Assembly: GCA_007280205.1 (NCBI GenBank)
Contig: QYPX01000013.1
Location: 1 to 42,307 of the forward strand
DNA from: Comamonadaceae bacterium
GTDB taxonomy: Bacteria; Pseudomonadota; Gammaproteobacteria; Burkholderiales; Burkholderiaceae_C
DNA: 42,307 bases
Direction: 5' to 3'
Shown: in pieces, positions 1 through 42,307 of the stretch
How the letters are laid out: each line of letters opens with the position of its first letter
How positions within the stretch are numbered: the stretch's first letter is position 1
Made by a program: the position numbers and the translations under genes
Notes under the pieces: generated by a model
What the model was told of the DNA's origin: nothing
Seen by the model: the letters and a program-made list of their open reading frames with translations, nothing else
Database searches by the model: none

Positions 1-23
1 CACGATGCTGGATCTAACAGTCA

Positions 24-317
24 GGCCTGTGGGGCGCAGGGCGCGGCCTGTGGGGCGAAGTGGCCGGCTGGTGTGGCAAAGTAACCGGCTACCGAGGAAA
101 CGTGACCGACCGGCGGGACAACGTGACCGTCCTGTGGGGCGACAGAACCGGCCAGTGGGGCGACAGCACCAGCCTGAGGGGCGACGTCACCGGCCTGTGG
201 GGCAACGTGACCTACCTGCGGGGCAACGTGACCGGCCTGTGGGGCGACATCACCGGCCTGTGGGGCGACGTGACCGGCCTGCGGGGCGACATCACCGGCC
301 TGTGGGGCGACATTGAC
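24..317 (+). repeat. 14-unit tandem array of a 21-bp repeat inside a coding gene
   Basis: Fourteen consecutive 21-bp units can be laid end to end without gaps. The common form of the second half is GGCGACGTGACC, preceded by GGCCTGTGG or GGCCTGCGG. The left units are more diverged than the right ones, which suggests ongoing duplication at the 3' side. Each unit encodes seven residues of the type G-(D/N)-(V/I)-T-G-L-(W/R), so the array never shifts frame. It is a coding minisatellite and not a CRISPR, because there are no unique spacers. Confidence 0.93.
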
Positions 318-401
318 GATTGCGAGATCTCCGACGATGAGCGCAAGGCTGGAATCGATGTGTCCGCGCTGGTTGTTGCGCAAGCTGCTCAAGCATCATG
401 A
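60..401 (+). CDS. Heptapeptide-repeat protein of a phage early region
   Basis: A protein of about 113 residues made mostly of a seven-residue repeat G-(D/N)-(V/I)-T-G-L-(W/R), ending in a non-repetitive acidic tail with DDCEISDDERKAGIDV. The period and the regular Val/Ile and Leu positions suggest a stacked beta or solenoid fold, but that is inference. The frame is supported by its stop codon, which overlaps the ATG of the next gene in an ATGA. The start is uncertain: a GTG at 60 is used here, but the same frame is open from just after a TAA at 15-17, so part of the repeat may lie upstream of the true start or the 5' end may be damaged. Frame +2 is also open from an ATG at 5 and would read Arg/Pro-rich repeats; it is probably a shadow. 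No function is recognised. Confidence 0.6.
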   Translation: MAGWCGKVTGYRGNVTDRRDNVTVLWGDRTGQWGDSTSLRGDVTGLWGNVTYLRGNVTGLWGDITGLWGDVTGLRGDITGLWGDIDDCEISDDERKAGIDVSALVVAQAAQAS

Positions 402-685
402 AAGCAGCAATCACCGAAGCCGAAGAACAGCAGTGCTACGGCGCACCGGCCACAGAGCAAGAGTGGAAGCAGGCGCAGGCGGACGCAGCGCAGGGCTACG
501 ACGAAGACGACTTGATTACCGCTGCGGCAGAAAACGCCGCCCCCATCATTTCGGCCCTCAAGGATCGCCGCTTCATGGACGCCGCGCACATCCTGAACCG
601 TGCCCGACTGACCACGATTGACCGCCGCGCGGAGTTTGCGCTGTTTGGGCGCGCCACCACACAACATGAAGGGGTACAAGCGTGA
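398..685 (+). CDS. Hypothetical phage early protein, 95 aa
   Basis: A small acidic, helix-rich protein starting MKAAITEAEEQQ. It is coupled at both ends: its ATG overlaps the stop of the repeat gene, and its TGA overlaps the GTG of the next gene. Such a chain of 4-bp overlaps is typical of an early operon in temperate phages. There is no signal peptide, membrane segment or catalytic motif. I do not recognise the family. Confidence 0.7.
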   Translation: MKAAITEAEEQQCYGAPATEQEWKQAQADAAQGYDEDDLITAAAENAAPIISALKDRRFMDAAHILNRARLTTIDRRAEFALFGRATTQHEGVQA

Positions 686-834
686 GCTGCGGTACCAACA
701 CCGGCTGCAATCACGACTGCACCCAGGGCCGCTATTGCCCCGCCCCGCGCACGACTGGCCTGCTTGACGTGCTCCTGGCCTGCGTGATCGGCGTGAGCTT
801 GGCAATGGCTCTGATGTCATGGTGCCTGCAATGA
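682..834 (+). CDS. Small Cys-rich membrane peptide, 50 aa
   Basis: A 50-residue gene starting at GTG in a GTGA overlap with the previous stop and ending in an ATGA overlap with the next gene. The N-terminal half holds five cysteines (Cys3, Cys8, Cys12, Cys19 and, near the C-terminus, others) in a motif of the form CGTNTGCNHDC. The second half is a hydrophobic stretch of about 20 residues (LLDVLLACVIGVSLAMALM), which reads as one membrane segment. The double translational coupling is the main support. It resembles the 75-aa product two genes downstream, which also has a Cys-rich head and a C-terminal membrane segment. Function unknown. Confidence 0.6.
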   Translation: MSCGTNTGCNHDCTQGRYCPAPRTTGLLDVLLACVIGVSLAMALMSWCLQ

Positions 835-1037
835 AGATGCTTGACGACTTCAAAGCCCTGGTTCGCAGGCCAGGCGCATTGCAGCTTGCAGCGCGCGAGT
901 TGGCAGAGGCCGAGGTGTCAAAACTGTCTGCCGACACCGCCATCGAGTGGGCGCAGGCCAGCTCCACATACAACGCACAGCGCATCAAGCGGCTTCGCGC
1001 CTACATCGTCAGTCAGACAAAAGAGGTGGCGCCATGA
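831..1037 (+). CDS. Hypothetical phage protein, 68 aa
   Basis: Starts at the ATG at 831, whose ATGA overlaps the previous stop; an in-frame ATG at 819 also exists but would give a deeper overlap. The product is a mixed-charge helical protein (MKMLDDFKALVRRPGAL and onward) with no membrane segment. Its stop overlaps the next start in another ATGA. Small proteins of this kind sit between early genes in many siphophages of Burkholderiales, but I cannot name the family. Confidence 0.65.
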   Translation: MKMLDDFKALVRRPGALQLAARELAEAEVSKLSADTAIEWAQASSTYNAQRIKRLRAYIVSQTKEVAP

Positions 1038-1258
1038 GGCACAACTGCGAAGCCCTTGGCATATGCCAGCACCCCAAGCGCGAATGCACTGGCGCCTGCG
1101 AAGCCAAGCCCGCGCTGCCGGTCTGGTTTGAGGGGCCAGAGCCCCTGCTTCATTCCGACGCCACCATCTACCGGGTCGTCTTCGGTGCCACCGCCCTAAT
1201 CAGCCTGTTTGCCCTGTGCGGCGCGGCAGGGTATTTGTACGTCCGATTTTTCAACTAA
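1034..1258 (+). CDS. Small Cys-rich membrane protein, 74 aa
   Basis: Begins at an ATG overlapping the upstream stop. The first 25 residues hold a His/Cys-rich motif (HNCEALGICQHPKRECTGAC) that could bind metal. The C-terminal 25 residues form one hydrophobic segment, so it is probably a bitopic inner-membrane protein. The layout matches the 50-aa gene at 682-834, and the two may be diverged relatives. It ends 14 bp before the exonuclease gene. Function unknown. Confidence 0.6.
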   Translation: MRHNCEALGICQHPKRECTGACEAKPALPVWFEGPEPLLHSDATIYRVVFGATALISLFALCGAAGYLYVRFFN

Positions 1259-1272
1259 ACAGAGGACCCACG

Positions 1273-2265
1273 ATGAACGCGAGACAAGAATGGTTGGCCG
1301 AGCGCAAAACCGGCTTGGGTGGCTCAGACATCGCCGCGCTGCTGGGAATGAGCCAATACAAAACCCCGCTGGCGCTGTGGATGGACAAGACCGGGCGCGC
1401 CGATGAAGAAGAGCGCGACGCAGCCGCCCTGGAGCGCATGCACTGGGGCACCGTGCTTGAAGACGTGGTTGCCCGCCATTACGCAGCGCAGCGCAGCTGC
1501 CGCGTGCAGCGCATCAACCAGCAGCTACGCCACCCGCAGTGCGCAATAGCCGTTGCCAACATAGACCGAGCCGTGCTGCTTGATGGAACCCGCGCCCGAT
1601 GGGACGACGCAGCCAGTCGCGTGCTGGGCGCCAGCCATGTGCTTGAGGTCAAGACCGCCCACGCCATGGCCCAACACGGCGCAGAGTGGGGCGCCCCCGG
1701 CACCGATGAAGTGCCCCAAGCCTACTGGCTACAGTGCCAGTGGTATCTGGGCATCACCGGATTGCCCCACGCCGACCTGGCCGTGCTCTTTGGCGGGCAA
1801 AAGTTTGAGGTCTACACCATCGCGCATGACGCCCCCATGTTTTCCGACATGCTAAGCGAGGCCGACCAGTGGTGGAGCAAGTACGTAGCCACCGACACCC
1901 CGCCCGATCCCACCAGCGAGGCCGAGGCACGCCAACTATGGAAGAGCCACGTAGCCGGACGCGACAAGATCGTGGACCGCCTGGTGTGCTCTGCGGTAGA
2001 AGACCTGGCAGACCTCAACGCCCAGATCAAAGACCTTGAGGGTCGCGTCGCCGAGGCGCGCAACATCATCCTTCCAGCCTTTGGAGAGGCTGAATCAATC
2101 AGCTACATGGGCCGCAAGCTCGCCAGCTGGAAAGCCAACAAAGCCAGCAGCAAGACCGACTGGAAAGGCGCATGCATGGCCATGGAGCCAGAGCCAGAGC
2201 ACATCGCACAGTTCACCACAACCACCGACGGCGCACGGGTTTTGCGTCTCAACATCAAGGACTGA
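1273..2265 (+). CDS. YqaJ-like phage exonuclease (lambda-exonuclease fold)
   Basis: A 330-aa protein of the YqaJ/lambda-type viral exonuclease family, which resects double-stranded ends 5'-3' to make single strands for annealing. Visible motifs are the N-terminal RKTGLGGSDIAALLG (the G-G-S-D turn of YqaJ proteins), an acidic residue in WGTVLEDVVARHY, and the catalytic core LEVKTA (E-x-K) near residue 140, followed by QCQWYL. The ATG at 1273 has a good Shine-Dalgarno sequence, AGAGGA, at 1261-1266; the frame is open further upstream but without support. It sits directly before a RecT-like gene with only 4 bp between them, the usual two-component recombination module of a phage. The C-terminal third is helical and may bind the partner. 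Confidence 0.88.
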   Translation: MNARQEWLAERKTGLGGSDIAALLGMSQYKTPLALWMDKTGRADEEERDAAALERMHWGTVLEDVVARHYAAQRSCRVQRINQQLRHPQCAIAVANIDRAVLLDGTRARWDDAASRVLGASHVLEVKTAHAMAQHGAEWGAPGTDEVPQAYWLQCQWYLGITGLPHADLAVLFGGQKFEVYTIAHDAPMFSDMLSEADQWWSKYVATDTPPDPTSEAEARQLWKSHVAGRDKIVDRLVCSAVEDLADLNAQIKDLEGRVAEARNIILPAFGEAESISYMGRKLASWKANKASSKTDWKGACMAMEPEPEHIAQFTTTTDGARVLRLNIKD

Positions 2266-2269
2266 GAAA

Positions 2270-3181
2270 ATGACAACTACCGCAATCGCCGCCACCGCCC
2301 AGACCAATGTCGTTGCCATGCCCAACGGGCGCAGCGGCTTCTCGCTGGCGCCGCAGTCGCTCGACGAGGCACTGCGCTTTGCCGACATACTGTCCAAGAG
2401 CAGCATCGTGCCCAAAGACTACCAGGGCAACTCGGGCAACATCCTTGTAGCCATCCAATGGGGCGCAGAAATCGGCCTTCCCCCGCTGCAAGCCATGCAA
2501 AACATTGCCGTCATCAACGGGCGCCCGGCCATCTGGGGTGACGCCGTCATCGCGCTGGTTAAAGGCTCGGGCTTGATGGAGCGCATTCAGGAAGACATCG
2601 CCGCCGACCAGGCCACCTGCACCGTCAAACGCCGGGGCGAGGCCGAGGTAAGCCGCACCTTCACCATGGAAGATGCCAAGCGCGCCGGGCTGGCCGGCAA
2701 GCAAGGCCCCTGGACGCAGTACCCAAAGCGCATGCTGCAAATGCGCGCCCGTGCTTGGGCACTGCGCGACGTCTTCCCCGACGTGCTGCGCGGCGTGCAC
2801 GTGGGCGAAGAGGCGCAAGACCTGCCGTCCGAGCCCAAGAACATGGGGGAGGTAGAACAAGTGGCGCAACCGGCCATCGCCCCTAGCCGCTCTGACAAAG
2901 TGCGTGCCGCAATAGCCCACCGCAAAGGCGCAGCTCAGCCCGTTGCGGCTCTGCAAGACGTGCTGACGGCCATCAACCAGGCGCAAAGCGCAGACGCCCT
3001 CAAAGCTGCCGCAGACCTGGCAGCAGGCCTGGGTGATGCCGACAAGGCCAGCGCCCGCGCCGCCTACGCCGACCGCAAAGAAACCCTGGCACGCGAGGCC
3101 GCGCCCGTAGACCAGGCCACCGGCGAGATCAGCGCCCCGGCGCCGCAAGAGCAAGACGACTTTGTGGCGGCACTGGGGTAA
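2270..3181 (+). CDS. RecT-like single-strand annealing protein
   Basis: A 303-aa protein with the hallmarks of the phage RecT annealing family: LDEALRFADILSKSSIVPKDY, then AIQWGAEIGLPPLQAMQNI, INGRPAIWGDA, and GPWTQYPKRMLQMRARAWALRD. This last block is the most conserved signature of these proteins. The role is to coat single-stranded DNA made by the neighbouring exonuclease and anneal it to a complementary strand. The ATG at 2270 lies 4 bp after the exonuclease stop. The C-terminal 100 residues are Ala/Gln-rich and poorly conserved, as is common. Together with its upstream neighbour it forms a RecE/RecT-like pair. Confidence 0.82.
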   Translation: MTTTAIAATAQTNVVAMPNGRSGFSLAPQSLDEALRFADILSKSSIVPKDYQGNSGNILVAIQWGAEIGLPPLQAMQNIAVINGRPAIWGDAVIALVKGSGLMERIQEDIAADQATCTVKRRGEAEVSRTFTMEDAKRAGLAGKQGPWTQYPKRMLQMRARAWALRDVFPDVLRGVHVGEEAQDLPSEPKNMGEVEQVAQPAIAPSRSDKVRAAIAHRKGAAQPVAALQDVLTAINQAQSADALKAAADLAAGLGDADKASARAAYADRKETLAREAAPVDQATGEISAPAPQEQDDFVAALG

Positions 3182-3229
3182 TTGAACATGAAACAAGCAC
3201 CAAAATTGAACATGAAACAAGCACCAAGA
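3182..3229 (+). repeat. 24-bp tandem duplication at a gene start
   Basis: Two near-identical 24-bp copies (3182-3205 and 3206-3229) differ only at the last two bases. Each carries TTGAACATGAAACAAGCACC, so each contains an in-frame TTG and ATG. The duplication doubles the candidate start codons of the gene at 3188 and repeats the peptide NMKQAPK. It looks like a recent slippage event. Confidence 0.95.
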
Positions 3230-3898
3230 CCCGCATTCAAAGTGTCGGGCCTTGCCACCATCAAGCATTTGAACGTGCGCAAAGAAGGCGCTGAGGACGA
3301 CAAGATACTCGCCGTTGACGTCAAGCTGGAGATCAAGGACGTAGACCGGCGCCTGTGCGGCTTCTTCGACGAAGCGCTTGAGGCATTCTTGTGGCGTGGC
3401 AACACCAACGCGCTGATCATGCGCAATGCCTATCTCACCCCGGTTCAGTACGCCGTTGAGGTCAAGGCAACGGTCACCATCGGAGCGCACGAGTACATGG
3501 GCTGCGAGGTCAAGCGCTTCGCCCTGGACCCGCGCGACGGCGGCGTGATGACGCTCACATGCAGCGTCAGCGTGTACCCCAACTCTGCCGACGTGTCTGA
3601 CCTGGCCAAGCTGGTGCAAGACGAGGCGCATGTTTCGATTGAGGGCCTGCCTGATTTGTTTGATGCGCCTGCGGCCAAGGATTCGACCGAGGACGTGCTC
3701 AAGCACGCAGAAAAGGTGTTTGCAGAGGAAGGCAAGAAAGCCGGCAAGCAAACCATCATCAGCACAGGCGTTCCGACCATCAAGTACCGAGGCCCCAACG
3801 GAGAGACCTGGACCGGCAGAGGCCTGCAGCCGCGCTGGCTGACTGCCTATGCGGAGGGGCCTGGCTGCAGTAAAGAAGACTGCAGGGTGGTGGTATGA
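3188..3898 (+). CDS. Phage recombination-linked protein with C-terminal H-NS-type DNA-binding motif
   Basis: A 236-aa protein. Residues 1 to about 160 form a beta-rich domain I do not recognise; in position it replaces the single-strand-binding or nuclease-accessory genes that usually follow exo/RecT. Residues of about 160-190 are a charged helix. The C-terminus carries KYRGPNGETWTGRGLQPRWL, which closely matches the H-NS family AT-hook-like DNA-binding loop (consensus Y-R-x-P-x-x-G-x-x-W-x-G-R-G-x-x-P-x-W). The ATG at 3188 has GGGG about 9 bp upstream; a TTG at 3182 and the duplicated ATG at 3212 are alternatives. The following gene overlaps its stop in an ATGA. The domain fusion is visible; its use in recombination or silencing is inference. 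Confidence 0.75.
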   Translation: MKQAPKLNMKQAPRPAFKVSGLATIKHLNVRKEGAEDDKILAVDVKLEIKDVDRRLCGFFDEALEAFLWRGNTNALIMRNAYLTPVQYAVEVKATVTIGAHEYMGCEVKRFALDPRDGGVMTLTCSVSVYPNSADVSDLAKLVQDEAHVSIEGLPDLFDAPAAKDSTEDVLKHAEKVFAEEGKKAGKQTIISTGVPTIKYRGPNGETWTGRGLQPRWLTAYAEGPGCSKEDCRVVV

Positions 3899-4107
3899 AA
3901 ATTATCTACTCAGCAAAAAGCAAGGAGCTGGGCGGCATCAAGATGAGCGGCGAGATTGACCTGCCACTGGTCTTGCACCAGATGATTCTGTGGGTTCTTA
4001 TGCACCCCGATGATGCTATCTATCTGGCACCCGAATACGAGAAGGTCAGGGCTCAGGCCGATGATCGTAACGAGGCGCAGAAGACGCACTGCGGGCAGGA
4101 TATATGA
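3895..4107 (+). CDS. Hypothetical phage protein, 70 aa
   Basis: A small protein starting MKIIYSAKSKELGGIK, with an ATGA overlap at its start and another with the next gene. It has a short hydrophobic stretch (LVLHQMILWVLM) that looks amphipathic and not membrane-spanning. No family recognised; the coupling on both sides supports it as real. Confidence 0.65.
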   Translation: MKIIYSAKSKELGGIKMSGEIDLPLVLHQMILWVLMHPDDAIYLAPEYEKVRAQADDRNEAQKTHCGQDI

Positions 4108-4382
4108 CTCGCCCCAACATGCAGGCCATCGCCAAAGCGCAGGAATGCGACAAGGTGCGGGTGGCGTCGGCTGAAATGATCAAGACACCGCTGTGGTTAA
4201 TCGAGCAGATTCTGCTCAAGCATGAAACCGCCGTGATCGAGGTCATGAAGGAACTGAACGACGAAATGCTTGCATTGAAACGCGCAGTCAAGCGCGTGCA
4301 TGAGGCCAAGGGCCGTTATTACAGCCAGATCGCGATGTGCGACCTGTACGACCTTTGCAAACTGCCAACGAAAGGCCGATGA
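4104..4382 (+). CDS. Hypothetical helical phage protein, 92 aa
   Basis: Begins in an ATGA overlap. Residues 30-75 are strongly helical and charged (EVMKELNDEMLALKRAVKRVHEA), consistent with a short coiled coil. Its stop is at 4382 and the next ATG follows at 4384. No known motif. The gene belongs to the same coupled early operon as its neighbours. Confidence 0.65.
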   Translation: MTRPNMQAIAKAQECDKVRVASAEMIKTPLWLIEQILLKHETAVIEVMKELNDEMLALKRAVKRVHEAKGRYYSQIAMCDLYDLCKLPTKGR

Positions 4383-4383
4383 A

Positions 4384-4671
4384 ATGACGCCAGCACAACA
4401 TCACGACGCCTTGGCGCAGGGCCTGACGCAGACTGACATTGACGATCAGGATGCCGAGGATGAGGCTTTTGATCGCATGGCCCAACAAGCGAGCAGCCCG
4501 GCACCAGCCGCACCGCATTTTCTGCGCTGCCTTGGCCATCGCACCGAATACATGCTGGCCGTGCCATGTCAACACTGCAAGCGACTTACCGCGACTATCG
4601 GCGCCGACGGCTCCATATCTCGTGTCCCTGCTTTTGTTGGTGGTCGCTGCCCTTTAAGGATTCAAGCATGA
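4384..4671 (+). CDS. Hypothetical phage protein with one CxxC, 95 aa
   Basis: Starts at the ATG at 4384, 1 bp after the previous stop. The first half is acidic and Gln-rich (LTQTDIDDQDAEDEAFD). The second half holds VPCQHCKRLTATIG, a CxxC that could be half of a zinc site, and a later Cys near GGRCPL. Its stop overlaps the next ATG (ATGA at 4668). Function unknown. Confidence 0.6.
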   Translation: MTPAQHHDALAQGLTQTDIDDQDAEDEAFDRMAQQASSPAPAAPHFLRCLGHRTEYMLAVPCQHCKRLTATIGADGSISRVPAFVGGRCPLRIQA

Positions 4672-5060
4672 AATACTGTTACAGCACCGACGGTGGCGAG
4701 ATTTACTCGCAGCAATTCGACGACGCAGGCGCGGCAGCTGGAGAGGCTGAGTGCGAGATCGACGGCGATGGCATCCATGACGACGGCACCGAGGTTGAAT
4801 ACTGGGTCGGCGAGGCGGTGCCAGCAATCGACATGCTCGACTGCGATGGCTCGCGCACTGGCGAGCGCATCCTTGAGGATCTTGAGGCGCGCTGCGCTGA
4901 CGAAATCGGATGGGATGACATCATTCTTGCGCTATCCGTAGAGCACCAGGCGCGACTTGGCCGGTTTGTGCTGGCGTATGTGAAACGGCACAACACAAAC
5001 TCGGTGTATGGCGTGCGCAACGCTGTGAAGCATGTTTATGTGGTGGGGAGCAACGTATGA
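4668..5060 (+). CDS. Hypothetical acidic phage protein, 130 aa
   Basis: A very acidic protein (MKYCYSTDGGEIY, then many Asp/Glu through residue 90), starting in an ATGA overlap at 4668. An acidic, mono-domain product of this size in a phage early operon could be a DNA mimic or regulator, but no specific family is recognised. Its stop overlaps the start of the AlpA-like gene at 5057. Confidence 0.65.
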   Translation: MKYCYSTDGGEIYSQQFDDAGAAAGEAECEIDGDGIHDDGTEVEYWVGEAVPAIDMLDCDGSRTGERILEDLEARCADEIGWDDIILALSVEHQARLGRFVLAYVKRHNTNSVYGVRNAVKHVYVVGSNV

Positions 5061-5305
5061 GCCCCATCACCCTACCCCCCGCCTATCTGGACCTGCCAGC
5101 GGTTTCCACCTACCTGGCACTGAGCGAGAGCACTGTGCAGAAGCTCACGCGCGAGGAAGTGACATTCCCCAAGCCCCGCCTGCTGTCTGGCCGGCGCGTT
5201 GGCTACCTGGTGCGCGAGCTGCACGAGTGGGCCGAGTCGCGGCCTGTGGCAAATCTGGCACCACCTGTCAACGCTGGCTATGGGCGAGCGGGCAAGGCTG
5301 CTTGA
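5057..5305 (+). CDS. AlpA/excisionase-like helix-turn-helix protein
   Basis: An 82-aa protein with the MerR/AlpA-type winged helix: YLDLPAVSTYLALSESTVQKL (helix-turn-helix), then FPKPRLLSGRRVGYLVRELHEW (wing and last helix). Proteins of this type act as excisionase/directionality factors for tyrosine integrases or as activators of int. It is the last but one gene before the integrase at 5546-6805, which lies on the opposite strand, so it is a good candidate for that integrase's excisionase. It starts by ATGA overlap with the preceding gene. Confidence 0.8.
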   Translation: MSPITLPPAYLDLPAVSTYLALSESTVQKLTREEVTFPKPRLLSGRRVGYLVRELHEWAESRPVANLAPPVNAGYGRAGKAA

Positions 5306-5327
5306 GCCCACATTTTTGAAAGCAAAT

Positions 5328-5552
5328 ATGACAACCAATAACCTGGACACCGTACGCCGGATTGACTTTGACCGTTTGGACATGCTGGTAAGCGAGCGCC
5401 TTGGCGCACTCAAGCTCTATGCGCAAAACATTGACAAGGCTGAAGGCGGCCCGGAGATTCACGACATGATTTGCCGCGACCTGATCCTGCCGTGCGTTTA
5501 CACGCTGACGCAGTTCATAGAGTCCGTCAAGATCAATACTGAAGATCAGTGA
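5328..5552 (+). CDS. Hypothetical phage protein, 74 aa
   Basis: Starts at the ATG at 5328, 22 bp after the AlpA-like gene. It is a helical protein (TVRRIDFDRLDMLVSERLGALKLYAQNIDK and onward). Its 3' end overlaps by 7 bp the 3' end of the convergent integrase gene, a compact arrangement expected at the end of an early operon. No function recognised. Confidence 0.55.
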   Translation: MTTNNLDTVRRIDFDRLDMLVSERLGALKLYAQNIDKAEGGPEIHDMICRDLILPCVYTLTQFIESVKINTEDQ

Positions 5553-6805
5553 GTGAGTTTTTCTAAGTGCTTGGCCAGCTTACCCAGCCACACCCTGCGC
5601 TCTTTGTCGTAGGTGTGGCTGTTGTAGGTGGCCTCGATCTCGCTCGGCAAGTGCCCCAGGATGGCCTCGCCAATCTCGTTCAAGCATCCCAACGATGAAA
5701 GCATCGTGCGGCCAGTGCGCCGCAGGTTGTGCGGTGTCCAGTTCGTGACCGGCAGCACCAGGCCGCCCGTGCTCTGCCGGTTCTTCACCTTGGGCGCGTA
5801 AGGCTGCAGGTTGTAGATGTAGGTGCTGAAGTCGTGCTGTGTGTACTGCTCTTTGCGCACATCCTCGAACAGCCAGCCTGACGTGCCCACCGTCTTCAGC
5901 CGGCGCTGCACTACCGCCAGGGCGCGGCCAATGAGGGGCACGCGTAGATCCACGGCAAATTCAACGTCAGCATTCTTGGTTTGCGCCTTGGGCACGGTCC
6001 ACCACCAGCCGTCTGACTCTTGCGTGATGTGTTCCGGCCGCATGGCCAGAATTTCGACGCCCCGCGCGCAGGTCCAGAGGTACATCACTGTGGTGTCGCG
6101 GCCCAGCTCGTGCATGTTGGGCAGCCAGGCCAGCAGCGTGGCCACTTCATCAGGCTGCAGCACGCGCCGCTGCCGGCCCACATGCACGCCACCCATGCGC
6201 TTGCCCTTGCTCTTGAGCCTGCCCTTGAGCAGCTGGCGCCACCAGTTGGGCACGGCGCCATCGAGCCGGTCGGCGTCCAGGGCGTAGTCCCACGCGCCGC
6301 CAAGCAATGATCGCAGCTTTGCCGTGGCGGTTGGTGTAGCTTTTCGGTCTTCGAGGATCTGAAAAGCTATACCGCGCGTGACCGAGGCCGCTGCCTGGCT
6401 GGCAAACACTGGTTCATCTTCAAGCAGGCGCTCCAGCTGCCGGCGTGCTGCTTTGGCGCTGTCGCCGCTGCGGGCGTCAATCAGGTAGCCGTTGATGTAG
6501 GCGTGAACCAGGTCGTGCACAGAGTAGGGAACGTCAGGCCTGGCAGCAGCCTTGCGCGCAGCCTTGATGTCAACGCCGGCGTCGCGGCGATCGCGCAGAT
6601 CCTGCCAGGCAGTCATGGCGGCCTGCGCGGACATGGCAGGCCAGTGGCCAATTCCAAGCTGCTTGAGAAGGCCTGCGGCGTCCCTGTACCTGTACGTCCA
6701 GGTCCGGCGAGTGTCGGCAGCCTCCAGACGCAAACCAGGGCATCCAGCAACGAGCAGCAGCTCGCCCGGCTTGAGCAGTTTTGCCGCACGCGGATCAAAG
6801 AACAT
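5546..6805 (-). CDS. Tyrosine recombinase/phage integrase (left element)
   Basis: A 419-aa phage-type integrase. The C-terminal catalytic domain shows Arg in TCARGVEIL, the H-x-x-R box as PHNLRRTGR, the later His in ILGH, and the nucleophile Tyr in YNSHTYDKERR, so the active site looks complete. The N-terminal part is an arm-binding/DUF4102-like domain (WTYRYRDAAGLLKQLGIGHWP). It points away from the tRNA-Gly gene 200 bp to its right, and a second unrelated integrase points away on the other side. The AlpA-like gene at 5057 is its likely partner. Start ATG at 6805. Confidence 0.93.
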   Translation of the reverse strand: MFFDPRAAKLLKPGELLLVAGCPGLRLEAADTRRTWTYRYRDAAGLLKQLGIGHWPAMSAQAAMTAWQDLRDRRDAGVDIKAARKAAARPDVPYSVHDLVHAYINGYLIDARSGDSAKAARRQLERLLEDEPVFASQAAASVTRGIAFQILEDRKATPTATAKLRSLLGGAWDYALDADRLDGAVPNWWRQLLKGRLKSKGKRMGGVHVGRQRRVLQPDEVATLLAWLPNMHELGRDTTVMYLWTCARGVEILAMRPEHITQESDGWWWTVPKAQTKNADVEFAVDLRVPLIGRALAVVQRRLKTVGTSGWLFEDVRKEQYTQHDFSTYIYNLQPYAPKVKNRQSTGGLVLPVTNWTPHNLRRTGRTMLSSLGCLNEIGEAILGHLPSEIEATYNSHTYDKERRVWLGKLAKHLEKLTH

Positions 6806-7005
6806 CTCGTATACTCACATCAGGTTCCTGGTGTAGGACCTTGATAGTCAGGAAAAAAACCTATACTAAACCTACACCACGGCGTAAGTGTACACGTGTT
6901 TAGACAAGCTCAGATACAACGAGATAAATAATTGAAAATTGAGAAAATTCAATAAAAACAAGGACTTATGAGAAAAACCCCTTAAAGATCAAAGGGTTAC
7001 AAAAT
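6806..7005. promoter_or_regulatory. AT-rich region between integrase and tRNA-Gly
   Basis: This gene-free stretch is markedly AT-rich compared with both flanks. It contains an 8-bp inverted repeat, GGTGTAGG at 6830-6837 and CCTACACC at 6871-6878, just upstream of the integrase start, and the imperfect direct pair CCTATAC/CCTACAC. It should hold the integrase promoter and arm-type sites on one strand and the tRNA promoter on the other. I cannot assign exact -35/-10 boxes. Confidence 0.45.
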
Positions 7006-7079
7006 GCGGGTGTAGTTCAATGGTAGAACGGCAGCTTCCCAAGCTTCATACGAGAGTTCGATTCTCTTCACCCGCTCCA
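7006..7079 (+). tRNA. tRNA-Gly, anticodon CCC
   Basis: A full cloverleaf can be drawn: acceptor GCGGGTG (7006-7012) pairs with CACCCGC (7069-7075), the D arm is GTTC/GAAC, the anticodon loop TTCCCAA has CCC at 7038-7040, the T loop is TTCGATT, the discriminator is T, and CCA is encoded at 7077-7079. One C-U mismatch is present at the second pair of the anticodon stem. The sequence closely resembles tRNA-Gly(CCC) genes of other proteobacteria. It lies between two integrase genes that diverge from it, so it is the probable attachment site of at least the right-hand element. Confidence 0.97.
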
Positions 7080-7111
7080 GATGATAGATTTATCAAGTAT
7101 AAAATAGCCTC

Positions 7112-7147
7112 AAAACCCGCATGTTTCCTAGCATTGCGGGTTTTTTG
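7112..7147 (+). terminator. Rho-independent terminator after tRNA-Gly
   Basis: A 10-bp perfect stem, AAAACCCGCA (7112-7121) with TGCGGGTTTT (7135-7144), a 13-nt loop and a T run of six. It begins 33 bp after the tRNA 3' end and fits termination of the tRNA transcript. Confidence 0.88.
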
Positions 7148-7180
7148 TTGTCTCACGCAGGTTTAATCTGTATCATGAGA

Positions 7181-7260
7181 TACCGTCAAGAAAACGGTAC
7201 TTTTGACGGTACTTGACGGTACCTAAGTAGGTACCGTCAACGAAATACCGTCAGCGGTAC
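7181..7260. promoter_or_regulatory. Cluster of TACCGTCA sites and a 28-bp palindrome upstream of the P4-type integrase
   Basis: Five copies of TACCGTCA or its complement lie at 7181, 7204, 7214, 7232 and 7246, and shorter CGGTAC pieces lie beside them. Two copies form a palindrome, TTGACGGTACCT-AAGT-AGGTACCGTCAA (7213-7240), with 12-bp perfect arms. The cluster ends 18 bp before the integrase ATG. Such repeats between a tRNA and a P4-type integrase are expected to bind the integrase N-terminal domain (arm sites) or a regulator controlling int; which applies here is not shown. Confidence 0.75.
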
Positions 7261-7278
7261 CGACAGACTGGGGCAATC

Positions 7279-8523
7279 ATGGCACTGGCAGACACATTCG
7301 TTCGGACCGTAAAGCACACCGGAGCACCGGCCGGCGACAAGTATGCCGACGGTGGCGGCATGTACCTGCTGGTCAAGTCAGGCGGCAAGTACTGGCGCAT
7401 GGACTACCGCTTTGCCGGCAAGCGCAAGACCCTCGCCATGGGCACCTACCCAGAAGTTTCGATCGTCAAAGCCAGAAAGCGGCGCGAGGCTGCACGCGAA
7501 CTGCTTGCCGAAGGGGTTGACCCTGGCGCCGCAAAAGCCGAGGACCGGCAAGCCAAGATGACCGCAGCGGCCAACACCTTTGAAACTGTCGCTCGAGAGT
7601 TCCACGCGCTCAAAACACCCGGATGGAGCGAGGGCCACGCGTCCAAGTGGATTCGCATGAACGAGCTTTACGTGTTCCCGTGCCTTGGCGCCCTGCCCCT
7701 GGCGTCCATCAAGGCACCCACCTTGCTGGCAGCACTTCGCAAAGTTGAGAAAAAGGGAATTCTCAGCACGGCGAGTGATCTGCAATCCATGGCCGGGCAA
7801 GTTTTCCGTTACGGCATCCAGACTGGACGTTGTGAGGTCAACCCGGCCGCCGACCTCAAAGGTGCATTGACGCCACATGTAGCCAAGCACTTCGCAGCCA
7901 TCCTTGACCCAATCGAAGTTGGCGCTCTACTCCGGGCAATCGACGGCTACACGGGACGGACCGCGACCGTAGCTGCGCTGAAGTTGTCGGCGCTCTTCTT
8001 CCAGCGACCGGGCAACATTCGGGCGATGCAGTGGGATTGGATTGACCTTGACCAGAAAATGCTGACCATCCCCGCCAAGCAAATGAAAAGTAAGAAGCGC
8101 GAAAAAGAGAACAGCCGGCCGCACCTTGTACCGCTGGCGACGCAGGCCGTTGAGATTTTGCGCAACCTGCGCCCGCTCACGGGTCATGGACGGTATGTGT
8201 TCCCAGGGGCACGCGAAAGCAAGAAGCCTATGAGCGACGGCACGGTCAACGCTGCGCTGCGCCGGCTCGACTATGGAAACGACGAGCATGTTGCCCATGG
8301 CTTCCGGGCAATGGCCAGGACTATGATGGCCGAGCAAATGATCGGCATCGATCCTCAAATGGTAGAGGCTCAATTGGCCCATGGCAAAAGCGGCCCGCTT
8401 GGCAGCGCCTATGACCGTGCGGAGTATCAGAAACAGCGCCAGCAAATGATGCAAACGTGGGCCGACTACCTCGACAAACTACGCATCGGCGCCGACGTTA
8501 TTCCGATACGAACAGGAACCTAG
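7279..8523 (+). CDS. P4-type tyrosine integrase (right element)
   Basis: A 414-aa integrase of the P4/DUF4102 class. The N-terminus has DKYADGGGMYLLVKSGGKYWRM and LAMGTYPEVSIVKARKRREAA, typical of that arm-binding domain. The catalytic residues are Arg in FFQRPGNIRAM, H-x-x-R in AHGFRAMART, His in QLAHGK, and Tyr in GSAYDRAEY. Such integrases insert genomic islands at the 3' ends of tRNA genes, and this one begins 200 bp downstream of tRNA-Gly(CCC), reading away from it. The protein is full length and appears active. It is not closely similar to the other integrase at 5546-6805. Confidence 0.95.
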   Translation: MALADTFVRTVKHTGAPAGDKYADGGGMYLLVKSGGKYWRMDYRFAGKRKTLAMGTYPEVSIVKARKRREAARELLAEGVDPGAAKAEDRQAKMTAAANTFETVAREFHALKTPGWSEGHASKWIRMNELYVFPCLGALPLASIKAPTLLAALRKVEKKGILSTASDLQSMAGQVFRYGIQTGRCEVNPAADLKGALTPHVAKHFAAILDPIEVGALLRAIDGYTGRTATVAALKLSALFFQRPGNIRAMQWDWIDLDQKMLTIPAKQMKSKKREKENSRPHLVPLATQAVEILRNLRPLTGHGRYVFPGARESKKPMSDGTVNAALRRLDYGNDEHVAHGFRAMARTMMAEQMIGIDPQMVEAQLAHGKSGPLGSAYDRAEYQKQRQQMMQTWADYLDKLRIGADVIPIRTGT

Positions 8524-8738
8524 TCAACTGCAGTTGCGGGTAATTGCGGGTTGCTTGAGGTGTGGAAATAGCTGTTCCCGCCCTTAAAAATACCGAGACT
8601 GCCCTCTGTACGAGATGCAAAAACGGCAGTTGCAAACGGTGCCACCCCGGCGCACCCAAAAACACCTGGTGTTGACTCCGAAGAAATTCCGCCTCTAATT
8701 TTCATACACCGCGCTAATTCGGCGCAGCAGGAGGTGAT

Positions 8739-8942
8739 ATGGGAACCAGAGTAATTCGCATCAGCGAGTTGGCCAGTACGCCAAAAAAGCCGGGCATATT
8801 GCCAGTGAGTCCGGCAACCGTCTGGCGTTGGGTGCGCGAAGGCAAATTCGTCGCCCCCTTCAAACTTGGTCCCTCCACGACAGTGTGGGACGCCGACAAA
8901 GTCAACGCCTGGCTGGCCCGCCAAGCCACTGGGGGTCGCTAG
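8739..8942 (+). CDS. AlpA-like helix-turn-helix regulator
   Basis: A 67-aa protein: VIRISELASTPKKPGILPVSPATVWRWVREGKF is the helix-turn-helix, followed by a wing and the DADKVNAWLARQ helix. AlpA proteins of P4-like islands regulate int and excision. A near-perfect anti-SD match, AGGAGGTGAT, ends directly at the ATG, so the GGAGG core is only 4 nt away, closer than usual. The 215 bp between it and the integrase hold no gene. It is the likely directionality factor of the right element. Confidence 0.85.
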   Translation: MGTRVIRISELASTPKKPGILPVSPATVWRWVREGKFVAPFKLGPSTTVWDADKVNAWLARQATGGR

Positions 8943-8987
8943 CCATGACCACCGTCCGCAAACCTCAATCTGTCGGATCCAGGCTCC

Positions 8988-11534
8988 ATGCACATTGACA
9001 GCCCCACCCCTGACAAAGCCGCCATCCTGGTTGCCCTGGCGGTATTGTTCACAAGCGATGCCGTTATCGAACTGCGGTCATTTCAAAAGGGCAAGAAACG
9101 TACAGACGCCGGGTACTTTGATGCCAGCCACTGGAGCCAGTTGGCAGAGCACGCCGTGCGCCTGAGCGCCAGTGGCGCCGCGGTGTACATCACCTTGAAT
9201 CCAGTGGATCCTCAACTGCTGAGCCGCTACTCCAACCGAATTGAAGCCTACGCCAGCGTCACCACCAACGACAAACAAGTCGTTTGCCGGCGCTGGTTGC
9301 TCATCGACATCGACCCGACTCGTCCGTCCGGAACAAGTGCCACCGATGTCCAATTCCAAGCCGCCAAAGATAAAGTGCAAGAAATCCGGCAATATCTGAG
9401 CGAGCTCCACTGGCCAGCACCAGTGGTTGCCCAGTCCGGCAACGGCTACCACCTGCTCTACGCCATCGATTTGCCCAATGACGACGAGGCAACAGTCTTG
9501 GTCAAAGGCGTCTTGTCGAATCTGGGTGATCGGTTTGACGACGCCCAAATCAAAGTTGACCGTACAGTCTTCAACGCCGCACGGATATGCAAGCTTTACG
9601 GCACAGTGGCCAACAAGGGCGACAACACAAGCAGGGCACCGTGGCGCCTGTCGAAATTGCTGGAAATCCCAGAGCGCACCGTGGTGAGCGCTGAGCAGTT
9701 GGAGCAGTTAGCACCCATTGCCGGTAAGGTGACCGCGTCAGCGACGCCACACACGGCAACACCGACCAGCGCAACACCCAGCAATGGCAGCTTCGGCCTG
9801 GAGGACTTCCTGACTCGCCACAGCCTGGCGCATACCAGAGACCAGCACGAGGGCCGCGAACGCTTCAAGCTGGCCAGTTGCCCCTTTAACCCCGAACACA
9901 TTGACGGCGAAGCCGCCATCTTTCGCAAACCTTCTGGCGCCTTGGGCTTCAAATGTCAACACACCTCGTGCGAAGACAAAGGCTGGCGCCATGTCCGGGA
10001 ACTATTGGACGGCCCGCGCCCAGGCCCACGCCAAAGTCAGTGGCCAGAACCAACACCGTTGCCTAACGCCTTGCCTTCGGTAGATCGATTTGACGCTGAA
10101 CTGCTACCCCAAGCCTTGCGGCCCTGGATCATGGACATTGCTCACCGCATGCAATGCCCGGCCGACTTTGCGGCCACAGCGGCGCTGGCGGGTATATCCA
10201 GCCTGATCGGTGCACGAGCGGTTGTGCGCCCCAAAGAGCGCGACGACTGGCAGGTCGTGCCCAACCTGTGGGGCGTCATCGTTGGCAGACCTGGTGTGAA
10301 GAAGTCCCCGGCGCTCAACGAGGCCCTCAAACCCCTGAACCGCTTGCAAGGCAATGAATTTGAGCTCTGGAAGATCTCGCACGAAGAATGGGCGATCGAC
10401 TCCAAGCTTGTCACCATGCAAAACGAAGCGAATGAGAAAAAAGCCAAGGCTGTTGTTGTCAAAGATCCGGCCGCAGCCCGGGCCCTGCTGAGCCCAGTCG
10501 AAGCCCCAGCCGAACCCCAAGCCCGGCGCTACATCGTCAACGACGCCACGGTAGAAAAGCTTGGCGAAATCATGGAGCAAAACCCCTGGGGCGTCCTGTC
10601 CTATCGGGATGAACTCTACGGTCTGCTCACCAGCCTGGACAAACAAGGCCAAGAAGGATCACGGGCGTTCTATCTGACAAGCTACGACGGAAATCAAAGC
10701 TACACGTATGAACGGATCATCCGCGGGACCACCCATATTCCGCGGGTTTGTCTGGCCATGATAGGTGGCATCCAGCCCGGGCGCATTCAGGAATATGTGC
10801 GTGGCGCGGTCGCCGGTGGCAGTGCCGATGATGGCTTGCTGCAACGTTTCGGGCTGGCGGTATGGCCCGATGTGGATGGCGAATTCATCCATGTTGACGA
10901 GTGGCCCGACACCGCCGCCAAGCAAGCCGCCTGGGCCGTCTATGAGCGACTCGGTATGTTGCAGCCCCAGAGCGAGACTGAACCGACGGTCTGGCGCTTC
11001 ACGCCTGAGGCGCAAGAACTGTTTGTGCAGTGGCTCGTGCCATTTGAGACCGAGATTCGGGGCGATACCCTGCATCCGGCGATGGTCTCGCATCTGGCCA
11101 AGTACAGAAAGCTGATCCCGGCCCTGGCCTTGACATTTGCATTGATCGACACACCCAATGAAGCGTGTCTGATTGGAGAAGCTGAACTGCTGCGCGCGCT
11201 GGCCTGGGGAGACTACCTGCGCACCCATGCCAACCGCTTGTACGCCGCGGCGGTGATGCCCGAGATGACGGATGCAGCGACTTTGCTGGGCAAACTCAAG
11301 ACAGGAAAGTTGACTGACCGCGACGGGATGATTCTTGGTAGCTTCACCCCCAGGCAGATTGCGCTCAAAGGCTGGTCAGGTCTGGGTACACCGCAGGCGG
11401 TACGCAAGGCGGCCGATGTGCTGGCTGATTACGACTGGTTGAGACCGGAAACCCTCCCCGGTGGGCCCACCGGCGGCAGACCCAGCGATCGCTACCTGAT
11501 CAATCCAGGTCTGTTCTCCGGCGGTGCGTCATGA
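8988..11534 (+). CDS. Primase-helicase protein of an integrative element (AEP-like plus DUF3987)
   Basis: An 848-aa replication protein. Residues of about 60-240 contain an archaeo-eukaryotic-type primase core: LLIDIDPTR (metal-binding Asp pair near 107-109), SGNGYHLLY (150-158) and VDRTVFNAARICKLYGT. A zinc-binding segment follows (Cys298, His304, Cys323, Cys328). After a Pro-rich linker the second half is a DUF3987-type ATPase with Walker A GRPGVKKS (433-440) and a Walker B-like LSYRDELYGLL. Such proteins open and prime replication of P4-like satellites and mobilisable islands. The next gene overlaps its end by 4 bp. An independent replication capacity of the element is inferred. Confidence 0.85.
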   Translation: MHIDSPTPDKAAILVALAVLFTSDAVIELRSFQKGKKRTDAGYFDASHWSQLAEHAVRLSASGAAVYITLNPVDPQLLSRYSNRIEAYASVTTNDKQVVCRRWLLIDIDPTRPSGTSATDVQFQAAKDKVQEIRQYLSELHWPAPVVAQSGNGYHLLYAIDLPNDDEATVLVKGVLSNLGDRFDDAQIKVDRTVFNAARICKLYGTVANKGDNTSRAPWRLSKLLEIPERTVVSAEQLEQLAPIAGKVTASATPHTATPTSATPSNGSFGLEDFLTRHSLAHTRDQHEGRERFKLASCPFNPEHIDGEAAIFRKPSGALGFKCQHTSCEDKGWRHVRELLDGPRPGPRQSQWPEPTPLPNALPSVDRFDAELLPQALRPWIMDIAHRMQCPADFAATAALAGISSLIGARAVVRPKERDDWQVVPNLWGVIVGRPGVKKSPALNEALKPLNRLQGNEFELWKISHEEWAIDSKLVTMQNEANEKKAKAVVVKDPAAARALLSPVEAPAEPQARRYIVNDATVEKLGEIMEQNPWGVLSYRDELYGLLTSLDKQGQEGSRAFYLTSYDGNQSYTYERIIRGTTHIPRVCLAMIGGIQPGRIQEYVRGAVAGGSADDGLLQRFGLAVWPDVDGEFIHVDEWPDTAAKQAAWAVYERLGMLQPQSETEPTVWRFTPEAQELFVQWLVPFETEIRGDTLHPAMVSHLAKYRKLIPALALTFALIDTPNEACLIGEAELLRALAWGDYLRTHANRLYAAAVMPEMTDAATLLGKLKTGKLTDRDGMILGSFTPRQIALKGWSGLGTPQAVRKAADVLADYDWLRPETLPGGPTGGRPSDRYLINPGLFSGGAS

Positions 11535-12040
11535 GCTGGCTTGCCAAGCTGAAAAATCAGCAAGCCCCATCCACCTGCCCTACAAAACCAGCAAAACCAG
11601 GTTCTGTAGGTTTTGCAGGGAACCAGGACCGGGCTTTGCAGAAAATTCAAGCCCAACGATCAGCAGCCAACGAGGCTGGGCTTGAAGCAGATCGATGGGC
11701 CTGGCCGCACAGCTCGGCCATGAATGGCGCCGAGATTGACGTCTTCACAGCACGGCTGGCGCGCTTTACGGACCTGGGTGTGTCCCTGAGTTCGGCCGAA
11801 GTGAGGTCGGATCGCTTGGTACAACGTGACCGGGAATGCGATAGGCGCCATTTGTGCCTGGAATGCTCGCATCTGAAAGCAACGATCTCCTGGCGCTGTA
11901 TCAACTGGCAGCAAGCTGGTGTTGCGATGGCCGCCCGCCATAACCAATTGCCCAACGACCTGGTGTTCCTTCTGCAAGACTGTCCAGGGTTCAAAGACTG
12001 GTTGCATCCGAGGCGCTTTGTTGCCTCTGACGAGCCTTGA
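11531..12040 (+). CDS. Hypothetical island protein with Cys motif, 169 aa
   Basis: Starts in an ATGA overlap with the primase-helicase gene, so the two are translationally coupled. Residues 1-60 are low-complexity Lys/Pro/Gln. Residues of about 70-90 read MNGAEIDVFTARLARFTDLG, a motif I associate with short proteins that follow DUF3987 genes in betaproteobacterial islands. The second half has DRRHLCLECSHLKA and ISWRCINWQQAG, giving three Cys in a possible zinc site, then LPNDLVFLLQDCPGFKDWL. Function is unknown; a primase accessory role is only suggested by position. Confidence 0.75.
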   Translation: MSWLAKLKNQQAPSTCPTKPAKPGSVGFAGNQDRALQKIQAQRSAANEAGLEADRWAWPHSSAMNGAEIDVFTARLARFTDLGVSLSSAEVRSDRLVQRDRECDRRHLCLECSHLKATISWRCINWQQAGVAMAARHNQLPNDLVFLLQDCPGFKDWLHPRRFVASDEP

Positions 12041-12080
12041 TTTGACTAATGATTTCGGTAAATCTGAAAGGTACCAGAGT

Positions 12081-12695
12081 ATGGGCGGATTCAACAGCGG
12101 CAGGCACGGTGGCAGGTACACCACCAGCGATATGCGGGCGCTGGACATACGCAAATTGCAGCGTGACGGGTTCTTGAGGCCGGGTCGCTCCTTTGGCTGG
12201 CATTGGAAGCGAGGCGGTCAAACCCTGGCATCGATCAATATCCAGACTGGGCAGGATGGCGTGATTCTGAAGTACCGAAGCAGCACCGATGCAGGAGCCT
12301 GGCAGGAGCGGCACTACGCGGTACAGGTGGCTTGGTCGCCCTGCCACTATGGTGGTCAGCGGGCATGGTGGATTTGCCCGGTTGTGGGTTGTGCCCGGCG
12401 TGTTGCCATCCTCTATGGCGGCGCAGTGTTTGCCTGCAGGCATTGCCAACGACTGGCCTATCGATCTCAGCGCGAGTGCCTGGATGATCGGATGACCCGG
12501 CGCGCCGACAAGTTGCGTGAGCGATTGAAATGGGAAGACGGCGTTTTGAATGCTAGCGGCGGTAAACCCAAAGGGATGCACTGGCGTACTTTCGAGAGGC
12601 TGCGAGCCCGACATGACATTTTTGTGGGACAAGTCATTACCAGCATGGATGTCAAACTGGGGCTGTTGCGACGGGAACTCGATCGGAGGCGGTAA
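12081..12695 (+). CDS. Zinc-ribbon-like hypothetical island protein, 204 aa
   Basis: Starts MGGFNSGRHGGRYTTSDMRALDI, a Gly/Arg-rich N-terminus. The central part has WWICPVVGCARRVAILYGGAVFACRHC, giving CxxxxC and CxxC pairs spaced as in a zinc ribbon, then LAYRSQRECLDDR, followed by a basic helix. This layout recurs in proteins of integrative elements and suggests nucleic-acid binding. The ATG at 12081 is used because it starts the recognisable N-terminus; the frame is open further upstream, overlapping the preceding gene. Confidence 0.8.
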   Translation: MGGFNSGRHGGRYTTSDMRALDIRKLQRDGFLRPGRSFGWHWKRGGQTLASINIQTGQDGVILKYRSSTDAGAWQERHYAVQVAWSPCHYGGQRAWWICPVVGCARRVAILYGGAVFACRHCQRLAYRSQRECLDDRMTRRADKLRERLKWEDGVLNASGGKPKGMHWRTFERLRARHDIFVGQVITSMDVKLGLLRRELDRRR

Positions 12696-13494
12696 GCATC
12701 AGCGTCAATAATTGCCAACCCGGTCTTGCACAGGATTTAGACTGACGCGATAAAGTGCGATTATGAAAATTGACATCGACAAACTGAATGAAGCCGAGCT
12801 AATCGATCTGAATAACAGAGTCGTCGCTCGCCTGAAGTTTCTCAGCCAGATGCGGGCCCACGCCCATATGCTTGATTTCAGCATTGGCCAGAAGGTTTCG
12901 TTTCAACCAGATGGCCAGCCTTTGATGCACGGCATCATCGCCAAATACAACCGCAAGTCGGTTACGGTGATTGGTAATGTCCCCGGTAGTGGTGTAAGTT
13001 ATTGACCGAGCTGCAAGGCGCGAAGGGCGTAGCCCGAAGCGGCTTGCAGCTCGGTCGGACCATCTGTTTTAGGGTGGTCATCGTGAGTTCCGGATAAGGT
13101 TGAGGTGCGACCCAACAACCTGAATAAAGGAATTTCACAATGACCACCGCTACTATCGCACTTGCCGAGCTTGCTGAGAAGGGATCCGATATCGATGTGT
13201 TGCGCCAGATGGTGCAATTCATGGCCCAACGCCTCATGGACATGGACATCGAGGGGCGCTGCGGCGCCGGCTACGACGAGAAAAACACCGAGCGACTCAA
13301 CAGCCGCAACGGCTACCGTGACCGCACCTGGGACACCCGAGCCGGAAGTGTTCCGCTGAAGATCCCCAAACTGCGCCAAGGCAGCTACTTCCCCGAATTC
13401 CTGGAACCCCGGCGCACCGCCGAGAAAGCTCTGACAGCCGTCATCCAGGAAGCCTACATTCAAGGCATCTCCACCCGCTCCGTGGACGACCTAG

Positions 13495-15066
13495 GAGTCT
13501 GGGCGCCAGAAGTTTTTCGACAAACGCGACTTTGACGATTGGCGATGCAAAGTCATCTGGTGTGTGGTGAGTGCGTCCATCAACACCTTTGTCGGTTGTG
13601 ACGGGATGACTTTTGCACATGGCTCAAGCCGGCAGAATTGTGTTTTCCTGGTTTTCTTTGCCTCAACAGGCCTGCATGGCCCCCATTCTTCGCAGATTGA
13701 GCGCCATGCACACGAGCTTGAACTCGGCCCGTGTCTTTTGTAACCCCCTCATGCTGAATTGTCTGAACCCCAAGACGTTCTTGATCCAGCCGTTGGGTGG
13801 CTCAGCGATCCATTTGCGTTTGCGGTAGTCGGCTTTGCCTTGTTCAGTTTCGAACTTGGCGGCCATCGCCACCGTGTGCGGATAGCGCTGCGCATCCCTG
13901 GGTTTGGCCAGTACTTTGCCTTCACGACCCAAGGCAATAACCAGTTCCGTATCGGGCTGAGTCATTGCCAGTTCGGCCATCACCGCCTCACTGCGGTAGC
14001 CCGCATCGGCCAGTACCTGCGCAGCAGATGCACCCGTGTGCTCTTTGACGGCCTTGAGCACCATGGGCAGTTGCTGTACGTCTGAACTTGTGTTGACGAC
14101 CTCGGCGGCCACGATGATGTGCGCGGCCTCGTCCACTGCGGTCTGTGCGTTGTAGCTGTAGTCAAACCCGCCACCAGCACGCTTCATGATGCGCGATTGC
14201 GGATCAGTAAAGCTGTCCTGGGCTTTGGGCGCAGGAACGCCGAAGTCACGCTGATAGGGCTTGCCCCCTTTGGGCTTGCCGTCTTTGTCCTTGGGCTTGC
14301 GTTCATCCTCAGGAGTGCGCCCGCGCTGTGCGTCGCTTTGGCGTTGACGTTCTTCCAACCTGGCCTTGGCCGCTTCAATCGCAGCAAGACGTGCTTGCCT
14401 GCGCTCGATCTCGGCCGGGATGTCCAGATCGGGTTCGTTCTTCTCGGCTTCGTCGGTGCTGGTGGCCTTTTTTACCAGCGCGGTGATTTGCGCTTTGAGT
14501 TCAACTTCGGCTGCCTGCATGCGCCCATAACTCATGGCCTTGTGGCGGCTGGCGTTGGCCTTGATCTTGGTGCCGTCCACCGCAATGGTGCCCAACTTGA
14601 CCAGGCCCATCTCGCGCGCCAAGCGCACGACCTGGACAAACAGGTCTGTGAACTCCTTGAGATGCAATGCACGAAAGTCCCTGATCGTGCGGTGGGCCGG
14701 AAAGTTGGCTGCACCCAGCACGCGAAAGGCTACGTCTTCATGCAGCTTCTTGGCAATCTTGCGTGAGCTGAAGACCCCGGTGGCATAAGCGTAGACCAGC
14801 ACCTTGACCATCATGGCCGGGTGAAACGGTTGATTGCGTGACCCACCTCCTGCGTAGCGCACATGAAAGGCGCTCAGGTTCAGGCTGTCCACGGTGTCGC
14901 TGATGAAGTACGCCAAGTGGCCTTGGGGTAACCATTCCTGCAAAGCGCAGGGCAAAAGATACTGTTGATCGGGCAGGTAAGGTATGTAGCTGGTGCTCAT
15001 CCCTAATTAACGCCTCACCTCACATCGCGTTGTTGGTGACAACCCTGGTTTCTGCCGCCCAGACTC
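13495..15066 (-). mobile_element. IS1182-family insertion sequence
   Basis: A 1572-bp element with 17-bp terminal inverted repeats, GAGTCTGGGCG(C/G)CAGAA (13495-13511 and 15050-15066), one mismatch. It is flanked by CTAG on both sides (13491-13494 and 15067-15070), read as a 4-bp palindromic target duplication. It encodes one transposase on the minus strand and lies inside the IS256-family transposase gene. The termini and the transposase are intact. Confidence 0.93.
13663..15000 (-). CDS. IS1182-family transposase
   Basis: A 445-aa DDE transposase. The N-terminal domain has MSTSYIPYLPDQQYLLP and FHVRYAGGGSRNQPFHPAMM, typical for the family. The first catalytic Asp is in GTIAVDGTKIKANAS. A long charged insert (ARLEERQRQSDAQRGR and onward) separates it from a second Asp in QVLADAGYRSE. 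The last acidic region is near KRKWIAEPPNGWIKNVLGFRQFS. The reading frame is intact and bounded by good inverted repeats, so it is probably active. Confidence 0.94.
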   Translation of the reverse strand: MSTSYIPYLPDQQYLLPCALQEWLPQGHLAYFISDTVDSLNLSAFHVRYAGGGSRNQPFHPAMMVKVLVYAYATGVFSSRKIAKKLHEDVAFRVLGAANFPAHRTIRDFRALHLKEFTDLFVQVVRLAREMGLVKLGTIAVDGTKIKANASRHKAMSYGRMQAAEVELKAQITALVKKATSTDEAEKNEPDLDIPAEIERRQARLAAIEAAKARLEERQRQSDAQRGRTPEDERKPKDKDGKPKGGKPYQRDFGVPAPKAQDSFTDPQSRIMKRAGGGFDYSYNAQTAVDEAAHIIVAAEVVNTSSDVQQLPMVLKAVKEHTGASAAQVLADAGYRSEAVMAELAMTQPDTELVIALGREGKVLAKPRDAQRYPHTVAMAAKFETEQGKADYRKRKWIAEPPNGWIKNVLGFRQFSMRGLQKTRAEFKLVCMALNLRRMGAMQAC

Positions 15067-16087
15067 CTAGTCAAAGCGCTGGGCATGAGCGGAGTCTCCA
15101 AGAGCCAGGTCAGCCGCCTGTGCGGTGAACTTGATGAACGTGTCGGGGCTTTCCTGAACCGCCAGATCGAAGGCGACTGGCCGTATCTGTGGATTGACGC
15201 CACCTATGTCAAAACCAGGGAGGCCGGGCGCATCGTGAGCGTGGCCGTAATAATCGCTGTGGGGGTCAACACCGAGGGACAGCGAGAAGTGCTGGGTCTC
15301 AAAGTCGGCGCCAGTGAGGCAGAACCCTTCTGGACGGAGTTTCTGCGCAGCCTGAACCGCCGTGGCCTGCGTGGCGTCAAGCTGGTCATCAGCGACAGCC
15401 ACGAAGGCATCAAGGCGGCCGTCTCCAAGGTTCTGAAGGCCACCTGGCAGCGTTGCCGGGTGCACTTCATGCGCAATGCTCTGGCGCACGCTGGCAAGAC
15501 GCAGCGGCGCATGGTCTCGGCCGCCATCGGAACGGTGTTCGTGCAGGACACAGCAGAAGCCGCAAAAACCCAGTGGCGATCAGTTGCTGATCAGCTCCGT
15601 GCCAAGTTCCCAAAGCTCAGTACCTTGATGGACGATGCTGAAAACGATGTGCTGGCGTTCATGACGTTTCCCAAAGCGCATTGGACCCAGATCTACTCGA
15701 CCAATCCGCTGGAGCGGCTCAATGCCGAAGTCAAACGTCGAACCAACGTGGTGGGCATCTTCCCCAACGATGCATCGATCACAAGACTGGTGGGCGCCAT
15801 GATGTTGGAGCAGAACGACGAGTGGAGTTTGAACCGCAGATACATGCAACTTGAAGGACTTCAAACCCTCTGCGATACTCCCCCGACTCGGCTGTCCGCA
15901 GTGGCACGCTGAGTAACGTGTATCTCAGCCTGTCCGGGCTGTGGACTTACACCACGTCATGGGACACGACCCGGTGATTACAGAGAATGGTCAACAGTGG
16001 CGGGTAGCGCCAGTATTTCTGCGAAGCAGCGTTGTGCAGGATGTTGTTGCCGAGACGCACAGTCTGGAGACGCAAAGGAAGAGTTGA

Positions 16088-16348
16088 TGCACCGGCCTGG
16101 CAATCCTGAGAATGCCGCTGCCTGATTGCCGACGGTGGTGGGCTGCTCCTTGGTGCCCATTGCTGTCAGCCAATGCGGCTCCCGCAAGTGGCCGCAATGG
16201 AGACCGAAGGAGTCGCTCATGCGTTCGGAGAACGTCTCTTCCGAAATTCATGGAGTCTTGCCGTGACCTTCATCAACCTTGGAATGCACAAGCACCGAAG
16301 GACCTGCGATGCCGGGGTCACACTGCTTCGTTGCGTCCTGAGGATTTG
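16088..16348. other. Gene-free junction between the island and the folate/formate gene chain
   Basis: After the end of the split island gene there are 261 bp before the end of folC. No convincing gene, no copy of the tRNA-Gly 3' end and no clear terminator is visible. Open frames here run into the antisense strand of folC and look like shadows. The right border of the island should lie here or be lost. Confidence 0.5.
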
Positions 16349-17647
16349 TCAGCCATTCGCAACAGTTCCGTCGCTCAGCAACATTCTTCGTATGGACCCA
16401 GCCAGGTACAAAGACCCGGTAACGAGAATCCAGTGGGCATCAGACATTCGCAGGCACAGGTGCAAGGCATCGCGCGGCGAACCAGCTACCGACGCGGGCA
16501 GAGTATGGGCGGTGACGACTGCCGCCAGTTCCTCGGCACTCCAACCGGGTCGGTTGTCGGGCATCGGAGAACATACAACATGCGCAGCAGCGTCAACAAG
16601 TCGGGACACGATTGCGTCCGCATCCTTGTCTGCAGCCAGCGCCAACAATACGACCGGCCTAGCCGAGAGCGCCGGCTGAGCGCGCAATTCAATCAGCGCG
16701 TCGGCCACGGCAAAGCCCACGTGCGCACCATCGACGACAAGCTCAATCCATTCACGCGACGATGACTCACGACACACGCGGAATCGCTCCAAGCGCCCAG
16801 GAAGAGATGCGCTGCTCGCCACACTGTCGGGTAGGTCATCTTCGGATATGGCGACCGACCGTGTTCGGCTCAGTACTTCACGCACACCCAGAGCATTCAG
16901 CGCACCGCGCGCAACCGCCCAATTTCGCTGGGAAATTGTGGCCGCAGGATTGACACTCACGGGATATATGCTTGCGCCACAAAGACGGGCTGCCTCGTAG
17001 ACGACTCGCCCGGCGCCATCGACAGGTGACAGGGACGTCACAAGCGTGCTTCCCGATTTGACGATGCCGGCCTTCTCGAAGGCGATCTTCTCTACCGTCG
17101 AACCGAGTACTTCGGTGTGCTCCAGCCCCACGTTGGTAACTATGGCAATATCACTTTCAATGACGTTCGTCGAGTCCAGCCGCCCGCCCAGGCCCACCTC
17201 GATAACCGCCCAGTCCAGTTTTGCCCACGCGAACGACAAGAACGCCGCCGCGGTCACCACGTCGAACCAGGTGGATTCCGCGGCTGCCGTGTCCTCATCG
17301 CACGCAGCGGTACGGGCGTCGAGCGCGGTCGTAAGTGACTTGGCCAGCATGGCGTCGTCTATCAGCTCGCAGTTGTGGCTGATGCGTTCATTGATGCGTT
17401 CAATATGCGGAGAGGCATAGCGACCTACGCGCCAACCCGAATGCGCCAGACCCGCCTCAACGAGCGCGCAAACGCTGCCCTTGCCCTTGGTGCCCGTGAC
17501 GTGGACGCTGCGAAATCTGCGCTCGGGGTTTCCAATCCGATAGAGCAGGTCCGTTATCGGCGCCAGGTCCGCCCGCATCTGTCCTCTTGCGCAACGCTCC
17601 CAGTCGATCAACGAGTCCAGGCGGCCAACTGCCTGACTCAGTGACAT
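16349..17647 (-). CDS. Bifunctional folylpolyglutamate/dihydrofolate synthase (FolC)
   Basis: A 432-aa ATP-dependent ligase adding glutamate to folates. The P-loop is VTGTKGKGSVCA, followed by GRYASPHIERINERI; later motifs include VIEVGLGGRLDSTNVI, NVGLEHTEVLG and VVDGAHVGFAVAD (a DGAH motif near the C-terminal domain). The ATG at 17647 gives the normal family length; a longer frame upstream overlaps the membrane-protein gene and is not used. It is the last gene of the minus-strand chain with formate dehydrogenase and Fhs. Polyglutamylated folate is the preferred cofactor form for C1 enzymes, so the position fits a dedicated copy for C1 catabolism. Confidence 0.9.
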   Translation of the reverse strand: MSLSQAVGRLDSLIDWERCARGQMRADLAPITDLLYRIGNPERRFRSVHVTGTKGKGSVCALVEAGLAHSGWRVGRYASPHIERINERISHNCELIDDAMLAKSLTTALDARTAACDEDTAAAESTWFDVVTAAAFLSFAWAKLDWAVIEVGLGGRLDSTNVIESDIAIVTNVGLEHTEVLGSTVEKIAFEKAGIVKSGSTLVTSLSPVDGAGRVVYEAARLCGASIYPVSVNPAATISQRNWAVARGALNALGVREVLSRTRSVAISEDDLPDSVASSASLPGRLERFRVCRESSSREWIELVVDGAHVGFAVADALIELRAQPALSARPVVLLALAADKDADAIVSRLVDAAAHVVCSPMPDNRPGWSAEELAAVVTAHTLPASVAGSPRDALHLCLRMSDAHWILVTGSLYLAGSIRRMLLSDGTVANG

Positions 17648-17672
17648 CGGCGCCTCGCTTCGAATGCGAGGG

Positions 17673-18128
17673 CTAGAAACCGGCGTCACGGATCGCGCAA
17701 ACATCAGCGGTGCGGAAGAAGTGGGACCGCACGCCTTCGTTGCACAGGACCAGGAACAAGAAGGCGTCAACCACCGCCTGAAGCAGCGGAACCAGGTTGC
17801 CGGAACTTCCGAAGTCCTTGAAGATGGTGGGCCCACCGGCGATGGCAAATGCGGTGACCGCGCTGGCGTGATCAAACGTGGAAACGACGAGCCAGCAAAG
17901 CGTGAACAGCCAACTCCACAGGTTGGGGTGGCGCCAGACAGCCAAGAGTACGACCGGTGCCAGGACCGCGACCACGATGTCGATGATCGCCGGAAACAGC
18001 CATGCCGCCGGATCGGTGCCCAACAAGACGCTTTGGATCAGTGGCAACGCGATGAACCGTGGTAGTTGAAGCAGGACCCAAATGGTCAGGGCGATCAATA
18101 CTGGTCGGGGTCGGAGAATCGGTTTCAT
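17673..18128 (-). CDS. Small integral membrane protein, 151 aa
   Basis: Four hydrophobic segments are visible: ALTIWVLLQLPRFIALPLI, LFPAIIDIVVAVLAPVVLLAV, LWSWLFTLCWLVVSTFDHASA and LVPLLQAVVDAFLFLVL. It starts 6 bp after the formate dehydrogenase alpha gene and ends 25 bp before folC, so it is in the operon. No transporter or anchor signature is recognised. It could be a membrane anchor or an unrelated passenger; the partner FDH is of the soluble NAD-linked type, which argues against an anchor. Confidence 0.75.
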   Translation of the reverse strand: MKPILRPRPVLIALTIWVLLQLPRFIALPLIQSVLLGTDPAAWLFPAIIDIVVAVLAPVVLLAVWRHPNLWSWLFTLCWLVVSTFDHASAVTAFAIAGGPTIFKDFGSSGNLVPLLQAVVDAFLFLVLCNEGVRSHFFRTADVCAIRDAGF

Positions 18129-18134
18129 GTGGAC

Positions 18135-20930
18135 TCACTCCTGCACGCTGGCCCGCAACTGCCCGCCGCCGAAACTGCTGATCGCACCCAAGCTTCCGCC
18201 TAGACTCATCTTGACCGCGCAGTACTTGAACTCCGGGATCTTCCCGAACGGATCGAGCACTGGATTGGTCAGCATATTGGCCGCTGCCTCGTAGTAGCAG
18301 AACGGGATGAACAGCGCGCCTCTGGGTGTGCCGTCGTCGGCGCGTGCGTACAGCGTGACGCTGCCGCGGCGCGAAGCCACGGTGATCACGTCTCCGGGTC
18401 TGGCGCCCATGGCGGCCAGGTCCAGCGGGTGCACGGACGCCACCGGATCGGGCTCGATCGCGTCCAGCACCGTGGAACGCCGCGTCATGCTGCCGGTGTG
18501 CCAATGTTCCAACTGGCGCCCGGTGATGAGCACCATCGGGTATTCGGTGTCGGGTCGCTCTGCCGCTGGAATGATGTCGGCAGCGACCAGACGCGCGCGT
18601 CCGCTGGCGGTGGGGAAGCTCTCCGTGAACACCACGGCTTCTCCCGGATCGCCCTCCTGCAGGCAGGGATGGACGACGCCTGATTCTTCCTTGAGACGCT
18701 CCCAGGTGATGCCCGCAATCGACGGCATCGCTTGGCGCAATTCGTTGAAAACGCTCGCGGGGCCAGAGTAATTCCAGGCCAGCCCCAGCCTGCGCGCCAT
18801 CTCCTGGATGATCCACAGATCCTGGCGCGCGTCGCCCGGCGGCGCCAGCGCCTGGCGCCCCAGCTGCACCAGTCGGTCGGTGTTGGTGAAGGTGCCAGTC
18901 TTCTCGGGGAAGGCCGAGGCCGGCAACACGACGTCGGCCAGGTACGCGGTTTCGGTCAGGAAGATGTCCTGCACCACCAGACAGTCCAGCGCGGCCAACG
19001 CGCCCCGGGCGTGCTGCACGTCGGGGTCGGACATGGCGGGGTTCTCGCCCATGATGTACATGCCGCGGATCTGCCCGGCGTGCACCGCGTCCATGATCTC
19101 TACCACCGTGAGGCCCGGTTGCGCGTCCAGCCTGGTTTCCCACAGCGCCTCAAACCTGGCCTGCGCCGCAGGCGTGTTGACGCGCTGGTAGTCGGGGTAC
19201 ATCATGGGCAGCAGCCCGGCGTCGGATGCGCCCTGGACGTTGTTCTGGCCGCGCAAGGGGTGCAAGCCGGTTCCGGGGCGTCCGATCTGGCCCGTGATCA
19301 TCGACAGCGCAATCAGGCAGCGCGCGTTGTCGGTGCCATGCACATGCTGGGACACGCCCATGCCCCACAGGATCATCGAAGCCTTGGACGTGGCGAATAG
19401 GCGCGCCACCTCCTTGATCGTCTGCGCCGCAATGCCGCACAGCGGCGCCATCGCGTCCGCGCTGAAGCCGGCGACATTCGCCTTGAGTTCCTCGTAACCG
19501 CTGGTCCGGTCGTTGATGAACTGCTGATCCACCAGTCCTTCGGCGACGATGGTGTGCAGCATCGCGTTGAGCAGCGCGACGTCGGTGTCGGGCTTGAACT
19601 GCAGGTAGTGATCGGCGTGGCGCGCCAGCTCGGAGCGGCGCGGATCGACCAGTATCAGCTTGGTTCCGGCCTGCACCGCGTTCTTGATCCAGGTGGCGGC
19701 CACCGGGTGGTTCACGATGGGGTTGGAGCCTATCACCAGCACCACATCGGCGTGCATCACGTCGCGCACCGGATTGGAAACCACGCCCGAACCCAAACCC
19801 TCGAGCAGCGCGGCGACGCTGGAAGCGTGACAAAGCCGCGTGCAGTGGTCCACGTTGTTCGTGCGAAAGCCCGTGCGCACCAGCTTCTGGAACAGATAGG
19901 CTTCTTCGTTGCTGCACTTGGCCGACCCCAGACCGGCGAGCGCCTGCGGACCGGCGTTGTCGCGGATGGCGGCCAAACTGCCGCCTGCCAGCGCCAGCGC
20001 CTCTTCCCACGTGGCTTCCCGAAATACCGACAGCGGGTCACCCGGGTCCATCGTGAAGTCTGCAGACTTGGGCGCGTCCGCGCGCCGGATCAGCGGCTTG
20101 GTCAGGCGCTGGCGGTGGTGCACATAGTCAAAGCCGTAGCGTCCCTTGACGCACAGTCGACCTTCGTTCGCCGGACCATCGCGTCCTTCGACGCGCACGA
20201 TCTTGTTTCCCCTGACATGGTAGCTGAGCTGGCAGCCCACGCCGCAGTAGGGGCAGACTGAATCCACCTTCCGATCCCTCGGGTTCAGCCCAGTGTCGCG
20301 CGCCGGCGTCAAAGCACCGGTGGGGCAGGCGCTCACGCATTCGCCGCAGCCCACGCAGCTGCTCAGTGCCATCGGGTCGGCCAGGTCGAAGACGATGGCG
20401 CTGTGCTGGCCACGGTGCGCCAGTCCGATCACGTCGTTCACCTGCACCTCGCGGCAGGCACGCACGCAGCGGGTGCACTGGATGCAGGCGTCAAGATTGA
20501 CGGCGATGGCCGCGTGCGAATGGTCGTGCGCGACCGCGCCGCGCGCGGCAAAGCGCGGCTTGCCCAACTGCAGCTTGCCGGCCCAATGGTCAAGCTCGGA
20601 TGGTAGCGCGTCGCATCGGTCGGGAACGTCGGACTTCAGCAGTTCGAGCACCATCTTTTGCGAATGCAGCGCGCGCGGGCTATCGGTGCGCACATCCATT
20701 CCCGCCTGTGGGCTGCGGCAGCAAGACGGCGCCAGCACGCGTTCGCCCTTGATCTCGACCACGCAGGCGCGGCAGTTGCCTTCGGGTCGCAGTCCTTCCT
20801 TGTGGCAAAGATGCGGAATCTCGATGCCCAGGCGATTCGCCGTCTGCAGCAGCGTCTCGTTCGGCTGCGCAATAACGGCCTGGCCGTTGAGTGTGAAGGC
20901 ACTCGCTTTGGACTCGGGCTGTGTCGTCAT
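18135..20930 (-). CDS. NAD-dependent formate dehydrogenase, molybdopterin alpha subunit
   Basis: A 931-aa subunit oxidising formate to CO2 at a bis-MGD Mo (or W) centre. Order: [2Fe-2S] domain (Cys42, 53, 56, 70), NuoG-like His/Cys segment, two [4Fe-4S] sets (CIQCTRCVRAC near 149-159; CVGCGECVSAC near 192-202), a further [4Fe-4S] with CPYCGVGC (226-233), then the molybdopterin domains. The catalytic residue is Cys at about 367 in DHCTRLCHASSV, where selenocysteine enzymes have Sec. The C-terminal molydopterin-binding domain contains VLITGRQLEHWHTGSMTRRS. The beta-subunit stop directly abuts its ATG. Length and layout match FdsA/Fdh1A. The sulfuration chaperone (FdsC/FdhD type) is not in the window. 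Confidence 0.95.
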   Translation of the reverse strand: MTTQPESKASAFTLNGQAVIAQPNETLLQTANRLGIEIPHLCHKEGLRPEGNCRACVVEIKGERVLAPSCCRSPQAGMDVRTDSPRALHSQKMVLELLKSDVPDRCDALPSELDHWAGKLQLGKPRFAARGAVAHDHSHAAIAVNLDACIQCTRCVRACREVQVNDVIGLAHRGQHSAIVFDLADPMALSSCVGCGECVSACPTGALTPARDTGLNPRDRKVDSVCPYCGVGCQLSYHVRGNKIVRVEGRDGPANEGRLCVKGRYGFDYVHHRQRLTKPLIRRADAPKSADFTMDPGDPLSVFREATWEEALALAGGSLAAIRDNAGPQALAGLGSAKCSNEEAYLFQKLVRTGFRTNNVDHCTRLCHASSVAALLEGLGSGVVSNPVRDVMHADVVLVIGSNPIVNHPVAATWIKNAVQAGTKLILVDPRRSELARHADHYLQFKPDTDVALLNAMLHTIVAEGLVDQQFINDRTSGYEELKANVAGFSADAMAPLCGIAAQTIKEVARLFATSKASMILWGMGVSQHVHGTDNARCLIALSMITGQIGRPGTGLHPLRGQNNVQGASDAGLLPMMYPDYQRVNTPAAQARFEALWETRLDAQPGLTVVEIMDAVHAGQIRGMYIMGENPAMSDPDVQHARGALAALDCLVVQDIFLTETAYLADVVLPASAFPEKTGTFTNTDRLVQLGRQALAPPGDARQDLWIIQEMARRLGLAWNYSGPASVFNELRQAMPSIAGITWERLKEESGVVHPCLQEGDPGEAVVFTESFPTASGRARLVAADIIPAAERPDTEYPMVLITGRQLEHWHTGSMTRRSTVLDAIEPDPVASVHPLDLAAMGARPGDVITVASRRGSVTLYARADDGTPRGALFIPFCYYEAAANMLTNPVLDPFGKIPEFKYCAVKMSLGGSLGAISSFGGGQLRASVQE

Positions 20931-22640
20931 TTAGCCGATCTCCTGCGGGAAGTACCTGATGACGCAGCGGATCGGGTTCGGCGCTGCTTGGCCCAGACCG
21001 CAGATCGACGCGTCGGCCATGGCCTGGGACAAGTCCTCGAGCAGGGACTGATCCCATTTCGGTGCCCGCAGCAGTGCCGCAGCCTTGGCCGTGCCGACGC
21101 GGCACGGCGTGCATTGGCCACAGGATTCGGCGGCAAAGAAATCCATCGTGTTCTGCGCCGCGTCCCTGGCCTTGTCGTGCTGCGAGAGCACGATCACGGC
21201 GGCAGACCCGATGAAGCAGGCGTGCGGGTTCAAGGTGTCAAAGTCCAGCGCGATGTCGGCCAGGGCAGCGGGCAGGATTCCGCCGGAGGCACCGCCGGGC
21301 AGGTAGGCATAGAGTGCGTGGCCGGGAAGCATGCCGCCGCAGTATTCGTCCACCAGTTCGCGCAGCGTGATGCCCGCCGGCGCCAGGTGCACGCCAGGTT
21401 TGCTCACCCTGCCGCTGACCGAAAACGAGCGCAGGCCGGTGCGCCCGTTCCTGCCGTGACCCGCCCACCATTCGCCGCTCTTCTCCAGGATATCGCGAAC
21501 CCAAAACAGGGTTTCCAGGTTGTGCTCCAGCGTGGGGCGGCCAAACAGGCCTACCTGGGCCACGTAGGGCGGGCGCAGCCGTGGCAGGCCGCGCCGGCCT
21601 TCGATGGATTCCATCATCGCGGACTCTTCGCCGCAGATGTAGGCGCCCGCGCCCCGGCGCAGATGGATGAGCGGCAGCGGCGCGGGCGCGTCGGCGCGCA
21701 GCGCAGCCAGCTCACGTGTGAGTATCTCGCGGCAAGCGGCGTACTCGTCGCGCAGATAAAGGTAGATCTCGGCAATGCCCACGACATGTGCTGCGATCAG
21801 CATGCCCTCAAGGAAGCGGTGCGGATCGCGCTCCAGGTACCAGCGGTCCTTGAAGGTGCCGGGCTCGCCCTCGTCGATGTTGACTGCCATCAGACGCGGG
21901 CCGGCTTCGGCGCCGACGATGCGCCACTTGCGTCCCGCCGGAAATCCTGCGCCACCGAGCCCACGCAGACCCGAGTGTTCCATGGCCTTGAAGACCGAGT
22001 CCTGGTCGCGAGTTCCCAGCACGCATTCGGTCAAGGTGCGGTAGCCGCCCGCGGCCCGGTATTGCTGATAGCCCGTGTAGGCGCCCACCACGGGAGCGAG
22101 CGCCTTTTTGCGTACCGCCTCGCACACGCTGGCAACACTGGCGCCGTCGATGGGGTTGTGTCCGACGACCGCCACGGGCGCAGCGTGGCAGCGCCCCACG
22201 CAGGGGACCGGCACGATGCGCACATCTTCCAGGGCCAGCGCCGCCAGCGCCTGGCTCAGTTCCTTGGAGCCGGCCATGGCGCAGGACAACGATTCACACA
22301 CGCGCACGGTGAATGGCGGTGGCGCGGCCTGCCCTTCCTTGACCACGTCGAAATGGTGGTAGAAGGTTGCGACTTCATAGACCTCGGTTTGGGAGAGCTT
22401 GAGTTGCGCTGCAAGCGCCACTATGTGCGCGGCTGAGATATGGCCGCGCGCGTCCTGAATGCGGTGCAGGTACTCGATCAGCAGGTCGCGCCGCAACGGC
22501 TGCGCTCCCAGCAACGCCGTGACCTCGGTCAAAGCCTGCGGATCGACGACGCGGCCCTTGAGGTTCGAACGGGACTTGGCCTTGTGCGCTGCAGCGTCGG
22601 CAATGGGAATGACTCGGTTCGTGCAAGAGGGTTCTGTCAT
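20931..22640 (-). CDS. Formate dehydrogenase beta subunit, fused FdsG-FdsB type
   Basis: A 569-aa protein that joins a NuoE-like and a NuoF-like domain. Residues 1 to about 160 form the thioredoxin-like [2Fe-2S] domain with Cys115, 120, 147 and 151 (VCESLSC and VPCVGRC). Then GLRGLGGAGFPAGRKW and VNIDEGEPGTFKDR mark FMN/NADH binding, YICGEESAMMESIEGRRG the flavin site, and SCGQCTPCRVGT the C-terminal [4Fe-4S] cluster. It passes electrons from the alpha subunit to NAD+. In Fds enzymes these domains are two genes; the fused form is that of Methylorubrum FDH1. The ATG at 22640 was chosen; a TTG further upstream would overlap the hairpin region. Confidence 0.93.
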   Translation of the reverse strand: MTEPSCTNRVIPIADAAAHKAKSRSNLKGRVVDPQALTEVTALLGAQPLRRDLLIEYLHRIQDARGHISAAHIVALAAQLKLSQTEVYEVATFYHHFDVVKEGQAAPPPFTVRVCESLSCAMAGSKELSQALAALALEDVRIVPVPCVGRCHAAPVAVVGHNPIDGASVASVCEAVRKKALAPVVGAYTGYQQYRAAGGYRTLTECVLGTRDQDSVFKAMEHSGLRGLGGAGFPAGRKWRIVGAEAGPRLMAVNIDEGEPGTFKDRWYLERDPHRFLEGMLIAAHVVGIAEIYLYLRDEYAACREILTRELAALRADAPAPLPLIHLRRGAGAYICGEESAMMESIEGRRGLPRLRPPYVAQVGLFGRPTLEHNLETLFWVRDILEKSGEWWAGHGRNGRTGLRSFSVSGRVSKPGVHLAPAGITLRELVDEYCGGMLPGHALYAYLPGGASGGILPAALADIALDFDTLNPHACFIGSAAVIVLSQHDKARDAAQNTMDFFAAESCGQCTPCRVGTAKAAALLRAPKWDQSLLEDLSQAMADASICGLGQAAPNPIRCVIRYFPQEIG

Positions 22641-22686
22641 GGAGGAGGTCCGGTAGTCAGTCACGCTGCCACCAGCATTCGATACA

Positions 22687-22711
22687 GGTAGCAAGCGCCG
22701 CGCTTGCTACC
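22687..22711. terminator. 11-bp perfect hairpin between fhs and formate dehydrogenase genes
   Basis: GGTAGCAAGCG (22687-22697) pairs exactly with CGCTTGCTACC (22701-22711) around a 3-nt loop. It lies between the fhs stop and the FDH beta start. There is no T run on either strand, so it is not a classical terminator; it may attenuate, stabilise the fhs mRNA 3' end or act as an operator. Confidence 0.6.
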
Positions 22712-22721
22712 CGAAGCGTGG

Positions 22722-24395
22722 TCAAAACAGTCCGACGATGCGGCCATCCGCGGTCACGTCGATGACGTTGGCTGCCGGCTTCTTGGGCAGACCCGGCATG
22801 GTCATCACGTCGCCACAAATCATGACGATGAATTCGGCGCCGGCGGACAGCCTGACCTCGCGAATATTCACCACGTGGCCGCTGGGCGCGCCACGCAGTT
22901 GCGGATCCGTGGAAAACGAATACTGGGTCTTGGCGATGCACACCGGGTAGTGCCCGTAGCCGCTTTCCTGCAGGCGGCGAATTTGCGCTCGGATCTTGGT
23001 GTCGGCTGTGATGTCAGAGGCACCATAAATCTTGGTCGCGATGCTCTTGGCCTTTTCCCATAGAGGGTCGCAGTCCTCGTAAACAAATTTGAAATCGGTG
23101 GGCTTGGTTTCGATCAGATTGACAACTGCGCGCGCGACATCGACCGCGCCCTTTCCACCTTCAGCCCAGTGACGCGCCAAGATCACTGGTACATCATGGT
23201 GCGCCATTTTCGTTTGCAGAAGTTGGACTTCGGCCTCGGTGTTGTCGACGAAGTGATTGATCGCAACCACGCAGGGCAAGCCGTAGTGGTTGCGAATATT
23301 GTTGACGTGGCGTTCCAGGTTGGCAATTCCCTTTCCCAGCGCTTTAAGGTCCTCGGTTCCCAGGTCCTTGAGCTCGACACCACCATGGAACTTGAGTGCT
23401 CGAATGGTCGCGACCACAACTACGGCATCAGGGCGCAGGCCCGATTTTCTGCACTTGATGTCGATGAACTTCTCGGCGCCCAGATCGGCACCAAATCCGG
23501 CTTCGGTGACGACGTAGTCGGCCAGCTTTAGCGCTGTCTGCGTTGCAATCACCGAGTTGCAACCGTGCGCTATGTTGGCGAAGGGACCGCCGTGGATAAA
23601 GGCCGGGTTATTCTCCAGCGTTTGCACGAGATTGGGGTTGAGTGCATCCTTCAACAACGCCGCCATTGCGCCATGTACGTTGACGTCGCGTGCATGGATA
23701 GGTTGTTGTTCGGGCGTATACCCGACAACGATGTTTCCCATGCGTTTCTTCAGGTCTTGTAGGCTCGTAGCAAGGCAGAAGATCGCCATGATCTCGCTGG
23801 CAACGACGATGTCAAAGCCATCTTCCCGTGTGTGGCCGTTGTTCGGGCCGCCCATGCCGACAACGATATCCCTTAATGCCCGGTCATTCATATCCATGAC
23901 CCGGCGCCAAGTGACGCGCCGATTGTCAAAGTTCAGTTCGTTGCCGTGATGGATGTGGTTGTCGATGGCCGCAGCGAGCAAATTATTGGCCAGCGCGATG
24001 GCGTTAAAGTCGCCGGTAAAGTGCAGATTGATGTCCTCCATTGGAACGACCTGGGCGTAGCCACCTCCGGCAGCACCGCCTTTGACGCCGAACACCGGCC
24101 CCAGACTGGGTTCGCGCAGGCAGATGATCGCCTTCTTGCCAATGTGGTTCAGCGCATCACCCAGCCCGACGCTCATCGTGGTCTTGCCCTCGCCAGCAGG
24201 GGTTGGGCTAATCGCGGTGACCAGGATCAGTTTGCCGTTAGGCTTGTCCTTGAGCGTGTTCACATATTCAAGCGACACTTTCGCCTTGTAGTGGCCGTAG
24301 GGCACGACATGCTCCTCCGGTATGCCGAGTCTGGTAGCCACTCCCAATATACGGTTCATCGTGGCCTTCTGTGCAATTTCCAGATCAATCGACAT
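22722..24395 (-). CDS. Formate-tetrahydrofolate ligase
   Basis: A 557-aa enzyme interconverting formate, THF and ATP with 10-formyl-THF and ADP. The ATP-binding loop is [19 protein letters not shown]; family blocks include [44 protein letters not shown] and [14 protein letters not shown]. Length is normal. In C1-degrading bacteria it may run in reverse, releasing formate with ATP gain, and the formate dehydrogenase genes directly downstream suit that direction. The start has AAAGGA upstream. The 285-bp leader holds a repeat shared with position 36.3 kb. Confidence 0.97.
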
Positions 24396-24506
24396 TTTCC
24401 AGTCCTTTGGAGAGAGAAAATTGGTGCGGCCACGAAGGGCGGTCCAAAATATTTTCGAGAGAAAAGTTGTGTGCGGACGCTAAGGTGCGAAGGCATCGCC
24501 CATGAC

Positions 24507-24592
24507 AGAACTTTGCTGCAATGTCGGCCGATTCTAGGTAGAGCACGCAAGAAAACTATCCCTCAAACGACATCTCTCGCCGCAAAGGCGTC
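24507..24592 (-). repeat. Dispersed 86-88-bp intergenic repeat, copy 1 (fhs leader)
   Basis: About 85% identical (11 substitutions, 2 single-base gaps) to 36281-36368 in the same orientation. Conserved blocks include ATTCTAGGTAG, CGCAAG, AAACTATCC and TCAAACGAC, ending in the hairpin CGCC-GCAAA-GGCG. This copy sits 112 bp upstream of the fhs start codon. It may be part of a leader RNA, a regulator site or a repeat element. Confidence 0.85.
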
Positions 24593-24680
24593 ATCGCGAC
24601 AAGCCTTCGGGTCTGTGCATCCACGGAAGACACATCCGTTGCGCAATGGGTCAGCCCGGCACAGCGCACTCTGAGCATTT

Positions 24681-25619
24681 TTAGTTCAATAAGCTTTGGA
24701 TGTGTTGAGCTGTCATCAGATCCAGGTGCGCGCCGCCGCCTGACTTGAAGAGTGTGATTTCGGAATCACTGCGCCGTGCGGCGCATCGCCCGGTACATAG
24801 ATCAAACAAGTCCCCTTCAATGTCAGATCTCTGAATCACGCCATTGGCAATTGGCTGGGTCAGATCGCCCACATGTTCGACGGTAAACAAGCGGCTGTCC
24901 ACAAACAGTCGAGACCGGCGCACGGTCTCGTCGTCGGCTTCGCGCATGCAGGGGGTGTAGCCGCCGATCAGGTCGACATGGGTGCCTGGGGACAGCCATG
25001 AGCCGTTGATAAGTGGGCTGTAACTTGTAGTGGCACAACAAACAATGTCCGCGCATTTCACTGCCTCGCCAAGGTCCGAAACAGCTTGCGCGCAAGCAGC
25101 GTCCCGCACGTTCTGTGCAAGAACTTGCGCCTTGTGCGCCGTTCGGTTCCAGACCAACACCCGCTCCAAGTCTGGTCTGATGCTTTGATAGGCCTTTATC
25201 AAAAACGGCGCGAGATTGCCAGCACCCACCATCAGCAAGGTCTTAGCATCTTTGCGCGCCAGGTAGTCTGCACCCAGGGCCGAGTCTGCGGCGGTCTTCC
25301 AATAGGTCAGTTCGGTCCCGTCGATAAGCGCCTGAATGCTGCCGTCAAGGCCATCAAACAGGACATACAAAGCCTGAACAGCCGGTAGGCTGCGGTTGTC
25401 GGGAAAGAGCGTGCAGATCTTGATACCAAGGTTCCTTTCGTGCTGCCAGGCGGGCCAGATGAGAAATCCGTTTTCTGCACCGCTGGCGCTCTTGTGCTGC
25501 ATAAGTACGCGTTCAACTGCGGGGGGTGAGAAGCGGTGCGCCTGACGCAGGTGTTCAATCAGACCTGTGAAGTTCAATCGGCCGGCTATGGCGTCAGCGC
25601 TGATGTAGGCAGGTTGCAT
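24681..25619 (-). CDS. Ornithine cyclodeaminase/mu-crystallin family protein
   Basis: A 312-aa NAD(P)-binding protein of the OCD/mu-crystallin family. N-terminal substrate domain with MQHKSASGAENGFLIWPAW and GIKICTLFPDN; Rossmann motif LLMVGAGNLAPFLIKAY near residue 130; later STSY-type block CCATTSYSPLINGSWL and HVDLIGGYTPCMREAD. Members act as ornithine cyclodeaminase, ketimine or pyrroline-carboxylate reductase, or alanine/NMA dehydrogenases. Here it starts 8 bp after the flavoprotein gene, so it shares an operon with N-demethylating enzymes and might reduce or release a cyclic imine or amine product. The exact reaction cannot be read from sequence. Confidence 0.85.
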   Translation of the reverse strand: MQPAYISADAIAGRLNFTGLIEHLRQAHRFSPPAVERVLMQHKSASGAENGFLIWPAWQHERNLGIKICTLFPDNRSLPAVQALYVLFDGLDGSIQALIDGTELTYWKTAADSALGADYLARKDAKTLLMVGAGNLAPFLIKAYQSIRPDLERVLVWNRTAHKAQVLAQNVRDAACAQAVSDLGEAVKCADIVCCATTSYSPLINGSWLSPGTHVDLIGGYTPCMREADDETVRRSRLFVDSRLFTVEHVGDLTQPIANGVIQRSDIEGDLFDLCTGRCAARRSDSEITLFKSGGGAHLDLMTAQHIQSLLN

Positions 25620-25627
25620 TTGAATCC

Positions 25628-27607
25628 CTAAATTTTCATGCCGATGAGCCGACCCTCGTATATCGCATGCACGGCCAGCCGCGCAGCGACGTTGTCGCCC
25701 GCCATTGAAAACGATACGCCGCTTGCCACGAGTTCATCGGATAGACTGGTTTCGGCCGCATTGGTGGTCGCCAGCACCAGTGCATCGGCAGCGATGCGCG
25801 CCTCGCTGCCGTCCAGCATGTTGCGCACGGTGGCGGCATCGCCGTGCCACTGCGTCACCGCAGACTCAACAAACCATTGCACACCCAGCTTCTTCATCCG
25901 ACCCCTGAGGTTGCCGTCGCCCGCCGTTCGCTGTATCCAGAAACCGACCATGGGCCAGGAGGTGACGACGGTGACCTCGTGGCCCAGTTCGGCCAGATGC
26001 CATGCGGTCCCGCCGCCGCGCCAATCGCCCGTGTCGTCCACCAGAAGCACCCGCTTGCCGGGACGCGCGAGACGCCCCATCACGTCTTCGACGGACCAGA
26101 CGTTGGGCTTGTCCATTCCTGGCATGATTTCCTGTTCTGGCAAAGGTCTTTGAAAACCCGTGGCCGCAGGTTGAGATCCCGTCGCCACTACCAACTCGTC
26201 GGCGTCGAAAGCCATCACCTCATCCGCGTCCATTGGTGCGTTCAGACGAACTTCTACACCCAGTTGCTGCAGCTGGCGTTCGTACCAGGCTATCAGCTCC
26301 AATATCTGGGAACGCCGCGGCTGAAGACCTGCCAGACGAAACGCTCCGCCCAGTTGCGGGGAGGCCTCGGCCAACGTTACCCTGTGCCCCCTTTCGGCGG
26401 CAACCCGCGCAGCCTCCATGCCTGCGGGGCCACCCCCCACCACCAATACCTTCCTGGACTGGACGGCCTTTATGAAACGGTCCCCTCCCCATTCGAACTC
26501 TCGCCCGGCCGATGGATTGACCAGGCACGAGATCCAGTAGTCGCGCGACCTTCTGCCCCAGCACATCTGGTTGCATGAAATGCAGCCGCGCACATCCTCG
26601 GCACGGCCGTCTCGGGCCTTGTTCGCGAGATGAGGATCGGCGATCTGCCCGCGCACGATACTCACCAGGTCCGCCTGCCCCGACGCCACGACGTAGTCTG
26701 CGTTCTCCGGCGTGCGAATATGGCTTTCGGCTTGCACCAGCGCGTAGCGCACGACCTTCTTCAAGGCCTCGGCCAGCGGTGCGCCCAGCTTGTCGGCAAA
26801 CTGGAAAGTTGGAATCAACTCGGCGAAGTTGAAGTAGCCGCCGGTGCCGCAGCTGATGTAATCGATAAGGCGTCTTTCATCCAGCCACGCGGTGATTTCG
26901 CACAGGGTGTCGATTTGCATGGCGATGGAAACGCCGGTATCCACGCTGGCGTTCATGCCGATGATGAACTCATCCCCCACGATCACGCGCGTGCGTCTGA
27001 TGATTTCAGCGCTGAAGCGCATGCGGTTCTCGAGGCTGCCGCCCCAGCTATCGGTATGCCGGTTCGACCATGGCAACCAGAACTGTTCGATGAGACCGTT
27101 GTACGCGCCGAAGAGTTCCACGCCGTCGAAGCCCGCCCTTTGGGCCCGGGCTGCGGCGGCGACAAAGGCTTCAATGATTTCCTCGATCTCAGCCTCGCTC
27201 ATCGCGTGACTGCCATCGGAGTCGTGGTATGAAGGCAAGCCCGAAGGCGACCAGGAGGGCGCATAGGAATTGTCAAAGTCCCCATGTTGTCCTACGTGGT
27301 ACAACTGCTGAATCATCACAACGCCCTCGGCATGACAGGCGTCCACAATGACTTTGAGTGGTGCGACGATGGCGTCATCCGAGTGGCGCATGTTGCCGCG
27401 CGTGAGCACGGCCGTGCGATGCACCGGCACCGGTTCCACCACAATCATCGCCGTCCCGCCCTTGGCCCGCTCCAGGTAATAGGCCAGGTGCCGTTCTCCA
27501 GGGATGCCGTCCTCGGCCATATTGGCAGTGTGAGCGCCAAACACGACACGGTTGCGCAATGTTCTGTGGCGCAGCTTTATGGGGGCGAACAGGTGAGGGA
27601 AATGCAT
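25628..27607 (-). CDS. TMADH/old-yellow-enzyme-type FMN, Fe-S, FAD oxidoreductase
   Basis: A 659-aa protein of the trimethylamine dehydrogenase / 2,4-dienoyl-CoA reductase / N-methylproline demethylase family. Residues 1 to about 370 form an FMN TIM barrel (LFAPIKLRHRTLRNRVVFGAH at the start). The [4Fe-4S] cysteines are 342, 345, 349 and 361 (CISCNQMC ... C). A nucleotide-binding fold begins with VLVVGGGPAGMEAARVAAERG (387 on), and a second one has RVLLVDDTGDWRGGG. The Cys that binds FMN covalently in TMADH is absent (GAHTANMA at that place). The neighbours, an MttB-family protein and a dimethylglycine dehydrogenase homologue, point to N-demethylation of a methylated amine or amino acid. A StcD-like N-methylproline role is possible, not proven. 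Confidence 0.85.
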   Translation of the reverse strand: MHFPHLFAPIKLRHRTLRNRVVFGAHTANMAEDGIPGERHLAYYLERAKGGTAMIVVEPVPVHRTAVLTRGNMRHSDDAIVAPLKVIVDACHAEGVVMIQQLYHVGQHGDFDNSYAPSWSPSGLPSYHDSDGSHAMSEAEIEEIIEAFVAAAARAQRAGFDGVELFGAYNGLIEQFWLPWSNRHTDSWGGSLENRMRFSAEIIRRTRVIVGDEFIIGMNASVDTGVSIAMQIDTLCEITAWLDERRLIDYISCGTGGYFNFAELIPTFQFADKLGAPLAEALKKVVRYALVQAESHIRTPENADYVVASGQADLVSIVRGQIADPHLANKARDGRAEDVRGCISCNQMCWGRRSRDYWISCLVNPSAGREFEWGGDRFIKAVQSRKVLVVGGGPAGMEAARVAAERGHRVTLAEASPQLGGAFRLAGLQPRRSQILELIAWYERQLQQLGVEVRLNAPMDADEVMAFDADELVVATGSQPAATGFQRPLPEQEIMPGMDKPNVWSVEDVMGRLARPGKRVLLVDDTGDWRGGGTAWHLAELGHEVTVVTSWPMVGFWIQRTAGDGNLRGRMKKLGVQWFVESAVTQWHGDAATVRNMLDGSEARIAADALVLATTNAAETSLSDELVASGVSFSMAGDNVAARLAVHAIYEGRLIGMKI

Positions 27608-27666
27608 GGTTTCAAGAGATCAATGGCGCACCGAGCTCTCGTGTTGCACCAAACGTTGGTCGCATG

Positions 27667-29229
27667 TCAGTACCATTGATCCGTCATGGACCCCTTCTTT
27701 CGGTCTCTGAAGTCTCTCAAAGCCTCATCTATCGCGGGGTCCATGCTTGGCGCCTCGTACTCGGCCAACGCCGCCTTCCATCTCGTATTCGCGCGCGTCG
27801 CACTGTCTGTTTTCCCGCTTTCCGACCAACTCTCAAATGGCGTATTGTCCGAAATGGTCGAGTCAAAGAAGGCGGTAGTGTAGTTGGCCATGGTGTGCGC
27901 ACATCCCAGAAAATGACCGCCGGGGCTGACTTCCTTATAGGCATCCAGCGCCAGCGCGTTTTCATCTACGGTGATTCCGCCCAGATAGCTGTGCAGCGCG
28001 CCACAGAAATCGGCGTCCATCATGAATTTTTCGTAACTCATGGACAGCAACCCTTCGAGAAAACCGGCCGAATGCAAAATGAAATTGGCCCCGCAGTGGA
28101 TGGCCGACAGCATGGACATCACGCTCTCCTGCATGGCCTGTCCGTCTGGCAGTTTGGAGGTCGTGAACGAACCGGCGCAGCGCAGCGGCAATCCCAGTCG
28201 GCGCGCCAGCTGCCCTATCACGAGCGAACCCAGTGCTGGCTCGGGGGTGCCGAATGTGGGTGAGCCTGAACGCAATGACATGCTCGACATGAAGTTTCCG
28301 AAAATCACCGGCGCCCCGGGACGCTCAAGCTGGGTCATGGCGCAGCCCACCATCGTTTCAGCCAGCGCCTGTGCAATCGCACCCGCATTCGTGACTGGCG
28401 CCATCGTTCCGCCCAAAATGAACGGCACGATGACTGCCGCTTGATTGGCACGTGCATAGGCACGCGCAGACTTGGTCATCGTGCCATCCCACAGCAACGG
28501 CGAATTCACGTTCACATTGCCCATGATGACGCAGTTCTTGTCCACGAAGGCTTCCCCGAACAACAGACGCGTCATGGCAATGGAGTCCTGCGCGCGCTCC
28601 TCGGAGGTGACCGAGCCCATGAAGGGTTTGTCCGAGTAGCGCGCATGCGCGTACACCATGTCAAGGTGGCGCTTGTTTACCGGCACATCGGTAGGTTCGC
28701 ACACGGTACCGCCAGAGTGGTGCAGCCACGGGCAGGAGTAGGTGAGTTTGACGAAATTCTGAAAGTCCTCCAGCGTGCCGTAGCGACGCCCCCGGTCCAG
28801 ATCCATCACAAACGGAGCGCCATAGGCCGGCGCAAACACCACATTGTTGCCGCCAATTCGCACCGAGTGCGCCGGATTGCGGGCGTGTTGTGTGAACTCT
28901 TTGGGCGCGGTCTTCAGAATATCGCGCAGGTGGCCGGGTTCAAAGCGCACGCGAATGCCTTCAACCTTGGCTCCAGCCTTGCGAAACAAGGCAAGGCATT
29001 CATCGTCATCACGGATGTCCAACCCAACTTCGGCAAGAAGGCGGTCGGTGCTGCTTTCTATTTTCTGCAGGCCTTCCTCTGAGATGACGTCGTAGGCCGG
29101 GATGCATCGTTGGATATACGCCGGTCCGGTGATCTTGGCTTTGGGGTCGCGGCGTTCGCGACCGCCACGGCGCGGCTTGCGGTCTTGCGCTGCGGTCTCG
29201 GCCGTCACCGCCGTCGTCGAGTGAGTCAT
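27667..29229 (-). CDS. Non-pyrrolysine MttB-family (trimethylamine/betaine) methyltransferase
   Basis: A 520-aa member of the MttB superfamily. Characteristic blocks: RLLAEVGLDIRDDDECLALFRKAGA, FAPAYGAPFVMDLDRGRRY, FVKLTYSCPWLHHSGGT, and CGANFILHSAGFLEGLLSMSYEKFMMD. The pyrrolysine-bearing trimethylamine enzymes have an in-frame TAG; this gene has none, so it belongs to the larger non-Pyl group that includes glycine betaine, proline betaine and carnitine methyltransferases. No corrinoid-binding protein or reactivase gene is seen in the window. It begins 14 bp after the dimethylglycine-dehydrogenase-like gene. The N-terminal 30 residues are Arg-rich and not conserved. Confidence 0.88.
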   Translation of the reverse strand: MTHSTTAVTAETAAQDRKPRRGGRERRDPKAKITGPAYIQRCIPAYDVISEEGLQKIESSTDRLLAEVGLDIRDDDECLALFRKAGAKVEGIRVRFEPGHLRDILKTAPKEFTQHARNPAHSVRIGGNNVVFAPAYGAPFVMDLDRGRRYGTLEDFQNFVKLTYSCPWLHHSGGTVCEPTDVPVNKRHLDMVYAHARYSDKPFMGSVTSEERAQDSIAMTRLLFGEAFVDKNCVIMGNVNVNSPLLWDGTMTKSARAYARANQAAVIVPFILGGTMAPVTNAGAIAQALAETMVGCAMTQLERPGAPVIFGNFMSSMSLRSGSPTFGTPEPALGSLVIGQLARRLGLPLRCAGSFTTSKLPDGQAMQESVMSMLSAIHCGANFILHSAGFLEGLLSMSYEKFMMDADFCGALHSYLGGITVDENALALDAYKEVSPGGHFLGCAHTMANYTTAFFDSTISDNTPFESWSESGKTDSATRANTRWKAALAEYEAPSMDPAIDEALRDFRDRKKGSMTDQWY

Positions 29230-29243
29230 AGCGTGTCCTTTTT

Positions 29244-31658
29244 TTAGCTGCGCATGCGCAAACCCTTGGGGTCGTACAGCGCACCGCTTTGCACCTGCGC
29301 CGAATAGCGCTGGCCGTTGATCTCCACATCCACCACTGTGCCCGCCACCGCGACCTCCGTTGGCACATACGCAAACGCCATGGATCTTCCCAGCGCATGC
29401 GCGTAGCCACCGGATGACACGTAACCAATCGCCCTGTCGCCGATCAGCACCGCTTCATCGTTGGACACGTCAATGTCGGTAGTGTGTAAGACCAAGGTAA
29501 CCAGCTTGCTCGTCGGACCTATGGCTTTTTCAAGCAGCGCTGCTTGCTTGCCGATGAACTCCTTGTCCCACTGGATAAAGACGTCCATTCCGCTCTGCGC
29601 CGCGGTGAAGTCGGGCCTGTAGTCCAGCGTCCAAACGCCCCAGGCCTTTTCCAGACGCATACTCATGAGCGCGCGTGCGCCGTACCAACGCAGACCCAGA
29701 CTCTCACCTGCCACGTCAATGGCTTCGGCTAAGCGGCGCTGATAGGGTGGAGACACATAGATCTCGTAGCCCAACTCACCTGAGAAAGATACGCGTACCA
29801 CGATGGCAGGAACACCCGCCACAAAGGTCTTGCGGATATCGAGGAACTTGAAGGCCTCGTTAGACACGTCGTCACGACTCAGCGTCGCGAGCAATTCACG
29901 GGATTTGGGACCAGAGATAGCGATGCCGTGCAGGTCGTCGCTCAGATTTTTGTAACTTACGCCTGCCGACGGCAGATAGCTTTCAAACCAGCGGCGATGT
30001 GCCTCCTGCATAGCGCCCGAGCCAAAGAGCATGAAGTGTCTCTCAGCCAGGCACGCCACCGTTAGGTCCCCGTACAACTTGCCCTTGGGCGTGAGCATGG
30101 GCGTGAGGGCGACGCGCCCGACCTTGGGTACCCGTCCGGCCAGCACATGGTCGAGGTACGCGCGTGCACCATCGCCTTTGACTTCGTGCTTGGCGTAGTT
30201 GGCAATTTCCAGCGCGCCCACGGCTTCGCGCACCGCCTTGACTTCGCGCGCCACAAAGTCGTGTGCACGGGAGCGATTGAAGGTGGGCTGTTCGTGCGCA
30301 TCATCTGGACCATTGGCGAACCACAATGCATGCTCCAACCCGAAGCCCTGACCCCAAACGGCGCCGCGCTCGCTGAGGCGGTCGTAGATCGCCGTCGTCT
30401 TCTGCCGCCTGCCTTTGGGCAAGGTCTCATTCGGGAAGGTCATCACGAAGCGGCGTTCATAGTTTTCCGTGGACTTGACCGTCCCCCAGTCCGGTGAGGC
30501 GAAGTTGCCAAAGCGGGCCACGTCCATGGCCCATACGTCTATGCCGGGTTCGCCGTCGATCATCCACTCGGCCATGCACTTGCCCACACCGCCGCCCTGG
30601 CAAAACCCCGCCATCACGCCGACCGCCACCCAGTAGTTGCGCATTCCCGCAACGGGACCGATCAATGGATTGCCGTCCGGCCCAAAAGTGAACGGACCGT
30701 TGATGAAGTTCTTGATGCCGGTGCGGCCCAGAACGGGAATGCGCTCAAACGCGAGTTCCAAGCGTTCTGCAATACTGTCCAATTGTGGCTGCAGCAACTC
30801 GTGCCCAAAGTCCTTCGGCGTGCCCCTGATCGACCACGGCGTAGCCCGCGGCTCATAGGTTCCTAGCAGCATGCCTTTGCTTTCCTGGCGGAAATACATA
30901 TTTCCTTCGTAGTCGATGCCGGCCGGCAGGCGTTGATTGCCGCGCGCCACGATTTCGGGGATGTCTTCGGTGATCAGGTAGTGGTGCTCCATCGGTTGCA
31001 CCGGAAGGTGTATGCCAGCGAGATGCCCCACCTCGCGTGCCCACAGACCACCTGCGTTGACAATCATCTCGGCGTTGATTGTTCCCTGTTCGGTCACCAC
31101 ATCCCAGCTGCCGTCGCTGCGTTGCCTGGTCTCAAGCACTGGTGTGTGGGTGTGAAATTTTGCACCGTGCACCTGTGCCGCCTTGGCAAAGGCGTATGTC
31201 ACTCCCGACGGGTCCACATCGCCGTCCAGCGGGTCCCACAGTGCCGCAATGTAGCGTTTGGGATCGAGCAATGGGTGCAGCCGAGCGGCCTCCTCGACGC
31301 TGATGAATTCCTGGTCCATCCCCATGTAGCGCGCCTTTGAACGTTCACGCTTGAGGTAGTCATGCCATGCAGGAGTGGAGGCCAGATAAAAGCCCCCCGT
31401 GTTATGCATGCCCACGCTGTGGCCGGAGGTTTCTTCGATTTCCTGGTAGAGCTTGATGGAGTAGCTCTGCAGGCGCGAAATGTTCGGGTCCGAAGAAATG
31501 GTGTGAATCTGCCCTGCTGCGTGCCACGACGAGCCCGATGTGAGCTCGCTGCGCTCGAGCAGCACCACGTCCTTCCAGCCGAACTTGGCCAGGTGAAACA
31601 GGATGGAACAGCCCACCACTCCGCCACCGATAACCACCACCTTTGCATGCGTCTGCAT
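29244..31658 (-). CDS. Dimethylglycine/sarcosine dehydrogenase-like flavoprotein with GcvT domain
   Basis: An 804-aa protein. Residues 1 to about 400 are a DAO-type FAD domain with VVVIGGGVVGCSILFHLAKFG and SGSSWHAAG, where His46 matches the residue that binds FAD covalently in dimethylglycine dehydrogenase. Residues of about 420-800 are a GcvT/aminomethyltransferase folate domain (SGELGYEIYVSPPYQRRLAEA; KAWGVWTLDYRPDFTAAQSG). The family oxidises an N-methyl group and captures the C1 unit as 5,10-methylene-THF. It is the first gene of the minus-strand chain and is divergent from lysR, which probably controls it. Substrate could be dimethylglycine, sarcosine or another N-methyl amino acid. Confidence 0.92.
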   Translation of the reverse strand: MQTHAKVVVIGGGVVGCSILFHLAKFGWKDVVLLERSELTSGSSWHAAGQIHTISSDPNISRLQSYSIKLYQEIEETSGHSVGMHNTGGFYLASTPAWHDYLKRERSKARYMGMDQEFISVEEAARLHPLLDPKRYIAALWDPLDGDVDPSGVTYAFAKAAQVHGAKFHTHTPVLETRQRSDGSWDVVTEQGTINAEMIVNAGGLWAREVGHLAGIHLPVQPMEHHYLITEDIPEIVARGNQRLPAGIDYEGNMYFRQESKGMLLGTYEPRATPWSIRGTPKDFGHELLQPQLDSIAERLELAFERIPVLGRTGIKNFINGPFTFGPDGNPLIGPVAGMRNYWVAVGVMAGFCQGGGVGKCMAEWMIDGEPGIDVWAMDVARFGNFASPDWGTVKSTENYERRFVMTFPNETLPKGRRQKTTAIYDRLSERGAVWGQGFGLEHALWFANGPDDAHEQPTFNRSRAHDFVAREVKAVREAVGALEIANYAKHEVKGDGARAYLDHVLAGRVPKVGRVALTPMLTPKGKLYGDLTVACLAERHFMLFGSGAMQEAHRRWFESYLPSAGVSYKNLSDDLHGIAISGPKSRELLATLSRDDVSNEAFKFLDIRKTFVAGVPAIVVRVSFSGELGYEIYVSPPYQRRLAEAIDVAGESLGLRWYGARALMSMRLEKAWGVWTLDYRPDFTAAQSGMDVFIQWDKEFIGKQAALLEKAIGPTSKLVTLVLHTTDIDVSNDEAVLIGDRAIGYVSSGGYAHALGRSMAFAYVPTEVAVAGTVVDVEINGQRYSAQVQSGALYDPKGLRMRS

Positions 31659-31688
31659 TGAATGTCTCCCAGGTCCACTTTTGCATCA

Positions 31689-31742
31689 ATAAGATGGATG
31701 TATAGCACCCACACCGGATACGAAATCCCACTGACATCTTAT
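31689..31742. promoter_or_regulatory. Inverted repeat in the lysR / dehydrogenase intergenic region
   Basis: ATAAGATG (31689-31696) and CATCTTAT (31735-31742) are perfect inverted arms 38 bp apart, between the divergent starts at 31658 and 31799. A LysR-type regulator commonly binds such dyads next to its own gene. The spacing is wider than a single LysR box, so it may represent two half-operators. No clear promoter boxes are assigned. Confidence 0.5.
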
Positions 31743-31798
31743 CCGTGAGAGCCGCTTTTTACCTTCAATTGAATTCATCCATTGCATAATCTGGGCTT

Positions 31799-32707
31799 AT
31801 GTCTATAGACGTCAATCAACTCTCTTTGAACAATCTGGTTATTTTTGAATCGGCTGGTCGACTTGGCGGCTTCACGCGCGCAGCGGAAGAACTTGGGATC
31901 AGTCAGCCCGCGGTTAGCCACGCCATTCGCCTGTTGGAAACCGAGCTTGGATCTGTTCTCTTTGACCGTCGCAATCGAGGCGTCTTTCCGACACAGCAGG
32001 GAAGATTTTTGCTGGAGCAGGTGTCGACGGGATTGACGCTCATTCATCAGTCTTTGCGTGAAGTGCGTCTGATGAATGTGGAGCATCAAGTATCCATTGC
32101 CGTCTCCACTGCAACCGCAACTTGGTGGCTGCTGCCACGAATTGCGCGGTTCAAGAAACTGCATCCAAGGATTGAGCTTCGCTGCATCACGACCGACAGG
32201 GACCTGGATCTTTCCAGAGAACGAATAGACCTGGCCATTACCCTTGGATCAGGTAGCGTCGGCAACTACCAGAGTTGGCATTTTGTCGATGAGGAAGTCT
32301 ACCCCGTTTGCAGTCCCAAGTTGATGAAGGAAAGCGCCGGCATGAAGGACGTCAAGTCACTGACGCGGGTGCCCCTGCTTCACCTGGAAGAACGCTACAA
32401 GTCCCGAATCAATTGGGAACAGTGGATGGGACATTTTGGTGTGCGCCTGCGTCGCGATCAAGTCATGTTTCGATTCAACGACTATTCAATTGTTCTGCAA
32501 GCCGCCATCGAAGGGCAAGGGGTTGCGCAAGGTTGGCGGCACATCGTCGAACCCTTGATTGCGCAGGGATTGTTGGTACGTCCCCTCGAGCAGAGTGTCA
32601 CCACGAACCATCCCTTCTTCATCATTGCCCCGAAAGATCGGGAATTGCGCAGCGACGTTGCGTATTTGAAGAACTGGCTGGTAGCGGAGGCTGGGTCGGG
32701 CAAATGA
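31799..32707 (+). CDS. LysR-family transcriptional regulator (GcvA-like)
   Basis: A 302-aa protein with an N-terminal winged helix: LNNLVIFESAGRLGGFTRAAEELGISQ, then PAVSHAIRLLETELGSVLFDRRNRG. The C-terminal effector domain follows, with WWLLPRIARFKKLHPRIELR and the GcvA-like ending LLVRPLEQSV. It is transcribed divergently from the methyl-amine gene chain, the classic layout for control of the adjacent operon. Its 3' end overlaps by 86 bp the 3' end of the convergent 5-formyl-THF cyclo-ligase gene. The effector is unknown; a betaine or C1-folate intermediate would fit. Confidence 0.93.
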   Translation: MSIDVNQLSLNNLVIFESAGRLGGFTRAAEELGISQPAVSHAIRLLETELGSVLFDRRNRGVFPTQQGRFLLEQVSTGLTLIHQSLREVRLMNVEHQVSIAVSTATATWWLLPRIARFKKLHPRIELRCITTDRDLDLSRERIDLAITLGSGSVGNYQSWHFVDEEVYPVCSPKLMKESAGMKDVKSLTRVPLLHLEERYKSRINWEQWMGHFGVRLRRDQVMFRFNDYSIVLQAAIEGQGVAQGWRHIVEPLIAQGLLVRPLEQSVTTNHPFFIIAPKDRELRSDVAYLKNWLVAEAGSGK

Positions 32708-33323
32708 TGCATCTCGATTCAGTTAGCACCCCGTGAACGAAGATGTCGTGGGCCTGCATCGGAACCCGCTCCAGCAATTGCAGGTCAAACGCGCCTGCGA
32801 CGATCCAGGGCGTTGCGCCCAGGTCCAGGCAGGACCTAAGCAGCTTGTCGTAGTAACCCTTTCCGTACCCGACGCGTCCGCCCTGCGGGTCAAACGCGAC
32901 TCCGGGAGCAAGGACAAGATCGAGTGACTGCGCTGTCGCCAACTTGCAAGTTGCCGGATTGGGCTCGCGTATTCCCCACGGACCGTCGACCAGGGCGTCT
33001 TTATCAGTACCCACAAGGTAGAGATCGAGGCAATTCATTTTTTTGTTGATCCTGGGCAGTACCAGCGTCTTGCCACACCTATGAACTTCGGCGATGAATT
33101 CCACCGTGTCCATCTCGCTGCCAAAGCTGCAGTACGCCACGACGACGCGTGCGTGGCGGAATGCGTCCATGCCGAAGATCATCTCGACGATCGCCTGGCT
33201 TTGCTGCCGGTGTTCGGCGGTGGACAGCCCCTTTCTTTCCCTCAGAATTCTGTCCCTTACTTGCGCCTTATCGACATGGACGGCCGACGATTCGGGAAAT
33301 TCGGCTTGGCTGTCTTGCGTCAT
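32622..33323 (-). CDS. 5-formyltetrahydrofolate cyclo-ligase
   Basis: A 233-aa enzyme converting 5-formyl-THF to 5,10-methenyl-THF with ATP. It shows the family signature GVAFDPQGGRVGYGKGYYDKLL and RINKKMNCLDLYLV; the N-terminal helix KAQVRDRILRERKGLS is also typical. The C-terminal 30 residues (after VLTESRCIICP) are longer than the family norm and overlap the lysR 3' end. It lies 45 bp after the enolase-family gene on the same strand. Cyclo-ligase clears 5-formyl-THF, a side product that inhibits folate enzymes, so it suits high C1-folate flux. Confidence 0.92.
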   Translation of the reverse strand: MTQDSQAEFPESSAVHVDKAQVRDRILRERKGLSTAEHRQQSQAIVEMIFGMDAFRHARVVVAYCSFGSEMDTVEFIAEVHRCGKTLVLPRINKKMNCLDLYLVGTDKDALVDGPWGIREPNPATCKLATAQSLDLVLAPGVAFDPQGGRVGYGKGYYDKLLRSCLDLGATPWIVAGAFDLQLLERVPMQAHDIFVHGVLTESRCIICPTQPPLPASSSNTQRRCAIPDLSGQ

Positions 33324-33368
33324 GTTCGCGTCGAGAAAACTATTGACTCGGCATAAGTGGCTCAGTAT

Positions 33369-34550
33369 CTAGAACCGGGGCAGTCGCAAAAATTCGCTCC
33401 CCTTGGGGTTCAGGAATTCCTTGCAGGGACCATGGGTGAGGTAATGCTGATGGCAGACCCGGAGCTTTTCCTGGCTCAGCGTCACGCCAAGCCCCGGCCC
33501 TTCCGGTACGGCAATCACATTGTTCTTACTGCGCAAAGTTCCTTCCTCGATCACATCCATAGGTTGCCAACGCCCCAGTGACTGATGCGGTTCCCGGATC
33601 GAGGCGGTCGCCGCAGACAGATGAAGATAGGCCGCCGTCATGATTCCGGAATCGCCGCTATAGCACCAGAAATCGCGGCACATGACCTCGCAGGCATTGG
33701 CAAAGCGCAGCGTATGGGCCAGACCACCAAGTGCGGCAATATTGGCGACAAAGGCGTCGGGCGCACCGCAGGCCACAGCGTGCTGCAGATTGCATTCGTG
33801 CGTGGAAAATGGAATGGAAGTGTGCTGACGCAGCCGTGCCATGTTCTCAAAACCAAATACCGGGTCTTCGATATTGCGAATGTTCAGTGGCTCAAGGGCC
33901 TTGACCATCTGATTGGCAGTTGCCATAGTCCAGCCGTAATTGGCGTCCAGACGAATCACCGCTTCGTCTCCCAGGGCTTCTCGTAAGGTTTGCACCAACT
34001 TCAACTCTTCCTCGGCGTTTGAAAAGCCGACTTTCCCTTCGAAAATCGTAGAGCCATGTTCTTGCCGCATCTTCAGGCAGTATTCGACGACGTCTGCGAT
34101 GCAGGCCTCGCCGCCCTTGCCGTTTTCGCGCAGTCGATATGCGAAATATTCGCTGAACTGAATTTCCTTGCGGATTGCCCCCCCGAGCAGCTTGTACAGC
34201 GGCTGATTCAAGGCCTTGCCCTTGATGTCCCAAAGTGCCAGCTCGATACCGCCGAAAGCACGAGCGGCATTTGCGTCGCCAATATTGAGCGCCGAGCGCC
34301 ACTCGGGGACACAACTCATTTCGCAAGTCACCAGATCAAAAGGATCCTTGCCGATCAGGGCAGGTCCCAGAACTTTGTTGATGACATCGGCCTGTGCGTC
34401 AGAGGGGGACTCTCCAAGGCCGACAATTCCATCACTCGTTTGCACCTCGATGATGGTCTTTGGCATGCCTTCCAGAACACCTACGGACCATCGATATCCG
34501 GCCTCTAAAGGAATGTTGACCGGAGTCGCTTTGACGGATGAAATTCTCAC
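33369..34550 (-). CDS. Enolase-superfamily protein, glucarate-dehydratase-like subgroup
   Basis: A 393-aa protein with the enolase N-terminal capping domain (SSVKATPVNIPLEAGYRWSVG) and a barrel. Metal-ligand candidates are Asp202 in RLDANYGW, Glu228 in NIEDPVFGFEN and Glu252 in STHECN. In the glucarate-dehydratase pattern two Lys stand in the second strand (KxK) and a His in CHSN; here the places read FEGKVG (only Lys173 retained) and CYSGD (Tyr297). The start GTG at 34550 has GGAAG 6 bp upstream; the frame is open further but reads unlike the family. Substrate unknown. The link to betaine genes recalls betaine epimerases of the same superfamily, but motifs do not match clearly. Confidence 0.8.
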   Translation of the reverse strand: MRISSVKATPVNIPLEAGYRWSVGVLEGMPKTIIEVQTSDGIVGLGESPSDAQADVINKVLGPALIGKDPFDLVTCEMSCVPEWRSALNIGDANAARAFGGIELALWDIKGKALNQPLYKLLGGAIRKEIQFSEYFAYRLRENGKGGEACIADVVEYCLKMRQEHGSTIFEGKVGFSNAEEELKLVQTLREALGDEAVIRLDANYGWTMATANQMVKALEPLNIRNIEDPVFGFENMARLRQHTSIPFSTHECNLQHAVACGAPDAFVANIAALGGLAHTLRFANACEVMCRDFWCYSGDSGIMTAAYLHLSAATASIREPHQSLGRWQPMDVIEEGTLRSKNNVIAVPEGPGLGVTLSQEKLRVCHQHYLTHGPCKEFLNPKGSEFLRLPRF

Positions 34551-34578
34551 ATTGTGCTTCCAATGGCCATTCAGAAAG

Positions 34579-34923
34579 TCAGCCAATACAATTGGACTGC
34601 AGATCATATTTGACTGGCATGTTGGCACGCCTGATCGCCTCCATGTAGATGGTCCGAATGCGAAGATCTCTGCTGGCAACCGCAATCATGTGACAGTAAT
34701 CCCATTGTTCTTGCGATACTTCCGCTCCCGCCTGGACGGCGATGCTCAAGCGGGAAATTGAGACGCGTTTATGTCCGAAAGATATGCTTCTTTCAAGAAG
34801 TTGAAGCGCTGCTACTTGAGCAGCCTGCGTCAACTCGTCGTTGGCATCCGGAGCAAGGCCGTGGGCAACCACACGTCTCATTTGTCGTACGCAATCTCTG
34901 GTCAAGGCAGCACTCCCACACAT
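34579..34923 (-). CDS. Possible small hypothetical protein, 114 aa
   Basis: An open frame on the same strand, ending 28 bp before the enolase-family start. Its composition is protein-like, mostly helical with short Ala-rich runs (DELTQAAQVAALQLLERS; EQWDYCHMIAVASRDLRIR). No family is recognised and no clear ribosome binding site is seen at the ATG at 34923; an internal start is possible. It could also be a decayed gene. Confidence 0.4.
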   Translation of the reverse strand: MCGSAALTRDCVRQMRRVVAHGLAPDANDELTQAAQVAALQLLERSISFGHKRVSISRLSIAVQAGAEVSQEQWDYCHMIAVASRDLRIRTIYMEAIRRANMPVKYDLQSNCIG

Positions 34924-35032
34924 TGAGACATCGTCCAGCCGTTACTCCACAAGGTGACGGATAGCGACGGCAGTACACTACGTTTGGCGCGCTTCAGCAA
35001 GCAATTCACTCGATCGGCTTTACCGCAAGCCT

Positions 35033-35150
35033 TTCAAAGTGTATTCAGTGCAAAGCGCCAGGGCGCTCCAAATGCGACTATCGTTGACCCAATCGCGCCT
35101 CCAAAATCTTGCTATAAATGGCGCTGGCAGGGTGCGACTTTGAATCGCAG
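35033..35150 (+). repeat. Inverted intergenic repeat pair, copy A (upstream of DMT gene)
   Basis: Shares TTCAAAGTGTATTCAG (16 of 16), GCAAAG, GCTCCAA-TGCGACT and CGACT-TGAATCGC with the reverse complement of 36431-36545 (copy B), over about 118 bp with nearly equal spacing. It ends 19 bp before the ATG of the DMT transporter and so must include its promoter or leader. The two copies face each other around the DMT gene. Confidence 0.8.
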
Positions 35151-35169
35151 AAACTCGGGAAGCTCAATC

Positions 35170-36111
35170 ATGCGAAACAACACCGTACGCGGTATCTTCT
35201 ATCTTGCGTTGGGCGTGTTTGTGTTCTCGTTGCAGGACGCGATCATCAAGAAAGTCAGCGGCTCGTATGCACTGACGGAAGTAGTCTTTATTCGATCCGT
35301 GGTCGCCATGCCGATATTGCTTGCCATGGTGCAGCGGGAGGTGGGGTGGCGCGCCATTTTTTCACCCCAACTATGGCCAATGGCAATGCGCGCTGCGATC
35401 TTGTACTTGTCGTACATCGCGTACTACATGGCATTTCCGGCGCTGCCACTGGCCGATGCCGTGGCGCTGTACTTTACGGTGCCCCTGTTTGTTACGGCGC
35501 TTGCAGGGCCGTTCTTGCACGAACCTTCTGACCGCAGGGTATGGCTGGCAGTACTAGTGGGCTTTGCTGGTGTGATGGTGATGCTGCAACCGAGCCGCCG
35601 TATTTTTGAACCGGCCGCGCTTCTTTCTTTACTGGCCGCCGCAACCTACGGATTGTCGATGCTCATGGCGCGCAAGCTGGGCACATCCGAATCCGCTACC
35701 GTCATGGTGTTCTATCAGAATGTCATGTTTTTTAGCGGGTCAATGGCGACCGCCTTGGCCCTCTGGGGGCTGGGCATCGTGCACGCGGCACATCCCAGTT
35801 TGTCGTTTTTGGTTCGTCCATGGGTGTGGCCAGCTGCGTACGATGCCTTGCTGATGTGCACATGCGGGATTGTTTCTACCGCGGGCATGATGCTCCTTAC
35901 CAGCGCCTACCACGTCGCCAAGGCCAGTGTGGTGACGCCGTTTGAGTACACGGGAATCATGTGGGCACCTCTGTGGGGGTTCTTGTTTTTCGACGAAATT
36001 CCGCGTTTAACCACCTTGGCGGGGGCTGCGTTGATTGTCGGGGCCGGTCTGGTGGCATTGCACACAACAAGGACCAAGAATATGACCGTGCAATCCACGA
36101 CGAATCGATGA
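35170..36111 (+). CDS. DMT-family (EamA) transporter
   Basis: A 313-aa inner-membrane protein with about ten hydrophobic segments in two EamA repeats: VRGIFYLALGVFVFSLQDAIIKK opens the first, and the second has ALLSLLAAATYGLSMLMARK and WAPLWGFLFFDEIP. Family members export or import small metabolites. The ATG at 35170 follows GGGAAG; a longer frame to 34954 is not used since it would place repeat A inside the protein. It lies beside betaine/C1 genes but on the opposite strand from the main chain. Substrate cannot be told. Confidence 0.9.
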   Translation: MRNNTVRGIFYLALGVFVFSLQDAIIKKVSGSYALTEVVFIRSVVAMPILLAMVQREVGWRAIFSPQLWPMAMRAAILYLSYIAYYMAFPALPLADAVALYFTVPLFVTALAGPFLHEPSDRRVWLAVLVGFAGVMVMLQPSRRIFEPAALLSLLAAATYGLSMLMARKLGTSESATVMVFYQNVMFFSGSMATALALWGLGIVHAAHPSLSFLVRPWVWPAAYDALLMCTCGIVSTAGMMLLTSAYHVAKASVVTPFEYTGIMWAPLWGFLFFDEIPRLTTLAGAALIVGAGLVALHTTRTKNMTVQSTTNR

Positions 36112-36280
36112 ATCCTTGAAGTGTTCCGAAAGGGACCCACACTTGTTGGACCAGGGTTGTCTTGATTGGTTAGGCGGGCCAAGAGTGGGCTTGGTGGCTG
36201 TGCATTTATCGCATAGTCGTCGTTTCTGCGACTGCCGCGGCGTAGGGGTGCGCGCGCGTCCACAGCACGCAAGACTCACT

Positions 36281-36368
36281 AGAATTTTGCAGCAATGTTC
36301 GGCCAAATTCTAGGTAGGGCGCGCAAGCAAACTATCCTTCAAACGACGTCCGACGCCGCAAAGGCGTC
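36281..36368 (+). repeat. Dispersed 86-88-bp intergenic repeat, copy 2
   Basis: About 85% identical to 24507-24592 in the same direction. The terminal hairpin is longer here (GACGCC-GCAAA-GGCGTC), while the loop sequence is the same. It lies 220 bp upstream of the ABC solute-binding protein gene, on the opposite relative strand compared with copy 1 and fhs. Confidence 0.85.
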
Positions 36369-36430
36369 TCCAGCATGCGCTTGATCGGTGACAGATGCGC
36401 GATTGCGCGTGGCTGATTTCTGTTGAAGTT

Positions 36431-36545
36431 CAGCGATTCATAGTCGTACCATGGCAGCGCTCGTTATCGCAATTTGATGACGCTTTTCCATAAACGGCAG
36501 TCGCAATTGGAGCTTCGTACCTCTTTGCGCTGAATACACTTTGAA
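36431..36545 (-). repeat. Inverted intergenic repeat pair, copy B
   Basis: Reverse-complement relative of 35033-35150. Its conserved TTCAAAGTGTATTCAG end is at 36530-36545, 43 bp before the solute-binding protein start. In its own orientation no start codon follows, so it may be a relic of a duplicated promoter region. Confidence 0.8.
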
Positions 36546-36588
36546 TGACTGCCACGAGCAGCAACAACCAAGAAGGAGACATCGACAA

Positions 36589-38157
36589 ATGGCAAATTTT
36601 GAAACCCAATCGGAATCCGGAATCGTTCTGGATCGTAGACAACTGATTACCGGCGCGACGGCGCTGGGCCTCTCTGCAGCGTTTGGCTCCATGTCGGCTC
36701 TGGCTCAGAGCACAGTCAAAAAGGGCGGCACGCTTCGACTCGGGATGGAGGGAGGCTCTGCTTCCGATAGTCTGGACCCGAGCACCTACGCCGACGCGAT
36801 CGCTCGCGTGTGCAGTCTGATGTTCTGGAATCAGTTGGTGGAAATTGATGCAAAGGGCAACGCAACACCCGAGCTAGCCGAAAGTTGGGAAGCCAAGCCT
36901 GGCGCTGCTGAATGGATCTTCAATATCCGTAAGGGCATCGCCTTCACCTCCGGCAAAACGCTAGACGCGGATGATGTCATTTTTTCGCTCAACATGCACC
37001 GCGGTGAGACCAAGTCGCCTGCAAAAGGTCTGCTGGCGCAGATTACCGACATCACAAAATTATCTGCAAACCAGATTTCCATCAAGCTGTCTGGGGGCAA
37101 CGCCGACCTGCCTTATGTGCTGACGGACTACCACCTGATGATTGTGCCTAATGGCACCAAGGACTTCTCCAAGCCCGACGGCACTGGCGCTTTCACGCTG
37201 GTGGAGTGGCAGCCCGGTGTGCGTGTCGTGGCCAAGCGCAAGCCTGGTAACTACTGGAAGCCCAATCGCGGCAATTTCGATACGGTGGAACTGCGCTATA
37301 TCCTGGACGCACCCGCCCGTACCCAGGCCGTCATGACAGGCCAGGTTGACGCCATCAACAAGCTGGACCCCAAAACTGCAACTCTGGTGAGCAAGGCCCC
37401 CAACGTCACCGTGGTTCGCACGAAGGCGGCTGGTAATCGTTACAGCTTCGTTGCACATCGAGACAAGACCCCCTACAGCAACAACGACCTGATACTGGGG
37501 CTGAAGTACGGCATTGACCGCCAGAAGATCATCAACACCGTGTTTGGTGGCTATGCTTCGCTGGGCAACGATCATCTGATAGGACCGACCCTCAAGTATT
37601 ACGATGCAAGCCAGCCACAGCGCCCCCACGACCCCGACAAGGCAGCCTTCCACTTCAAGAAGGCAGGCGTCACCAGTCCTCTTGAACTGTTGGTTTCCGA
37701 AGGGGCCTATTCCGGCGCCACAGATTCGGGTGTCCTGTTCCAGGAGTCGGTGAAGAAAGCCGGCACGACACTGGACGTGAAGCGGGTTTCGGGTGACGGC
37801 TACTGGGACAACGTCTGGCTCAAGCAACCGTTCTCGGCGGTGTACTGGAGTCCACGCCCCACAGTCGATATGCAGGTTTCGACGACCTTTTTGTCGGATG
37901 CCGCGTGGAACGACACCCGTTGGAAACGCCCCGACTTCGACAAGTTGGTGGTTGCTGCCAGGGCCGAACTCAACGAGGCCAAGCGGGCAAAGATGTACTC
38001 CGATGCCCAGCACATGGTGAGCGACGACGGCGGCATGATTTGCTTCGCCGTGGGCGACTTCCTGGACGCCCACGCCAAGAATTTGCATGGGCTGGAACCT
38101 CATCCGCGTTTTGACCTGAGTGACAACCGACTGCCTGAAAAGGGTTGGTTTGCCTGA
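36589..38157 (+). CDS. ABC transporter solute-binding protein (SBP_bac_5 family), Tat-type signal
   Basis: A 522-aa periplasmic binding protein of the peptide/nickel/opine family. The N-terminus has a twin-Arg signal, LDRRQLITGATALGLSAAFG, then a cleavage-like ALAQS. Mature motifs are GGTLRLGMEGG, LMFWNQLVEIDAKGNATPELAESW and the later LKYGIDRQKIINTVFGGYA. The ATG at 36589 has a strong GAAGGAGA. No permease or ATPase gene follows; the next genes encode dehydrogenases, so the rest of the transporter must be elsewhere or is shared. A 10-bp hairpin lies just after the stop. The ligand may be the methylated amine or betaine degraded by the cluster, but this is inference. Confidence 0.93.
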   Translation: MANFETQSESGIVLDRRQLITGATALGLSAAFGSMSALAQSTVKKGGTLRLGMEGGSASDSLDPSTYADAIARVCSLMFWNQLVEIDAKGNATPELAESWEAKPGAAEWIFNIRKGIAFTSGKTLDADDVIFSLNMHRGETKSPAKGLLAQITDITKLSANQISIKLSGGNADLPYVLTDYHLMIVPNGTKDFSKPDGTGAFTLVEWQPGVRVVAKRKPGNYWKPNRGNFDTVELRYILDAPARTQAVMTGQVDAINKLDPKTATLVSKAPNVTVVRTKAAGNRYSFVAHRDKTPYSNNDLILGLKYGIDRQKIINTVFGGYASLGNDHLIGPTLKYYDASQPQRPHDPDKAAFHFKKAGVTSPLELLVSEGAYSGATDSGVLFQESVKKAGTTLDVKRVSGDGYWDNVWLKQPFSAVYWSPRPTVDMQVSTTFLSDAAWNDTRWKRPDFDKLVVAARAELNEAKRAKMYSDAQHMVSDDGGMICFAVGDFLDAHAKNLHGLEPHPRFDLSDNRLPEKGWFA

Positions 38158-38169
38158 ATCGGGCGCGGC

Positions 38170-38202
38170 GTGAACCTGATACCCTGGGGGTTTCAGGTTC
38201 AC
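38170..38202 (+). terminator. Hairpin after the solute-binding protein gene
   Basis: GTGAACCTGA (38170-38179) and TCAGGTTCAC (38193-38202) form a 10-bp perfect stem with a 13-nt loop, 13 bp after the stop codon. The following TCTTGCTT is only partly T-rich, so termination efficiency is unsure. In a transporter operon such a hairpin could also stabilise the upstream mRNA. Confidence 0.65.
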
Positions 38203-38338
38203 TCTTGCTTCCATCGGACCGAACCGCAGTCATCCAGTCAAGCAAGCGCTGCTACTGAACGCGCCTTTCGGTTCATTTTTCACTCATCTACAGATTTGGC
38301 CTGAGAAATTCCGATTTCTCGTGCAGGGAGACATCACT

Positions 38339-39277
38339 TTGAAAATCGGTTTCATCGGACTTGGCAATATGGGAAAAGCTGCAGCCCGCAACATTATGCG
38401 TGCAGGCTTTGATCTGACTGTTCACGACATCAACAAGAGCGCTGCAGACCCATTGGTAGCGGAAGGGGCACATTGGGCGGACACGCCTGCGAGCGTGATC
38501 GATCAAGTCGACATCGTCGTGTCCATGGTCTTCGGCCCCAAACAAATCGAGCAGGTCGTTCGTGGCGCTGGCGGACTGCTCTCGGCGAACTGCAAGGGCA
38601 AGGGCTGGATCGACATGACTACCAGCAGTCCCATGCTGATGCGTGAATTGGCCATCGAGTTTGAAAGCGCGGGTGGTCTGCCCGTTGACTCGCCTGTCAC
38701 GGGATCGGTTGATTCGGCCATTCGGGGCGACATGATTCTTTTTGTCGGCGGCAAGGAAGCGGCGATTGCCTATGCGAAGCCTGTGCTGGAGGCCGTTGGT
38801 GTCATCCGTCTGGTTGGACAGTATGGCAACGGCTACGTGGCCAAACTGGTGAACAACCAGTTGTGGTTCATTCACGCCGCGTCGATCGGCGAAGCCATGG
38901 TTGCAGCCAAAAAGGCGGGGCTGGAGCCCGACGTGTGGTGGGCCGCGATGAAGGGCGGTGCAGCCGAGAGCTTTGTCATGCAGCATGACGTTCCCTCCAT
39001 CTTTGCCGGTCATTACGACCCCTCGTTCCGTCTTGAGCTGTGCCTCAAGGACTTGGTCCTGATCGATGAACTTTTGAGGTTCCTGGGAACGCGCGACGAA
39101 ATCACGCAGGCAACCTACTCGCGCTTTCGCGAGGCCGCGCAGCGCTACGGCGTAGCTGCCGGCGAAATGACGGTTTGCAAAGTCATTGAGGACGACGCCG
39201 GCGTTGCGCTGCGCGTTGCGGGCGATTGGACCCCACCCTGGGAAGTCAAGCACCCGGGCAAACGTGAGCCAGCGTGA
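38339..39277 (+). CDS. Beta-hydroxyacid dehydrogenase (3-hydroxyisobutyrate dehydrogenase family), first paralogue
   Basis: A 312-aa NAD(P)-dependent dehydrogenase. The Rossmann motif is KIGFIGLGNMGKAAARNI, followed by DSPVTGSVDSAIRG (substrate-binding serine region) and the catalytic Lys in VAKLVNNQLWF. The likely start is the TTG at 38339 with AGGGAG 8 bp upstream; a GTG at 38321 would place the ribosome site inside the gene. It overlaps its tandem paralogue by 4 bp (GTGA). Both end in a GDWTPPWE block, so they arose by duplication and may act as a heteromer or on related hydroxy acids. Substrate unknown. Confidence 0.9.
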   Translation: MKIGFIGLGNMGKAAARNIMRAGFDLTVHDINKSAADPLVAEGAHWADTPASVIDQVDIVVSMVFGPKQIEQVVRGAGGLLSANCKGKGWIDMTTSSPMLMRELAIEFESAGGLPVDSPVTGSVDSAIRGDMILFVGGKEAAIAYAKPVLEAVGVIRLVGQYGNGYVAKLVNNQLWFIHAASIGEAMVAAKKAGLEPDVWWAAMKGGAAESFVMQHDVPSIFAGHYDPSFRLELCLKDLVLIDELLRFLGTRDEITQATYSRFREAAQRYGVAAGEMTVCKVIEDDAGVALRVAGDWTPPWEVKHPGKREPA

Positions 39278-40203
39278 ACAGCACGGTGAATAGGCCGACC
39301 ATCGGCTTCCTGGGACTGGGCAATATGGGTGCGCCGATGTGCCGGCGCCTACTGAGCGCCGGCTACGCGGTAACGGCCTTTGACATCAACGAGGCCGCGC
39401 TGCAAAGTGCCGTTGACGCTGGAGCAGTGCGGGCAACATCAGCTGCCGACTGTGCGGCACGTTCTGATCTCTTTCTTACCTCGTTGCCACGACCTGACCA
39501 TGTGGAGTCAGTGATGACTGGACCTGCAGGTGCACTCGCAGCGTTACGGTCGGGTTCTGTCTGGATCGACCTCACAACAAATCGCAAGGAATTGGTGGCG
39601 CGTCTTGCTGCCGCGGCCCCACCAGGGGTATCAGTGGTCGATTCGCCAGTTACCGGTGCGGTCGACGGTGCCCGAAACGGAAAGCTCACGCTTTTCATTG
39701 GCGGTGACGCAACCACCGTGGCACGGGTAACCCCAGTATTGCGGCATCTTGGCATGGTTATTCCCTGCGGTGCTCTCGGTACCGGCAATGTGGTCAAGCT
39801 CGTCACCAATCAACTCTGGTTTATTGCCGCCGCCGCCATAGGCGAGGGCTTTGCCACCGGCATCGCCAATGGCGTGGAACTCGGCACGCTGTGGCACGCC
39901 ATCAAGGAAAGTGTCGGTGACAGCTTCGTCATGCGCCACGACGCACCATCGATCTTCGCCGGCCACTACGACCCATCGTTTTCGCTGGGCCTGTGCATGA
40001 AGGACCTGGGCTTGATCGCGGCGTTGAATGAAAATGTCCATGCGCCGCTGCCGATGACGGCTGCTGCACAAGCCGCCTTTGGCATGGCGCTGGAGCGTTA
40101 CGGCGCAGATGCTGCCGAGTTGCACGTGGCCAGGCGAATCGAGGACGATGCGAAACTGTCGATGCGCCTGAGTGGCGATTGGACGCCGCCGTGGGAGCAG
40201 TAG
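39274..40203 (+). CDS. Beta-hydroxyacid dehydrogenase, second tandem paralogue
   Basis: A 309-aa paralogue of the preceding gene, starting at GTG in a GTGA overlap. It keeps IGFLGLGNMGAPMCRRLL, DSPVTGAVDGARNGKLTLF and the Lys in VVKLVTNQLWF. The C-terminal half has HDAPSIFAGHYDPSFSLGLC, nearly the same as in the first paralogue (HDVPSIFAGHYDPSFRLELC). Identity is highest in the substrate domain, suggesting the same class of substrate. Both lie in front of a folate-type gene. Confidence 0.9.
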   Translation: MNSTVNRPTIGFLGLGNMGAPMCRRLLSAGYAVTAFDINEAALQSAVDAGAVRATSAADCAARSDLFLTSLPRPDHVESVMTGPAGALAALRSGSVWIDLTTNRKELVARLAAAAPPGVSVVDSPVTGAVDGARNGKLTLFIGGDATTVARVTPVLRHLGMVIPCGALGTGNVVKLVTNQLWFIAAAAIGEGFATGIANGVELGTLWHAIKESVGDSFVMRHDAPSIFAGHYDPSFSLGLCMKDLGLIAALNENVHAPLPMTAAAQAAFGMALERYGADAAELHVARRIEDDAKLSMRLSGDWTPPWEQ

Positions 40204-40247
40204 CGGTTGTCGCAGCGCCTGCACCTTTCTCGGTGCTGCCGGGCGCC

Positions 40248-40637
40248 ATGGGCCACACTTTTGGCAATCAGACGCTGACTCTTACCGGTTTGCGCTTCGA
40301 CGCCAATCTGGGAATCCTAGAGTTTGAAAGGGCAGCGCCGCAACCGATTCAGGTGGATGCCGAACTCAACCTTGGCGAGCAACCACTGCTACCTGCTGAC
40401 GATGAGATCAATGGCGTTCTTGACTACCGTCGGGTGCGAAAAATCATCATCGACGAATGCACGGCCGAGCATGTCAACCTGTTGGAGACGCTGATTGGCA
40501 AGTTGGCCCATCGACTGATGGAACTGCCTGGCGTGCTGGGGGTGCGGGTCAAAATTGCAAAATTGGAGATATTCGACGATTGTGAAGTGGCCATTCAGAT
40601 GGTGACGGGGCAGCAATGTTTCCAGTCAAATAAGTGA
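40248..40637 (+). CDS. FolB-like dihydroneopterin aldolase family protein
   Basis: A 129-aa protein. Family marks are LTLTGLRFDANLGILEFERA, VLDYRRVRKII, HVNLLETLIGKLAHRLM and VRVKIAKLEIF. Dihydroneopterin aldolase makes 6-hydroxymethyl-dihydropterin for folate. The ATG at 40248 gives the usual length; an ATG at 40179 would overlap the dehydrogenase gene by 25 bp and add an Ala/Val-rich stretch not seen in the family. It follows the tandem dehydrogenases closely. The gene adds to folC, fhs and the cyclo-ligase as a folate-linked member of this locus. It may be a second genomic copy. Confidence 0.8.
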   Translation: MGHTFGNQTLTLTGLRFDANLGILEFERAAPQPIQVDAELNLGEQPLLPADDEINGVLDYRRVRKIIIDECTAEHVNLLETLIGKLAHRLMELPGVLGVRVKIAKLEIFDDCEVAIQMVTGQQCFQSNK

Positions 40638-40708
40638 GATGCCTAGCATGGCAATTTGACGTCATGCTCACCTCGTGTTGAAGACGGTACCTCGGAGTCA
40701 ATTGAATA

Positions 40709-41062
40709 CTAATCTCCCGCCTCCGATACAAATAGATGGGCCGCGATTTTTAGTCCGTGCGGCTCATCAAGGCTACCGGCCGCAATTGACATTCTGTCCC
40801 CACTTGTTTCTTCAAAGAACAGGCTCGAACCACACTGGTTGCAAAACCCCCGTTGAAAGCCAGGGACAGCCGAAAACCATTTCAAAGTACGATGTTCAGT
40901 AAGTATGAAATTGGTCTTTCGACACGCTGTTGCAGCTACGAAGTGACCACTGGTTCTGCGGCATTGTTCGCACTGACAGGTAATTACATCCCTTAATTTC
41001 CCTATTATTTCGTACTTGACTCCACCGCAGAGACACCCTCCTGCTATGTTTTTTTCATTCAT
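40709..41062 (-). CDS. GFA-family (CENP-V/Gfa) protein, C-terminus cut by an amber codon
   Basis: A 117-aa zinc protein of the glutathione-dependent formaldehyde-activating family: GGCLCGGVKYE, then TCQCEQCRRTSGHF and RGFCNQCGSSLFFEE, holding the Cys pairs of the two zinc sites. The ATG at 41062 is used. The frame ends in VSEAGD followed by TAG at 40709-40711; family members continue with a Tyr-Tyr here. Reading through the TAG gives YSIDSEVPSSTRGE and stops at 40643-40645, matching the family's tail. A Tyr codon seems to have become amber, removing about 20 residues. Despite the family name, most members do not act on formaldehyde. Confidence 0.8.
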   Translation of the reverse strand: MNEKNIAGGCLCGGVKYEIIGKLRDVITCQCEQCRRTSGHFVAATACRKTNFILTEHRTLKWFSAVPGFQRGFCNQCGSSLFFEETSGDRMSIAAGSLDEPHGLKIAAHLFVSEAGD

Positions 41063-41115
41063 CACGGTTCTCAGCAAAATCTGATTTAGGGGCGCTCCCC
41101 CGCGATGAATGGCAC

Positions 41116-42307
41116 TCAACGGTAGCCGCAGGCCACATCGCCGAGTTCGACGTAGACTGTTTTCAGCTGCGTGTAGTGTTCCATTGCCAGCATGCTGTTT
41201 TCATGCCCTATGCCCGATTCCCCTGCGCCACCAAAAGGCATCTCGATCGGTGTCACGTTGTAATTGTTAATCCAGCAAATTCCTGCCTTGAGGCGGGCGG
41301 CAACCCGGTGTGCGCGCGCGACGTCACGGGTAAACACGCCTGCGGCCAGACCGAAGCGGGTGGCGTTGGCGCGGACCATCACTTCTGCCTCGTCGTCGAA
41401 GACCAGCATGGACAGAACGGGGCCGAAGATTTCTTCCTGCACAATTCGCATGTCGTCCGTGCATTCGGAAAAGATCGTCGGCGCCACAAAATTCCCACCC
41501 GAAAAACCTGCGACGTCAACGCGTTTTCCACCACAGATCAGCGTAGCGCCTTGCGCGATGCCGCTCTCGATAAAGTCCATCACCTTGGCAGTGTGGGCGT
41601 TCGAAATGAGGGCGCCCACCTCTGTCTGCGGATCCATGGGATCGCCCACACGCAACAGGGTTGTACGTTCGTGCAGTCGGGCAAGGAAGCGCTGAGCGAG
41701 ACCGCGTTGCACGAACACCCTGGTGCCATTAGTGCAAACCTCACCTTGCGTATAAAAGTTGCCAATGATGGCAGCGGCAACGGCCTGCTCCAAGTCGGCG
41801 TCATCAAATACGATCAACGGCGACTTCCCGCCCAATTCCAGCGTCACGCGTTTGAGCGTTCCCGCAGCGGCCTGCATCACTTTCTTGCCAGTCGGAACCG
41901 AGCCTGTCACCGACACCTTGGCCACTCCTGGGTGCGCCGTCAACAAGGCGCCCGTGGCACCGCGACCTTGCAATACATTGAATACGCCCGGCGGGACTCC
42001 GGCTTCAAGGTAAATTTCCGCCAGCTTCAAGGCGGTCACCGGTGTGAGTTCGGACGGTTTGAAGATCATGGCGTTGCCTGCTGCCAGCGCGGGCGCTGAT
42101 TTCCAGCAGGCAATTTGCAGTGGGTAGTTCCAGGCACCGATGCCGACGCAAACGCCCAGTGGCTCACGTCGGGTGTAGGCAAACGCGTTCTTCAGCGGAT
42201 ACTGCGCGCCCGCCAGGATTGCCGCCGCTCCGGCGAAGTATTCAATGCAGTCCGCACCGCTATGAATGTCAACCACCAGCGCTTCCTGCAAGGGCTTGCC
42301 ACAGTCC
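41116..42307 (-). CDS. Betaine aldehyde dehydrogenase-like aldehyde dehydrogenase, 5' end outside the window
   Basis: Open to the right edge; about 397 C-terminal residues are visible. It matches BetB-type aldehyde dehydrogenases: [37 protein letters not shown], the Glu in [11 protein letters not shown], the catalytic Cys in [13 protein letters not shown] and [16 protein letters not shown] near the end. BetB oxidises betaine aldehyde to glycine betaine with NAD+. Its presence beside an MttB-family methyltransferase and a dimethylglycine dehydrogenase homologue favours a choline/glycine-betaine route. The GFA gene lies 53 bp downstream on the same strand. Confidence 0.9.

Follow-up and report, generated by a model that had tools for sequence, protein, structure and literature searches.

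Gene content of a Comamonadaceae locus suggests corrinoid- and folate-linked use of a cyclic betaine, most likely proline betaine

Among the closest described systems is MtgBCD(E) of Ruegeria pomeroyi and Phaeobacter, for which glycine betaine was shown to be the substrate in a marine bacterium (PMC12478193, 2025). The system resembles the genes reported here in combining an MttB-family protein, a separate B12 protein, a pterin-binding methyltransferase, MetF2, a DUF1638 protein and RamA in an aerobe, and in oxidising the methyl group via a tetrahydrofolate (THF) route, as is predicted here. It differs in that the present locus has an MttB of a different, HpbA-linked clade and an extra Fhs-FDH-FolC unit, and in its marine host, whereas the genome examined here is from the family of Limnohabitans (PMC12478193). 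MtpB of Eubacterium limosum is a proline betaine methyltransferase according to the part of PMC8604678 that cites it; the likeness, drawn by description, lies in the MttB superfamily, a shared corrinoid protein, THF as acceptor and the predicted substrate, although the host of MtpB is an anaerobic acetogen. Stachydrine catabolism through HpbA or StcD would pass through the same intermediate, N-methylproline (StcD from extracts of PMC12239276; HpbA by record name), but HpbA was not found in the assembled genome, where a DmgDH-GcvT gene lies upstream of mttB instead. The dimethylglycine dehydrogenases 5L46 and 4PAB and the dimethylglycine oxidase 1PJ5 resemble that DmgDH-GcvT protein in size, in the order of their domains and at the key residues of the alignment, but the gene sits with an MttB of the HpbA-linked clade. 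Two-subunit NAD-linked formate dehydrogenases share the NuoG-like N-terminus of FdhA and the fused NuoE-NuoF FdhB; the pair found here, which we take to be of the fdh1AB type, is not unusual, and the alpha subunit was matched in 161 of 299 family genomes at E 1e-200.

The window, that is, the whole stretch of DNA analysed, comprises positions 1 to 42,307 (42,307 nucleotides) of contig QYPX01000013.1 from the Comamonadaceae bacterium assembly GCA_007280205.1. The nine genes that an earlier note on this DNA had placed in order on one strand were all found on the minus strand, at 16349-31658, and are listed here from upstream to downstream, followed by other genes of the window.

29244..31658, minus strand: DmgDH-GcvT, 804 aa (Pfam DAO, FAO_M, GCV_T, GCV_T_C)
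27667..29229, minus strand: MttB-superfamily protein, 520 aa, without pyrrolysine (PF06253, 750 bits; tree)
25628..27607, minus strand: TMADH2, a TMADH/dienoyl-CoA-reductase-type FMN/FeS/FAD flavoprotein, HpbA paralogue (Oxidored_FMN and Pyr_redox_2)
24681..25619, minus strand: OCD/mu-crystallin family protein (NF004793, 345 bits)
22722..24395, minus strand: Fhs, formate-THF ligase (PF01268, 892 bits; NF010030, 917 bits, cut-off 652)
20931..22694, minus strand: FdhB, NuoE-NuoF fusion (2Fe-2S_thioredx, Complex1_51K, SLBB and NADH_4Fe-4S)
18135..20930, minus strand: FdhA, molybdopterin subunit with NuoG-like N-terminus (TIGR01591, 756 bits, cut-off 666)
17673..18128, minus strand: small hydrophobic membrane protein, 151 aa (from its sequence)
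16349..17647, minus strand: FolC, folylpolyglutamate/dihydrofolate synthase (TIGR01499, 277 bits, cut-off 163)
31799..32707, plus strand: LysR regulator, divergent (Pfam)
32622..33323, minus strand: 5-formyl-THF cyclo-ligase (TIGR02727, 149 bits, cut-off 85)
33369..34685, minus strand: enolase-superfamily protein of an MttB-linked subfamily (51-53% identity to MR_MLE proteins near MttB)
41116..42307, minus strand: BetB, betaine-aldehyde dehydrogenase, cut at the contig end (NF009725, 660 bits, cut-off 593)

Pfam scores were far above chance (MTTB 750, FTHFS 892, DAO 236, GCV_T 186 and Molybdopterin 255 bits). The first plausible ATG of folC is at 17647, a 508-aa ORF starting at 17875 being over-long, and the membrane protein had no NCBIfam match. 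The upstream 5-formyl-THF cyclo-ligase and enolase-superfamily genes, BetB at the right end and the requirement for a corrinoid protein had been left out of the earlier note. Scans of the DNA were near chance both for promoters (9 found, 5.5 expected) and for terminators (13 found, 16.6 expected), and no 18-base word taken from the tRNA-Gly or the sequence following it had a copy within the window.

Most neighbouring genes are separated by the short gaps claimed for them (0-59 bp), but 285 bp lie between the OCD and fhs genes, so there are probably two transcription units, one of dmgdh-gcvT, mttB, the TMADH-like gene and OCD and the other of fhs, fdhB, fdhA, the membrane gene and folC. A single nine-gene operon was not demonstrable: MttB was present in 0 of 16 Fhs and 0 of 12 FdhAB neighbourhoods of relatives, and Fhs-FdhAB-FolC was found beside MttB in none of the other loci examined. 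That gap would fit an independent folate/formate operon merely lying downstream, as would the G+C content of FdhAB (66%, against 57-62% in other cluster genes), the separation of FdhAB from Fhs in nearly all relatives examined (they occur together in one of the 16 Fhs neighbourhoods) and the second genomic copies of Fhs and FdhA on other contigs (C243 and C200, respectively); yet the genes share one strand and are closely spaced inside both units, the 5-formyl-THF cyclo-ligase provides a folate gene upstream too, formate dehydrogenase genes also occur near MttB at two other loci (L030 and L084), and the C1 product of demethylation suits Fhs and Fdh. We consider such independence rather unlikely, a judgement that is compatible with either substrate discussed below and stands apart from the weighing of substrates.

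The formate dehydrogenase is assigned as NAD-linked by an alpha subunit above the equivalog cut-off and a NuoE/NuoF-type second subunit. The window has no methylene-THF dehydrogenase/cyclohydrolase, as previously observed; the search for folD that had been suggested located two copies elsewhere in the genome, on C143 and C148 (both PF00763 matches), and gene content supports the proposed passage from THF to formate and on to CO2 and NADH with FolD supplied from elsewhere. The ATP gain that had been ascribed to Fhs would compete with PurU (formyl-THF deformylase), encoded on C66.

Direct transfer of methyl groups from MttB alone to THF is ruled out, as MttB methylates a corrinoid protein (extracts of PMC8604678 and PMC12478193). 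The overall route from N-demethylation to THF that had been proposed is supported, but it was drawn without the B12 protein, the corrinoid:THF methyltransferase, the activase and the methyl-THF-oxidising MetF that MttB requires. This machinery is not missing from the genome: the right end of the window and the left end of contig C66 overlap exactly over 141 bp, the last 141 bp of betB recurring at the start of C66, which continues into RamA, MtgD, MetF2, DUF1638 and MtgC. Four further complete contigs of the genome, and two partial stretches of it, showed no such overlap. C66 also encodes a MetF C-terminal domain. On the strength of this overlap and these genes, with FolD elsewhere, the genome appears to encode an aerobic MtgBCD-type system like the one described in marine bacteria in 2025, and we infer that MtgC, MtgD and RamA are the partners of the window MttB. 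The same kinds of genes adjoin MttB in three other loci (L263-L265), and among 298 family genomes MttB is present in 7, RACo/RamA in 10 and both in 6 (Fisher p 1.6e-9).

The window MttB matches PF06253 over its full length with no internal stops, which places it in the non-pyrrolysine MttB superfamily, and scores 257 bits against TIGR02369, under the cut-off of 525; it is proposed to be a quaternary-amine:corrinoid methyltransferase. A second MttB, on C148, is 55% identical to it and 85% identical to an Azoarcus protein whose locus has FolD, a choline transporter protein, betA and betB. In the tree, the C148 protein shares a clade with 4YYC and with alphaproteobacterial MttB proteins beside MtgC-MtgD-RamA, and the window MttB falls in a clade separate from the glycine-betaine-context proteins, a placement that speaks to clade rather than activity. 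Of 80 loci with the window-type MttB, 45 carry an HpbA homologue, compared with 0 of 11 loci with the other type; these counts are not independent, because the loci share kinship. HpbA follows mttB in the same orientation, no more than 300 bp away in 30 loci and no more than 2.5 kb away in 42, one of the 45 copies being truncated (L075); it was not found in 35 loci within the stretch available, which exceeds 14 kb in 27 of them. It is the commonest neighbour of this clade after LysR; in 50 of the 80 loci a divergent lysR gene is located upstream of mttB at a distance of less than 600 bp. The cultured relative Rhodoferax lacus IMCC26218 (L035) has the arrangement LysR-MttB-HpbA. The clade occurs in contigs titled beta-, gamma- and alphaproteobacteria. 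The CZR27 cluster contains a record named N-methyl-L-proline N-demethylase HpbA together with MttB, a Rieske oxygenase and ProX-type transporters, and another HpbA homologue, which may be StcD, lies on S. meliloti pSymB (1108030-1110063). Neither an HpbA-level match nor, in a search that had no positive control, a Rieske match was found in the genome as assembled, absences that are weak since it is 84% complete.

Since the second MttB belongs to the glycine-betaine-context clade and the window MttB to the HpbA-linked one, the substrate of the latter is probably not glycine betaine. Of the betaines that the earlier note had left in play, a proline-type compound is more likely, judging by clade, HpbA linkage and gene order, and we lean towards a locus through which a quaternary betaine of a cyclic imino acid is used completely, proline betaine (stachydrine) being the likeliest compound.

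The DmgDH-GcvT protein has the DAO, FAO_M, GCV_T and GCV_T_C domains in order, as expected of a DmgDH/GcvT fusion, and scores 609 bits against the dimethylglycine dehydrogenase 5L46. Its flavin-motif His is kept and its Asp aligns with that of 1PJ5, where 3GSI has Ala; presumably these are the flavin-motif and catalytic residues. It is 72-85% identical to the DmgDH of loci L024, L044, L083 and L106, and lies directly upstream of MttB in the last three and after MttB and MR_MLE in L024. DmgDH is present in 5 of the 80 window-type loci, against 45 for HpbA, and L044 carries both, so any replacement of HpbA by DmgDH is not strict. The protein is proposed to be a THF-linked demethylase of a tertiary N-methyl imino acid; it may be the only DmgDH in the genome, in which case it could serve dimethylglycine made by the second MttB.

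TMADH2 does not look like a trimethylamine dehydrogenase, its Cys pattern and best solved match being those of the 2,4-dienoyl-CoA reductase 1PS9 (256 bits, versus 201 to TMADH 1DJQ), nor like an HpbA orthologue, since it is 36% identical to an HpbA homologue and the two are separate adjacent genes in G477, where LysR, MttB, HpbA, TMADH2 and OCD stand in a row. Proteins 75-81% identical to TMADH2 lie beside OCD in all four relatives in which it was found (G437, G477, G575 and G504). In several Rhodobacteraceae loci TMADH2 adjoins MttB without HpbA and may therefore act as a demethylase in its own right. The OCD protein is above the NCBI equivalog cut-off for pyrroline/piperideine-2-carboxylate reductase (345 against 322 bits) and is probably a Delta1-pyrroline/piperideine-2-carboxylate reductase. 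The relatives of the enolase-superfamily protein near MttB are in L024, L066, L091 and L114. It is not simply a cis-3-hydroxyproline dehydratase: it scores 110 bits against a cut-off of 500, and the Lys-x-Lys that we assume to be usual at that place is lacking in the five aligned proteins.

Glycine betaine is an unlikely substrate, though the case for it is specific: MttB would yield dimethylglycine, DmgDH-GcvT sarcosine, and TMADH2 or the SoxBA of C148 glycine, the C1 units going to CO2 via folate. The full-length alignment of DmgDH with 5L46 and 4PAB (about 600 bits) would fit, as would the scores of the window MttB against 4YYC (606 bits, its best solved match), 2QNE (412) and 9YCE, titled Glycine betaine methyltransferase (408), and the SoxBA, GlyA and SdaA of C148; but 4YYC sits in the other clade, to which C148 contributes an MttB of its own, the clade of the window MttB goes with HpbA instead, and the window proteins scanned gave no GlyA, SdaA or Sox match and include an imino-acid reductase. 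BetB beside the corrinoid core with MtgC and MtgD favours choline or glycine betaine use and counts against proline betaine. A further reading, in which MttB, DmgDH and TMADH2 would in turn demethylate the trimethylated betaine of an alpha-amino acid that is not glycine, for example alanine betaine, with OCD as amino-acid dehydrogenase, would match three consecutive N-demethylase-like enzymes and an OCD-family protein and is close to the chain first drawn, but is highly improbable, as OCD reaches 154 of the 409 bits required by the archaeal alanine dehydrogenase model while passing the reductase cut-off, and HpbA is a far commoner partner of this MttB than DmgDH.

With proline betaine as substrate, MttB would transfer one N-methyl group to the Co(I) of MtgC, and MtgD would pass it to THF, RamA repairing oxidised cobalamin with DUF1638. 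DmgDH-GcvT would then oxidise the remaining N-methyl group of N-methylproline, captured as methylene-THF, filling the part played by HpbA in relatives, and TMADH2 and the OCD reductase would yield L-proline from an imino acid that is in the D form or oxidised in the ring (Delta1-pyrroline-2-carboxylate). MetF2 would oxidise methyl-THF to methylene-THF and FolD would form formyl-THF, from which Fhs, in the direction predicted here, would release formate with ATP, or alternatively PurU without it; FdhAB would oxidise formate to CO2 with NADH, and FolC and the 5-formyl-THF cyclo-ligase would enlarge and protect the folate pool. The predicted route is a new combination of known parts. Tentatively, and at slightly less than even confidence, we propose that a dimethylated cyclic imino-acid betaine loses its methyl groups independently of a Rieske oxygenase and without passing through formaldehyde in free form, by a methyl-THF exit (MttB-MtgC-MtgD) and a methylene-THF exit (DmgDH-GcvT). 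As part of the same tentative proposal, the window MttB clade may be a proline-betaine-type family, one not assigned in the literature found.

The known aerobic breakdown of proline betaine begins with an oxygenase and includes an N-methylproline demethylase. Proline betaine is a plant osmolyte and a nodulation signal (extracts of PMC9197100 and PMC12239276). MttB records of the window type are currently annotated as trimethylamine methyltransferase family protein; if their clade acts on proline betaine, a B12-dependent alternative would be present in many rhizobia and betaproteobacteria, and a single locus could carry an N-methyl group nearly to CO2.

All nine genes of the chain proposed in the earlier note were found, in the order that it gave, on the minus strand. 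The short gaps attributed to them hold for most (0-59 bp), but 285 bp separate the OCD gene from fhs, and the nine genes were therefore read as two units: dmgdh-gcvT, mttB, a TMADH-like gene (TMADH2) and the OCD gene; and fhs, fdhB, fdhA, a gene for a 151-aa hydrophobic protein and folC. A LysR gene diverges from the dmgdh-gcvT unit 140 bp upstream, and farther upstream on the minus strand lie genes for 5-formyl-THF cyclo-ligase and an enolase-superfamily protein. A betaine-aldehyde dehydrogenase (BetB) gene is interrupted by the right end of the window. Other features are:

1-13000, mobile-element genes (YqaJ, RecT-like, H-NS-like, DUF3987, and two tyrosine integrases around tRNA-Gly(CCC))
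7006-7079, tRNA-Gly(CCC), flanked by the two tyrosine integrase genes
13663-15912, two transposase genes between the mobile-element region and the catabolic locus
33369-34685, minus strand, the enolase-superfamily protein, its subfamily also found near the same MttB type in L024, L066, L091 and L114
36541-38157, family-5 solute-binding protein gene without adjacent permeases
40709-41119, GFA-family (glutathione-dependent formaldehyde-activating enzyme) protein gene, adjoining BetB

In the window and these four loci, the enolase-type subfamily conserves FEGK, FSTH and FWCYS stretches and lacks the Lys-x-Lys motif.

Homologues of HpbA, recorded as an N-methylproline demethylase, recur near MttB genes of the window type. 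Genome contigs were scanned with a 7-sequence alignment and the best 80 of 586 confirmed loci were used, with the Rhodobacter CZR27 protein (record name N-methyl-L-proline N-demethylase HpbA) as reference and at least 55% identity required of homologues. HpbA was present in 45 of these best 80 loci (truncated in one, L075) and was not seen in 35; in 42 it lay no more than 2.5 kb downstream of mttB on the same strand, and in 30 of these the distance was at most 300 bp. A divergent LysR gene stood within 600 bp of mttB in 50 of the 80, and TMADH2, DmgDH and the enolase-type gene were found in 7, 5 and 3, respectively. For contrast, 11 loci with the other MttB type, between 8 and 29 kb long, were examined (4 from alphaproteobacteria, 7 from Azoarcus or this family). 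None had HpbA (Fisher p 5e-4, relatedness of loci ignored); the corrinoid core was present in 4 and FolD/GlyA/SdaA/Sox genes in 6. In a tree of 114 MttB proteins, the window protein falls within a beta/gamma clade of 19 rows (support 0.995; one locus twice) nested in a clade of 95 (0.974) that contains the HpbA-linked loci, while the MttB of contig C148 of the same genome belongs to a separate clade of 12 (0.984) shared with 4YYC.

In CZR27, hpbA lies in a stretch of about 13 kb that also holds genes for MttB, a Rieske oxygenase and glycine betaine/proline transport, and the order in the relative G477 is LysR, MttB, HpbA, TMADH2, OCD. TMADH2 adjoins OCD in all four relatives found with it and is preceded by HpbA in three; no HpbA was seen in the fourth, G504, on a contig that stops 0.5 kb upstream. 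In Shinella, proline/glycine betaine transport genes are followed by a TMADH2 homologue and an Ldh-family gene; some Ldh-family members reduce pyrroline-2-carboxylate. PMC12239276 presents StcD as an N-methylproline demethylase of stachydrine catabolism.

In this genome DmgDH stands where HpbA would be expected. HpbA was not found in the genome as assembled, the best match (36%) being the window's own TMADH2, and a search with the CZR27 Rieske protein, run with no positive control, returned no match. In L044, L083 and L106 a DmgDH sharing 72-85% identity with that of the window stands directly upstream of MttB; in L024 a member of this group comes after MttB and the enolase-type gene. DmgDHs from loci with other MttB types share 48-52% identity with the window protein in five loci; a sixth, L260, has two, at 31-38%. 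L044 carries DmgDH and HpbA together, and HpbA was not seen in L024, L083 or the 3.8 kb of L106. The aligned residues of the window DmgDH are consistent with a functional DMGDH/GcvT enzyme.

The search for folD, absent from the window, returned two copies (C143, C148), and MetF is likewise present twice (C51, C66). Since second copies of Fhs (C243) and FdhA (C200) exist elsewhere, the window's set is extra; FdhA scores above the formate dehydrogenase cut-off. With FolD, MetF, Fhs and FdhA all found, the genome has genes for every step from methyl-THF to CO2, those for FolD and MetF lying outside the window. This C1 route is strongly indicated and would run in the oxidative direction; PurU (C66) offers an ATP-free way out to formate. 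The fdhAB genes (18135-22694) have 66% G+C, with 80-84% at third positions, against 57-62% in the rest of the cluster, and so may have been acquired separately.

As a query (E 1e-100), the window MttB protein matched a single genome among 399 from the order, namely this one. PF06253 has matches in 7 of 298 family genomes, the RACo C-terminal family in 10, and both in 6 (Fisher p 1.6e-9); G504, the sole MttB genome without a RamA match, is 76% complete. Fhs is matched in 45 of 299 genomes and FdhA in 161. Among 16 Fhs neighbourhoods of relatives, a FolC-like gene (32-44% identical) adjoins fhs in 3 and FdhAB lies in the same 20 kb in 1, and none of 12 FdhAB neighbourhoods has Fhs or MttB; L185, retrieved with these neighbourhoods, is left out of the counts. 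Among the loci read, this genome alone joins Fhs and FdhAB units to MttB, with looser parallels in L030 and L084, where more distant formate dehydrogenase genes (34-36% identity) lie near MttB.

A corrinoid protein, not THF, is the methyl acceptor of MttB-type proteins according to PMC8604678 and PMC12478193. In the chain of the earlier note, MttB would methylate a corrinoid protein before the methyl group reaches THF. PF02310 (B12-binding) matches the draft genome (4.19 Mb, 276 contigs, 84% complete) 7 times, always on contigs other than the window's. On C66 the B12 match has as neighbours a RACo/RamA protein, a MetF paralogue and a pterin-binding methyltransferase, with DUF1638 and a MetF C-terminal domain between these core genes, and with PurU farther out; the order of the core resembles that of an annotated S. 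meliloti locus and two Paracoccus loci. The final 141 bases of the window are the initial 141 bases of C66, and no overlap was found, in either orientation, with whole contigs C128, C215, C200 and C243 or partial C148 and C165. Exact overlaps of 141 are typical of neighbouring contigs in a k=141 assembly graph; the window and C66 therefore likely adjoin in the genome, a branch point in the graph being possible. In three relatives (G552, G437, G648) RamA has a homologue of this BetB (86-88% over 391 aa) no more than about 1.5 kb away; none was seen in the 20 kb examined of G477. There is a strong case that the window's C1 route needs C66.

Glycine betaine stays the main rival substrate, because BetB adjoins the corrinoid core and DmgDH may be needed for dimethylglycine. 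This genome has two PF06253 matches only. The second MttB, on C148 (locus L010), is accompanied by FolD, GlyA, SdaA, SoxBA, EtfBA and a peptide-type ABC transporter, and L010 is probably a locus for conversion of glycine betaine to serine/pyruvate. C148 has permease and ATPase genes, but no homologue of the window's solute-binding protein in the 20 kb compared; in G477 such a homologue (69%) lies 8 kb from a C148-type MttB (L253). A third MttB type, 43-44% identical to that of C148, occurs in relatives with DmgDH alongside (L250, L258, L259), in L250 with SoxBA too. Aerobic MtgBCD is already known, and other compounds are suggested as substrates of further MttB paralogues, according to PMC12478193. 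None of the papers listed, from a collection that covers few subscription journals, assigns an aerobic MttB protein to proline betaine in its title or the opening of its abstract. For the MttB of the window, gene linkage tips the balance towards a cyclic imino-acid betaine such as proline betaine as the substrate.
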